This document shows positions 1 to 49,199 of a stretch of DNA of 49,199 bases, piece after piece. The DNA comes from an uncultured Sphingomonas sp. (GTDB lineage Bacteria > Pseudomonadota > Alphaproteobacteria > Sphingomonadales > Sphingomonadaceae): NCBI GenBank assembly GCA_913775315.1, contig CAJYIX010000041.1, forward strand, positions 1 to 49,199. The letters are read 5' to 3'. The position numbers and the translations under genes are program-made. The notes beneath the pieces are model-generated. The model ran no database searches and was not told the origin of the DNA. It was given only the letters and a program-made list of their open reading frames with translations. Numbering within the stretch: the stretch's first letter is position 1; the number at the start of each line of letters is the position of its first letter.

Positions 1-1610
1 ACGAGCCGTTCGTGAAGGCAGGCTATATCCGCGTCTATCAGGACATTCGCGGCAAATACGGGTCGGAGGGGGACTATATCGTTACCCGCCCCGTGCGCGG
101 GCCGCTGAACCCCACCAGCACCGACCACGTCACAGACGCTTACGACACGATCGACTGGCTGGTGAACAAGGTGAACCTGCCCGAATCGAACGGCCGCGTC
201 GGTATGATCGGGTCGAGTTACGAGGGGTTCACCGTCGTCATGGCGCTGCTCAACCCGCACCCCGCGCTCAAGGTCGCGGCGCCCGAGAGCCCGATGATCG
301 ACGGCTGGCGCGGCGACGACTGGTTCCACAACGGCGCCTTCCGCCTCGCCAATATCGGCTGGATCGGCTCGCAGACCGGCTACAAGGGCGCGGGGCAGGA
401 CCCGGCGACGGGTATCTACGACAATTATGAGGAGTTCCGCCGGCTGGGCGGCGCCAACGAGTGGGCGAAGAATTCGGGCTTCGACCAGCTGCCTGCCTGG
501 CAGAAGATGGTCGCGCATCCCGCCTACGACGCCTTTTGGCAGGGACAGGCGCTCGACAAGCTCCTCGCCGCCAACCCCTCCAACGTCCCGACGATCTGGG
601 AACAGGGCCTGTGGGATCAGGAGGATATCTACGGCGCGATCACCGCGTGGGAAGCGCTGAAGGCGAAGGGCAAGACCGGCAACAACTTCCTCGTCATGGG
701 GCCGTGGCGGCACAGCCAGGTCAATCGCGAGGGGCGCTCGCTGGGTCCGCTCCAGTGGAACGGCGACACCGCGCAGCAATTCCGCGAGGAGATGGTGCTG
801 CCGCTGTTCAATCAATATCTGAAGGACGGCCCGCCCGCGAACCTGCCAGCCGCCACCATCTACAACACTGGCGAAAACAAGTGGGAGCGGTTCGCCAACT
901 GGCCGCTGGCGTGCGAGGCGGGGTGCACCGCGCCGCTCACCCCCATGTACCTCGCCGCCGACAGCAGCCTTGCCTATGCCAAGGGGTCGGCGGGCGAGGA
1001 CAGCTATGTCAGCGATCCCGCAAAGCCCGTCCCGCACCTGCCGCGGCCGGTCAATTTCGGTGACGGCCGCTGGCCCGACTGGCTGGTCAGCGACCAGCGC
1101 TATGTCGACGGTCGCCCCGACGTGATGACCTATACGACGCCCGTCCTGACCGCGCCGGTCCGCATGTCGGGCGCGCCGATCGCCGACCTCTATGCCAAGA
1201 CGACGGGCACCGACGGCGATTTCGTCGTCAAGGTGATCGACGTCTATCCCGACGAAGTGCCGAGCGACGTCAAGATGAGCGGCTATCAGCTCGCCGTCAG
1301 CCTCGACATCTTCCGCGGCCGCTATCGCGACAGCCTCGAGAAGCCGTCCGCGATCCCCGCGGGCAAGGTCCAACGTTACCGCTTCCGCCTGCCGACGGTG
1401 AACCACGTGTTCCAGCCCGGTCACCGGATCATGGTGCAGGTCCAGTCGAGCCTGTTCCCGCTCTACGACCGCAACCCGCAGAAATACGTGCCCAACATCT
1501 TCCTCGCGAAGAAGGCCGACTATCAGAAGGCGACGGTGACGCTCGAACGCGGCGGCGGCGCGGCCAGCGCGGTGTGGCTGCCGATCGTCAAGACGCCGCC
1601 GGCGCCGTAA
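1..1610 (+). CDS. Alpha-amino-acid ester hydrolase (CocE/NonD, peptidase S15-like), 5' truncated by window edge
   Basis: The reading frame is open from base 3, so the true start lies upstream; the GTG at base 12 is internal. 532 residues are visible after it. The nucleophile elbow GSSYEGF lies near visible residues 67-73. A WDQED segment (~residues 201-205) matches the Asp/Glu/Asp cluster that binds the substrate alpha-amino group in alpha-amino-acid ester hydrolases, and GPWRHSQ (~230-236) supplies the catalytic His. The C-terminal part is the jelly-roll domain of this family. The enzymes are usually periplasmic serine hydrolases that cleave or transfer alpha-amino acyl esters and beta-lactam side chains. 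The signal peptide, if any, is outside the window. A broader X-Pro dipeptidyl-peptidase-like role cannot be excluded. It is followed by a strong hairpin at 1619-1649. Confidence 0.88.
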   Translation, partial: EPFVKAGYIRVYQDIRGKYGSEGDYIVTRPVRGPLNPTSTDHVTDAYDTIDWLVNKVNLPESNGRVGMIGSSYEGFTVVMALLNPHPALKVAAPESPMIDGWRGDDWFHNGAFRLANIGWIGSQTGYKGAGQDPATGIYDNYEEFRRLGGANEWAKNSGFDQLPAWQKMVAHPAYDAFWQGQALDKLLAANPSNVPTIWEQGLWDQEDIYGAITAWEALKAKGKTGNNFLVMGPWRHSQVNREGRSLGPLQWNGDTAQQFREEMVLPLFNQYLKDGPPANLPAATIYNTGENKWERFANWPLACEAGCTAPLTPMYLAADSSLAYAKGSAGEDSYVSDPAKPVPHLPRPVNFGDGRWPDWLVSDQRYVDGRPDVMTYTTPVLTAPVRMSGAPIADLYAKTTGTDGDFVVKVIDVYPDEVPSDVKMSGYQLAVSLDIFRGRYRDSLEKPSAIPAGKVQRYRFRLPTVNHVFQPGHRIMVQVQSSLFPLYDRNPQKYVPNIFLAKKADYQKATVTLERGGGAASAVWLPIVKTPPAP

Positions 1611-1618
1611 CCTGCTTC

Positions 1619-1649
1619 TCGTCACCCCGGGCCGAGCCCGGGGTGACGA
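1619..1649. terminator. Perfect 14-bp hairpin (terminator or REP-like element)
   Basis: TCGTCACCCCGGGC (1619-1632) is the exact reverse complement of 1636-1649, with a 3-nt CGA loop. It begins 8 nt after the hydrolase stop codon. There is no U-tract on either side. It could be an intrinsic terminator, or a copy of the dispersed GTCACCCCGGG...CCCGGGGTGAC palindromes common between genes in sphingomonads (family knowledge, not tested here). Confidence 0.7.
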
Positions 1650-1699
1650 AAGAGCGGACGACGATTGACTCATAACTCTACATATGTTGTTGTGGGTTT

Positions 1700-1996
1700 A
1701 TGGTCCGAACCCGCCGCCCTTCACCGCAAATGCTTCGCCTGATCGAGCGGCTGTACGCGCACGCCCCTGCCGCGCAGCACGGCTATGAGCTGATGAAGGA
1801 AACGGGGCTCGCCTCGGGCACGCTCTATCCGCTCCTGATGCGGATGACCGATCAGGGGTTGGTCGAGGCCGAATGGCATCCGCCGGCACTGCCCGGCCGT
1901 CCGCCGCGCCACGCCTATCGCCTGACGGCGACGGGACTCGCGCTCGCCCGTGAACTGACAGGGCAGCGGCCGCTTGGTGAAGGCGCGACGGCATGA
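1700..1996 (+). CDS. PadR-family transcriptional regulator
   Basis: A 98-residue winged-helix protein. The segment HGYELMKETGLASGTLYPLL (~28-47) is the PadR recognition-helix signature, followed by a wing region ending in RHAYRLTATG. PadR proteins are usually ligand-responsive repressors of neighbouring transport or membrane genes. Its stop codon overlaps the ATG of the next gene (ATGA), so the two are probably translationally coupled, an arrangement common for PadR with a small membrane partner. The AT-rich stretch just upstream (about 1664-1699) contains ATAAC-N9-GTTGT, which resembles the PadR-type inverted half sites and could be an autoregulatory operator. Length is typical for the short PadR subfamily. 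Confidence 0.88.
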   Translation: MVRTRRPSPQMLRLIERLYAHAPAAQHGYELMKETGLASGTLYPLLMRMTDQGLVEAEWHPPALPGRPPRHAYRLTATGLALARELTGQRPLGEGATA

Positions 1997-2628
1997 ACCG
2001 CCGTCTTGCCTGGATCGTCATGGCGGTCACCGCGCGCAGTCTCGGCTCCCGCCGCGCCGACTGGGCCTGGGCGATGGCCGCCGAGCTTGAGGCGGCGGAG
2101 GCAGAGGGCCGCCCGCTCCGCTTCGCGCTCGGCTGCCTCGTAGCGGCATGGCGGACGATGCTCGCCCATGCCGAGGGGCGCTTCACGCTCGTCTCGCACG
2201 CGCTGGCGATCGGCGTGATCCTGCCCGTCGCGAGCATGCTGTCGGTCGCGGCGATCTTCGGCTTTCCGTTCATGGCGGCGAGCGACGGGCTGGCGGGCTA
2301 TCTCTACGGCAGCGGCCAACATCGGCTGCTTCTCAACGTCGGCAACATGATCGCTGCGCCGTCGCTGCTCTGCCTGATGCTATTGACCGCCGCGCTGCAC
2401 CTGCCCGTCGCGTGGTGGATCCTCGATCGCGACTGGGCGCGCGTCGGGATGGCGAGCCGCTTCGGCGCCGCCGCGGTCACGACGCTGACCATCGTCTCGG
2501 GCTGTGCGGCGATCGATCCGACCAGCCTGATCCTGCCGATCTGGGTGCTGGCGGCCGAGACCGCCGCGATCTTCACGCTCGCGACCTGGCAGTCGCAGCT
2601 CCCTCACCACGAACAGCCCGCTTTCTAG
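1993..2628 (+). CDS. Hypothetical membrane protein coupled to PadR
   Basis: A 211-residue protein of unknown function. The N-terminal ~60 residues are soluble and rich in Ala/Arg/Glu. They are followed by about four hydrophobic segments (roughly residues 68-95, 117-140, 155-172 and 178-198), so it is likely an inner-membrane protein. It overlaps the padR stop by 4 bp, which supports co-translation and a functional link to the regulator. No catalytic motif was recognised. The secreted hydrolase downstream starts 15 bp after its stop and may share the transcript. Confidence 0.75.
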   Translation: MNRRLAWIVMAVTARSLGSRRADWAWAMAAELEAAEAEGRPLRFALGCLVAAWRTMLAHAEGRFTLVSHALAIGVILPVASMLSVAAIFGFPFMAASDGLAGYLYGSGQHRLLLNVGNMIAAPSLLCLMLLTAALHLPVAWWILDRDWARVGMASRFGAAAVTTLTIVSGCAAIDPTSLILPIWVLAAETAAIFTLATWQSQLPHHEQPAF

Positions 2629-2643
2629 CCGAAGGAACCTCCG

Positions 2644-4110
2644 ATGAAGGCCACGATCCCCCTCGCCATCGCCGCCTTCATCGCCAGCCCCGCGCACGCA
2701 CAGGTCGAGGATGCCGGCCGCTGGGTCATCTACGGCACGACCTCGACGCATGAGCGCGACGCAAGTGTCCCCGGCGGTGCGATCCGCGCGGCACAGCCGC
2801 CCGCGACCCGCGGCAAGCCGTGGACGAGCGGCGCGGTCCTGAAGCTGCCGCGCGCCGTCGCGGCGGGCGAGACGATCGCCGCCACCTTCTGGGCGCGGGC
2901 CGCGAAGCCGATGCGCACGACCGCCGCGATCCAGGGGCCGGAGCCGACCTACGCGCAAGTGGCGAGCACCGACCTTGCGCTGACGCCGCAATGGCAACGC
3001 TTTATCGTTACCGGCACCGCTGCAGCACCACTCCCGGCCGGCTCGCAGGCGCTGGTCGTCACGCTCGGTCGCGCCGACAGCGCAGTCATGCTCGGCCCCG
3101 TCGCGTGGGCGCCCGCCCCCGGCGCGGCAAAAGCGTTCGCCGCCTATCGCCCCGCCGCCGTCCCCGTCGACCTGACCATCCCATCCCGTCTGGCGACGCT
3201 CGCCGGTACGCTCCACCTGCCCGTCGGCCGCGGCCCCTTCCCTGTCGCGATCGTCATTCAGGGGCATGGCCCCAACGGCCGCGGCGGCTTCGACGAAGTG
3301 ATCGCCCGCCTCAACCGCGACGGCATCGCCGCGCTAGAATATGACAAGCGCGGCATCGGCCAGTCGACCGGCACCTATGTCGAGGATATCGGCCTGCTCA
3401 CCGCCGACGCACAGGCAGCGGTCGCCGCCATGCGTGCGCGGCCCGACATCGACGGCGCCCACGTCGCACTGATCGGCCACAGCCAGGGCGGCGTGGTCGC
3501 CCCCGCGGTCGCCGCCGCCGATGCCTCGATCGACGCGGTCGTGACGCTCGGCGGCTCGGTCGGCGACGGCTTTCCGATGCTCGCCAATGCGCTGCGCCAG
3601 CAGATGATTGCCGCAAAACGGCCGCCGGCCGCGATCGAGCCTGCGGTCGATGCGGCGATGGCGCTGCTCAACGCGCGCGCGGCCGGACGGAGCGACGCTT
3701 CGGTCACGCCCTTGCGCACTGCTCTGGTCGATCGGATCGAGGCGCTCGGCTTCAACCGGGCCGAAGCGGAGGACGGCCTGAAGCGCATCGACACGCCGGA
3801 GGCATGGAGCGCCGGCAAGGTCCACTCGGCGCGCGACCTCGCCACCACGAAGGCACCCGTCCTCGCGGTCTACGGCGGCAAGGACCCGCTCGTCATCGCC
3901 GCACCGGAGGCCGCCGCCGCCCGCACCGCCCTCGCCGCCAACCCAAAGGCCAAGGTCGTCGTCTTCGACGACCTCAGCCACTGGTTTCAGGACGGCGCCG
4001 TCACCGGTGACGAGAAGGAAGTGGCGACGCTCGGCCCCAATCTCGGCTCCCCGCGCGTCGTCGCGCTGGTCGGCGACTTCGTCGCGGGCGCCTTAAAACA
4101 GCGTCGTTAG
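2644..4110 (+). CDS. Secreted alpha/beta-hydrolase (serine esterase/peptidase-like)
   Basis: 488 residues. A Sec signal peptide covers residues 1-20 (ends SPAHAQ). An N-terminal ~150-residue beta-rich region, probably a carbohydrate-binding-like fold, precedes the alpha/beta-hydrolase domain. In that domain EYDKRGIGQSTG is followed by the nucleophile elbow GHSQGG (Ser near residue 281). Later acid and His candidates are YGGKDPLV and DLSHWFQDG. Predicted to be periplasmic; substrate unknown. A Shine-Dalgarno-like AAGGAA lies ~8 nt upstream of the ATG. Its 3' end overlaps the convergent pit gene by 18 bp. Confidence 0.85.
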   Translation: MKATIPLAIAAFIASPAHAQVEDAGRWVIYGTTSTHERDASVPGGAIRAAQPPATRGKPWTSGAVLKLPRAVAAGETIAATFWARAAKPMRTTAAIQGPEPTYAQVASTDLALTPQWQRFIVTGTAAAPLPAGSQALVVTLGRADSAVMLGPVAWAPAPGAAKAFAAYRPAAVPVDLTIPSRLATLAGTLHLPVGRGPFPVAIVIQGHGPNGRGGFDEVIARLNRDGIAALEYDKRGIGQSTGTYVEDIGLLTADAQAAVAAMRARPDIDGAHVALIGHSQGGVVAPAVAAADASIDAVVTLGGSVGDGFPMLANALRQQMIAAKRPPAAIEPAVDAAMALLNARAAGRSDASVTPLRTALVDRIEALGFNRAEAEDGLKRIDTPEAWSAGKVHSARDLATTKAPVLAVYGGKDPLVIAAPEAAAARTALAANPKAKVVVFDDLSHWFQDGAVTGDEKEVATLGPNLGSPRVVALVGDFVAGALKQRR

Positions 4111-5106
4111 GAAGTAGAACAGCGCCCCCACCGCCGCCGACGCGGGAATCGTGATGAGCCATGCGGTCACCACGTTGCTTGCCACGCCCCAGCGGACCGC
4201 AGACGCGCGGCGCGCCGTGCCCGCGCCGATGATCGAGCCGGTGATGGTGTGCGTGGTCGACACCGGGATGCCCAGCCACGATGCGCTGAACAGGATGATC
4301 GAACCGGCCAGCGACGCGCTGAACCCCTGATGCTGCGACAGCTTGGTGATGCGGCTGCCCATCGTCTCGATGATCTTCCACCCGCCGCTCAACGTGCCCA
4401 GCGCGATCGCGACGTAGCAGGCGATGGCCACCCAGTGCGGCACCTCGAACTCGCCCTGCAGATAGCCGGTCGAATAGAGGAGCACGGTGATGATCCCCAT
4501 CGTCTTCTGCGCGTCGTTGAGGCCGTGAGAAAGCGAATAGGCGCCCGAGGAAAGGAGATGCAGGAACCGGAACGTCTTTTCCGCCCGCGTCGTCGTCGCG
4601 CGGCGGAAGATCCAGCTCGTCATCAGCATCACCAGCATGGCGAGGATCATGCCCAGCGTCGGCGACAGCACGATCGCGATCAGCGTCTTGTTGAGCCCCG
4701 ACCACTGCACCCCGGTCAGCCCCGCATGGGCGACGCCCGCCCCGATCAGCCCGCCGACCAGCGCATGGCTGGACGAGGACGGGATGCCTTTCAGCCAGGT
4801 GACGACGTTCCAGAACATCGCGCCGACGAGCGCGCCGAACACCACCGCCGGCGTCACCAGGTCCTTTTCGATCAGCCCCTGCCCGATCGTGCTCGCCACC
4901 TTGTGTAGGCTGGGGAAGGTGATCGTCAGGAAGTAAGCTGCGCCGTTGAACACCGCGGCGAAGATGACGGCGTGGACGGGCTTGAGCAGCCGCGTCGCCA
5001 CCACCGTCGCGATCGAATTGGCCGCATCGTGCAGGCCGTTCAGAAAGTCGAACGCCAGCGCGACGATGATGAGCGCGACCAGCAGCGGAAAGGCGAGCTC
5101 GTGCAT
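4093..5106 (-). CDS. pit: Low-affinity inorganic phosphate permease, PiT family
   Basis: 337 residues, almost entirely hydrophobic. It carries both inverted-repeat signatures of phosphate transporters: GLHDAANSIAT near the N-terminus and GLNDAQKTMGI past the middle. PiT proteins are inner-membrane, cation-coupled phosphate (or metal-phosphate) symporters. The ATG at 5106 overlaps the upstream DUF47 stop codon by one base (TGATG), indicating tight coupling. A DUF47 (PhoU-like) protein directly upstream of pit is the usual arrangement, DUF47 being thought to modulate the permease. Start chosen because of this overlap and the good alignment of the first helix. Confidence 0.95.
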   Translation of the reverse strand: MHELAFPLLVALIIVALAFDFLNGLHDAANSIATVVATRLLKPVHAVIFAAVFNGAAYFLTITFPSLHKVASTIGQGLIEKDLVTPAVVFGALVGAMFWNVVTWLKGIPSSSSHALVGGLIGAGVAHAGLTGVQWSGLNKTLIAIVLSPTLGMILAMLVMLMTSWIFRRATTTRAEKTFRFLHLLSSGAYSLSHGLNDAQKTMGIITVLLYSTGYLQGEFEVPHWVAIACYVAIALGTLSGGWKIIETMGSRITKLSQHQGFSASLAGSIILFSASWLGIPVSTTHTITGSIIGAGTARRASAVRWGVASNVVTAWLITIPASAAVGALFYFLTTLF

Positions 5107-6206
5107 CAGGCGTGATCGATGACGATGCCGTCGATCTCGTTGGCGACATCCTCGAACTTGTCGACGATGCGCTCGAGATGCTTGTAGATCTCGCGCTGGA
5201 CCGAGAAGCGCAGCGTGTCGGTCGGGCCGAGCTCCTTGAACGCGCGCTTCAGGCCCGCGGCGTGGATCTCGTCGGCATGGCTTTCCATGCGGACCAGCCG
5301 CTCGGTCAGCTCGTGCAGGCGGGTGGCGTTGCCGGCGACGTCGCGGAGCAGCGGCATCGCCTCTGCGGTCAGGCGGGCGGCATCGACGATGATACCGGCC
5401 ATGTCCTTCATCTCGGGCTCGAAGCTCGTCACGTCGTACAGGTCGATCGCCTGCACCGTCGCCTGCATCTCGTCGATCGCGTCGTCCATCGAGCCGATCA
5501 GGCTGATGATCGCGCTGCGGTCGAAGGGCGTCAGGAAGGTGACGCGAACGGTGCGCAGCACCTCGCGGATGATCTCGTCGGCGTCGCGCTCGCGCTCTAC
5601 CACTTCTTGGATGTGTTCGGCGCTGCCGTCCTGTACCAGCCGGGCGAGCGCGTTGCCGCCGGCCACGACGGTGGCGGCGTGCGCCTCGAACATCTCGAAG
5701 AAATTGCCCGTGCGGGGCAGCAGCTTCTGAAACCAGGCGAACATGTGAGAGACTTTCGATCCTTGCGCGACGGCCTGGATAAAGCCGGTGCGCTGCGTTG
5801 CTGCCTTGAAATCGCGATTGCCGAACGAACGGATCAGGTCCTTGAGGTCGTCCTCGTCCACCGCCTGCGCGGCAGCCTCGAGGCTGAACCAGCGCCGTTC
5901 GCGCTCGCCCTGTTCCTTCCACGCGTCCTGGACGTCGCGCACCGCCAGCGGAAACACGTCGACGTCGAGCATCAGCGACGCGCCGCTCGCGCGCTTCTTG
6001 CGATAGCGATACGAGCCGAGCGCGACCGGACAGATGACACCGCGAACGCCCGCCTCCTCCTCGGCCTCCAGCGCGGCGGCATCGTGCGGGCTCAGTCCCT
6101 TGGGCGCGTTGCCCTTGGGGATGACCCAGCGCCGATTCTCACGCGAGGTGACGAGGAGGATGCTGACCGGCGCATCGGGGGCGGTCCCCTCCATCCGGTA
6201 CGGCAA
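5106..6206 (-). CDS. Nudix hydrolase fused to DUF47 (PhoU-like) regulator of Pit
   Basis: One frame encodes an N-terminal Nudix domain (~1-150) and a C-terminal DUF47 helical domain (~155-366, beginning MFAWFQKLLPRTGNFFEMFE). The Nudix box follows the VIPKGN motif of the diphosphoinositol-polyphosphate-like subgroup but reads G-x5-L-x7-LEAEEEAG, so the first Glu and the Arg of the textbook consensus are replaced. The acidic EAEEEAG core is kept. In most sphingomonads, as I recall, these are two genes; the in-frame ATG at 5744 could still give a DUF47-only product. The start is uncertain. The listed TTG at 6206 has no ribosome-binding site and would cut off the conserved IRQIAALPYR. An ATT at 6224 lies 7 nt after GGAG and would include it. 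There is no ATG or GTG before the upstream stop. Confidence 0.8.
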   Translation of the reverse strand: MPYRMEGTAPDAPVSILLVTSRENRRWVIPKGNAPKGLSPHDAAALEAEEEAGVRGVICPVALGSYRYRKKRASGASLMLDVDVFPLAVRDVQDAWKEQGERERRWFSLEAAAQAVDEDDLKDLIRSFGNRDFKAATQRTGFIQAVAQGSKVSHMFAWFQKLLPRTGNFFEMFEAHAATVVAGGNALARLVQDGSAEHIQEVVERERDADEIIREVLRTVRVTFLTPFDRSAIISLIGSMDDAIDEMQATVQAIDLYDVTSFEPEMKDMAGIIVDAARLTAEAMPLLRDVAGNATRLHELTERLVRMESHADEIHAAGLKRAFKELGPTDTLRFSVQREIYKHLERIVDKFEDVANEIDGIVIDHA

Positions 6207-6300
6207 GGCGGCGATCTGACGAATGGGAAAGCTCCGGGGTTGGCGGGCGCGCCATTACCGCGTCGCAGCGCGGACTCCAACCGCTAACGTACGATACCGG

Positions 6301-6990
6301 TCAGTCGTGCAGCATCGCCACGCCCAGCTTGTCGAGATTGACCGTCAGCTGGAGCGAAAGCGCGTGATCCATCTGTGCCTGCGCACCCCCGCGGGCGAGC
6401 CGATACTGGTTGAGATAGCCGATATCGGCGCTCAGCGCCTTGCCGATCGGCACGTTGAACCCGACGATGTTGCGCATCCGCTCATACCCCGCCCGCTGGC
6501 CCCAGACGGTCGAGTTGGGCAGGATGAAACTCTCGTGGCTGCCGAACAGCGACACGCGGCGCCGCCCGAGCGGCAGGTTGTAGCGAACCAGCGGACGGAC
6601 CCGGAAGCCGATCTCGTCCCCGCCGGGATTGAACCGCTCGTCGAGGCGCAGGCGCCCCGCGAATCGCCCGCGCGCGATCACGATCTGCTGGCGGACGCGC
6701 TCCTCGTCGGCGGCGGTGTTGGCGTTAAAGAAGCCGACATGGCGATACCCGACGCCGAGTTCGACGCCCTTCGCGATCTGGACGCCGACCAGCACGCCGT
6801 ATTCGGTGGTGTAGATGCCCTCCTGCCGGTCACTGGTCCGCGCGATCTGCTCGGCGGTGACGCGCACGCCATTGGCTACGGGCAAAACGACGTTGAGCTG
6901 CTCCCAGAGCTGCTCGTCCTCCTGCTGCGCAAGCGCCGGGACGGGCGCCGCGAGCGCGACCGCAGCAGCAAGGATCGGAAACAATCGCAT
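6301..6990 (-). CDS. DUF2490 family outer-membrane protein
   Basis: 229 residues from the ATG at 6990, chosen because it begins a clean Sec signal peptide (MRLFPILAAAVALAAPVPALAQ); the longer frame to 7026 would add a hydrophilic leader. The mature protein opens with EQLWEQLNVVLP and alternates polar and hydrophobic residues as amphipathic beta strands, with FRVRPLVRYN and a late RNIVGFNVPIG segment typical of DUF2490. These are predicted small outer-membrane beta barrels of unknown function. No operon partner overlaps it. Confidence 0.8.
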   Translation of the reverse strand: MRLFPILAAAVALAAPVPALAQQEDEQLWEQLNVVLPVANGVRVTAEQIARTSDRQEGIYTTEYGVLVGVQIAKGVELGVGYRHVGFFNANTAADEERVRQQIVIARGRFAGRLRLDERFNPGGDEIGFRVRPLVRYNLPLGRRRVSLFGSHESFILPNSTVWGQRAGYERMRNIVGFNVPIGKALSADIGYLNQYRLARGGAQAQMDHALSLQLTVNLDKLGVAMLHD

Positions 6991-7048
6991 CGCCGCGCCG
7001 GTGCGCTCACCGCCCGCGAAGATCAAGAGCGGCGCGGCGCGGCGGCGG

Positions 7049-8668
7049 TCAGGCCGCCCCGATCATCGATCGTGCGACAGCTTCGGCGACCTTGATCCCG
7101 TCCACCGCAGCCGACAGGATGCCGCCGGCATAGCCCGCCCCTTCGCCCGCCGGATACAGGCCGGCGGTGTTGAGGCTCTGAAAACCGTCGCCGCGGGTGA
7201 AGCGGACCGGCGAGGACGTGCGCGTCTCCACCCCCGTCATCACCACGTCGGGATGGTCGTAATCCGGGATCTGCCGGCCGAAGACGGGGATCGCCTCTCG
7301 CATCGCCTCCACCACGAAGTCGGGCAAGCACTCGTCGAGCGCGGTGGGCGTGACGCCAGGCTTGTACGACGGCACGACCGAACCGAGCGTGGTCGACGGG
7401 CGGCGCGCCATGAAGTCGCCCAGCCGCTGCGCCGGTGCGTGATAGTTCGACCCGCCCGCCACGAACGCCCGCCGCTCCCAATGGCGTTGCAGGTCGACGC
7501 CCGCCAGCGGATCGCCGGGGAAGTCGCGCTCGGGATCGATCGCGACGACGAAGCCCGAATTGGCGTTCCGCTCGTTGCGCGAATACTGGCTCATGCCGTT
7601 GGTCGCGACGCCGCCCTCCTCGCTGGTCGCGGCGACGACGGTGCCGCCGGGGCACATGCAGAAGCTGTAGACCGTCCGCCCGTTCGAGCAGTGGTGCGAG
7701 ATGTGATACTCCGCCGCGCCCAGCACCGGGTGGCCGGCATTGGCGCCGAAGCGCGCGCGATCGATCCAGCTTTGCGGATGCTCGATGCGGACGCCGATCG
7801 AGAATGGCTTGGCCTCGACATAAATGCCCGCGTCGTGGAGCATCCGGAAGGTATCGCGCGCGCTGTGACCGATAGCGAGGACGACATGGTTCGCCTCCAG
7901 ATACTCGCCGTCATGCAGGTGAAGCCCCTGCATCCGCCGCACGCCCGCGCCGTCGGTGTCGATGTCCACCCCGACGACGCGCTTCTCGAACCGATATTCG
8001 CCGCCCAGCGCCTCGATCGTCGCGCGCATGCTCTCGACCATCGTGACCAGGCGGAAGGTGCCGATGTGCGGATGCGCCTCGGTCAGGATCTCGGGCGGTG
8101 CGCCCGCTTTCACGAACTCGGTCAGCACCTTCCGGTCGAGATGCCGGGGGTCCTTGATCCGGCTGTAGAGCTTGCCGTCGGAAAAGGTGCCTGCGCCCCC
8201 TTCGCCGAACTGGACGTTCGATTCGGGATTGAGGACGCGCCGGCGCCACAGACCCCAGGTGTCCTTGGTCCGCTCGCGCACCACCTTGCCGCGATCGAGG
8301 ATGATCGGGCGGAACCCCATCTGCGCCAGGATCAGCCCCGCGAACAGGCCGCATGGCCCCGCGCCGATGACGACGGGGCGCGGCCCGCCCGCCGGGGCGG
8401 TGCCGACATGGCGATAATGCGTGTCGGGGGTCTTCTGAACGTCGCGATCCTTGCGAAAGCGCGCGAGCACCGGCGCCTCGTTCCGAAGCGTCACGTCGAC
8501 GGTGTAGACGAGCTGGATATTGGCCTTGTCGCGCGCGTCGTTGCCGCGGCGCGCGACCTGATAGCGCACCACGTCGCGCGGGGTGACACGCAGCCGCTTG
8601 AAGATCGCAGACAGCAGCGCTTCGTCGGCATGGTGCAGCGGCAGGGTCAGGTTGGTCAGGCGCAACAT
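7049..8668 (-). CDS. NAD(P)/FAD-dependent oxidoreductase (COG2509-like)
   Basis: 539 residues from the ATG at 8668 (MLRLTNLTLPLHH); an earlier in-frame GTG at 8707 lacks support. An N-terminal ~90-residue ferredoxin-like region is followed by a Rossmann FAD-binding motif VVIGAGPCGLFAG (~100-112). Further along, ESNVQFGEGGAGTFSDGKL is diagnostic of the uncharacterised FAD-dependent dehydrogenase family. FCMCPGGTVVAA and a C-terminal GLYPAGEGAGYAGGI FAD-contacting motif complete it. Cytoplasmic, substrate unknown. It stands alone, 56 bp from the anti-sigma gene. Confidence 0.9.
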   Translation of the reverse strand: MLRLTNLTLPLHHADEALLSAIFKRLRVTPRDVVRYQVARRGNDARDKANIQLVYTVDVTLRNEAPVLARFRKDRDVQKTPDTHYRHVGTAPAGGPRPVVIGAGPCGLFAGLILAQMGFRPIILDRGKVVRERTKDTWGLWRRRVLNPESNVQFGEGGAGTFSDGKLYSRIKDPRHLDRKVLTEFVKAGAPPEILTEAHPHIGTFRLVTMVESMRATIEALGGEYRFEKRVVGVDIDTDGAGVRRMQGLHLHDGEYLEANHVVLAIGHSARDTFRMLHDAGIYVEAKPFSIGVRIEHPQSWIDRARFGANAGHPVLGAAEYHISHHCSNGRTVYSFCMCPGGTVVAATSEEGGVATNGMSQYSRNERNANSGFVVAIDPERDFPGDPLAGVDLQRHWERRAFVAGGSNYHAPAQRLGDFMARRPSTTLGSVVPSYKPGVTPTALDECLPDFVVEAMREAIPVFGRQIPDYDHPDVVMTGVETRTSSPVRFTRGDGFQSLNTAGLYPAGEGAGYAGGILSAAVDGIKVAEAVARSMIGAA

Positions 8669-8724
8669 GCCCCGCCCCTTAGCGCCTGAGGGCGCTGGAC
8701 GCGACACCGCCGATCCGCTCGCCC

Positions 8725-9426
8725 TCAGATGCGCGTGATCTTCCCTGTCGCGATCGGCGTCGTGCTGGGCGCCTGATGCGGCGCACCATCCGGCAGCTCG
8801 AGACTGACAGCCAGCGTTGCGCCATCCACGATCAACGCCTGGAGCGCGGCAGGAACCTTGACCCGCGTGGTGCCCGCCCCCTCTAGCAGGCCCAGCGACC
8901 GCGGCACGCCGTCGGCGGGGATGACCCAGAGTTCAGGCACGCGATCGCTCTCGGGCAGCGACACCGCGCGGATCCGCAGGTCGCCGTCGCCCGGCGCGTA
9001 ATTCGCCGCGAGCAGCGTCCCCTCGGCCCCGCCGAGCTGGGCGACCGTGGCCTCCGCCGGCGCACGCACCACCTCCCGCACGATCGTCACGGGCTCGGGC
9101 CGCGCGAGCAGGAACGCCGCGGCGAAGGCAGCAGCGATCCCGGTGCTGCCGATCGCGGTCCACCGCCACCGGCGCAGCCGTTTGCCCATGTCGGCGCCGC
9201 CCGGGCCGAGGCGGGCGGCGATCGCCGGCCAGACATCGGGCGCCGGCTGCGCCTCGAACCCGTCGTACATCGGATCGAGCCGCGCCCGCCAGGCATCGAC
9301 CGCCTCGGCAAAACGGCGGTCCGACAGCGACAGGCGAAGCGCCCGCGCCCGCTCGTCACCGGTCAAGAGGCCGAGCGCCAGCTCGGCGGCCAGCGCGTCG
9401 AGATCGGGGTCGAGCGGTTCAGCCAT
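8725..9426 (-). CDS. Anti-sigma factor (RskA-type, membrane-anchored)
   Basis: 233 residues. The N-terminal ~80 residues form the sigma-binding domain (starts with LDALAAELALGLLTGDERA). A single transmembrane helix (~89-110, WTAIGSTGIAAAFAAAFLLA) is followed by a periplasmic RskA-like domain with LWVIPADGVPRSLG. There is no HxxxCxxC zinc motif, so this is not a ZAS anti-sigma factor. The gene start overlaps the sigma gene end by 8 bp, the classical sigma/anti-sigma order. It should hold the adjacent ECF sigma at the membrane until released. Confidence 0.88.
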   Translation of the reverse strand: MAEPLDPDLDALAAELALGLLTGDERARALRLSLSDRRFAEAVDAWRARLDPMYDGFEAQPAPDVWPAIAARLGPGGADMGKRLRRWRWTAIGSTGIAAAFAAAFLLARPEPVTIVREVVRAPAEATVAQLGGAEGTLLAANYAPGDGDLRIRAVSLPESDRVPELWVIPADGVPRSLGLLEGAGTTRVKVPAALQALIVDGATLAVSLELPDGAPHQAPSTTPIATGKITRI

Positions 9427-9988
9427 GGCCGAGACATTCCTTCATTTGGGCGAGCCCGCGGCGTACCCAGCTCTTCATCGTGCCGAGCGGCACGTTCCGT
9501 ACCACCGCCAGCTCGGCATAGGTCAGCCCGTCGAAAAAGGCCGAGCGGATCGCCTCCCGCTGCTTCGCGCCGAGCTGTTCGATGCAGTGGAAGATGCGCG
9601 CACGCTCCTGATCGGCAGTGATCACCTGTTCGGCGTCGGCACGGTCGTCGGCCAGGTCGGCGATATGCTCGTCGCCGACCATCAGTTGCGGGCGATGCGA
9701 CCGGCGCCAGTCGATGGCGGCATTGCGCGCGACCGTACACATCCAGGTGATCGGACTGGCGCGCCCCGAATCGAAGCTTCCCGCCCGGCGCCAGATCCGG
9801 AGATAGACGTCCTGAAGGATTTCCTCGGCCGTGTCGCGGTCCTGTACGACCCGCATGCAGATGCCGAACAGCTTTGCGGAGGTGAGCGCGTAGACCTCGC
9901 GCAGCGCGTCGCGATCGCCGACGCCGACCTGCTTCAATAGGCTCGCCAGGTGCGCGCGGGCCTCCGTCTGCGATGATCGATCCATCAT
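9419..9988 (-). CDS. ECF sigma-70 family RNA polymerase sigma factor
   Basis: 189 residues from the ATG at 9988 (an ATG at 9985 is an equal alternative; both lie in ATGATG, overlapping the Crp-family stop). Region 2 covers ~25-95, with FGICMRVVQDRDTAEEILQDVYLRIWRR. Region 4 (~130-185) has LPLGTMKSW-like recognition helix residues NVPLGTMKSWVRRGLAQMKE. It resembles the SigK-type ECF sigmas that pair with RskA proteins. It is sandwiched by overlaps between the Crp-like regulator and the anti-sigma gene. The divergent Ferritin_2 genes are plausible targets (inference). Confidence 0.92.
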   Translation of the reverse strand: MMDRSSQTEARAHLASLLKQVGVGDRDALREVYALTSAKLFGICMRVVQDRDTAEEILQDVYLRIWRRAGSFDSGRASPITWMCTVARNAAIDWRRSHRPQLMVGDEHIADLADDRADAEQVITADQERARIFHCIEQLGAKQREAIRSAFFDGLTYAELAVVRNVPLGTMKSWVRRGLAQMKECLGHG

Positions 9989-10713
9989 GCCGCCCCACCC
10001 CGGCCGGGCCAGACCCGGTCCGTCACGGCATAGGCGATACCCGCATGCGCCTCCAAAAGCGAGCGCGAGCGCACGACGATCCGCCCGCGGGTCGAGGTGA
10101 TGAGGCGCTCGCCCTCGAGAATGTGGAGCGCGTCGGTCACGGTCGCGCGCCGGACGCCGAGCATCCCGGCGAGCAGGTCGTGGGTCAGCATCAGCTCGCC
10201 GTCGTCGACCCGGTCGTGCCACAGGAGCAGCCAGCGGCTTAGCCGGACGTCGACCGGATCGCACATGCCCGAGCGCAATGTCGCCCCGAGCTGGCAGGCG
10301 AACTGAAAGGCGAACCCGACCAGCCGCACCGTCAGCGAAGGGTCGATCAAGCACAGGTCGCGCAGCACGCGCCCGTCGATCGCCAATGTCGTTCCCGCGG
10401 AAACGGCCACCGCCTCCTGGCTTCCGGGGACGGGAACGCCGGCGACGAGGCCCCAGTTGAGCGCGCCTTCGCGGCCGATCAGGCCGAAGCCCTGCTGCTT
10501 TCCCCCGGCGACGCAGGCGCGCAGGCAGAATACGGCGGTCTCGGGAAAATGGACCACATCGGCGCCGGCCGCGCCGCTTTCGATCACGCCGCCCTGCTCG
10601 ATCCGCTGCCGCACAAGATGCGGGCGCAGCGACGCGAGGCTCGGCGCGAAAAGCGAGGCCAGGAGATGATTGCCGCAGGGCGGCGGGGATCGGTCTTCGG
10701 CAGTTCGGAACAT
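9985..10713 (-). CDS. Crp/Fnr-family transcriptional regulator
   Basis: 242 residues from the ATG at 10713; an extension to 10803 is possible but adds an Arg-rich non-conserved leader. The N-terminal cyclic-nucleotide-binding-like fold has no clear cAMP phosphate-binding cassette and no Fnr Cys cluster. The C-terminal winged helix contains LTHDLLAGMLGVRRATVTDAL (~190-210) as the helix-turn-helix. Such proteins in sphingomonads often respond to stress rather than cAMP. It overlaps the sigma gene by 4 bp and is divergent from the Ferritin_2 gene at 10870. Confidence 0.85.
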   Translation of the reverse strand: MFRTAEDRSPPPCGNHLLASLFAPSLASLRPHLVRQRIEQGGVIESGAAGADVVHFPETAVFCLRACVAGGKQQGFGLIGREGALNWGLVAGVPVPGSQEAVAVSAGTTLAIDGRVLRDLCLIDPSLTVRLVGFAFQFACQLGATLRSGMCDPVDVRLSRWLLLWHDRVDDGELMLTHDLLAGMLGVRRATVTDALHILEGERLITSTRGRIVVRSRSLLEAHAGIAYAVTDRVWPGRGGAA

Positions 10714-10782
10714 GCGCGCTCGCCCTCTTCGGGTAATTGGCCGGCGAACGAGATACGAAAAGGTTCCGGGCGCGGATGCACA

Positions 10783-10801
10783 GCGTACGGCTGGCGTACG
10801 C
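10783..10801. promoter_or_regulatory. Paired GCGTACG motifs in the crp/ferritin divergent region
   Basis: GCGTACG (10783-10789) and GCGTACGC (10794-10801, itself palindromic) lie 11 bp apart, one helical turn, in the 156-bp space between the Crp-like gene and the first Ferritin_2 gene. This spacing suggests cooperative binding by a dimeric regulator, possibly the Crp-like protein. No consensus promoter was recognised. Confidence 0.35.
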
Positions 10802-10869
10802 ACGCTTTAAGCGGCTGAAATCCTGATAGCCTCCGGCGTTGTGATGGCGATCTTCAGGGAGTTCCGCGA

Positions 10870-11835
10870 ATGGCCGACAGCAGCGACCTTCTCGACGCGA
10901 TGGAGGCCCGTTCGCAGCGGCGGGCCGACCGCCGCGCCTTCTTCAATGCCTTCAGCACCGCTTCGGCGATCGCGGGCGGCTTCGTTCTGACCGCAGGGGT
11001 GTCGCCCGCTGCGGCGCAGACGTCGACGATCACCGACGGCGACATCCTGAACTTCGCGCTGAACCTCGAATATCTCGAGGCGCAGTTCTACCTTTATGCC
11101 GCGACCGGCGCGGGGCTGCCGACCACCAGCCTGTCGGGTACCGGCACAGCCGGCGCAGCAACCGGCGGACGGCGCGTCAATTTCACCGACCCCGTTGTCG
11201 CTCGCTATGCGCAGGAGATTGCCGCGGACGAGCGGGCGCATGTCGACTTTCTGCGCACCGCGATCGGCAACACGGCCGTCGCACAGCCCGCAATCGACAT
11301 CAGCGCCGATCCGAACGGTGCGTTTTCGAACGCAGCGCGCGCGGCCGGGCTGATCGGCGCGGGCGCGTCGTTCGACCCCTATGCCAGCGACGAGAACTTC
11401 CTTCTCGCCGCCTTCATCTTCGAGGACGTAGGCGTCACCGCCTATAAGGGCGCATCGCCGCTGGTCAGCAACAAGACCTTCCTCGAGGCGGCGGCGGGCA
11501 TCCTCGCGGTCGAGGCGTATCACGCCGCGATCGTGCGCACGACGCTCTATGCCAAGGGCATGACCACCCCCGCGCTGATCGACGCGACCGAGGCGATCTC
11601 GAACGCGCGCGACAGCCTCGACGGGACGAGCGACCTCGACCAGGGCGTGCGGGCCAGCGGTACCGGCAATGCGACGACGAGCAACATCGTGCCGCTCGAC
11701 GCCGACGGCCTCGCCTACAGCCGCACCGCGGGACAGGTGCTCAACATCGTCTACCTGAACCGGGCGGCGGTGACGGGCGGCGGGTTCTTCCCGAACGGCG
11801 TCAACGGCACGCTGCGCATGAGCGCGGCGAACTGA
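10870..11835 (+). CDS. Ferritin_2 (desiccation-related) domain protein, paralogue A
   Basis: 321 residues. The N-terminus has [10 protein letters not shown] (residues 17-26) before a hydrophobic stretch ending SPAAAQ, a weak twin-arginine-like export signal. The ferritin-like four-helix domain starts at [21 protein letters not shown]; its Glu residues ([22 protein letters not shown]) are candidate metal ligands. The family includes plant desiccation protein PCC13-62 relatives, and function in bacteria is not established. A Shine-Dalgarno-like GGGAG lies ~10 nt upstream. It is followed 32 bp later by a close paralogue, indicating tandem duplication. Confidence 0.85.
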
Positions 11836-11867
11836 TCCAGCAATACGCTTCCGAACGGGAGGACGAC

Positions 11868-12860
11868 ATGAGCCAGACCGACCAGCTATCCCAGATTCTC
11901 GACGCCTGCGACCATCGCCGCGAGGAGCGCCGCCGTTTCCTGCGCACCGCCGGCACCGCCTCCGCCGCGGTGGCGGGGGCGTCGCTGCTCGCCGCGTGCG
12001 GCGGCGGCAGCAAGAACGACTTCCAGCCGATCATCCAGCCGACGCCCACGCCTACGCCGGCCGCGCTGACCGACGCGGACGTGCTCAACTTCGCGCTCAA
12101 CCTCGAATATCTCGAGGCGCAATTCTACTCGTTCGCGGCGTTCGGCACGGGCCTGCCCGCCAACCAGTTGACTGGCACCGGCACGCAGGGCGGCGTCACC
12201 GGCGGGCGGGCGGTCAATTTCACCGATCCGCTGGTGCGCCAATATGCGCGAGAGATCGCCAATGACGAGATCGCGCACGTCGCGTTCCTGCGCCGCAATC
12301 TCGGCGCCAGTGCGGTGGCGCAGCCCGCGCTCGACATCGGCACCGACCCCAACGGTGCCTTTTCCTCGGCCGCGCGCGCGGCCGGCCTGATCGGCGCGGG
12401 CGCGTCGTTCGATCCCTATGCCAGCGACGAAAATTTCCTGCTCGGCGCGTTCATCTTCGAGGATGTGGGCGTCACCGCCTACAAGGGTGCATCGGTGCTC
12501 ATCACCAACAAGGGGTTCCTGGAGGCGGCCGCCGGCATCCTCGCCGCCGAAGCCTATCACGCCGGCCTCGTGCGCACCGTCCTCTATCGAAAGGGCGTCA
12601 ACACGACGGCGCTGATCGACGCGACGGAGGCGATCTCGAACGCGCGCGACAGCCTCGACGGGACCAGCGACCTCGACCAGGGCGTGCGCCCGAACGGCAA
12701 TGCGTCCAACATCGTGCCGACCGACGGCTCGGGCGTCGCCTATAGCCGGTCGGCGGGACAGGTGCTCAACATCGCCTATCTCAACAAGCTGGCGACCGAT
12801 CGCGGCGGGTTCTTCCCCGCCGGCGTCAACGGCAACATCCGGCTGAGCGCCGCCAACTGA
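11868..12860 (+). CDS. Ferritin_2 domain lipoprotein, paralogue B
   Basis: 330 residues. The export signal contains [13 protein letters not shown] (twin-arginine type) and ends in a lipobox LLAAC with Cys44, followed by GGG. It is therefore predicted to be a lipoprotein, unlike paralogue A, which lacks the Cys. From [17 protein letters not shown] to the C-terminus (GNIRLSAAN) the sequence tracks paralogue A almost block for block, including [12 protein letters not shown] and [20 protein letters not shown]. The same Glu/His metal-ligand candidates are conserved. GGGAGGACGAC upstream is a strong ribosome-binding site. The pair probably places one soluble and one membrane-anchored version in the periplasm. 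Confidence 0.87.
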
Positions 12861-12891
12861 CGCGCAAGCGGACCAAAGGGGAGTTTCGACC

Positions 12892-13728
12892 ATGCGACAC
12901 CTGATGCATGCAACCGTGGCGGCGCTGGCGCTCACCGCCGCGCCCGCCATGGCGCAGGACGCGCCCAGCGACGACAATTTCAACGGCCCCTATGTCGGCG
13001 GCTCGTTCGGGATCGGCGTCCAGAACAACGACGTGCGCGAGTTCCAGCGGTTCGACCGCGGCTTCGACGGATCGTTCGACACGATCACGACGACGACGGG
13101 CGCCAATGCCTTCTCGCCGGGCTTCTGCAACGGCGCGGCGAACGGCCCGCGTCCGGCCAATGCGTGCCGCAACGACAAGGACGACATCGCCTATCACGGC
13201 CGCATCGGCTGGGACGCGCGGATCGGCGATTTTGTGGTCGGCGTGCTCGGCGAGTTCGGCCGGACCGAGGTGATCGACAGCGTCAGCTCGTTCAGCACCA
13301 CCCCCGCCTTTTACACGATGACGCGCGAGATCGAGTGGGAGGGCAGCGTCCGCGGCCGCTTCGGCTATGCCGCGGGCGGCAAGACGCTGTTCTATGCGAC
13401 CGGCGGCCCGGCCTATGCGCGGATCAAGAACAGCTTCACGACCAGCAACACCGTCAACGCCTTTTCCGACAACGGCCGCAAGCTGTTCTCGAAGGGCGCG
13501 GTGTTCGGCGGCGGCGTCGAGCAGGCGCTGGGGCGCAATTTCTCTGTCGGGCTCGAATATCTCTACACCCGCTATACCGAGGACGATTACCGCGTCCGCG
13601 CGACCGCGGGCAATGCGGTGGCGAGCAATCCGTTCGTGCTGAATGGCCAGCCCGGCACCGAATTCAGCCGCAGCGACCCGCGCTTCGACTTCCACACGAT
13701 GCGCGTGACCGCCGCGTTCCGCTTCTAG
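12892..13728 (+). CDS. Outer-membrane beta-barrel protein (Omp25/porin-like)
   Basis: 278 residues with a Sec signal peptide (1-22, ends AAPAMAQ). Mature sequence starts FNGPYVGGSFG, typical of the OmpA-like/Omp25 barrel family of alphaproteobacteria, and ends in an aromatic residue (VTAAFRF) as expected for Bam-dependent outer-membrane insertion. Repeated GRIGW, GRFGYA and VGLEYLYTRY strands support an eight-stranded barrel. AGGGGAG lies ~8 nt before the ATG. It is 31 bp after the Ferritin_2 lipoprotein and may be in the same transcript. Confidence 0.85.
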   Translation: MRHLMHATVAALALTAAPAMAQDAPSDDNFNGPYVGGSFGIGVQNNDVREFQRFDRGFDGSFDTITTTTGANAFSPGFCNGAANGPRPANACRNDKDDIAYHGRIGWDARIGDFVVGVLGEFGRTEVIDSVSSFSTTPAFYTMTREIEWEGSVRGRFGYAAGGKTLFYATGGPAYARIKNSFTTSNTVNAFSDNGRKLFSKGAVFGGGVEQALGRNFSVGLEYLYTRYTEDDYRVRATAGNAVASNPFVLNGQPGTEFSRSDPRFDFHTMRVTAAFRF

Positions 13729-13748
13729 CTTCGGACGTCCCCCGGGGA

Positions 13749-13777
13749 GGCGAGCGCGGCCGCGGGGCCGCCTCGCC
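13749..13777. terminator. Hairpin after the beta-barrel gene
   Basis: GGCGAGCGCGGCC (13749-13761) pairs with GGCCGCCTCGCC (13766-13777) with one bulged C and a 4-nt loop. It lies between convergent genes ending at 13728 (+) and 13793 (-), so it could terminate both. No U-tract. Confidence 0.55.
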
Positions 13778-13792
13778 GAACCCGTGTTTCGG

Positions 13793-14056
13793 CTATACCG
13801 CCGATCGCCGCCCGCTGATCGCGCCCGTCCAGGCCCAGATTCGCCGGCGCTGCGGCTTCCACAGGATGATCGCCGCATTCGCGAGCACCACCGGCGTGCC
13901 GACGAACAGGAACCACCGCGTCGACCCGGTCAGGAACGCGACGCCCATTAGCACCCCCATCGACGGCAGGAACAACAGCGTCACGAGCAGCAGGACGCGG
14001 GCGGCGATCAGAAAGCGTTTCAACGGCGACCTCTGCATCTGGGGCGGGATGCGCAT
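13793..14056 (-). CDS. Small hypothetical two-helix membrane protein
   Basis: 87 residues from the ATG at 14056 (MRIPPQMQRSPLKRFL); an upstream start at 14110 is possible but adds an Arg-rich leader. Two hydrophobic segments (about residues 16-40 and 47-64) are separated by LTGSTRWF, and the tail is basic (KPQRRRIWAW). Predicted inner-membrane protein of unknown function. The frame has normal codon bias for the region, which argues it is real. Confidence 0.55.
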   Translation of the reverse strand: MRIPPQMQRSPLKRFLIAARVLLLVTLLFLPSMGVLMGVAFLTGSTRWFLFVGTPVVLANAAIILWKPQRRRIWAWTGAISGRRSAV

Positions 14057-14092
14057 GCGCCGTCCCTTTCTCGTGGAACGCCAGCGTACAGG

Positions 14093-14104
14093 ATTGCCGG
14101 CAAT
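14093..14104. promoter_or_regulatory. Palindrome ATTGCCGGCAAT with extra half site
   Basis: A perfect 12-bp palindrome followed immediately by a partial repeat (ATTGCCAAT, 14103-14111) in the region between the small membrane gene (minus) and the cytochrome gene (plus). Position fits an operator for either promoter. The binding protein is unknown. Confidence 0.35.
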
Positions 14105-14224
14105 TGCCAATGCACGAGGCAGGACGGACGGTTACGGACATTGGTCCAAGGGCGCGGGCCGCATCGGAACCAGCGCGGCATCCGCGGGTTCGCGAAAAGA
14201 TGCAATATTGATGGAAATCAGTTC

Positions 14225-15514
14225 GTGACCGATCCCCGCCCCCCCGTCCGTCGCGAATTCTTTCCCAGGAAGATCCGTCAGTGGCTCGTTCCGCTGGCGA
14301 CCGCGGGCCTGATCGGCGGCATCGGTGCGGTGTTGCTAGCGATGTCGGGGGTGCTCAATCTCGCCGCGTCGACCCCGCATCCGCAAGGGTGGGCGAGCTT
14401 CCTCCACTTCGCGTTCCAGCGCTCGGTTGCCTTCCACTCGCGCAATCTCGACCCGCCGGCGGAGATCAGGTCGGCCGCGCTGATCGAAAAGGGTGCGACG
14501 CATTACGACCGCGTCTGCTCGAACTGCCACGGCGCGCCGGGGATGGGCCAGAACCCGATCGCGCTGTCGATGCGTCCACAGCCGCAATATCTGATGGGCT
14601 CCTCGCTCAAGGAATATACGCCGTCCGAGCTGTTCTGGATCGTCAAGCACGGCGTCAAGTACAGCGCCATGCCCGCCTGGCCCGCGGGCGACCGCGATGA
14701 CGAAGTGTGGGCGATGGTCGCCTTCCTCGGCGCGATGAAGAACATGAACTACCAGCAGTATCGCGACATCACGCTCGGTGCGTCGAAGAATGCGACCGGC
14801 GCGCTGCCGATGCTGCCGCCGGGCAACCTCCGGCCCCAACCCTATGTGATCGGCGGGACGCGGACGGCGGAGGCGGCAGTCAACTTCTCCACGCCCGCAC
14901 TCGGCTTCGGCCACAGCGCTGAAGTGGCGGAGATCGGCAAGAGCTGCGTCGCGTGCCACGGGGTCGACGGGCGCGCGCGCGCCAGCGGCGGCATTCCCAA
15001 CATCGCCCTGCTCACGCGCGAGCAGATCGTCCGGCAACTCAACCTCTATCGCACCGGCGTCCGCCAGAGCGGCATCATGCAGAATGTCGCGGTCCAATTG
15101 ACGCCGCAGCAGATTGCGGGCCTGGCCGGCTATTATTCGTCGCAGCCCAAGGTTTCGGGCGCGGCGGTCAAGGCCGATCCCGCGACGCTGGCGCTTGGCG
15201 AGCGGATCGCGGTCCGCGGCCTTCCCGACCGCGGCGTCGCCGGGTGTGCCAGCTGTCACGGCGTCACCGCTGCGGCGAGCAAGGCCTATCCGGGCCTCGA
15301 CGGGCAGTATCCGCTCTACCTGCGCGATCAGCTACGCCTGTATCGCACGGGCATTCGCGGCGGCGACGTGCCGGCCAATCCGATGCCCGCGGTCGCCGCG
15401 AAGATGACCGACCGGGAGATCGAGGCGGTTTCGCTCTATTATGCCAGCCGCTCGCCTGCCGCCCCGCCGGTCGAGGCAAAGGACATCGCCCCGGCACGCC
15501 TCGCGGCGAACTGA
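14225..15514 (+). CDS. Membrane-anchored tri-heme cytochrome c
   Basis: 429 residues from the GTG at 14225; upstream in-frame sequence is not conserved in character, and a short ATG frame at 14211 stops within the GTG. A single N-terminal transmembrane helix (~20-45, WLVPLATAGLIGGIGAVLLAM) anchors it. Three CxxCH heme motifs follow: CSNCH (98-102), CVACH (241-245) and CASCH (341-345), each in its own class I cytochrome c domain with a downstream Met candidate. The architecture resembles the cytochrome c subunit of membrane dehydrogenases (alcohol or gluconate type). No dehydrogenase partner is next to it, so its electron donor is unknown. Confidence 0.87.
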   Translation: MTDPRPPVRREFFPRKIRQWLVPLATAGLIGGIGAVLLAMSGVLNLAASTPHPQGWASFLHFAFQRSVAFHSRNLDPPAEIRSAALIEKGATHYDRVCSNCHGAPGMGQNPIALSMRPQPQYLMGSSLKEYTPSELFWIVKHGVKYSAMPAWPAGDRDDEVWAMVAFLGAMKNMNYQQYRDITLGASKNATGALPMLPPGNLRPQPYVIGGTRTAEAAVNFSTPALGFGHSAEVAEIGKSCVACHGVDGRARASGGIPNIALLTREQIVRQLNLYRTGVRQSGIMQNVAVQLTPQQIAGLAGYYSSQPKVSGAAVKADPATLALGERIAVRGLPDRGVAGCASCHGVTAAASKAYPGLDGQYPLYLRDQLRLYRTGIRGGDVPANPMPAVAAKMTDREIEAVSLYYASRSPAAPPVEAKDIAPARLAAN

Positions 15515-15529
15515 CCGCGCCGCAAGCCT

Positions 15530-16583
15530 TCAGGCGAGGCTGTTGCCGTAGCCGATGACGATGGTGGCGAGGACGAGGATACCGATGCCGCTCCACACCG
15601 CCGCGCGAACCCGCCCGCTCGCCGCCTTCCACTCGCGGAAGGCGAACCCCCAGGGCGTGCCGAAGATGATGATCGACGCCATGTGCAGCGTCCAGCTCGA
15701 GAAGCCGAGGCTGCCCATCTGGCTCTCGCCCATCGAATAGAAGAAGAACTGGAAGTACCAGGTCGTCCCGGCCAGCGCCGACAGGAGATAGTTGGGGAGA
15801 AGCGCCGCCCCCGCCGCCTCGCCGGCCGATCCACTGGCTGGCGCTGCGATTGCGGGCGATCAGGATCGCGCACCAGATCGCATTGGTGACGAGGCCCCCG
15901 GCCATGACGAGACAGAGGATCGGCAGCCCGGTCCAGAGCGGCCCGGTGCCGGCGGCGGCCGACAGCGCCTTGATCGGCTCGCCCGCCGCCAGCCCGAACG
16001 CGAAGCAGGAGGACATGACGCCCGAGAAGATCGCGACGGCAAGGCCCTTGCGAAAGTCGAACTCGGCGACGGCGGCGGCCTTCTGTTCCGGCGACAGGCT
16101 CGCATCCTTGCGCGCGCCCGCCATCGCGACGACGGCGATACCGAGCAGCGTCACCGCCAGCCCGATCAGGATGACGTTGCCGCTGGCGGTGCCCAGCAGT
16201 TTCGGTCCGAACTCGCCGGTGAAAATGGGCGGGATCAGCGTGCCGAACACCGTGCACAGCCCCAGCACAACCGCCATGCCGAGCGACAGGCCGAGATAGC
16301 GCATGGTGAGGCCATAGGTGAGCCCGCCCAGCCCCCAGAGCATCCCGAACACGAACGGCCACAGGATCGCGCCGGCGGGCGCCGCACCCAGCACCCCGAG
16401 CAGATCGTTCGTCTGGAGCGAGGCGAAGAACCACGGCGCGATCGCCCAGGAAAAGATGCCGCCGGTTAGCCAGTAGATCTCCCAGCTCCACCGCTTCACG
16501 CCGCGATAGGGGACGTAGAAGCTCGCCGAGGCGAAGCCGCCCAGCCAGTGATAGAGGACGCCGATCAGCGGATTGGGGGTCAT
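15530..16583 (-). pseudogene. rhaT: L-rhamnose/H+ symporter (RhaT family), frameshifted
   Basis: The frame from the ATG at 16583 encodes about 250 residues of a RhaT-like multi-helix transporter (YHWLGGFASASFYVPYRGVK, GMLWGLGGLTYGLTMRYLG). It then leaves frame near 15801-15830, where it reads RRGGGGGASPQL. The C-terminal part continues in another frame (LLPNYLLSALAGTTWYFQFF, MGESQMGSLGFSSWTLHMAS) to a stop at 15530. One extra base, perhaps in the G5 run, accounts for it. RhaT imports L-rhamnose with protons. The ATG overlaps the upstream lactonase stop (ATGA), so it ends a tightly packed operon. Sequencing error is possible but other genes of this operon are also damaged. Confidence 0.85.
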
Positions 16584-17477
16584 AGCGAGAGGCCCAGGCG
16601 ATAGAGGCGGTTGGCGTTGCCGGCGAACATCGCCCGCTGCTCGTCCTCGGTGAAATCGGCGATCACGGCGGCGCAGGCGGAAAGCTGCGCGTCGAAGGTG
16701 CCGAAGAGCTTGTCGGTCGGAAAGTCGCTGGCGACCATCACCCGGTCGGCCCGAAACCAGTCGATCGCAGACAGAATGATCCCGCGCGCATGATCCGCAT
16801 CGAACGACCGGCGGGTGAAGCCGAAGCCGGACAGCTTGATCGCGACGTGCGGGATCGCGGCGAGCGCGCGCATTCCCGCGCGCCACTCGGTCTCCTCTCC
16901 CGGCACCATCATGCCGGCGTGGTTGACCATCACCGGCGTGTCGGGATACCGCGCGATCAGCCGTGCGAGCGCGGGTAACTGGCCGGGATAGGCCTGGAGA
17001 TCGAAGCTCAGGTTATGCGCGGCCAGGCGGGCGTATCCCGCCTGCCACGCTTCATCCTGCGTCACGTCGCGCGAGGTATAGCTGCGCCGCGGGTCGGGGT
17101 GCCAGTTGACGATATGCCGGATGCCGCGGACGTTCCTGTGCGCGGCATGGGCGGCGAGCAGCGCGTCGAGCTTCGGGCCGGCCAGATCGGCGAACGCGAC
17201 GATCGCGCTCGGCAGGCCGGTTTGATCGGCCAGCCCCTGTAGCCACACGGTCTCGTCCAGCGCCTGTGCCGGGTCGGCGCCGGCATCGACATGGACGATC
17301 CCGCGCACGTCCCATCCGTGCCGCATCGGCGCTATAGTCGGCAAGGCCGTAATCGCGGGCGATTCGCTCGACCGACCCGTTGGGGCCGTCATCGGCAAAG
17401 GGCGGCGTCAGCCACGGGTAGCGGATGCGCGAGAGGTCCCAGAGGTGGACGTGCGCATCGACGAAGGGCAGCGACAC
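16580..17477 (-). pseudogene. L-rhamnonolactonase-like amidohydrolase (COG3618), frameshifted
   Basis: Starts at a GTG (17477) with SLPFVDAHVHLWDLSRIRYPW, the metal-binding HxH motif of amidohydrolase_2 proteins. After DYGLADYSADAAR the frame is lost near 17325. It resumes one base away with WDVRGIVHVDAGADP and runs to the stop at 16580, including NHAGMM and VMVASDFPTDKLFG with later metal/catalytic residues. An extra A in CGGATGGG explains the shift. COG3618 enzymes hydrolyse sugar lactones such as L-rhamnono- or L-fucono-lactone. The gene lies between the SDR and rhaT in one overlapping operon, which supports the L-rhamnose assignment. Confidence 0.82.
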
Positions 17478-17487
17478 CGCCGGCGCC

Positions 17488-18232
17488 CTAATAGGTCGTG
17501 CGCCCGCCCGACGTGTCGGACGTCGAGGCGGTGGTGAAGCTGCATTCCTCGCTCGCCATGAAGCAGACCATCGCCGCGCTCTCGGCCACGTCGCCAAGGC
17601 GTCCCATGGGGATCTTGCCGCGCATGTACGCGATCTGCTCGGGCGGAAGCTGCGCGAGGATCGGACTCTCGAACGTTGCGGGGGGTGAGCGCGTTAGCGA
17701 TCACGCCCTTGCCCGCCAGTTCCTTGCCCAGCGACTTGGTGAAGCCGATCACCCCCGCCTTGGACGCCGAATAGGCGCTGGCATTGGGATTGCCCTCCTT
17801 GCCCGCCACCGACGACACGTTGACGATCCGGCCGTATCCGCCCGCCAGCATCAGCGGCACGACCGCGCGGTTGCACAGGAACACGCCGTCGAGGTTGATC
17901 GCCAGCGTGCGCCGCCACCCCTCGAACCCGAAATCGTGAACGGGCACCGTCGGCCCGGTGATCCCGGCCGAGCCGACGAGGATGTCGACCCGGCCCAGCG
18001 CCGCCTCGCTCGCGGTGGCGGCGGCGTCGACCGCATCCTCGTCCGACACGTCGACGCGGACGCCGTGCGCGCCGAGCCGCTCGCACACCGCGTCCAGCGC
18101 GTCGCTCATGTCCCAGAGCGACACCGCGCCGCCCTCCGCCTCGATCCGTTCGGCAACGGCAAGGCCGAGGCCCGAGGCGCCGCCGGTGACGATCGCGGTG
18201 CGGCCCGCGAACCGGCCCGCAAAGACGCTCAT
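17488..18232 (-). pseudogene. SDR, L-2-keto-3-deoxyrhamnonate 4-dehydrogenase-like, frameshifted
   Basis: The N-terminal Rossmann motif GGASGLGLAVAERI, NAG equivalent SAGITG, catalytic Ser (NVSSVAG) and YSASK are intact. After VIANALTP the frame shifts in a run of six Gs (17680-17685, C6 on the coding strand). With one fewer C, the frame continues ATFESPILAQLPPEQIAYMR and ends in SDTSGGRTTY at 17488. The C-terminal residues match the SDR group that oxidises C4 of 2-keto-3-deoxy-L-rhamnonate or -fuconate. Its start overlaps the FAH-like stop (ATGA). A homopolymer lesion is the kind most easily produced by sequencing error or slippage, so this one alone is weak evidence of decay. Confidence 0.83.
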
Positions 18233-18943
18233 CCGAGCACCGCGTCGCCAAGGTGCCGCCAGGCGACCACCTGCTGGTGCTGTTCGCCGAGCCCCGCGAT
18301 GCCGAGCCGCATCGTGTCGCCGGTCTTGAGGTAGGTGGCGTTCGGCTTCTTGCCCTCGCCGACGCCCGGCGGGGTGCCAGTAATCATCACGTCGCCGGGG
18401 TAGAGGGTGATGAAGCGGCTGACATAGGCGATCAGTTTGGCGACGCCGAAGATCATCGTCCGCGTATTGCCGGTCTGCATCCGCTCGCCATTCACGTCGA
18501 GGAACATGTCGAGGCCCTGCGGGTCGCCGACCTCGTCGGGCGTCACCAGCCAGGGGCCGAGCGGGCAGAAGCTGTCATGCCCCTTGCCCTTCGACCATTG
18601 CGAGCCGCGCTGCTTCTGGTCGAAGCGTTCGGACACGTCGTTGGCGATCGCATAGCCCGCGACGTAGGCGAGCGCGTCGGCCTCCTCGACATGACGCGCG
18701 GTCTTGCCGATGACGATGGCGAGCTCGACTTCCCAGTCGGTATGCGTCGAACCCTTCGGGATCATCACCTCGTCGTTCGGGCCGGTCAGCAACGACAGCG
18801 CCTTCATGAACATCATCGGTTCGGCCGGGATCGGCAGGTTCGATTCGATCGCGTGATCCTCGTAATTGAGGCTGATCGCGACGATCTTGCCGATGCCCTT
18901 GACCGGCACGCCGAGCCGCGGCGTGCCCTCCACCAGCGGCAGC
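18229..18943 (-). pseudogene. FAH-family 2,4-diketo-3-deoxy-L-rhamnonate hydrolase, 5' deleted
   Basis: About 234 residues remain from [20 protein letters not shown], which in relatives follows an N-terminal segment of ~60 residues that is missing here. The retained core has GLNYEDH-like [12 protein letters not shown], the metal/catalytic acidic residues in [19 protein letters not shown] and TGTPPGVGEGKKP. FAH-family LRA6-type enzymes cleave L-2,4-diketo-3-deoxyrhamnonate to pyruvate and L-lactate. The sequence immediately upstream belongs to rhmD in a different frame, so the gene lost its own start. A GTG at 18933 might initiate a shortened protein. Could also act on the fuconate analogue. 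Confidence 0.82.
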
Positions 18944-19129
18944 CAGCGTGCCGAGCACGTTGATGCCGAAGCTCTGCCGCGACTGGCGGTATTTGGGATA
19001 GCGGCTCATCGGCGTGGCAATGTGGTCGTCGATCAAATGGCCCGCCCCCTGGTCGTGATAGTCGGCGCCGCCGCCGCGGACGGTGAAGGCGCGGACATGG
19101 GCAATCCGGAGGAACGAAATCGCGGCCAT
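18944..19129 (-). pseudogene. rhmD: L-rhamnonate dehydratase, N-terminal fragment only
   Basis: From the ATG at 19129 about 62 codons are recognisable: [20 protein letters not shown], then [14 protein letters not shown] and [14 protein letters not shown]. These match the N-terminus of enolase-superfamily L-rhamnonate dehydratase (E. coli RhmD/YfaW has [20 protein letters not shown] and [14 protein letters not shown], from memory). Homology stops at about 18944, where FAH-family sequence begins in another frame. The barrel domain with the catalytic acid, base and Mg ligands (over 300 residues) is absent. The start is preceded by GAGAAGA. This is the first gene after the divergent promoter and its loss should block the pathway. 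Confidence 0.88.
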
Positions 19130-19145
19130 CAAATCTTCTCTACGC

Positions 19146-19174
19146 TTTACATTCCCATATTATGGGATTATATT
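19146..19174 (+). promoter_or_regulatory. iclR promoter with palindromic operator in the spacer
   Basis: TTTACA (19146-19151), a 17-bp spacer and TATATT (19169-19174) form a good sigma-70 promoter for iclR. The palindrome ATTCCCATATTATGGGATT (19151-19169; CCCATA-T-TATGGG core) exactly occupies the spacer. On the minus strand a TATAAT (19172-19167) abuts it and could serve the rhmD operon. One bound IclR dimer could therefore control both directions. An additional ATATT-TCGC-AATAT inverted repeat lies at 19170-19183. Confidence 0.7.
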
Positions 19175-19181
19175 TCGCAAT

Positions 19182-19982
19182 ATGGAACGTAATGCCGTGT
19201 TCGCCGATGCTTTGCAAGTCGCCAGCGGCGGCGGCAGCCAGACGCTGCTGCGCGGCCTGGCGATGCTCGACGCGGTCGGCGGGGAGACGGTGAGGCTCGC
19301 CGACCTGTCGCTGCGGATGGGGCTCAGCCGTTCGACCACGCACCGCCTTGCCAACGCGCTGGTCGATACCGGCTTCCTGACCTTTCGTAGCCGCGATGGC
19401 TATCGCCTCGGGCCCAAGCTGATGCAGCTCGGCTTCCTCGCACAGGCGCAGGCCGACCTCGTTCAGGTCGCGCGCCCACATCTGGAGGCGCTGGCGGCGG
19501 CGTGCGAGGATACGGTGCATCTCGGCCGGCGCGAGGGCGACGTGGCACTCTATCTCGACAAGCTGCCCGGCCGCCGCCGGATCGAGATTTCGAGCCGCAT
19601 CGGCGACCGCCATCCGCTGACCTCGACCGGCCTCGGCAAGGCGCTGATGCTCGACGACCCGCACACCGGCTGGCGCGGCCAGTTCGACGCCGACCGTGTA
19701 CGCGGCGCGCCGCCCGCCGATTTCGATCGCTGGACCGCGCAGATGCAGGGCTATGTCGCCGCGGGCCACGCCTTCGACCTTGAGGAGAACGAGGACGCGA
19801 TCCGCTGCGTCGCGGCGCCCGTGCGCGATGCCGCTGGCCGGATCGCCGGCGCGATCAGCGTGTCGAGCGCGGCGCAATATATGGACGACGCGCGAATGGC
19901 CGCGCTGGCCGACACGGTCCGCGACGCGGCGCAGGCGATCGGCCGCGACCTAGGCTGGAACCCCGAAAAAGAGAGAGGCTGA
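19182..19982 (+). CDS. IclR-family transcriptional regulator of the rhamnose locus
   Basis: 266 residues from the ATG at 19182. N-terminal winged helix (~15-75, with VRLADLSLRMGLSRSTTHRL) and a C-terminal IclR effector domain with VHLGRREGDVALYLDKLPG and STGLGKALM. No ribosome-binding site precedes the ATG, and the -10 box ends 7 nt upstream, so the message may be leaderless. Upstream in-frame sequence from 19083 is not used because it overlaps the promoter. IclR proteins bind small acids such as ketodeoxy-sugar acids. The stop overlaps the SDR start by one base (TGATG). Confidence 0.9.
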   Translation: MERNAVFADALQVASGGGSQTLLRGLAMLDAVGGETVRLADLSLRMGLSRSTTHRLANALVDTGFLTFRSRDGYRLGPKLMQLGFLAQAQADLVQVARPHLEALAAACEDTVHLGRREGDVALYLDKLPGRRRIEISSRIGDRHPLTSTGLGKALMLDDPHTGWRGQFDADRVRGAPPADFDRWTAQMQGYVAAGHAFDLEENEDAIRCVAAPVRDAAGRIAGAISVSSAAQYMDDARMAALADTVRDAAQAIGRDLGWNPEKERG

Positions 19983-20746
19983 TGCGACTGCTTGAAGGAA
20001 AGACCGTGCTCGTGACCGGCGCATCGACCGGCATCGGCCGCGCCGCGGCGATCGGCGCGGCGAAGCACGGGGCGAACGTGGCGATCAACTACGCTTCAAG
20101 CGCCGACAAGGCGGAAAGCTGCGTCGCGGAGATCGAGGCGGCGGGCGGCCGCGCGATCGCGGTGCAGGGCGACGTGGCGTTGGCCGAAACCGCCACCGCC
20201 TTCGTCGACGCGGCGAAGGCGGCGTTCGGGCGGATCGACGTGATGGTGTCGAACGCGGGCATCTGCCCCTTTCACAGCTTCCTCGACATGCCGGCCGAGA
20301 CGCTGGAGCGCACGATGCGCGTCAACCTCCACGGCGCCTATTACATGTGCCAGGCGGCGGCGCGGGCGATGGTGGCACAGGGCGAGGGCGGCGCGATCGT
20401 CGCGGTCTCCTCGATCTCCGCGCTGGTCGGCGGCGAGTATCAGACGCACTACACGCCGACCAAGGCGGGGGTACATTCGCTTATGCAGTCGGCGGCGATC
20501 GCGCTCGGCCGGCACGGCATCCGCTGCAATTCGGTGCTGCCGGGGACGATCCTGACCGAGATCAACAAGGACGACCTTGCCGATCAGGAAAAGCGCGACC
20601 GCATGACCGCGCGCATTCCGCTCGGCCGGCTGGGCAAGGCGGAGGATTTGGCAGGGCCAATCGTCTTTCTCGCCAGCGACATGGCCACCTATGTGACCGG
20701 CGCCGCGCTGCTGGTCGACGGCGGCGCGTACGTGAACCTCCAGTGA
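19982..20746 (+). CDS. L-rhamnose 1-dehydrogenase (SDR family)
   Basis: 254 residues. [12 protein letters not shown] (cofactor), [14 protein letters not shown], catalytic Ser in [23 protein letters not shown] with Tyr/Lys in YTPTK, and the C-terminal [15 protein letters not shown]. These segments closely resemble NAD(P)-dependent L-rhamnose dehydrogenase (RhaDH) of Azotobacter, as I recall it. The enzyme oxidises L-rhamnose to L-rhamnono-lactone in the cytoplasm. It is intact and overlaps both its neighbours (iclR by 1 bp, lldD by 4 bp), forming a three-gene operon divergent from the rest of the pathway. Confidence 0.88.
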
Positions 20747-21888
20747 TCCGCCGCGCCGCCTCCGCCATCGACTATCGCGAGCTTGCGCGCCGCCGCCTGC
20801 CGCCGTTCCTGTTCGAATATATCGATGGCGGCAGCTATGCCGAGGTGACGCTGCGCCGCAATGTCGAAGCGCTGGAGGCGGTGGCGCTGCGCCAACGGGT
20901 GCTGACCGGCGTCGACGGCGTCGACCTGTCGAGCAGTCTGTTCGGGGAGGCGACCGCCCTGCCCGTCGCACTCGCCCCGGTCGGTCTCGCCGGCATGAAT
21001 GCCCGCCGCGGCGAAGTGCAAGCCGCACGCGCGGCGGCGGCGGCGGGGATACCCTTCTGCCTCTCGACCGTCTCCTGCTGTCCGCTGTCAGAGGTCGCGC
21101 CGGCCAGTCCCCGCCCGCTCTGGTTCCAGCTCTACATGATCCGCGACCGCGGCTTCATGCGTGACCTGCTGGCACAGGCGCGGGCGGCGAACTGCTCGGT
21201 CCTCGTCTTCACCGTCGACATGCCCGTCCCCGGCTCGCGCTATCGGGATATCCATTCGGGGCTGTCGGGCGCGAGCGGGCTACGGGCCGACATGCGTCGC
21301 TGGTGGCAGGCAGTTCGCCATCCCGGCTGGGCGTGGGACGTCGGCATTCACGGCCGCCCGCACCAGCTCGGCAACGTCGCGCCCGTGCTCGGCAAGGATA
21401 GCGGGCTGGAGGATTTCCTCGGCTGGATGCGCGGCAATTTCGACGCCAGCGTCACCTGGGCCGATCTCGACTTCATCCGCGCGGAATGGGACGGCCCGCT
21501 GGTCATCAAGGGCGTGCTCGACCCCGAGGATGCGCGCGCCGCCGCGTCGCTGGGCGCGGACGGCATCGTCGTCTCCAACCATGGTGGCCGCCAGCTCGAC
21601 GGCGTGCCGGCGACGGCCCAGGCGCTGCCGCCGATCGCCGCGGCGGTGGGCGACCGCCTGACCGTGCTGGCCGACGGCGGCGTGCGCTCGGGCCTCGACG
21701 TCGTGCGGATGCTGGCGCTGGGGGCGCAGGGCGTGCTGCTCGGCCGCGCCTGGGCCTATGCGCTGTCAGCGCGGGGCGAGGCGGGGGTCGCGCACCTCCT
21801 CGACCTCATTGCCGCGGAGATGCGCGTCGCGATGACGCTGACCGGGCGGCGCAGCGTCGCGGAGATCGACCGGACCGTTCTGGTCTGA
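20743..21888 (+). CDS. lldD: FMN-dependent L-lactate dehydrogenase
   Basis: 381 residues from the GTG at 20743 that overlaps the SDR stop (GTGA). FMN-binding and catalytic segments of the alpha-hydroxyacid oxidase family are present: [47 protein letters not shown], and [14 protein letters not shown] with the catalytic His near residue 280 and Arg three residues later. LldD oxidises L-lactate to pyruvate, passing electrons to the respiratory chain. Its place in a rhamnose operon fits the hydrolytic route that yields L-lactate. It ends 12 bp before the convergent GH106 gene. Confidence 0.92.
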
Positions 21889-21900
21889 ACGGGCCGGGCA

Positions 21901-24900
21901 CTACCGCCCGCCGCGATCGCTCGACATTAGCACGACCGGGCCGATCAGCCCCGCCGGGCGGAGGGCTGCGTCCGCGCGATAGGTCGGCAGCGACGTCCAT
22001 GTCACCTTGGCCGCCCCCGGCTGCGCATCGCCGATCAGGCGATTGACCCAGGTGTTCGCGACGCGCACCTCCAGCACGTTGCGCCCGGGGCGCAACGACC
22101 GGCCGAGATCGACGCGATACGGCGCATGCCACGCATTGCCGACGACGGCGCCGTTGACGCGAACCTCCGCTAAGTCGCCGACGCGGCCGAGGTCGAGCGT
22201 CATCGCCTCATGCCGCCCCGCGGGCAGGTCGACGACCCGGCGATAGGTCGCGACGCCCGAGAAATGGCGGATCCGCGCGTCCGCGTTCGTGTCGAGCGCG
22301 GCCAGCCGGTCGAGCTTCGCCTCGGCGGGTGCGCCGCGGCCCGGCTCGAACGCCACCGTCCAGCCGTCGTCCAGCGCCATGACCGAGCGCAGCGGTCCCG
22401 GCGCGGACGGCGCATCCGCACCGAACACGACGAACACGGCCCCTTCCGCCTCGAGCTCGAGGTCGACGATCGTCCGGTCCCCGTCGCGTCGGAACGCGAC
22501 CGCTTCAAGGCGCCCGGTTTCGGCATGCCACAGCGTGGGCGTGCCCGCGGCGCGAAAGCTCGCTTCGATCCGCTCGGCGCGGTCGCGGCGGTTCGACAGG
22601 AAATAGAGGTCGCGGGCGCCGTCACGGCGATGCTGGAACAGCAGGTCCCCGCCCGACAGCCGCACATCGGCACCGATCCCGGCACCTTCGAGCGCGGCGT
22701 CGAGATCGTCGCCCGCGATCGGCGTCAGTCGCGGCGCCACCTTCGCGATCAGGCGGCGGACGGCGGCGGGATCGTCGGCGAGCGCGGGCGAGTCCTTCGG
22801 CGCCCGGCCGATCACGGGGATCCCGGCGGCAAGGATCGCATCGACCCTCTCCAGCGTCGCCAGCGTCATCCGCTCGCTGCTGCCGCCAAGGTGGAGCGCG
22901 CGGTAACGGGCGTCGTCCGCGGAGACGAGCTCGCGACCTTCGATCCGCAGCTCGGCGAGGATCGCGGCATTGACCATGTCGAAACCGTGCCGCTTCGGCA
23001 GGTCGCCCGGCACCTTGTTCGCGAACAGCGCGGTGATCGGCGCCTCCTCGCCATAGAACCAGGCGACGTCCGCGACGTGGCGCCCCTGCTGGAGGAGGAA
23101 GCCGGTCCGCGCCATGTAGTCGACCCAGGGCCGCGCCATCGTTGCCCAGCTGTCGAAGCGGTTGAAATACTGGCCGAACACCGCCAGGCTGAGCCCCGGC
23201 TTCTTGCCCTCGACCGGATTGTGGACCGAGGTATGGACGACCGGCCGGTTGATGCCGAGCGCGAACTCGAGGTCGATAACGCGCTTCAAATCGGCGGGCG
23301 CGAAGGCCCAGGGGGCCATAAACGCGGTCATGCTCTCCGCCGCGACATATCGCTTGCCATGGACGTGCGCGACCGACGCGGCGCCGATCGCGTCGCCGAT
23401 CAGCGTCGGGCGCGGCGCCGATCCGCGCGGCCACGTCCACATCGCCGCCATCGGCACGTCGGCATAGGCGCGCATCGCCATGTCGTCGCCAAGCTGCGGC
23501 CGCTGATCCTCCAGCGCCTCGCCGTAGACCTTGAGCCCGGCGGCGTGCGCGACCTCGGCCACGGTCGCGTAATGCTCGCTCGAAACCAGGTCGGCGAGCG
23601 TCCGGCGCCAGTCGTAGAGAAACGCATCGGTGCGTGCGCGGCTTTCGATCACCGCGCCGGTCAGCGTCGGCAGCCAGGGCGTCGGGTCATAGCCGCGCAA
23701 GTGGCGGAACTGTTCGATCAGCCGCTGCGTCCAGTTCGCCGGGCCTGCCTCGATACTGTCGGTCAGCAGCGCGCGCACGCCGCGCTCGCCGAGCATCCCC
23801 GCCCCCGCCGCGGCGCGGTAGCGCGTCAGATAGGTGTCGAGATACCGGCGGACCGCGGCGCCATCCATCTTATCGACTTCAAGGCCCGTCGATTCGGGCG
23901 TGGCCGGATGGTTGGTCTTGCCGATCAGCGACCAGCCGAGCCGCGCGATGCGCCAGCGGCTGCCCTTGGGCGGGGTCCAGTCGAGCGTGCCGTCGGGACG
24001 CAGGCGCGCGGTTAGGTCGATGACCTTGGCGGCCGGGGCTGCCGCCCCCTCCGGCACGCGCCCGTCGATCGCGTGATAGTCGAGCACGGTCGAGAAGCCC
24101 GCCTTGGCCTCCCCCCGGTCGACGCGAGGCTCGCCATAGAGGCGGAAGGTGCCGATCGCGACCGTGGTGACGGGCGGCGCGGACGGGAAGATGCCGTCCA
24201 TCGCCGCGCCGGGTGCGGGCGGCTCCATCGGCGGGCGCTTCGGCCCGGTATTGGGACCAAGCACGACGCGAAAGCGCCGCGCGGTGACGGGCGCGAACGC
24301 GGCGGTCGTCGGCACCCCGGTCAGCGGCAGTTTCGCCACCTCGACCCATTGCCCGTCCCGCTCCGCCTGCAACACCGGCAGATAGGCCGGGTCGCCGAAC
24401 GGCGGGATAGCGTCGGGCATGTAGAAGGTAGCCGCCTCGACCCGGACGGGCCGCGCATAGGCATAGGTGACCGCCGGCGGGTTCGCCGGATCGCCCTTGC
24501 CGATCGAAACGGTGGTCGCCTCGTCGGCGTCGATCAGTGCCGCCACGTCGATCCCCGCCTCGACCTGCGGAGCGGGAAGCGCCTGCCCGGTGACGGGCCA
24601 GGCGATGACGCGCACGTCGCCATAGGCCGCAGGCTTGGCGGCGGGCCGTCCCGGCTCGAAACCGGCCAGCGGGTCGCTGAAGGGGGCGTTGCCAAACGCA
24701 CCGGTGACGCGCGGCGGCGCGGGCAGCGGCCCGGTCAACGGTCGCCCGCCATCGACGTCGACTTGCGCCCAGACGAGCTTCTTCATCCCGTCGGCGGGCG
24801 GCACCCATGGCCCGCCGGTCTCACTCCACCCCGCCGACGACGCGATGGCGAGTTCGAGGCCGAGCCGGTCCGCCGTCCGTGCTGCCAGCGAAAACGCGCG

Positions 24901-25191
24901 CTGCCATTCGGGCGACATATAGACGACGCGCTTGTCGACGACCTGTTGCGCCATCAGCGAGGCGTCGAAGTTCTGGACCCCGCCCAGCCCCACGTCCTTC
25001 ATCCACTGAAGGTCGCGGACGATCCCCTCTTCGCTGATATTGCCGTTGAGCCAGTGCCACCAGGTGCGCGGCCGGGCCTCTGCCGGCGGATCGCGAAAGC
25101 CGTCGGCCAGCGGATCGGCGGGCGCGCTCTGGGGCAGCGCGGGACTTGCGAGCGTAAGCGCGAGCGCGCTGCCAACTATCAGACGACGCAT
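21901..25191 (-). CDS. rhaM: GH106 alpha-L-rhamnosidase
   Basis: 1096 residues from the ATG at 25191 (an upstream TTG is ignored), with a Sec signal peptide (MRRLIVGSALALTLASPALPQ). Early motif PRTWWHWLNGNISEEGIVRD and LASSAGWSETGGPWV-like IASSAGWSETGGPWV are typical of GH106, as is LTDSIEAGPANWT. The C-terminal ~120 residues form a galactose-binding-like sandwich (VRVNGAVVGNAWHAPYRVDL). GH106 includes RhaM of Sphingomonas paucimobilis, which removes terminal rhamnose from plant glycosides. Predicted periplasmic. The gene is intact although its operon partners are damaged. Symbol assigned by family, not by identity. Confidence 0.9.
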   Translation of the reverse strand: MRRLIVGSALALTLASPALPQSAPADPLADGFRDPPAEARPRTWWHWLNGNISEEGIVRDLQWMKDVGLGGVQNFDASLMAQQVVDKRVVYMSPEWQRAFSLAARTADRLGLELAIASSAGWSETGGPWVPPADGMKKLVWAQVDVDGGRPLTGPLPAPPRVTGAFGNAPFSDPLAGFEPGRPAAKPAAYGDVRVIAWPVTGQALPAPQVEAGIDVAALIDADEATTVSIGKGDPANPPAVTYAYARPVRVEAATFYMPDAIPPFGDPAYLPVLQAERDGQWVEVAKLPLTGVPTTAAFAPVTARRFRVVLGPNTGPKRPPMEPPAPGAAMDGIFPSAPPVTTVAIGTFRLYGEPRVDRGEAKAGFSTVLDYHAIDGRVPEGAAAPAAKVIDLTARLRPDGTLDWTPPKGSRWRIARLGWSLIGKTNHPATPESTGLEVDKMDGAAVRRYLDTYLTRYRAAAGAGMLGERGVRALLTDSIEAGPANWTQRLIEQFRHLRGYDPTPWLPTLTGAVIESRARTDAFLYDWRRTLADLVSSEHYATVAEVAHAAGLKVYGEALEDQRPQLGDDMAMRAYADVPMAAMWTWPRGSAPRPTLIGDAIGAASVAHVHGKRYVAAESMTAFMAPWAFAPADLKRVIDLEFALGINRPVVHTSVHNPVEGKKPGLSLAVFGQYFNRFDSWATMARPWVDYMARTGFLLQQGRHVADVAWFYGEEAPITALFANKVPGDLPKRHGFDMVNAAILAELRIEGRELVSADDARYRALHLGGSSERMTLATLERVDAILAAGIPVIGRAPKDSPALADDPAAVRRLIAKVAPRLTPIAGDDLDAALEGAGIGADVRLSGGDLLFQHRRDGARDLYFLSNRRDRAERIEASFRAAGTPTLWHAETGRLEAVAFRRDGDRTIVDLELEAEGAVFVVFGADAPSAPGPLRSVMALDDGWTVAFEPGRGAPAEAKLDRLAALDTNADARIRHFSGVATYRRVVDLPAGRHEAMTLDLGRVGDLAEVRVNGAVVGNAWHAPYRVDLGRSLRPGRNVLEVRVANTWVNRLIGDAQPGAAKVTWTSLPTYRADAALRPAGLIGPVVLMSSDRGGR

Positions 25192-25207
25192 GCCCAACCC
25201 CCCGAAA

Positions 25208-25664
25208 TTATTGGATTCCCGGTTCGCATATGGCGACCTTCACCGCAACCGTGGTGACGATCGCACCAAGCGCAGCCGTAGAGCGTCTTGCCGATCAGCA
25301 CCGCGCCCCGATCGATACCGACGCCATCGGCGAACAGCAGCGCCTGAACGCCCCATGCCACCAGCGACACCGCCACGGCGACGAGCATCGCGCGCACGGC
25401 CGCGGGTCGCGGTATCGAAACGGCCCGCATCACCGCCCCGCGCGGCAGCCCGCCGCGCCGCATCCGCTGTCGCCCGAGGAGCGTGGGGACGAGCGTCGCC
25501 ATGAACGCGACCGCGAAACTCTGGACCGGCGCATCGACGACTAGCGCCGCACCGGCTACCTCGCGCGCCCCGCCGAACAGCAGGAAGGCGAACACTCCAC
25601 TCAGCACACCGTTGATGACCGCGCCGACCGCCGCCTCGCGCGCGATCAGCACGGACCGGCTCAC
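25208..25664 (-). pseudogene. Small four-helix membrane protein, frameshifted near 3' end
   Basis: A GTG at 25664 overlaps the GH1 stop (GTGA). Four hydrophobic segments are visible (AVINGVLSGVFAFLLFGG, FAVAFMATLVPTLL, MLVAVAVSLVAWGVQALLF and a last one). After GKTLYG the frame reads CAWCDRHHGCG, which is not membrane-like, whereas shifting one base near 25272-25278 gives AALGAIVTTVAVKVAICEPG and a stop at 25208, 16 bp before the GH106 ATG. Loss of GC from GCGC would explain it. Function unknown. If unshifted, the product is 161 residues ending at 25179 inside GH106. Confidence 0.6.
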
Positions 25665-26967
25665 GCCGCGTTCGCCCGCGCGATCGCGCCAAGTATGCCG
25701 GCGCTGGGCTTCGCCGTCCGCCTGAACGCGGCGGGGTCGAACGCGAAAAGCCCGTGCTTGAACTTGTAGCCCGACACCCACTCGTAATTGTCGAGCAGCG
25801 ACCAGTGGACATAGCCCTGGACGGGCACCCCCTCCGCAATCGCGCGCTGGAGTTCCTTGAGCGCACCGCGGATCAGGTCGACGCGGATGCGATCGTCGGT
25901 CGCCGACACGCCGTGCTCGGTCACGATCAACGGCACGCGCGCCTGTTCGTAGGCATAGCGCGCGGCATTGGCGACGGACGGCGCATAGACCTCACCCCCG
26001 CCCTGCGTCAGCACCGCGCCCTCGGGCCGCGGCAGGCGGCCCGACGCCCCCCACAGCACCCACTCGTAATTCTGGATGCCGATGAAGTCGTCGCCGCGCG
26101 CGGCCTCCAGCCACGGGCCGTAGAGCCGCTTGCGCATCGCGTCGCGCGTGTCCGGCGCGCCCACCGCCTGATCGTCGAAGATGGCGATCGTCAGGCCAAC
26201 CGGCAGGTCGCCGCGCACCGCCTTGATCGCTTGTTTGCCCAGCCGATGCGCGGCGAGCAGCGCGGTGGTCAGGCGCGGGATGTCCGCCTGCTTGGTCGAA
26301 TTGCCGAGCGCCAGTTCCTTCACGCCCAGCGACCGCGCCGCACTGTCCAGCATCGCGCCGATCACCGGCTGGACCTGAGGCGGAAGGACGACGTCGAGGA
26401 CGGGGACGATATTGGGCTCGTTGAAGGTTATCGCATGGCTGATGCCGGCGCCCAGATGCCGCACCGCCCGGTCGCAGAACCGCGCGAACAGCGCTGGCGC
26501 CTCCTCGTTCAGCCAGCCGCCCCGCGCGGCGAACCAGCGCGGCGTGGTATAGTGGCTGAAGGTGACAAGGGGGGCGAGGCCGCGCGCGCGGCAGCCTTCG
26601 ATCATCGCCATGTGATGGTCGAGCATCGCGATCGAGAACTACCCCACCTCGGGCTCGATCCGTGCCCATTCGAGGCTGAACCTGTAGCTGTTCAGGCCAA
26701 GCCCCTTCACGAGGTCGAGGTCGGTTTCCCACAAGGCGAAGCTGTTGCACGCGTCGCCCGACTTCTCGCGAAAGATCGTCGGTTCGACATGTTCGAGCAG
26801 CCACACGTCGCTGTTGACGTTGTTCCCCTCGACCTGATGCCCTGCGGTCGCCGCGCCCCAGAGGAACCCCCTAGGAAAGCGCGCGACAGGGCCGCGCGGA
26901 CGGGCGCGGCGGCAAGCGCGACGACGCCGAGGCCGCCGGCAAGCATCGTGCGTCGGTCGATCGTCAT
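25661..26967 (-). pseudogene. GH1 beta-glucosidase, frameshift plus amber stop
   Basis: Starts at 26967 with a twin-arginine-like signal (MTIDRRTMLAGGLGVVALAA). Near 26876-26890 the frame is lost (reads AFLGGSSG) and resumes as FPRGFLWGAATAGHQVEGNN. After EWARIEPEVG a TAG (complement of 26639-26641) interrupts it; the same frame continues FSIAMLDHHMAMIEGC to the end at 25661. Both GH1 catalytic Glu residues are retained (TFNEPN and VTEHG). GH1 enzymes remove beta-linked glucose. Two independent lesions of different type make a true pseudogene likely. It overlaps the esterase stop (ATGA) upstream and the membrane gene downstream. Confidence 0.87.
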
Positions 26968-27788
26968 GCCAAATGCTCCACGAAATCGAGAATGTCGGAG
27001 GCCAGCCGCGCGTCGCTGCCGCCCAGGTGACAGGCGAGGCTGAAGTGATTGTGTCCCGCAACGACCGACAGGCGCGGCAGGCGGCCGGTCGCGGCGAAGG
27101 CGGCGTTAGCGAGTGCCAGCGTCTCCGCCTGAAAACGGTCGGGGTCATGTTCTGCACAGGCGAGCAGCATCGGCAGCCCGGCTGCGGCGATCCGAGCGGG
27201 TTCGAGCGGGGTGGTCTCGCCCAGATACGGCACGTCGCGATCCTCGGGCGCGGTCGCGCCGTAGAGGCCGGAGGGGAGCACCACCCCGCGCACCGCCGGG
27301 GGCAGCAGGCCGAGCTGCATCGCCGTCGCGACATGCACCGACCCGGCCGAGGTGCCCGCGACCAAGATCCGTGCCGGGTCGCCACCCCTGTCGGCGGCAT
27401 GGACGACCAGCCAGTCGACCGCCGCCGCCACGTCCTCGCCGCCCGAGGGCCAACGCGCATTGGGCAGCAGGCGGTAGTCCATCACCGCACCGACCAGACC
27501 CGACCGTGCCGCCCAGCGCCCGACATGCGCGTTGTAGGGATGCGCCTCGCTCGCCTTTTCGCCGCGAACAAAGCCGCCGCCATGCACCCAGAGCAGCACC
27601 GGCCGGCGCTGCGCATCCTGCGGCGCGTACACAACCATCCGCTGCCGCTCGTGCGGACCATAGGCGGCGTCCTCGATCACCGGCGCCGTCCGGTCGGTCT
27701 GCTCGTCGGCGTACATCGCCTGCACCGCCGCCAGCACATCGGGGCCGAGGCGCGTGCCGAGCGCGGCGATGGCGGCGGGGTCGTGCAT
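26964..27788 (-). CDS. Alpha/beta-hydrolase, hormone-sensitive-lipase type esterase
   Basis: 274 residues. The oxyanion-hole motif WVHGGGF (~66-72), the nucleophile elbow GTSAGS (Ser ~146) and a late His in VAGHNHFSLA identify the HSL/BD-FAE-like esterase family. No signal peptide, so cytoplasmic. Likely deacetylates or de-esterifies small glycoside-derived substrates (inference). It overlaps MBL-protein stop at its start (TGATG) and the GH1 start at its end (ATGA), so it is locked into the operon. No lesion is visible. Confidence 0.87.
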   Translation of the reverse strand: MHDPAAIAALGTRLGPDVLAAVQAMYADEQTDRTAPVIEDAAYGPHERQRMVVYAPQDAQRRPVLLWVHGGGFVRGEKASEAHPYNAHVGRWAARSGLVGAVMDYRLLPNARWPSGGEDVAAAVDWLVVHAADRGGDPARILVAGTSAGSVHVATAMQLGLLPPAVRGVVLPSGLYGATAPEDRDVPYLGETTPLEPARIAAAGLPMLLACAEHDPDRFQAETLALANAAFAATGRLPRLSVVAGHNHFSLACHLGGSDARLASDILDFVEHLA

Positions 27789-28738
27789 CAGCGGCAGCCG
27801 AGGTCGTAACTGGACAGGTCGCGCGCCAGCCCGAACGGCCCCCGATGGCTAGCCGGGATGCCCGCGCGGATCGCGGCGGCATGCTTGCCGAGCGCGCCGG
27901 GCATCGCATAGTGCGTCACGACGACGCGGCCGACGCCCGCCACCGCGGCCATCCGCCCGATCGCCTCGGGCGGCAGGTGGTGCGTCGCCAGATGCCGGCG
28001 CATGTCGGCGAGCATGCCCGGCGGCGCATCGGGCCGCCGCGCGTTGATTTCCGCTACCAGTGGGTCGAGCATGACCACCTCGAAAACGAGCAGGTCGGCC
28101 CCCTTGGCAAGCCGGTCGACCGCCGCGCTCGGCCCCGTATCGCCGGTATAGGCGATGCTGCGCCCACCCGGCTCGAACCGATAACTGAGCGAGACCCCCA
28201 CCCTGCCGCCGCGGCCGTCGTCGAAATGGCTGTTCTCGACCCCGCGCATCGTCAGGCCGCCGCCCAGATCGGTGACGCTGCCGCCCGCCACCTCGACCAC
28301 ACGCACGCCCTCGGCCGGCTGCGGCGGCGGCTTGCCGAGCGCGAAGCCGATGCGAGCGGGCGGGGCGAGCGAGGCGAGGATGCCGTCCACCATCGCCCGC
28401 GTCCCCGGCGGGCCATAAACGGTGAGGACGCCCGGAAACTGGTTCATCCAGCGCAGCCCGATCACCGCGCCCAGACCGCCCGCGTGATCCAGATGCAGGT
28501 GGCTGATGACGACGGCATCGACGCTGCCCATCGTCAGCCCCGCCCGCGCCAGTTGTCCCACCGTGCCGTCGCCCGCATCGACCAGGATGCGGCGCTCGCC
28601 CAGCGTCAGCAGGTTGACGGGCTCCGACCGCTCGATCGTCGGCGCCGGCCCGCCCGCGGTGCCGCGCGTCGTCCAGCCCATCGCGGGGCACACACCCGCC
28701 GCCGCGAGCGCAAGTGCAGCGGCGGCGAGGCCCGGCAT
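27788..28738 (-). CDS. Exported metallo-beta-lactamase-fold hydrolase
   Basis: 316 residues. The N-terminus (MPGLAAAALALAAAGVCPAM) is a signal peptide; Cys17 might act as a lipobox. The metal-binding motif SHLHLDHAGG (~80-89) and later YTGDTGPS and VVTHYAMPG provide the usual His/Asp ligands of tRNase Z/ElaC-like MBL enzymes. Substrate unknown. It begins within the TonB receptor stop (TGATG). The reading frame is intact. Confidence 0.85.
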   Translation of the reverse strand: MPGLAAAALALAAAGVCPAMGWTTRGTAGGPAPTIERSEPVNLLTLGERRILVDAGDGTVGQLARAGLTMGSVDAVVISHLHLDHAGGLGAVIGLRWMNQFPGVLTVYGPPGTRAMVDGILASLAPPARIGFALGKPPPQPAEGVRVVEVAGGSVTDLGGGLTMRGVENSHFDDGRGGRVGVSLSYRFEPGGRSIAYTGDTGPSAAVDRLAKGADLLVFEVVMLDPLVAEINARRPDAPPGMLADMRRHLATHHLPPEAIGRMAAVAGVGRVVVTHYAMPGALGKHAAAIRAGIPASHRGPFGLARDLSSYDLGCR

Positions 28739-29526
28739 CAGAAGCGGCCCGACAGCTGGACGCCGATTGTTCGCCGCCCGTCGCGCGTGTTCCAGTTCAC
28801 CGCGCCGCCCGGCGTCGTGAACGGCAGGACGATCACCGCCGACTGGAACTTGGTATCGAACAGGTTGCGCGCGAACGCTCCCACCCGCCAGCGGCCATCG
28901 GGCGCACCGATGCCGATGTTGAGGCTGACCACGTCATAGCCGGGCTGACGCGCGTAAGCTCGCCGGGATCGTAGGTCACTTCGCTACGGTGATAGTAGGT
29001 GCCCGAGGCGTCGAGCTTCAGCCGGTCGTTGATGGGGACGTCCAGATTGGCGCTCGCCTGCACGCTGTGCTTGGGCGCGCCCGACAGCGGCAGGCCCTTG
29101 GCCTGGAACAGCAGCGTCGTCGCGGTCGAACCCGGCGCATTGCACTGCGCCGCCACCGCCGCCGCGCCCTGTAGCACCGTCGAGTCCGGGCATGCCGTCA
29201 CGTAATCGGTGAAGTAGGTGTCGGAATAGGTGTAGCCGGCATTGACCGAGAAATTGCGGTTGAACCGCCACGTCCCCTCGACCTCGAACCCGGCCGCCTC
29301 GAACCCGCCGGCATTCTCGGTCAGGAACTCCAGCCCGTTGAAGACCGAGGTCTGAAGGTTGCGATACGTGTCGAAGAAGACGTTGGCGTTGAAGGTGAGA
29401 TGCCGGTCGAACAGCTGCGTCTTGGCACCCACGGTGATGTCGACGACGGTCTGCGGCTTCACCTGTACCTGGCTGCCGGTCAGCCCCGAGAAGGTGACCG
29501 TCGGCCCAAGATAGCCGCGCGCGACG
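28738..29526 (-). pseudogene. TonB-dependent receptor, 3' fragment with frameshift
   Basis: Only the C-terminal ~260 residues of a receptor barrel remain, starting at ARGYLGPTVTFSG and including VDITVGAKTQLFDRHLTFNA, FEVEGTWRFNRNFSVNAGYT and TYYHRSEVTYDPGEL. Near 28946-28955 the frame shifts; the other frame continues QPGYDVVSLNIG, then FARNLFDTKFQ, and ends in QLSGRF at 28738. The signal peptide, plug and most of the barrel are missing to the right of about 29526, where sequence from the divergent cupin gene begins. A complete receptor would have imported the glycoside for the operon's enzymes. Confidence 0.85.
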
Positions 29527-29534
29527 GTGACGCG

Positions 29535-29882
29535 ATGGTCGACATGCGCGTGATCGAGGGCGGGCGCGGGGCGGCGATGCCTGCGATCCGCCACCGCGAC
29601 ACGCACGTCTTCGCCTATATTCTGGGCGGCGCGGTCGAATGGACGATCGGCGACGAGACGCATCTGCTGACCGAGGGGGATGCGGTCAACGTGCCGGCGG
29701 GCACGCGATATGCGACGAGCATCGTCAGCGGCACCGCACGCTGGCTGCTTTGTTCGGCGAACGGCAACGGCGCGGCGCTGTGGGACGAAGGCGGCACGCC
29801 GACCGGCCGCTTCTCCCACCCGATGGAGCCTGCCGACACGCCCGTTGCTTTTCCCTCGGGGGTCGATGCCGCGATCGATTAG
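29535..29882 (+). pseudogene. Cupin-domain protein, probably 5' truncated
   Basis: 115 residues from the first ATG after the junction. The segment AIRHRDTHVFAYILGGAVEW with DETHLLTEGDAVNVPAGTRY fits the two conserved cupin motifs (His-x-Asp/His pair, then G-D-x-x-x-x-P-x-G). It resembles single-domain cupins annotated as quercetinase-like dioxygenases, but with weak confidence. No ribosome-binding site precedes the ATG, and the usual N-terminal strand(s) or signal peptide are missing. The upstream boundary coincides with the abrupt start of the TonB fragment on the other strand. It could still be a functional short cupin. Confidence 0.55.
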
Positions 29883-29903
29883 GCGGAGCGGACCGCGCCG
29901 CGG

Positions 29904-32264
29904 CTAGTGGACCGCCCCCGCTTCCACGCCCGCCGTCAGCGCGGCGAGCGTCGCGGCGAGTTCGTCGCGGCGGAACGGCTTGGTCAGGCGTGGGATCGCC
30001 GGGTCGATGCCCTCCGCCTCGGCATAGCCCGAGACGATCAGCGCCTTCAGCGACGGCCGGTCCGTCCGCACCGCCTCGACCAACTGCGCGCCGGTCATGC
30101 CGGGCATCAGGTGATCGGTCACCAGGAGCTGCGGCTCGAGACCGGCGGCGAGCATCGACAACGCGCTTTCCCCCGACGCCGCTTCGACCACGTCGAACCC
30201 CATGTCGGACAACATGTGCGCCGTGCTCTTCCGCACCAGATCCTCGTCGTCGACGAGCAGCGCGGTGCCTTGCGGTTCGTCGCCGACCTCGCCGGCGCGC
30301 GCGCGGTGCTCGACCGGCAGCGGGTCGTGGCTGAGGGGCAGCCACAGCGACACCGCCGTGCCCCGCCCCACATCGCTGTCGATCGTCAGCGCGCCGCCGA
30401 GCTGCGCGGCAAGGCCATGCACCATCGACAGGCCCAGGCCGGTGCCCTTGCCGATCCCCTTGGTCGAGAAGAACGGCTCGATCGCGCGGGCGAGCGTCGG
30501 CTCGTCCATCCCCGTGCCGGTGTCGCGAACGCTCAGGCGGACATAATGACCACGCGGCAGCCCCGGACGCCGGTCGCGTACGGACTCAGGGCAAACCTCG
30601 ACATGCAGTTCGCCGCCGCCAGGCATCGCATCCCGCGCGTTCACCGCAAGGTTGAGCAGCGCCATTTCGAGCTGGTTGGCATCCGCGCGCGCCAGCGGCA
30701 GGCCGGTGGGCGCGTCCACCGTCAGGTCGATTGCCGGGCCAATCGTCGAACCGATCAGGTCGAGCATGCCGGCAACCAGTTGCGACACGTCGACCGCCAT
30801 CGCCTGAAGCGGCTGTCGGCGTGCGAAGGCGAGCAGGCGCTGGACCAGCGTCCTCGCGCGCTCCGCCGATTGCAGCGCGCCGTCGATCAGCCGCTTCTCG
30901 CGCTCCGACCCCAGCCCCTTTCGGTGCAGCATGTCGAGCGAGCCGATGATCGGGGTCAGCAGGTTGTTGAAATCGTGTGCCACGCCGCCGATCAGGCTGC
31001 CCATCGCCTCCATCTTCTGGCTCTGGCGCAGCGCCACCTGCGCCGCTTCCAGCTCGGCCTCGCGCGCCTTTGCGTGCGTGAGGTCGCGGCCGACCGCGAT
31101 GAAGTTCGCGCCGTCTGGTTCGGGCGCGACGGTCCATTCGACCGGCTTCCACCCGCCGTCCTTCGTCGCGATCCGGTTCTCGTAGCGCGCCGGTTCGCCC
31201 GACTGCGCCATCGCGGACAGCGCCGCGAGCGTCGGGGCGGCATCGTCGGGATGCATGAAGCTGGCATAGCCGCGCGACAGCAGTTCCACCGCCGACCAGC
31301 CAAGCACGCGGGTCCACGCCGGGCTGACCGCCGACATCATGCCGCTGAAATCGGCGCGGGCGAGCATGTCCTGCGACAGGTTCCAGAGCCGATCGCGCTC
31401 CGCCGACCTGGCCGCCACCTGTGCCTCAAGCGTTTCGTTCAGCGTCTGGAGCCGAAGCTCGGCATCGCGCCGCGCGGTGATGTCGTTGAACAGCACCGCC
31501 ACCCGGCGTTCGGTCGCTTTGCCCACCCGGAACGCATGGACGTCCCACCAGCGGCCGAGCGTCGCCGATCCTTGCTCGACACGGCCCGGCTCGCCCGTGG
31601 CGGCGACGCGGCCATAGAACTCGAACCAATAGGCTTCGTGATCGGGCACGATCTCTCGCATCCGCCGGCCGGCAGGGTCGAAGCCCGCCTGTGCGGCAAA
31701 GGCGGGATTGGCCTCGATGAAGCGATAATCGACCGGCTGCCCGGCATCGTCGAGGATCATCTCGATGATGCAGAAACCGACCTCGATATTCTCGAAAAGC
31801 GTGCGGTAGCGGGCCTCGCTTTCCTGCAACGCGATCAGCCGCGCGCGTGCCTCGTACTGGCGGCGGCGGGCGCGCACCGCGGACCGGACGATGCTGATGA
31901 GCGTGGTGGGATGGAACGGGCGCTCGAGAAAGGTGATGTTGCCGAGGAGGTCGAGATAGCGCGCCGCCGCCGGATTGCGCTCCAGCCCGCCGCCCCGTCG
32001 GGTCAGGAGGATGAAGGGCAGGTCCGACCATTGCTGCTGCTCGGCAAGCCATTCGGTGAGCGGCGACAGGTCGGCGGTCGCGATCGCCTCTTCGGTGATG
32101 ACGACCAGCGCCGCCCCGCGGTCGAGCTCAGCGACCAGATCGCCGAGCGACGCGCAGACCGTGAATTCGAAGTGCGCCTCGCCCAGCATCGCCGCCGCGA
32201 TCGCAGCGTCGCGACCCCGCGGCGCGAGGACCAGCGCGCGTTCGGAAACCGTCGTCCGCTTCAC
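29904..32264 (-). CDS. Hybrid sensor histidine kinase/response regulator with PAS domains
   Basis: 786 residues from a GTG at 32264 that overlaps the KaiC-family stop (GTGA). Order: N-terminal receiver-like domain (~8-130), PAS (~150-265), coiled coil, PAS/PAC (~290-400), HisKA with phospho-acceptor His in GGVAHDFNN (~428), HATPase_c with NLAVNARDAM and GKGTGLGLSMVHG, and a C-terminal receiver with phospho-acceptor Asp in LVTDHLMPG (~717) and a conserved Lys in LTKPF. No transmembrane segment, so a soluble kinase. The N-terminal receiver lacks an obvious phosphorylatable Asp. Co-expressed with a KaiC-like ATPase, an association seen in several alphaproteobacteria; the signal is unknown. Confidence 0.92.
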   Translation of the reverse strand: MKRTTVSERALVLAPRGRDAAIAAAMLGEAHFEFTVCASLGDLVAELDRGAALVVITEEAIATADLSPLTEWLAEQQQWSDLPFILLTRRGGGLERNPAAARYLDLLGNITFLERPFHPTTLISIVRSAVRARRRQYEARARLIALQESEARYRTLFENIEVGFCIIEMILDDAGQPVDYRFIEANPAFAAQAGFDPAGRRMREIVPDHEAYWFEFYGRVAATGEPGRVEQGSATLGRWWDVHAFRVGKATERRVAVLFNDITARRDAELRLQTLNETLEAQVAARSAERDRLWNLSQDMLARADFSGMMSAVSPAWTRVLGWSAVELLSRGYASFMHPDDAAPTLAALSAMAQSGEPARYENRIATKDGGWKPVEWTVAPEPDGANFIAVGRDLTHAKAREAELEAAQVALRQSQKMEAMGSLIGGVAHDFNNLLTPIIGSLDMLHRKGLGSEREKRLIDGALQSAERARTLVQRLLAFARRQPLQAMAVDVSQLVAGMLDLIGSTIGPAIDLTVDAPTGLPLARADANQLEMALLNLAVNARDAMPGGGELHVEVCPESVRDRRPGLPRGHYVRLSVRDTGTGMDEPTLARAIEPFFSTKGIGKGTGLGLSMVHGLAAQLGGALTIDSDVGRGTAVSLWLPLSHDPLPVEHRARAGEVGDEPQGTALLVDDEDLVRKSTAHMLSDMGFDVVEAASGESALSMLAAGLEPQLLVTDHLMPGMTGAQLVEAVRTDRPSLKALIVSGYAEAEGIDPAIPRLTKPFRRDELAATLAALTAGVEAGAVH

Positions 32265-33748
32265 GTCCCGTTGCCGTCCAGCAGTTCTGCATCACCATGC
32301 AGCATCGGCACCCCGCGCAGGACGCCCTGGAACTTCGTGAGCGGTTCGCCGAGCGTGATCCCCCGGCCGCCGATCCGATATTCGCGGATCGTATTCTCGT
32401 GCGGGCCGGTCCGCTTCTTGACGATCGAGATCGCGCGGCGGACGCGGCCCAGCGCCTCGAAATAGCGCAGCAGGATTACGGTGTCGGCCAGATAGGTCAC
32501 GTCGACAGGGGTCTTCATGTCGCCGACCAGGCCGTGCTGCGCCACGGTGAGGAAGGTCGTCGCCCCCTGCCGGTTTAGATATTGCAGCATCTCGTGCAGG
32601 CGGAGGATCAGCGCCTGCTCGCCCGGCATCGCCGCCTGATAACCGTTCAGGCTGTCGACGACGACGGTCTTCGCGCCATATTCCTCGACACAGGCGCGCA
32701 CCCGTGCCGAAAACTCGCCCGGCGACAGTTCGGCCGCATCAACCTGTTGCAGAAGAAGCTTGCCGGCGTCGATCATCGCCTGAAGGTCGATGCCGAGGCC
32801 CCGTGCCCGCTGGATCAGCAGGCCGATCTCCTCGTCGAACACGAACATCGCCGCGCTTTCGCCGCGGGCGATCGCGGTCTGGACGAAGGTGAGCACGACC
32901 GCGCTCTTGCCGGTCCCAGCGGGGCCCAGCACGAGCACGCTCGACCCGCGCTCGATCCCGCCGCCGAGCAGGTCGTTGAGCTTGGCAACGTCCGTCGTCA
33001 CCAGGTCGCGCGCGAACCGCGTCCTGTGCTCGGCCGAAACGAGGCGGGGGTACACCTGGACACCGCCCGGCTTGATCGTCGCGTCGTGATAGCCGCCGCG
33101 AAACGCGCGCCCGCGATATTTGATGACGCGCAGCCGCCGGCGCTCGGCGCCATATTCAGGTGCGATCTCCTCCAGCCGGACGACGCCGTGCGCGACCGAA
33201 TGAACCGTCTTGTCGTTCACGTCGGTGGTGAGGTCGTCGAGCATCAGGACGGTCGCCCGGCTCCGGGCGAAATAATGCTTCAGCGCGAGGATCTGGCGCC
33301 GGTAGCGCAGCGAGCTTTGCGCGAGCAGCCGGATTTCGGACAGGCTGTCGACGACGACGCGGTCGGGCTTCACCCGCTCGAACGCCTCGAAAATGCGCTT
33401 CGTCGTCTCGCCGAGCTCAAGGTCGGAGGAATAGAGCAGGCTCTGCTGCTGATCCTCGTCGAGCAGGTTTTCGGGCGGCACCAGCTCGTAGAGCTCGACA
33501 CCCGTCAGGTCCCAGTCGTGCGAGGTCGCCGTCGCGCGCAATTCGTCCTCGGTCTCGGACAGGGTGATATAGAGGCAGCGCTCGCCCGCACGCGCGCCGG
33601 CCAGCAGGAACTGGAGCGCGATCGTCGTCTTGCCGGTGCCGGGGCTCCCCTCGAGCAGAAAGGTCCGCGCCCGCTCGAACCCGCCGCCCAGGATATCGTC
33701 GAGGCCCTGTATGCCGGTCTCGGCATCGTCGGCAGCAGTCGTCGGCAC
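32261..33748 (-). CDS. KaiC-family double RecA-domain ATPase
   Basis: 495 residues from the GTG at 33748, preceded by GGGAG at 8 nt. The first domain opens ETGIQGLDDILGGGFERART with Walker A GSPGTGKT (~34-41) and catalytic Glu pair near LYITLSETEDEL; the second has LLGGGIERGSSVLVLGPAGT, with Walker A GPAGTGKS near residue 270. Length and tandem domains match KaiC. Whether the KaiC phosphorylation Ser/Thr pair is present cannot be judged from inspection. There is no kaiA or kaiB nearby, so a circadian clock is not implied. Its stop overlaps the hybrid kinase start, suggesting the two act together. Confidence 0.92.
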   Translation of the reverse strand: MPTTAADDAETGIQGLDDILGGGFERARTFLLEGSPGTGKTTIALQFLLAGARAGERCLYITLSETEDELRATATSHDWDLTGVELYELVPPENLLDEDQQQSLLYSSDLELGETTKRIFEAFERVKPDRVVVDSLSEIRLLAQSSLRYRRQILALKHYFARSRATVLMLDDLTTDVNDKTVHSVAHGVVRLEEIAPEYGAERRRLRVIKYRGRAFRGGYHDATIKPGGVQVYPRLVSAEHRTRFARDLVTTDVAKLNDLLGGGIERGSSVLVLGPAGTGKSAVVLTFVQTAIARGESAAMFVFDEEIGLLIQRARGLGIDLQAMIDAGKLLLQQVDAAELSPGEFSARVRACVEEYGAKTVVVDSLNGYQAAMPGEQALILRLHEMLQYLNRQGATTFLTVAQHGLVGDMKTPVDVTYLADTVILLRYFEALGRVRRAISIVKKRTGPHENTIREYRIGGRGITLGEPLTKFQGVLRGVPMLHGDAELLDGNGT

Positions 33749-33855
33749 TCTGTTTCTCCCGAATGATGCCGATACGACATTGGGAAACCTAGCATGGCCG
33801 CGAAAGGTCCGCGCTATCATCGATCGAGACGCCCGGCGGCTGGCGACCAACGTGC

Positions 33856-34740
33856 CTACAAACGAAGCGTATCGATCAGCGCGCGCAGCGCGGGCGTGAC
33901 GCGGCGGTCGGGGTAATAGAGGCGGCAGCCGGGATAGACCGGGCACCAGTCGGCCAGCACCTGGATCAGCCGCCCGTCGGCGATCTCGTCGGCGACGTCG
34001 TGCTCCATCATGTAGCCAAGCCCGGCCCCCGCCCGCACCGCCGCCGCGGCCAGCCCCTCGTCGTTGACGATCAACCGGCCCTGTACCTTCACCCGGATAT
34101 CGCGCCCCGCATCCTCGAACTCCCACGGCAGCAGCCCGCCGCCGCCGAGCAGGCGGTAGTTGACACAGACATGGGCATCGAGCGCGGCAGGCGTATCCGG
34201 TATCGGGTGGCGCGCGAAATAGCCGGGCGTGCCGACGACGACGGTGCGAAGGTCCGGCCCCACCGGCACGGCCACCATGTCGCGCTCGACGCTCTCGCCC
34301 AGCCGGATGCCGGCATCGAACCCGCCCGCGACCAGGTCGATCAGCCGGTCCTCGACGATCACCTCGACCGACACGTCGGGATGGTCGAGCAGGAATTGCG
34401 GCAGCCGGGGCGCGAGGATCGTGCGCGCCGCATAGCCGAACGTCGCCAGCCGCACCGCGCCGGACGGCGCTCCGCGCAGATCGGCCAGCGACGCGAGCCC
34501 CGCCGTCACCTGCGCCAATGCCGGATCGAGCGACCGTAGGAGCTGCGCCCCCGCCGCGGTTGGCGCGACCGATCGCGTGGTCCGCGCGAGCAGGCGGACG
34601 TCCAGGCGCGCCTCCAGTGCCTTCATCGCGTGGCTGAGCGCGGAGGGGGACAGGCCGAGGTCGGCCGCCGCCCGCGTGAAGCTGCGATGCCGGGCAACGC
34701 TGGCGAAGGCCGCAAGATCGTCGAGGTCGCCGCGCCGCAT
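33856..34740 (-). CDS. LysR-family transcriptional regulator
   Basis: 294 residues from the ATG at 34740 (MRRGDLDDLAAFASVARHRS), where LysR proteins normally begin; the frame is open further to 34776. The helix-turn-helix spans ~18-40 (FTRAAADLGLSPSALSHAMK), followed by LARTTRSVAPTAAG. The C-terminal ~200 residues form the periplasmic-binding-like effector domain with DAGIRLGESVERDMV. Divergent from the aldo/keto reductase, the typical target arrangement for LysR. Confidence 0.92.
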   Translation of the reverse strand: MRRGDLDDLAAFASVARHRSFTRAAADLGLSPSALSHAMKALEARLDVRLLARTTRSVAPTAAGAQLLRSLDPALAQVTAGLASLADLRGAPSGAVRLATFGYAARTILAPRLPQFLLDHPDVSVEVIVEDRLIDLVAGGFDAGIRLGESVERDMVAVPVGPDLRTVVVGTPGYFARHPIPDTPAALDAHVCVNYRLLGGGGLLPWEFEDAGRDIRVKVQGRLIVNDEGLAAAAVRAGAGLGYMMEHDVADEIADGRLIQVLADWCPVYPGCRLYYPDRRVTPALRALIDTLRL

Positions 34741-34835
34741 TGATGCACCATGCTCACAGGCCCTTGCGGCCCGCAACGGCTAATCCGGCAGTCGCCCATA
34801 CCTTACCTCCATCATCGACAAAGGAGTGACGAGCC

Positions 34836-35939
34836 ATGGACATGACCGACTATCGCACGCTCGGCCGCTCGGGCCTGATCGTCAGCCCGCTTGCGCTGGG
34901 CACGATGACCTTCGGCGCGGGACGCTGGGGCGCGGACGAGGCGGGGTCGCGCGCGATCTTCGACGCCTATGCCGATACCGGCGGCAATTTTATCGATACC
35001 GCCGACGTCTATTCGGGGGGCGAGAGCGAGGCGATGGTCGGCCGCTTCCTTCGCGAACGCGGCCACCGCGACCGAATGGTGATCGCCACCAAGTCCGGCT
35101 TCGCGCGCGGCGAGGGCAATCCGCTGGCGGGCGGCAATTCGGCGCGCAACATCCGCGACGGGCTGGAGGGGTCGCTCAAGCGGCTCGGCAGCGGGCACAT
35201 CGATCTCTACTGGACGCATGTCTGGGATCGCACGACCCCGCCCGAAGAGGTGCTGCGCGCGCTGACCGATGCGGTGCGGCGCGGCGACATCCTGTATTAC
35301 GGCTTCTCGAACGCCCCCGCCTGGTATGCTGCGCAGATCGCGACGCTGGCGCGCGCGCACGGCCTGCCCGAACCGATCGGATTGCAGTACAGCTATTCGC
35401 TGATCGATCGCGGCGTCGAGCTGGAGGTGGCGCCGGCCGGCCGGGCGCTCGGCCTCGGGCTGGTGGCGTGGAGCCCGCTCGGCTTCGGGATGCTGACGGG
35501 CAAATACGGGCGCGACAAGCTGGCGGCGGCAGGGCCGGCGGGCAGCGTGCCGAACAAGGCCGGCGAGCATGGCGGCGGCAGCGACGGGCGCCTCAACGGC
35601 GACAATCCCTATGGCGGCATGCTGTTCACCGAGGCGAACTTCGGCATCGTCGACGTTTTGCGAGAGGTTGCGGGTGAGATCGGCCGGCCGATGGCGCAGG
35701 TGGCGCTGGCGTGGGTCACGGGCCGGACGGGCGTTTCCTCGGTGCTGATGGGCGCGAGCCGGCCGGAACAGGTGCGCGAGAACGCCGCGTCGCTCGATAT
35801 CATGCTGTCGCCCGAACAGCGTGCGAAGCTCGATGGGGTGGGGGCGCCGCCCCGTCCGAACCCCTATTTCATCTTCGATCTGCCGCCCCGCGGCATCTTC
35901 GGCGTGGACAGCGTCGCGCCCTGGGGAGCCGGACTGTAG
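34836..35939 (+). CDS. Aldo/keto reductase
   Basis: 367 residues. The AKR tetrad is visible: Asp and Tyr in IDTADVYSGG, Lys in VIATKSGF and His in YWTHVWDR. NADPH-binding residues lie in GASRPEQVREN near the C-terminus. Cytoplasmic NADPH-dependent reductase of unknown substrate, in the AKR11/AKR12-like group. AAAGGAG lies ~10 nt before the ATG. Its last 76 bp are antisense to the 3' end of the convergent gene at 35864-36496. Likely controlled by the divergent LysR gene. Confidence 0.93.
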   Translation: MDMTDYRTLGRSGLIVSPLALGTMTFGAGRWGADEAGSRAIFDAYADTGGNFIDTADVYSGGESEAMVGRFLRERGHRDRMVIATKSGFARGEGNPLAGGNSARNIRDGLEGSLKRLGSGHIDLYWTHVWDRTTPPEEVLRALTDAVRRGDILYYGFSNAPAWYAAQIATLARAHGLPEPIGLQYSYSLIDRGVELEVAPAGRALGLGLVAWSPLGFGMLTGKYGRDKLAAAGPAGSVPNKAGEHGGGSDGRLNGDNPYGGMLFTEANFGIVDVLREVAGEIGRPMAQVALAWVTGRTGVSSVLMGASRPEQVRENAASLDIMLSPEQRAKLDGVGAPPRPNPYFIFDLPPRGIFGVDSVAPWGAGL

Positions 35940-36496
35940 CTCGCGACCCGCTCCAGCACCGTCCGGTTGCGCGGCAGCCACTGGTCGGTGCCGTCGGCAT
36001 CGGGATTGACCGACTTGGTCGTCACCATCCGATCCCCGTCTCGCACCGTCGTCTCGCGCACCTGCGCGCGGTCGGTGCCGTCCATGCGATGCTCGATCAT
36101 GGTGAGCGTCCAGTGGGCGGTGTCGGCCCCGGGGGCGAAGCGCTCGATCGTCGCGGCGCCGGTATCGACGGCACGCCCGCGGCGCAGGATCGCATAGCGG
36201 ACCTCGTTCGCGGTCGCATCGAACAGCGTGGCGGTGGTGATCGTGACGATCCCCGTCTGCGGCCCGTCGTCATAGGACGCGGTGCGCAGAATCGTCACGC
36301 GATCCGGCTGGACGCCGATCTCGATCGTCACGGGCAGGCCCTGCCAGCGGTCGCTCTGATAGTCGCGATACTGGAGCTCGCCCTGCCAGCGCCCCGCGGT
36401 CCCGGCGAGCGCATCCTCGACCGTCACCGGCGCGGGCGCGAACGCCGCCAGCAGCAGCCCCGCGACGGGTAGCAACGTCTTTGAAGATCGGCGCAT
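35864..36496 (-). CDS. Hypothetical secreted protein
   Basis: 210 residues. The N-terminus MRRSSKTLLPVAGLLLAAFAPAPV is a likely signal peptide. The mature part (AGTAGRWQGELQYRDYQSDRWQGLPVTIEI) resembles lipocalin-like or calycin beta-barrel hypotheticals, with alternating beta strands; no family was firmly recognised. The last ~25 codons overlap the aldo/keto reductase gene on the other strand; the tail there (PQGATLSTPKMPRGGRSKMK) is basic and may be a read-through extension. An imperfect inverted repeat at 36524-36550 lies just upstream. Confidence 0.7.
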   Translation of the reverse strand: MRRSSKTLLPVAGLLLAAFAPAPVTVEDALAGTAGRWQGELQYRDYQSDRWQGLPVTIEIGVQPDRVTILRTASYDDGPQTGIVTITTATLFDATANEVRYAILRRGRAVDTGAATIERFAPGADTAHWTLTMIEHRMDGTDRAQVRETTVRDGDRMVTTKSVNPDADGTDQWLPRNRTVLERVASYSPAPQGATLSTPKMPRGGRSKMK

Positions 36497-36523
36497 GTTC
36501 GGTCCTCCCTTTGGCAGCCTGCT

Positions 36524-36550
36524 ATATCCGTATCGTCGTCGTAACGATAT
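36524..36550. promoter_or_regulatory. Imperfect inverted repeat upstream of the hypothetical gene
   Basis: ATATCCGTA (36524-36532) and TAACGATAT (36542-36550) are inverted repeats with 7 of 9 matches around a TCGTCGTCG centre. They lie ~28 bp upstream of the minus-strand gene starting at 36496. This is the only AT-rich patch in the 57-bp gap, so a promoter or operator is likely. Confidence 0.4.
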
Positions 36551-36553
36551 GGC

Positions 36554-38026
36554 TCAGGAGGCTCGGGCTGGTGCGAAGTTGAGGCTGCATCCGTGCAGGA
36601 ACGCCTCCACCCCGCGGTCGTCATGAAAATCGACGTCGCGCCGCCGCGGCTGGCTGACCGGGGGAAATGCGCCATAGCCGGCGAGCAGGCAGTGCCAGGA
36701 CAGGCTGCCGAAATGGCTGCGCCGGCCCTGCCGCGCCAGTTCCTCGGTCATGTCGCCGCGCCGGAACCAGCGGTCGAGCAGGTGCAGCAGCGGCTCGGAA
36801 AGCGCCATGTTGGCGGCGTTCGCCCGCCAGTATTCGGTGTCGGTGCGCGTGCTCAGCTTGTAGTGCGCGACGATGTAGTCGCGAACCCCCGCCATCCGCT
36901 CGTCGACGACCGCGTTAAAAGCATCGCGGTGGCGATCGGTGCCGCCGCCGTCGCCGAAATGCCGGATGAACTGCTCGACGGTGCCGAGGACGAGGTGGAG
37001 CGCGGTCGCCTCCAGCGGCTCGATGAACCCCTGCGACAGGCCGACCGCGAGGCAGTTGCGCTCCCACGCACGCGCCGCCTGTCCCACCCGGAACTTCAGG
37101 TGCCGCGCGGGCAGGTCGTCGCCGACACTGAGCGCGCGGCGCAGCTCTGCCTCGGCCGCATCGGGCGACTGGAACGCGCTCGAATAGACATAGCCGTTGC
37201 CGAACCGATGCTCGAGCGGGATCGACCAGCGCCAGCCGTTGGACATCGCGCTCGCCACCGTCTCGACCGGCGGCGTGCCCGTCATCGGCGTCGCCAGCAC
37301 GACGGCGGCGTCGTTGAACAGGTTGTCGGCATAGGGCACGAACGGCACGCCCAGCGTCCGCTCGATCAAGAGGCCGGCAAAGCCGCTGCAATCGACGAAA
37401 AAGTCGCCCTCGATCCGCTCGTCGCCCTCGATCGCCAGCGCGGCGATATCGCCGTTCCCGGCGCGCTCAACCCCGGCGACGCGCGCCTGCCGGTGAGCGA
37501 CGCCGCGCGCGACGGCAAGGTCGCGCAGATACGCGCCGAGCAGCCCGGCGTCGAAATGATAGCCATACTCGATCCGGAACGGGAAACTGGGCGGCGCGAC
37601 GGGCGTCAGTCCGCGTGCCGACAGGACGCCATTCAACAGGAACCGGTCGGGCAATGTCGGCACGTCATAGCCGAGGCGACGGTTGCGGCAATTGAGGACG
37701 AACGCGTCCTCGGTATGCACGTCGACCTGCGTCGTAAAGGGGTGGCGATAGCCGGGCCAGGGCGCGGCCGGGCTCCACCCGTCGAACCGGATCCCCGCCT
37801 TGTACGTCGCGCCGCAGCGGGGCATCCACTCGCCCTCGTCCGCGCCGATCAGCTCGAAGAAGCGCTTGAGCGTCGGCGTCGATCCTTCGCCGACGCCGAT
37901 CGTGCCGATCTCCGGTGATTCCACCAACGTAACGGCGCATTCGGCGAACGCGCGCTTGAACAGGTGCGCGGCGATCCAGCCGGCGGTGCCGCCGCCCAGG
38001 ATGACGAAGCGGCGCGGCGCGATCAT
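36554..38026 (-). CDS. Flavin-dependent tryptophan-halogenase-like protein A
   Basis: 490 residues from the ATG at 38026, inside the stop of the preceding halogenase (ATGA). FAD motif ILGGGTAGWIAA; the halogenase motif appears as WRWSIPL. The lysine position of PrnA/RebH (Lys79) is matched by TYKAGIRFDGW, and the conserved Glu region by FIEPLEATAL. PF04820 enzymes use FADH2, O2 and halide; sphingomonad members located next to TonB receptors are mostly untested, and some halogenate indoles. A flavin reductase partner is not adjacent. Shares limited sequence with protein B, so they are not a recent duplication. Confidence 0.88.
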   Translation of the reverse strand: MIAPRRFVILGGGTAGWIAAHLFKRAFAECAVTLVESPEIGTIGVGEGSTPTLKRFFELIGADEGEWMPRCGATYKAGIRFDGWSPAAPWPGYRHPFTTQVDVHTEDAFVLNCRNRRLGYDVPTLPDRFLLNGVLSARGLTPVAPPSFPFRIEYGYHFDAGLLGAYLRDLAVARGVAHRQARVAGVERAGNGDIAALAIEGDERIEGDFFVDCSGFAGLLIERTLGVPFVPYADNLFNDAAVVLATPMTGTPPVETVASAMSNGWRWSIPLEHRFGNGYVYSSAFQSPDAAEAELRRALSVGDDLPARHLKFRVGQAARAWERNCLAVGLSQGFIEPLEATALHLVLGTVEQFIRHFGDGGGTDRHRDAFNAVVDERMAGVRDYIVAHYKLSTRTDTEYWRANAANMALSEPLLHLLDRWFRRGDMTEELARQGRRSHFGSLSWHCLLAGYGAFPPVSQPRRRDVDFHDDRGVEAFLHGCSLNFAPARAS

Positions 38027-39516
38027 GCCGCCGTGCCGCCGAACGCCTTCAGCCACTGGTCGTGCGCGGGCATGTTCGGCACCGGCTCCTGCTTCATCGC
38101 CGCGAGCTGTTCGAGCTGCGCGGCGAGCTCGCCGAGGTCGGTTTCGTCGGCGAGCGGGTGATAGTCCGCCGCCGCGATCCCCTGCCCCATTAGCACCTGA
38201 ACCCAGGACGGCTCCATGAAGATGTCGAGCGGATCCTGCGTCAGCGCGCCGGTCGCGCGGAACAGCTCGATCTTGGCGGCGAGGCGGTCAGGCAGCGCGG
38301 CGGCGCGCAAATCGCGCCAGAAGGGGGAATCGTCGCGGCGGGTGGCGTGATAATGGAGGATGATAAAGTCGCGGACGGTCTCGAACTCGATCCGCGACTG
38401 GCGGTTGTATTCGGCGACCGCGGCGGGCTCGATGCCGGCGTGCGGGAAATGGTGGAGCAGCCGGACGATCGCCGACTGGATGAGATAGATGCTCGTCGAC
38501 TCTAGCGGTTCGAGAAAGCCGCTCGACAGCCCCACCGCGACGACGTTGCGATCCCATTGCCGCCGCGCGCACCCGGTGCGGAACGGGATGATGCGCGGGT
38601 CGCCCAGCACCTCGCCATCCAGATTGCCGAGCAGCAACTCGGCCGCCGCGTCGTCCGACAGATGCCGGCTGGAATAGACGAGGCCGTTGCCCACCCGGTG
38701 CTGGAGCGGGATGCGCCATTGCCAGCCGGCGGTGCGTGCGGTGGAGCGGGTATAGGGCGGCGTCGTGTCGTGGCGCGCGGTCGGCACCGCCATCGCCCGG
38801 TCGCAGGGCAGCCAGTGGCTCCAGTCCTCGTAACCGACATTGAGTTGTCCCTGGATGAGCAGGCCGCGCGCGCCCGAGCAGTCGACGAACAGGTCGCCCG
38901 CGACCTCTCGCCCGTCCTTCAGGATCAGTGCGGCGATGTCGCCGGTGTCGGCGCGGCGCACGTCGGCGACCATCCCCTCGATCCGGGTGACGCCCGCGCG
39001 CTCGCTGTAGCGGCGCAGATATCGGCCGTAGAGGCTCGAATCGAAATGATAGGCATAGGGCAGGTGCCACGTCGGGTCGTCGACTTGGATCCGCGCGAAC
39101 TTGCCCTCGCGCGCCGCCAGGTAATTGAGATCGTAGTCCCAGTAATCGGCGGCGACGCCCGCCCGGCGCGCCCGCGCCCAGTAATGATGGAACGAGCAGA
39201 AGGCGGTGTTGCGCCCCGCCGCGCCGAACGTGTGGTAATAGCTGTCGCCGATCGCGCCCCAGTCGTCGAAGCGGATGGCGAGCTTGATCGTGCCGCGCGT
39301 CTCGCGAAGGAACTCGGCCTCATCGATGCCGAGCACCGCGTTGACGTGCCGGATCGGCGGGATCGTCGCCTCGCCCACGCCGACGATGCCGATCTCCTCC
39401 GATTCGACCAGCGTCACAGTGACGCGCGGGCCGATCACGCGCGCGATCAGCGCCGCCGCCATCCAGCCCGCGGTGCCGCCGCCGACGATGACGACCCGGT
39501 CGATCGTCGCCTTCAT
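38023..39516 (-). CDS. Flavin-dependent tryptophan-halogenase-like protein B
   Basis: 497 residues. FAD-binding IVGGGTAGWMAAALIA, GVGEATIPPIRHVN, and the halogenase motif WQWRIPL. The Lys equivalent is in GTIKLAIRFDDW and the Glu in FLEPLESTSIYLIQ, closer to canonical than protein A. It follows the TonB receptor by 70 bp and overlaps protein A by 4 bp, so receptor, B and A form one operon. This layout is common in sphingomonads and Caulobacter, where substrate import and oxidation/halogenation may be linked; the substrate is unknown. Confidence 0.9.
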   Translation of the reverse strand: MKATIDRVVIVGGGTAGWMAAALIARVIGPRVTVTLVESEEIGIVGVGEATIPPIRHVNAVLGIDEAEFLRETRGTIKLAIRFDDWGAIGDSYYHTFGAAGRNTAFCSFHHYWARARRAGVAADYWDYDLNYLAAREGKFARIQVDDPTWHLPYAYHFDSSLYGRYLRRYSERAGVTRIEGMVADVRRADTGDIAALILKDGREVAGDLFVDCSGARGLLIQGQLNVGYEDWSHWLPCDRAMAVPTARHDTTPPYTRSTARTAGWQWRIPLQHRVGNGLVYSSRHLSDDAAAELLLGNLDGEVLGDPRIIPFRTGCARRQWDRNVVAVGLSSGFLEPLESTSIYLIQSAIVRLLHHFPHAGIEPAAVAEYNRQSRIEFETVRDFIILHYHATRRDDSPFWRDLRAAALPDRLAAKIELFRATGALTQDPLDIFMEPSWVQVLMGQGIAAADYHPLADETDLGELAAQLEQLAAMKQEPVPNMPAHDQWLKAFGGTAA

Positions 39517-39586
39517 ATCCTCGCCCTCATGTCCCGATGGGGAATATCCCCGCCGGCGGACACCGGCGAGGACATTCTCGTTCCGA

Positions 39587-42481
39587 TCAGAAGATCGCGT
39601 AGGTCAGGTTGACGAGGAAGTTGCGCCCGAACGTCTCGCGCCGCGTGGTGAGGCCGCTGGCCGCATCGGTATAGACGTCGCGCTGGTTGGTCAGGTTCTG
39701 CGCCTGGAACGACAGGCGCAGATGGTCGAGATAGTCGATCTTCGTATTGGCGAAGTCGAAGCCGATCTGCGCATCGACCAGCGTCTGCCCCTCGCGGTTG
39801 GCGGGTGAGATCGAGTTGCTGCCGCCGCGATCCTCCGACAGCCAGGACGAGCGGTTGTTGGCCGACACGCGCGCCGAGAAGCCCGACTTCTCGAAATACG
39901 CCGTCCCCTGGAACACCCTTGCCGACAGGCCGGGGATACGCGATCCGTCGTCGAGCTTGCCGTCGGTGAACGCCGCGCCACCGGTTAGGCCGAACCCGTC
40001 GAGCGCGCTGACGAAGCGGCCGAACGGCAGCGACGCCTGAAGCTCGATCCCCTTCACCTTGCCCTTCAGCCCGCCGACATAGGTCGTGTTGAGCCCTTGG
40101 AACGTCGCGGGGGTATAGATGGTCTGGCCGTCGCTGCTGACCGCCTGGTGATAGCCGGGGATGTAGAACTCGCGGAAATCACGGATGGTCGTGGTCTGGA
40201 CGTTCCAGTTCTTCAGATCCTTGTAGAAGGCCGAGACCGAGACGAACCCGTCGCTGGCGAAGTAATATTCGTAGCTCAGATCAGCCTGGTTTGCCTCGTA
40301 CGGGCGAAGCTGCGCGTTGCCCGATCGCGAAGTCCACGGCCCGAGTTCCGGATTGGCGTTGGTGACGTTGGCGACGTTGTTCGAGAACTTCACCGACGAG
40401 CCCGGATTGAGGAAGTCGATGCGCGGCCGGCTGACCACCTTCGCCAGCGCGAAGCGGATCGTGTGGCCGTTGCCGAGATCGAAATTGGTGTTCAGGCTGG
40501 GCAGGACGCGCGTGTACTTGGCCCCGTCCTCGACCGGATTGGCGCGGACGCGCAGGTTCGAAACGACGAGCGCATCGAAACCGGTTGCGCGCTGGTCGGT
40601 GATAAGCGCCTGTACGCCGAGGTTACCGAACACGCGTACGCCGCCCATGTCGCTTTCATACTCGGCCTTGATCGAGGGCTGCCACACGCGCTCCTTGATC
40701 GAATAGGTATCGCCGAGGCGATCGGGCTCGAGCGCGCCGGCGTCCCAGCGCTGATAGAAGTCGCTGTTGATCAGGCCGAGCGCATCATAGGCGACGAGGT
40801 TGCCGAGCCCCGCCCAGTTGAGGTCGGCAAGCCCGCGCCGCGAATCCTCGGGAATCGTGCCGTCGAGCGGATAGGTCCTGGCGGTCAGGAAGAAGCCCTG
40901 GTTGACCTTCGACTTCTCGTGATCCGAATAGCGAAGCGCGACGTTGATCGACTTCAGGAACCCCTCGTCGAAGCGGTACGCCGCCTCCAGCCGGGCCGAG
41001 TTCAGATATTCGTCGAACCGGGCGGTGTTGACGAAGCCGTCCTGCGCCTGGGCGAAGCCGACGCCGGCCGCGCGCGCGGCGGCGGTGTTGAGCTCGGTAA
41101 TTGGCGCCAGGCTGCCGCCCCACGATTGCGGCCCGGCCAGCTTCACCCGCGCGAAATCGTCGAAGCGCTGGCTGTTGTCGGAGAACATCAGGCCCGCATC
41201 GGTATAGGTCCAGGTACGGATGTTGTTCGGCCCCTGCGTGGCGAGGCCCGCACGGCCGAGACCGGCATAGCTTTCGGCGCGCGTGTCGCTCTTCTTGCTC
41301 TCCGACCGCGACAGATCGAGTGTCAGGTCGAGGTTCGACGACGCCTTCCACGCCAGGTTGCCGCCGAACACCTTGAGGTCGCCGGTCTTGTCGAGGGGGT
41401 CGCTGCGGATGACCGAGTTGAAGCCGGTCGTGCGCGCCGAGGTCACGGTCGTGCTGTCGGCGGCGAGCACGCCGCTGCCGTTCGCCGCCACGGGCAGCGC
41501 CTCGATAAAGCCGCGCGAAATGCCCTTGTCGGAAAAGTTGATGTAGAGCGCGTCGAACGTCGCGGTGAAGGCGTCGGTCGGCCGGTACTGGACCACGCCG
41601 GCAATCGTGTCGCGCTTCAGCACGCGCGACCGCGACGAGATGTCGATGCCCTGCGCCACGTACTTGCCCGCATTGGGGCCCGACGTGATCGCATTCTTGT
41701 CATAGCCCCAGACGCTGAAGAAATCGTCCTGCACCGGCGACGAGGTCGTCGCCGCGGTGAGCGCGATACCGATCGTGTCGTCGGCGAACTTGTCGGTATA
41801 GGAGAGGGCGAAGCGATAGCCCTGGTCGTCGAAGTCGGGGTTCTTCGACTTCATCCCGTTCTTTTCATAGGTGCCGTTGACGATCAGCGCGGGCGCACGC
41901 TCGAGCGGGCGGACGGTGCGGATGTCGACGGTGCCGCCGACGCCCATCGCGGTCAGGCCCGCATCGGGCGTCTTGTAGACGACGGCGGCGCTGACGATCT
42001 CGGCCGGGTAGAGGTCGTATTCGACGCCGCGATTGTCGCCGATGCCGATCAGCTCGCGCCCGTTGAGCGTGGTGCCGACGAAATCCTCGCGAAAGCCGCG
42101 GACCGAGATGCCGCTGATGCGACCCGACCGGCGCTCGCCGGCCAGACCGGCAAGGCGGCCGAGCGAATCGGCGACGCTCGACTGCGGCAGCTTGCCGATA
42201 TCCTCGGCCGAGACGGCCTCCACCACCGAGCTGTTGTTGCGCTTGAGCGTCTGCGCCCGCTCTAGGCTGGCGCGAAGGCCGGTGACGACGATGTCCTGCG
42301 ACGGATCGGGCGCGGCGGCGGCATCGGCCGCCTGCGTGTCGCCGACCGGCGGCTGCGTCACCGGCGCGGCCGGATCGACGGGCGGCACGACGGTGCCGGT
42401 CGCGGTCTGTGCATGAAGCGGTGCGGCCGCCAGCAGCGCGATGGCCGCGGTCGAGCAAGCAAGCAGGTGCCGTGAAGTCAT
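39587..42481 (-). CDS. TonB-dependent receptor
   Basis: 964 residues from the ATG at 42481 (MTSRHLLACSTAAIALLAA, ending PLHAQ), chosen for its signal peptide. TonB-box-like DIVVTG, then a plug domain with VVEAVSAEDIGKLPQSSVAD and SVRGFREDFVGTTLNGRE, and a 22-strand barrel ending in an aromatic residue (NLTYAIF). This plug subtype is frequent in carbohydrate-oriented receptors of sphingomonads and Caulobacter. It is divergent from a GH13 alpha-glucosidase with operator-like palindromes between, which suggests a maltodextrin-type substrate and shared control. Confidence 0.93.
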   Translation of the reverse strand: MTSRHLLACSTAAIALLAAAPLHAQTATGTVVPPVDPAAPVTQPPVGDTQAADAAAAPDPSQDIVVTGLRASLERAQTLKRNNSSVVEAVSAEDIGKLPQSSVADSLGRLAGLAGERRSGRISGISVRGFREDFVGTTLNGRELIGIGDNRGVEYDLYPAEIVSAAVVYKTPDAGLTAMGVGGTVDIRTVRPLERAPALIVNGTYEKNGMKSKNPDFDDQGYRFALSYTDKFADDTIGIALTAATTSSPVQDDFFSVWGYDKNAITSGPNAGKYVAQGIDISSRSRVLKRDTIAGVVQYRPTDAFTATFDALYINFSDKGISRGFIEALPVAANGSGVLAADSTTVTSARTTGFNSVIRSDPLDKTGDLKVFGGNLAWKASSNLDLTLDLSRSESKKSDTRAESYAGLGRAGLATQGPNNIRTWTYTDAGLMFSDNSQRFDDFARVKLAGPQSWGGSLAPITELNTAAARAAGVGFAQAQDGFVNTARFDEYLNSARLEAAYRFDEGFLKSINVALRYSDHEKSKVNQGFFLTARTYPLDGTIPEDSRRGLADLNWAGLGNLVAYDALGLINSDFYQRWDAGALEPDRLGDTYSIKERVWQPSIKAEYESDMGGVRVFGNLGVQALITDQRATGFDALVVSNLRVRANPVEDGAKYTRVLPSLNTNFDLGNGHTIRFALAKVVSRPRIDFLNPGSSVKFSNNVANVTNANPELGPWTSRSGNAQLRPYEANQADLSYEYYFASDGFVSVSAFYKDLKNWNVQTTTIRDFREFYIPGYHQAVSSDGQTIYTPATFQGLNTTYVGGLKGKVKGIELQASLPFGRFVSALDGFGLTGGAAFTDGKLDDGSRIPGLSARVFQGTAYFEKSGFSARVSANNRSSWLSEDRGGSNSISPANREGQTLVDAQIGFDFANTKIDYLDHLRLSFQAQNLTNQRDVYTDAASGLTTRRETFGRNFLVNLTYAIF

Positions 42482-42550
42482 AGATCCCCTCCCCATGGCG
42501 GCGCCCGCTCTCCGGCGGCGCGGCGTCCGAGGGTGGCATATGCAACCAAA

Positions 42551-42587
42551 CAATCGATTGCAACACCCCCTTTTGATGCATACGTAT
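42551..42587. promoter_or_regulatory. Two palindromes in the TonB receptor/GH13 divergent region
   Basis: CAATCGATTG (42551-42560), embedded in AACAATCGATTGCAAC, resembles a LacI-family operator core. ATACGTAT (42580-42587) lies within GATGCATACGTATACC. The two centres are ~28 bp apart. They sit between the receptor start (42481, minus) and the GH13 start (42611, plus). No LacI-type gene is present in the window, so the regulator would act in trans. Confidence 0.5.
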
Positions 42588-42610
42588 ACCCGGAGTCAGG
42601 GGAGGAACGG

Positions 42611-44326
42611 ATGCGTATCATGCGAGCGCCGGGCGGTATTCTTGCCGCCGCCGCAATCGTTTGCCAGCCAGCAATCGCCGGTCAGGGGCCGGCGTCGGCC
42701 ACCGCGAGGCTGGCGGAGGCCGCGAAGGCATCGCCCTGGTGGCAGCATGCGGTCATCTACGAAATCTATCCGCGCAGTTTCCAGGACAGCGACGGCGATG
42801 GGGTGGGCGACCTGCGCGGTATCACCAGCCGGCTCGACTATCTGAAGTCGCTGGGGCTCGACGCGATCTGGATCACGCCGTTCTTCAAATCGCCCAATGC
42901 CGACTTCGGATACGACGTGTCCGATTACACCGCAATCGACCCGCAATACGGAACGATGGCCGATTGGGACGAGCTGGTGGCGCAGGCGCGCAGGCGCGGC
43001 ATCCGGGTGATGGTCGACCTAGTCGTCAACCACAGCTCCGCCGAACATGCGTGGTTCAAGGAATCGCGAAGCTCGCGCACCAATGCCAAGGCCGACTGGT
43101 ACGTCTGGCGCGACGGGACGCCGGACACGCCGCCCACCAACTGGAAGTCGATCTTCGGCGGGCCCGCCTGGACCTGGGACCCGGGCCGGAAGCAGTGGTA
43201 CTATCACATCTTCCTGCCCGAGCAGCCGGACCTGAACTGGCAGAATCCGGGCCTGAAGAAGGCGATGTTCGACGTGGTGCGCTTCTGGCTCGACCACGGC
43301 GCGGCGGGCTTTCGCCTCGATGCGACGCCCTATCTGTTCGAGGATACGAACTGGCCGCAGGACAAGGACCCCGATGCCGATCCGGTCTGGCTGAAGCCCT
43401 ATAATTCGCAGCTTCCCGGCACCAACCAGGTACTGCGCGAGCTGCGCCGGGTCGCCGACGGCTATCCCGGCAATCCGGTGCTGCTGGGCGAAAGCTCGAC
43501 CCGCTCGATCGAGCAACTGCGCGCGGTCTATGGCCGGAACAAGGACGAGATCCACCTGCCGATGAACTTCCTCGTCGGCAACATGACGAGGCTGGATGCC
43601 GCCGAACTGAAACGACGGTACGACGAGGCTGCGACGAAGCTCGACGGGCTGACGCCGGTGTCGTTCTTCAGCAATCACGACCAGTCGCGCCAGTGGAGCG
43701 AGTTCGGCGACGGCAAGGACAACGACCGCATCGCCAAGATGTCGGCGGCGCTCACCATGCTCAATCCGGGCGTCGCGCTCCTCTATTACGGCGAGGAGAT
43801 CGGCATGGGCGACGCGGACAAGGCGACGCTGGCCAAGGCCCCGATCGGCCCCAAGCGCCCGCGCACCGACGATCGCGACCGGGCGCGCACGCCGATGCAA
43901 TGGACCGCGGGTGCCAGTGCGGGATTTACGCGCGGGACGCCCTGGCTGCCGGTCGCCACCGGCTATCAGGCGCGCAACGTCGCCGCAGAGGACGGCAAGC
44001 CGGACTCGCTCCTCAACTGGTACCGGATGCTGGCGAAGCTGCGCCGGACCGATCCGGCGTTCCGTACCGGCCGCTATATGCCGCTCGACAGCGGCGACCC
44101 GTCAGTCTTCGCCTTCGCACGCGTCAATCCCGACGGCAGCGGCGCGATGGTCCTTGCCAATGTCGGCCCCGATCGCCGCACCGCGCGGCCAACCGGGGCG
44201 GCGGGCGTGTCCCCGCGCGTCGCGGGGGCCATCTGTGCCTCGGGCACGGCATTGCGGGACCTGACGCTCCAGCCGCACGATACCTGTATCGTCCGCTTCG
44301 GCGGCAAGGTGGCCCGGCGCCGCTGA
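42611..44326 (+). CDS. GH13 alpha-glucosidase/alpha-amylase-family enzyme, secreted
   Basis: 571 residues from the ATG at 42611, preceded by GGGGAGGA. Signal peptide ~1-24. GH13 regions: VVNHSS (region I), GFRLDATPYLF with nucleophile Asp (~236), LLGESST with acid/base Glu (~293) and FFSNHDQSR with the transition-state Asp (~357). WWQHAVIYEIYPRSFQDSDG and the QPDLNWQNP segment place it among oligo-1,6-/alpha-glucosidases that act on exo-oligosaccharides. Predicted periplasmic. Divergent from the TonB receptor, forming a small polysaccharide-utilisation unit. Confidence 0.92.
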   Translation: MRIMRAPGGILAAAAIVCQPAIAGQGPASATARLAEAAKASPWWQHAVIYEIYPRSFQDSDGDGVGDLRGITSRLDYLKSLGLDAIWITPFFKSPNADFGYDVSDYTAIDPQYGTMADWDELVAQARRRGIRVMVDLVVNHSSAEHAWFKESRSSRTNAKADWYVWRDGTPDTPPTNWKSIFGGPAWTWDPGRKQWYYHIFLPEQPDLNWQNPGLKKAMFDVVRFWLDHGAAGFRLDATPYLFEDTNWPQDKDPDADPVWLKPYNSQLPGTNQVLRELRRVADGYPGNPVLLGESSTRSIEQLRAVYGRNKDEIHLPMNFLVGNMTRLDAAELKRRYDEAATKLDGLTPVSFFSNHDQSRQWSEFGDGKDNDRIAKMSAALTMLNPGVALLYYGEEIGMGDADKATLAKAPIGPKRPRTDDRDRARTPMQWTAGASAGFTRGTPWLPVATGYQARNVAAEDGKPDSLLNWYRMLAKLRRTDPAFRTGRYMPLDSGDPSVFAFARVNPDGSGAMVLANVGPDRRTARPTGAAGVSPRVAGAICASGTALRDLTLQPHDTCIVRFGGKVARRR

Positions 44327-44355
44327 ACCGCGCGCCGGGCACTCCGCGGAGCGTC

Positions 44356-44444
44356 ACGTCGGCCGGTTGACGAGGACCGCGCCGAATGCCAGCTGCATCA
44401 AGGGCACCACGCTCGACATCGACCGCGGTACGACCGGCCGACGT
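44356..44444. repeat. Nested long-range inverted repeat between GH13 and tfoX-like genes
   Basis: ACGTCGGCCGGT (44356-44367) is the exact complement of ACCGGCCGACGT (44433-44444). Within it ACCGCG (44376-44381) pairs with CGCGGT (44424-44429). The resulting RNA would be an ~89-nt two-step stem with a 42-nt interior. It lies in the 188-bp gap after the GH13 stop, so it could be a terminator, an mRNA 3' structure or a small RNA. No promoter was recognised. Confidence 0.45.
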
Positions 44445-44514
44445 TCAGGCGGGAGCGATCGCCTCGAGGCAAACCCGGTTGGTCAGCCCGTCGCCATCCT
44501 GTTAGGCTCGCGGG

Positions 44515-44844
44515 ATGGCGACGCAGCACCGCACGATCGACTTCCTCCTCGAACAGACGGCCGGTGCGGTTTCGGCCCGGCCGATGTTCGGCGAATACGG
44601 CGTGTATCTCGATGGAAAGATGGTCGCGCTCGTCTGCGACGACCAGCTTTACGTGAAGCCGACGGCAACCGGCCGCACCCAAGCCGAACCCGCGCCCGAA
44701 GCGCCGCCCTATCCGGGTGCCAAGCCGCACTTGCTGATCGAGACGGATCGATGGGAGGACGCCGACTGGCTCACCCGCCTCCTGAGCATCACGGCCAGTG
44801 AGCTGCCGACGCCGAAGCCGCGCAAACCCAAGCGGACCCGATGA
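44515..44844 (+). CDS. TfoX/Sxy N-terminal domain protein
   Basis: 109 residues. FLLEQTAGAVSARPMFGEYG and YLDGKMVALVCDDQLYVKPT match the TfoX_N fold (PF04993). Only the N-terminal domain is present, not the C-terminal domain of competence regulator Sxy/TfoX, so a role in competence is not implied; stand-alone TfoX_N proteins are widespread and uncharacterised. The basic tail (PTPKPRKPKRTR) may contact nucleic acid. It is the last host gene before the integrated element. Confidence 0.85.
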   Translation: MATQHRTIDFLLEQTAGAVSARPMFGEYGVYLDGKMVALVCDDQLYVKPTATGRTQAEPAPEAPPYPGAKPHLLIETDRWEDADWLTRLLSITASELPTPKPRKPKRTR

Positions 44845-44897
44845 AAGCGCGCCGTCGGCGTCGGGCTGGGCGCGATGGCCAAGACAACACGCGGATG

Positions 44898-44911
44898 TGG
44901 CGGAGACGGAG
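44898..44911. other. Candidate att core (3' end of tRNA-Ser)
   Basis: TGGCGGAGACGGAG is the complement of CTCCGTCTCCGCCA, the usual 3' acceptor end of bacterial tRNA-Ser including CCA. P4-type integrases recombine in such tRNA ends. The adjacent bases do not form a tRNA body on either side, so this would be a duplicated end and not the intact gene. Confidence 0.6.
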
Positions 44912-44916
44912 TCCGC

Positions 44917-44946
44917 TCTATAGCTGTCTATAGCAGTCTACAGGTG
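44917..44946. repeat. Three tandem 10-bp repeats (possible integrase arm sites)
   Basis: TCTATAGCTG, TCTATAGCAG and TCTACAGGTG follow each other without gaps. A fourth weaker match TCTATGCTAG lies at 44991-45000, and another TCTATAAG lies at ~46659 before the AlpA-like gene. Position beside the att core and upstream of the integrase suits arm-type Int binding or excisionase sites. Confidence 0.5.
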
Positions 44947-44977
44947 GCTAGTTTTTCCGTTCCAGAATAGAGGGTTA

Positions 44978-45033
44978 ACGAGACTTCTCGTCTATGCTAG
45001 GCTCTTGACGGCTATTGCAATCTCGCGTTTTAT
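44978..45033 (+). promoter_or_regulatory. Integrase promoter with upstream operator
   Basis: TTGACG (45005-45010), 17-bp spacer, TTTTAT (45028-45033) form a sigma-70-like promoter ~30 bp before the integrase ATG. Upstream, ACGAGA-CT-TCTCGT (44978-44991) is a 14-bp inverted repeat suited to a small repressor. The integrase has a good ribosome-binding site (AAGGGG). Confidence 0.6.
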
Positions 45034-45063
45034 GTTGGCCGGGAAGTTGGCCAAGGGGCGGTT

Positions 45064-46386
45064 ATGCCGAAGCGCGCTAAGGAACTGACTGCAACGGCAG
45101 TCGAGAAGCTGAAGGTTGAAGGTTCGAAGAACCGGCGCATCATGGTCGGACCCGCCGATTGCGCCGGGCTGCACCTTCGAATCGAAGGCGGCACAAAGTC
45201 GTGGGCGCTACGGATCAAGGTTGGCGACAAGCGGCGCGACGTTGGCCTTGGACCCTATAACGGCAAAGTCGGCGCGACCGACGAAGAAGCGGCCAAGCTT
45301 GAAGGCTTGTCGCTTGCCGAAGCGCGGTGGAAGGCTCGCGAACTTCGCCGCACCGCACGCGAAACCGGAGTGATCGTGTCGCCTACATCGGCGAAGGTCG
45401 AAGCCGCACGCGCCAGCGTCACAGCGGCGGCTATCGAACTCGCGAAGACGAAGACGTTCCGGGAGTGCGCCGAACTCTGCATCGATGACAAGCGAGGCGA
45501 GTGGAAGAACGATAAGCACGCGAAGCAATGGGGCGCGACGCTCAAAACTTATGCCTATCCCAAGCTTGGCGCTTTGCCCGTCGCATCGATCGATCGCGGC
45601 TTAGTGCTGGACGTGCTTCGCCCAATTTGGGCGGCGAAGTCGGAAACCGCGTCACGCCTTCGCGGTCGCATCGAAACCGTGCTGAATTGGTCGAAGGTCA
45701 ACGGCTATCGCGAAGGCGACAATCCCGCTGCATGGAAGGGCAACCTAGAGCATTCGCTGTCGAAGCGGCAAAAGCTAACACGTGGGCACCATGCCGCGCT
45801 GCCCTATGCCGAGGTTGGCAGCTTCATGGCCGATCTAGCGAAGCGGGATGGCAACTCCGCCCGCGCCCTCGAATTCGCCGTCCTATGCGCGTCGCGTTCG
45901 CAGGAAGTGCGATTGGCGAAGTTCGAGGAATTTGATCTAGACGCCCACGTGTGGCGCATCCCCGCCAGCCGCATGAAGGCGGGCAAAGAGCATCACGTGC
46001 CGCTGTCCGAAGCTGCGGTTGCGATCGTGAAGGCGCAACTGGCGAAGAAGGTTCGCGGCGTCGATTACGTGTTTGCCGCACCGCGCGGCGGCGCAATGTC
46101 GGATATGGCGCTAACCGCTGTTCTGAAGCGCATGGGCCATGACGGCCTTACGCAGCACGGCTTCCGCAGCACGTTCCGCGATTGGGCAGGTGAGACGACC
46201 GCATTCCCCCGCGAAGTGATCGAACACGCATTGGCGCATCAAATCGCAGACAAGGCCGAAGCCGCCTACCAGCGCGGCACCCTGTTTCCAAAGCGCGTCA
46301 AGCTTATGGAGGAATGGGCGAAGCGTTGCGCGACGGCGGATGCGAATGGCTCGAACGTTGTAGCAATCAATCAGGTGGCAGCATGA
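45064..46386 (+). CDS. Tyrosine recombinase/integrase, P4 type (DUF4102)
   Basis: 440 residues. N-terminal DUF4102-like arm-binding domain (~1-95: LKVEGSKNRRIMVGPADCAG, WALRIKVGDKRRDVGLG), a core-binding domain (~140-230), and the catalytic domain with Arg in ASRSQEVRLAKFEEFD, HGFR in GLTQHGFRSTFRDWAGE, His in HALAHQIADKAEAAYQRG and the nucleophilic Tyr in AAYQRG. Catalyses site-specific integration and excision, typically at tRNA 3' ends. Codon use is less GC-biased than the host genes. Its stop overlaps the next ORF (ATGA). Confidence 0.95.
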   Translation: MPKRAKELTATAVEKLKVEGSKNRRIMVGPADCAGLHLRIEGGTKSWALRIKVGDKRRDVGLGPYNGKVGATDEEAAKLEGLSLAEARWKARELRRTARETGVIVSPTSAKVEAARASVTAAAIELAKTKTFRECAELCIDDKRGEWKNDKHAKQWGATLKTYAYPKLGALPVASIDRGLVLDVLRPIWAAKSETASRLRGRIETVLNWSKVNGYREGDNPAAWKGNLEHSLSKRQKLTRGHHAALPYAEVGSFMADLAKRDGNSARALEFAVLCASRSQEVRLAKFEEFDLDAHVWRIPASRMKAGKEHHVPLSEAAVAIVKAQLAKKVRGVDYVFAAPRGGAMSDMALTAVLKRMGHDGLTQHGFRSTFRDWAGETTAFPREVIEHALAHQIADKAEAAYQRGTLFPKRVKLMEEWAKRCATADANGSNVVAINQVAA

Positions 46387-46592
46387 TGATCGAAATTGAC
46401 GACTACGCCCCTCCGTCAAACAAAGGACGAAAGATTAATTCGAAAAATCGTGTGGCGCCCGAACGCGAACGGCTTCTGAACGACGCGCGAAATCTGGTCG
46501 CGATCGGCTACAAGAAAATCAACGCAGCGTATCGGCTTAATGTCGAGTCTAAGTTGAATATAAAGGCGGAAACCTTTGCTAAGTTGATCTAG
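46383..46592 (+). CDS. Small ORF coupled to the integrase, unknown function
   Basis: 69 residues, starting with MMIEIDDYAPPSNKGRKINS at an ATG that overlaps the integrase stop. The body is basic and helical (ERERLLNDARNLVAIGYKKI, NVESKLNIKAETFAKLI). No family recognised. The size, charge and coupling to int suggest a DNA-binding accessory protein. Real coding is supported by the 4-bp overlap and the same shifted composition as the element. Confidence 0.55.
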   Translation: MMIEIDDYAPPSNKGRKINSKNRVAPERERLLNDARNLVAIGYKKINAAYRLNVESKLNIKAETFAKLI

Positions 46593-46684
46593 CCGCAATT
46601 TCTGATTTGCGGGTAATTCGATTTTCTGCCGGTCGCTCCTGTGCTTCCTACGCATTGTCTATAAGACGCTACAGGAAGTCACCC

Positions 46685-46915
46685 ATGAACGACCTTTTGC
46701 GGATGCCCGACGTGCGCCGGATAAGCAGCCTTGCGCGCCCAACCATCTACCGCGATATTCGACGCGGCACGTTCCCCAAGCCGATCAAGATCGGCGCGGT
46801 TTCGGCTTGGCCCGCTGCGGAGATTGCCGCCGTGAACGCGGCTCGCATCGCGGGCAAGTCCGACGACGACATTCGGCAGCTTGTAGCCGAACTTCAGCGC
46901 CAACGCGCCGCGTAA
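46685..46915 (+). CDS. AlpA-family transcriptional regulator/excisionase-like
   Basis: 76 residues from the ATG at 46685, preceded by AGGAAG. The helix-turn-helix (RMPDVRRISSLARPTIYRDI) and RGTFPKPIKIGAVSAWPAAEI are the AlpA (PF05930) signature. P4-family AlpA proteins control integrase expression or excision. A repeat resembling the arm-site motif lies just upstream. It is followed after 25 bp by the primase-helicase. Confidence 0.88.
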   Translation: MNDLLRMPDVRRISSLARPTIYRDIRRGTFPKPIKIGAVSAWPAAEIAAVNAARIAGKSDDDIRQLVAELQRQRAA

Positions 46916-46940
46916 TCCAGCTTCAGACTTCGGGCACGTC

Positions 46941-48920
46941 ATGCAGTTGGATCGCATACCGCACGCGCTGCGGACATATCGGCAATGGGTTTGCTGGAAA
47001 CTCGAACATCGGGAAGGATCGACCAAACCGGCGAAGGTGCCCTATGCGCCACAATTTGAATGCCGGGCGAGCGTCACGGATCGCAACACGTGGGCATCGT
47101 TCGCCGAAGCCGTCGTCGCATTCGAGCGCGGGGGATATGCTGGCATCGGCTTCGTTCTCACGCCGGACGATCCGTTTTGCTTCATCGACTTTGACGACAC
47201 CGAAGGCGATGCCGAACTGTTCGGCTGGCACGAAGACGTTCACCGCATCCTGAGCACCTATTCTGAATGGTCGCCTAGCGGAACAGGCTTGCACGCCATC
47301 GTGGAAGCGAGCGTCGGACGCGGCTGTCGCGGTTCGAAACTCGAAGTCTATTCGGACGCCCGCTTTATGACGATGACGGGCAACGTCTATCACGACGCGC
47401 CGATCGCTGAACGGCAAGCGATGATCGAAAGCCTTGCCGCGTTGATACGACCCGCCACGGGATCGCACTACGGGGGCGTTGACGAACCCGAAGCGGAACC
47501 GGACGACGTAGTTCGTGAGCGCATGTTTGCCGCAGCCAATGGCGACAAGGCGCGCGATCTATACGAAGGCCGGTGGCAACAGCATCACGGATCGCAGTCT
47601 GAAGCCGACTTCGCGCTTGTCGATATCGTCGGCTTCTACAGCCGTAACCGGGCACAGGTTGCCCGGATTTTCCGCGCATCTGCGCTCGGGCAGCGCAAGA
47701 AGGCGCACCGCGAAGACTATGTGAACCGGATGCTGGCGCACGCCTTCGACAACCGTGCACCCGCAATCGACGTAACCGCAGCGATCGATAGCGCAAAGGC
47801 TGCGACCGAAGCGAAGATCGCTGCGAACGCAATCGGCTTGCCCGTGTTGAACCGCATTGCCGACGACGGAGTGCCCACAGTTGACGTTGGCACCTTCGAA
47901 GGCATGGACGTTCGCCCGCGTGAATGGCTTGTCGAAGGGCTGATACCCGCTGCCAACGTGACGCTCCTATCCGGCGACGGGGGCAGCGGCAAAAGCCTAG
48001 CTGCATCGCAGCTATGCGCCGCGTCGGTGCTTGGGCGCGGGTGGTATGGCCCGATCCCGCTGGCGAAGCGCAGCGCGCTGTTCGTAACAGCCGAAGACGA
48101 ACTTGCCGAAGTGCATCGCCGCATAGCTGATATTGCCCGCGCTGAAGGCGTATCGATGCGCGATCTAGCCGGGCTGGCGATCATGCCGCTTGCCGATCGC
48201 GACGCCCTCCTAGCCGTGCCGAACCGCGCACGGGGCACTTTGGACCCGACGCCCCTCTACGCCGTCCTTGCAGCCCGTATCGCCGCCCTGCGCCCTGCCG
48301 TCGTCGTGATCGACACGCTTGCTGACACCTTTGGCGGCAACGAAATCGATCGCGCACAAGCGCGCCAATTCATCGCAATGCTGCGACGGCTCGCTATCGA
48401 ATTTCAAACCGCAATCGTCGTGCTGTCGCACCCGTCGCAAACCGGCATGACAAGCGGAAGCGGCACGTCGGGTTCAACCGGGTGGAACAACAGCGTTCGT
48501 TCGCGGCTCTACCTGAAGCGCGATCCCGAACGGCCAAACGTCCGCACGCTCGAATTGATGAAGTCCAACTATGGCGTGATCGGAAAGCAAATCACGCTCG
48601 AATGGCAGAGCGGCGTGTTCGCAGCCGTCGCGACAGCGGAGAACCGAACTGCCCACAGGCAAGCGTCTGAAGATAATATCGATGCGCTGTTCCTCGAACT
48701 TTTGGCCGATTTGACAGCGAAGGGCCAACGCCTGTCATCGGCCTATCAGTCGAAGACGCGCTACGCACCGAAGTTGATGGCCAGCCATCCGCGCGCGAAC
48801 GGCACGAACGAAAAGGGCTTCGAGCAAGCCATGCTTCGTTTGATGGCCGCAGGTCGCATCGAAGATCATGCCGAAGTCGAGAACCGGCGTGAAACGGCGC
48901 TGCTTCGGGTGGTGCCGTGA
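46941..48920 (+). CDS. Primase-helicase (RepA-like AAA_25, with N-terminal primase-like domain)
   Basis: 659 residues. The N-terminal ~180 residues (LRTYRQWVCWKLEHREGSTK with KPAKVPYAP, TDRNTWASF, FVLTPDDPFCFIDFDDT, YSEWSPSGTGLHAIV) match the primase-polymerase-like domain found in phage and satellite replication proteins, with acidic metal ligands in DFDD. A middle helical linker with SEADFALVDIVGFYSRNRAQ follows. The C-terminal RecA-fold ATPase has Walker A GDGGSGKS (~345-352), a Walker B in VVVIDTLADTFGG and a sensor VVLSHPSQTG, as in plasmid RepA helicases. It probably initiates and unwinds at the repeat array that begins 4 bp after its stop. No strong ribosome-binding site is seen. Confidence 0.87.
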   Translation: MQLDRIPHALRTYRQWVCWKLEHREGSTKPAKVPYAPQFECRASVTDRNTWASFAEAVVAFERGGYAGIGFVLTPDDPFCFIDFDDTEGDAELFGWHEDVHRILSTYSEWSPSGTGLHAIVEASVGRGCRGSKLEVYSDARFMTMTGNVYHDAPIAERQAMIESLAALIRPATGSHYGGVDEPEAEPDDVVRERMFAAANGDKARDLYEGRWQQHHGSQSEADFALVDIVGFYSRNRAQVARIFRASALGQRKKAHREDYVNRMLAHAFDNRAPAIDVTAAIDSAKAATEAKIAANAIGLPVLNRIADDGVPTVDVGTFEGMDVRPREWLVEGLIPAANVTLLSGDGGSGKSLAASQLCAASVLGRGWYGPIPLAKRSALFVTAEDELAEVHRRIADIARAEGVSMRDLAGLAIMPLADRDALLAVPNRARGTLDPTPLYAVLAARIAALRPAVVVIDTLADTFGGNEIDRAQARQFIAMLRRLAIEFQTAIVVLSHPSQTGMTSGSGTSGSTGWNNSVRSRLYLKRDPERPNVRTLELMKSNYGVIGKQITLEWQSGVFAAVATAENRTAHRQASEDNIDALFLELLADLTAKGQRLSSAYQSKTRYAPKLMASHPRANGTNEKGFEQAMLRLMAAGRIEDHAEVENRRETALLRVVP

Positions 48921-48923
48921 AAG

Positions 48924-49016
48924 GCGCACATCATCCGCGCATGATGCGCTCATGTTCGCACATCACCCCGCGCATCATCCCGCGCATGATGCCGCCATCA
49001 CCCGCACATCATGCGC
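48924..49016. repeat. Phased palindromic repeat array, candidate replication origin
   Basis: Eight imperfect copies of CGCRCATSATSCC begin at about 48925, 48936, 48947 (weak), 48957, 48969, 48981, 48993 (short) and 49003, so the period is 10-12 bp, near one helical turn. Copy two contains the perfect palindrome GCGCATGATGCGC (48937-48949). The array directly follows the primase-helicase gene. Iteron-type origins have this placement and phasing. Confidence 0.7.
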
Positions 49017-49033
49017 CCGCAGTGTCCCCCATA

Positions 49034-49080
49034 CCCCCTAGGGGCTGTTGCCCGCCCTTTGAGGCGGGCCAGCCTAGGGT
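49034..49080. terminator. Compound hairpin next to the IS end
   Basis: An inner stem GCCCGCC/GGCGGGC encloses CTTTGA. Outside it CCCTAGG-GGCT pairs with AGCC-TAGGG with a small bulge, and CCCCTAGGGG is itself palindromic. This could terminate the primase-helicase transcript. Its right arm overlaps the presumed IS terminus. Confidence 0.55.
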
Positions 49081-49199
49081 CAGGACTCGTTGATCACAGC
49101 CAGAAGATGATGGTGGCAGCGAGGGCGACGGCGGAGAAGAAGGCGTTTGGGCACCGATCGTAGCGGGTGGCGACACGGCGCCAGTCCTTCAGACGGCCG
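49077..49199 (-). mobile_element. IS5-family (IS427-like) insertion sequence, partial
   Basis: The terminus appears to be GGGTCAGGACTCG at 49077, preceded by TA, the usual 2-bp target of the IS427 group. The 3' end of its transposase follows 5 bp or more inside. The rest lies beyond the window. Confidence 0.75.
49094..49199 (-). CDS. IS5-family transposase, C-terminal 34 codons only
   Basis: The visible C-terminus reads GRLKDWRRVATRYDRCPNAF and ends FSAVALAATIIFWL, with the stop at 49094-49096. This closely matches the end of IS5/IS427-group DDE transposases (RYDRC...FFSA...FWL). The YDR segment follows the catalytic Glu helix. The gene runs off the right edge. Confidence 0.85.
   Translation of the reverse strand, partial: GRLKDWRRVATRYDRCPNAFFSAVALAATIIFWL

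Follow-up and report, generated by a model that had tools for sequence, protein, structure and literature searches.

We consider it probable that the window, a 49,199-nucleotide stretch of an uncultured Sphingomonas genome, holds a locus that was inactivated recently and in this genome alone, and that its sister copies dismantle an aromatic glycoside bearing rhamnose, with a flavonoid rhamnoglucoside (rutin or naringin type) as the likeliest candidate. Judged by its gene families, the block is made of two joined modules: a predicted non-phosphorylative L-rhamnose pathway and a putative aromatic-glycoside module in the order FMO-FAA2-TonB receptor-MBL-esterase-GH1-GH106, accompanied by a divergent dioxygenase and by a bicupin resembling quercetinases.

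The window is colinear with Sphingomonas yantingensis DSM 27244 and with an uncultured Sphingomonas MAG, at 92-93.5% nucleotide identity over the overlap. The block is open in both of these sister lineages, the MAG being without one gene (MBL). The MAG copy of SDR2 was considered as a broken gene and rejected, as its frame is open and shortened only by gene calling. In S. yantingensis the block comprises 19 genes, 13 of which are broken or missing in the window: nine survive only in damaged or truncated form (RhaT, amidohydrolase, SDR2, FAA1, RhmD, p149, GH1, TBDR and bicupin) and four are missing from the block (FAA2, FMO, LysR and extradiol dioxygenase), while six retain an intact reading frame (IclR, LRA1, LldD, GH106, esterase and MBL). 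The first-pass annotation had listed two deletion junctions, at least six frameshifts and one amber stop, and every class of lesion was found against both sisters. Six one- or two-base indels occur only in the window, in RhaT (near 15822), the amidohydrolase (near 17318), SDR2 (near 17679), the 149-aa protein (near 25273), GH1 (near 26883) and the TonB receptor (near 28955), and GH1 also has an amber codon at 26639-26641, a position at which S. yantingensis and the MAG both encode Gln. Relative to S. yantingensis there are two deletions, neither junction being assigned a strand. The first, of ~1.16 kb (junction 18943..18944), removed most of the L-rhamnonate dehydratase together with the N-terminal part of FAA1, with an overlap of ~1 base and without a repeat; the second, of ~6.6 kb (junction 29529..29532), took the TBDR N-terminus, FAA2, FMO, LysR, the extradiol dioxygenase and all of the bicupin except its C-terminal part. 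Comparison with related sphingomonad loci had been proposed with the earlier list, and all nine lesions proved to be lacking in both S. yantingensis and the MAG.

The damaged rhamnose genes lie on the minus strand. RhaT, an L-rhamnose/proton symporter, is a pseudogene (15530..16583) with a 2-base deletion and PF06379 in two pieces; its sister copy is above the NF010024 equivalog cut-off (528.6 vs 468), and the RhaT profile found nothing in the window genome beyond the two fragments of this pseudogene. The amidohydrolase pseudogene (16580..17477; PF04909, 1-base insertion) is a putative L-rhamnono-lactonase (LRA2), assigned at family level only with a score of 105 against a cut-off of 400 for the lactonase model NF052480. 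SDR2 (17489..18232; PF00106), a pseudogene with a 1-base insertion in a G run, is a putative L-2-keto-3-deoxyrhamnonate 4-dehydrogenase (LRA5): no equivalog model was above cut-off, and PDB 6d9y, given as the nearest structure to L-KDRDH in PMC11199699, ranks third of its 4 matches at ≤ 1e-45. The earlier gene calls held for the lesions and were revised for the stretch at 18.2-19.1 kb, which is two genes: a truncated FAA1 (18229..18943), assigned as 2,4-didehydro-3-deoxy-L-rhamnonate hydrolase (LRA6), which lost its first 47 residues with the 1.16-kb deletion and aligns from residue 48, and a remnant of the L-rhamnonate dehydratase RhmD/LRA3 (18944..19132) comprising the first 63-64 of 398 residues. 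The sister copies of both exceed their equivalog cut-offs (NF053535, 525.5 vs 500, and NF011968, 748 vs 393, respectively). A dehydratase query of the window genome found no full copy, returning the 64-residue remnant and, from another contig, two partial matches that are both weak (40% identity across 100 residues and 27% across 124).

On the plus strand, three genes remain intact: an IclR-family regulator (19182..19982; PF01614 and PF09339, residues 1-255 of 256 aligned), the L-rhamnose 1-dehydrogenase LRA1 (19982..20746; window copy 452.8 vs 400 for the NF053807 equivalog) and the L-lactate dehydrogenase LldD (20743..21888; NF033901, 589.5 vs 550). A non-phosphorylative L-rhamnose pathway with an LRA5/LRA6 branch was reportedly described in a Sphingomonas sp. 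by Watanabe and Makino in 2009. LRA1 (window copy) and LRA3, LRA6 and RhaT (sister copies) match equivalog models, LldD is present as well, and there are candidates for LRA5, from a closely related structure, and for LRA2, from the lactonase family. This upholds the previous reading of a hydrolytic pathway to pyruvate and L-lactate; unlike the described system, the window has LRA3 deleted and LRA2, LRA5, LRA6 and RhaT broken. The overlaps of 4 bases and 1 base in the sister gene coordinates likewise agree with formerly functional operons. The description of the locus as complete had to be dropped, because the window has lost the dehydratase as well as the aromatic half.

In the second module, GH106 (21901..25191, minus strand), a predicted alpha-L-rhamnosidase, keeps its frame (PF17132, E = 3e-270, 899 bits against a curated cut-off of 29, 1092 of 1092 residues aligned) and is severed from the genes that lay upstream in its operon. 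It is followed on the same strand by pseudogenes for a 149-aa hydrophobic protein (25208..25664; 2-base deletion) and a beta-glucosidase-like GH1 (25661..26967; PF00232 in two pieces, 1-base deletion and amber codon). The sister copy of the 149-aa protein had no Pfam or NCBIfam match, and this gene evolves fast in S. yantingensis. The frames of an alpha/beta-hydrolase, the esterase (26964..27788, minus strand; PF07859 and PF20434), and of the MBL-fold hydrolase (27788..28738, minus strand; PF12706) are intact. The TonB-dependent receptor, truncated by the 6.6-kb deletion, is left with its C-terminal third (28738..29532, minus strand; PF00593), in which residues 526-716 and 717-788 of 788 lie in two frames. 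The gene call at 29529..29882 (plus strand) was corrected to the C-terminal remnant of a quercetinase-like bicupin, with a cupin domain and ~117 of 326 residues. An FMO query of the window genome returned only one 44-residue match (E = 3e-4). A search for FMO in plasmids found 181 records.

With functions assigned from families, the TonB receptor of the intact locus would bring the glycoside in, GH106 would cleave off L-rhamnose and GH1 glucose, and the esterase, FAD monooxygenase, extradiol dioxygenase, quercetinase-like bicupin and FAA2 hydrolase would open the aglycone. RhaT would import rhamnose, LRA1, LRA2, LRA3, LRA5 and LRA6 would convert it to pyruvate and L-lactate, and LldD would then oxidise the L-lactate. 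In the window, two deletions and seven point lesions fall on the genes assigned to uptake, the lactonase, the dehydratase, the keto-acid dehydrogenase, the hydrolase, the glucosidase and the receptor, and on those for the aglycone, so that neither module should work; growth on rhamnose has presumably been lost. The open GH106, esterase and MBL genes are without the upstream part of their operon and presumably without its promoter.

We counted nonsynonymous and synonymous changes (N/S) over the three taxa, in pooled genes rather than single-gene tests. The sums leave out codons in which one site has a different base in each of the three taxa, as well as the MBL gene, which has no MAG copy. On the window branch, N/S was 79/141 for the seven broken genes and 97/420 for the flank (OR 2.43, P = 8e-7). 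The same gene sets gave 53/143 and 141/494 in S. yantingensis (P = 0.10) and 61/170 and 114/449 in the MAG (P = 0.04, a mild excess), and the window differed in N/S from both sisters (z = 2.65, P = 0.004). The RhmD and bicupin remnants were kept out of the broken set; their respective counts were 4/3 and 6/10 in the window, 0/5 and 12/9 in S. yantingensis and 0/8 and 3/8 in the MAG. The esterase had more N on the window branch than expected under constraint (P = 0.045). Assuming neutral evolution since, the loss is placed in about the final 8% of the branch (range 1.5-15%). Relaxed selection, suggested in the first-pass annotation, is visible in the seven broken genes but not in IclR-LRA1-LldD, where 14 N compare with 15.1 expected under constraint and 27.9 under relaxation (P = 0.003), a contrast weakened by the loose bounds on the relaxed fraction of the branch (0.015-0.15).

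The IclR-LRA1-LldD operon looks constrained and has kept its own upstream region. LldD is the only strong FMN_dh match in the genome (421.7 bits; next 33.2 and 25.6 bits, cut-off 24.9), and it was probably kept since it serves L-lactate of other origin. Along with the counts of N, this would suit a reduction in which selection holds these three genes, for lactate oxidation and perhaps also to gain reducing power by oxidising rhamnose, and the other genes are being lost; we give this not quite an even chance, and it is compatible with private inactivation of the whole locus. None of the seven point lesions fell in IclR, LRA1, LldD or GH106 (simulated P = 0.02, for genes picked post hoc), but the total unhit length is ordinary (P = 0.14) and LRA1 may merely ride along within the overlapping operon. 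The survival of six open genes was rejected as evidence of selection in itself on the same P value.

The flavonoid substrate is suggested by relatives of the module's enzymes. The best PDB match of the window GH106, over residues 18-1097, is 6q2f (1186.8 bits), which we take to be the rhamnosidase RHA-P, and the activity of the window enzyme is predicted from membership of the same family. The best PDB matches of the sister bicupin are the quercetin 2,3-dioxygenases 1y3t (E = 1.6e-43) and 2h0v (E = 1.7e-43), structures of YxaG from Bacillus subtilis, with both cupin domains aligning crosswise (N- with C-terminal) at E = 1.6e-43. The metal site of these dioxygenases is three His and one Glu; judged by eye on the alignment, one domain of the sister bicupin has H, H, D and H, whereas the other seems to be without two of the ligands, and the window has a remnant only. 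The sister locus has a LysR regulator, as does the fde operon, whose FdeR is presumably LysR-type. In the sister locus an FAD monooxygenase stands near a glyoxalase-fold extradiol dioxygenase, both missing from the window block. With a cupin and an alpha/beta-hydrolase, these liken the locus, by gene family only, to the fde genes of Herbaspirillum seropedicae (naringenin) and to the ifc isoflavone cluster of Variovorax, in which FAD monooxygenase, glyoxalase-fold dioxygenase, alpha/beta hydrolase and cupins are described together and as resembling fde. Unlike fde and ifc, the locus couples its aromatic genes to those for GH106, GH1 and a TonB receptor, and none of its 19 genes is annotated as a Rieske protein, in contrast to FdeD in fde. 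In Massilia, where 6 of 10 ORFs examined gave no match, probably through wrong frames, a Rieske gene may have been missed. The GH106 enzyme RHA-P from Novosphingobium sp. PP1Y reportedly acts on flavonoid glycosides, and another sphingomonad GH106 on steroidal saponins (literature sources: PMC11069340, PMC11303751, PMC8552027, PMC6828813 and PMC10653915). That the substrate is another phenolic or terpenoid rhamnoside we regard as a serious if somewhat doubtful possibility. The nearest NCBIfam models of the FMO are 3-(3-hydroxyphenyl)propionate hydroxylases (phenylpropanoid hydroxylases) and those of the dioxygenase are catechol and homoprotocatechuate models, all below cut-off except one FMO subfamily model, whereas the strong solved relatives of the bicupin are quercetinases. 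The bicupin was found in just one of the best 80 of 162 GH106 loci, the MAG, though 10-kb flanks would miss it in S. yantingensis and perhaps in other loci; it is therefore only a possible member of the recurring gene group, and this rarity slightly lowers the odds of a flavonoid substrate and of an undescribed cluster.

These best 80 of 162 GH106 loci were surveyed with 10-kb flanks at ≥ 35% identity over half of the query. FMO and FAA2 were both near GH106 in 33 of the 80 (28 at 45% identity), accompanied in those 33 by GH1 in 29, the esterase in 29 and the dioxygenase in 30; the TonB receptor (10/80) and MBL (3/80) were rarer. L-rhamnonate dehydratase was within 10 kb in only 2 of the 80, which are the two sisters. 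The first-pass annotation had taken the block as a single locus for rhamnosides and L-rhamnose, in which rhamnose release was the task of GH106, GH1, the esterase and MBL alike. GH106 is a rhamnosidase family and adjoins rhamnose genes in this clade, and RhaT relatives lie near GH106 in two acidobacterial loci too, but the recurrence of GH106, GH1 and the esterase with FMO and FAA2 rather than RhmD makes this reading unlikely. Nine other congeneric genomes have a GH106-like match (two of them weak), and RhmD, also present in eight, is unlinked to GH106 in all eight (on another contig in seven and ~0.49 Mb apart in one), although contig ends may hide linkage.

Read from the assembly, the decay is real and private to the window genome. 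Disrupted genes numbered 0 of 19 in the fully comparable flank of the same contig, in line with the earlier statement that genes outside the block are open, and 1 of 32 in controls from two other contigs (13/19 in the block vs 1/51 in flank and controls, Fisher P = 7e-9). The count leaves out the gene at the left edge of the window and window genes past 36241, beyond S. yantingensis coverage; the controls are two of four stretches, with one gene mapped at < 70% dropped. Raw indel flags on 7 of the 32 control genes were rejected as lesions except for the one which tblastn upheld, a 40-base deletion in an ATP-grasp/Alpha-E gene. An assembly or sequencing fault limited to one badly resolved part of the draft is a very improbable source of the lesions. 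The genome is a draft in 44 contigs, the lesions are known from the assembly alone and several indels sit in short runs or repeats. Against such a fault, the flank and controls are almost free of disruption, repeat collapse is ruled out at the junctions because only ~one base is shared by their ends, small indels of both kinds occur together with a stop, two long deletions and the nonsynonymous excess on this branch, and window-branch dS is alike in broken genes (0.094) and flank (0.086).

The locus offers a clean three-lineage natural experiment, in which one locus is open in two sisters and in early decay in one. We tentatively suggest that the ~22-kb sister locus takes a rhamnosylated flavonoid to pyruvate, that its aromatic-glycoside half (FMO, dioxygenase, FAA2, esterase, GH1, GH106 and often a TonB receptor) is widespread in Sphingomonadales, Massilia and marine Gammaproteobacteria and undescribed as such, and that the window copy collapsed quickly with the lactate operon spared; no paper on such a cluster was among the matches listed from the open-access literature. 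The decay of a locus is ordinary in itself, yet it hints at a recurring, little-described gene cluster for glycoside degradation, and the frequent position of sphingomonad GH106 beside aromatic-ring genes gives this recurring group a testable substrate.

The window (49,199 bases) is a contig in its entirety, and its genome is a draft of 3.25 Mb in 44 contigs, with 98% completeness and 3.4% contamination. Among the 162 GH106 relatives found, those nearest to the window's GH106 belonged to Sphingomonas yantingensis DSM 27244 and an uncultured Sphingomonas MAG (94% protein identity), and the contigs of both sisters were colinear with the window at 92–93.5% nucleotide identity across the overlap. 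Compared to both, the block at 15530–29882 carries nine disabling lesions which are private to the window: six frameshifting indels, in RhaT, an amidohydrolase, SDR2, a 149-aa protein, GH1 and a TonB receptor, one amber codon, also in GH1, and two large deletions of ~1.16 kb and ~6.6 kb, the junctions of which have ~1 base in common, without a repeat. All 19 block genes of S. yantingensis were called as open frames, and of these the window retains 6 intact, has 9 in damaged or truncated form and lacks the other 4. Disruption was found in none of the 19 flanking genes and in 1 of 32 control genes from two other contigs of the same genome (block 13/19 vs other genes 1/51, Fisher P = 7e−9). The decay of this block is real, recent and private to the window lineage, and is in itself of a known kind. 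The MAG block has 18 open frames and lacks the MBL gene, which was cleanly excised near L030 7396–7424 (the MAG contig), leaving the neighbouring genes abutting.

Other features were observed outside the block. A Ferritin_2 tandem pair (10870–12860), with a cross-match of ~77% DNA identity, is present in both sisters. At 45064–48920 a phage-type integrase is followed by an AAA/primase-like gene, and these genes, which lie at the contig end, probably mark the border of an integrated element. On another contig of this genome, a circularly permuted ATP-grasp/Alpha-E gene (L125:12697–15137) has lost 40 bases close to its 3′ end.

By majority rule over the three taxa, each substitution was placed on one branch, using the S. 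yantingensis reading frame. On the window branch, nonsynonymous/synonymous changes numbered 79/141 in seven broken genes against 97/420 in flanking genes (odds ratio 2.43, P = 8e−7). For the same two gene sets, the values were 53/143 against 141/494 on the S. yantingensis branch (odds ratio 1.30, P = 0.10) and 61/170 against 114/449 on the MAG branch (odds ratio 1.41, P = 0.04). The first-pass annotation had listed the lesions and suggested relaxed selection; its list proved right, and the relaxation is borne out by the nonsynonymous excess of the broken genes in the window vs the two sisters (z = 2.65, P = 0.004). If the broken genes have been neutral since their loss, this loss spans about 8% of the window branch (1.5–15%).

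Five intact block genes, pooled without MBL, showed no significant excess over the sisters; the esterase by itself leans toward relaxation (P = 0.045), and GH106 favours neither relaxation nor constraint. IclR, LRA1 and LldD form one run of abutting or overlapping genes, in which 14 nonsynonymous changes were observed, with 15.1 expected under constraint and 27.9 under relaxation over 8% of the branch, a contrast which fades toward the 1.5% end of the 1.5–15% range. LldD is the sole strong FMN_dh match in the window's genome (421.7 bits), the next two being barely above the cut-off (33.2 and 25.6 bits). It may have been kept since L-lactate oxidation is useful without rhamnose, and this use, together with the close packing of the genes, would account for the constraint on all three.

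The first module of the block is, from its gene content, a hydrolytic non-phosphorylative L-rhamnose pathway. The window copy of LRA1 and the sister copies of RhaT, L-rhamnonate dehydratase (RhmD) and LRA6 were above NCBIfam equivalog cut-offs; the nearest structures to the SDR include 6d9y, given in PMC11199699 as the nearest structure to L-KDRDH, and the lactonase is putative, assigned by family alone. These equivalog matches uphold the L-rhamnose function first assigned to the locus, which was nevertheless too narrow, as a second, aromatic-glycoside module is joined to it. After the 1.16-kb deletion, 63–64 residues of RhmD are left in the window; a search of the rest of the genome found just two weak partial matches to this enzyme, and a RhaT-family search of the genome matched the broken gene, in its two pieces, and nothing else. 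RhmD is also split by frameshifts, at different sites, in two other congeneric genomes, G018 (L143:8910–10092) and G108 (L144:8598–9786), reflecting either decay or long-read error. The remaining rhamnose genes of G018 align nearly full length, and RhaT and IclR were not found above 45% identity within the 19-kb stretch of G108. The MAG SDR2 (L030:18124–18867) has a branch-specific dS of 0.24, ~2x that of the other genes of the set, as if recombined from another lineage.

In the sister, the second module runs on the minus strand in the order LysR, FAD monooxygenase (FMO), FAA hydrolase (FAA2), TonB receptor, MBL, esterase, GH1, 149-aa protein and GH106, with an extradiol dioxygenase and a bicupin divergent from it. 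As the intergenic gaps from FMO to GH106 are at most ~28 bases, the operon promoter presumably sits upstream of FMO or LysR. This region is gone from the window, where GH106, esterase and MBL are still open frames but would be orphaned from the upstream part of the operon.

We examined the best 80 of the 162 GH106 relatives, with flanks of up to 10 kb each side. FMO and FAA2 were both found near GH106 in 33 of the 80 loci, accompanied by the dioxygenase in 30, GH1 in 29 and the esterase in 29, in Sphingomonas, Sphingobium, Novosphingobium, Massilia and marine Gammaproteobacteria. TonB receptor (10/80), LysR (9/80), MBL (3/80) and bicupin (1/80) were also found near GH106. RhmD was near GH106 in 2/80 loci, both from the sisters, and was found in 40 genomes of a congeneric sample of 101, to which the window's own belongs; the two modules are therefore usually separate, and are joined in the window/sister clade among the genomes examined. 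LldD was near GH106 in two loci besides the sisters, and two acidobacterial loci (L106, L107) carry RhaT relatives of 58% identity no more than 10 kb from GH106.

The best solved relative of the window's GH106 is 6q2f. The family alone leaves the substrate unfixed, because the GH106 enzyme of Novosphingobium sp. PP1Y reportedly acts on flavonoid glycosides and another sphingomonad GH106 on steroidal saponins. The top PDB matches of the sister bicupin, the gene with a single occurrence among the 80 loci, were quercetin 2,3-dioxygenases, and the fde/ifc flavonoid clusters resemble the sister locus in combining a monooxygenase, glyoxalase-fold dioxygenase, alpha/beta hydrolase and cupin. A flavonoid rhamnoglucoside is the most likely substrate of the intact locus, with roughly an even chance of being correct; the main alternative is another phenolic or terpenoid rhamnoside. 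The main interest of the locus, which is moderate, lies in the recurring aromatic-glycoside gene group brought out by comparison.
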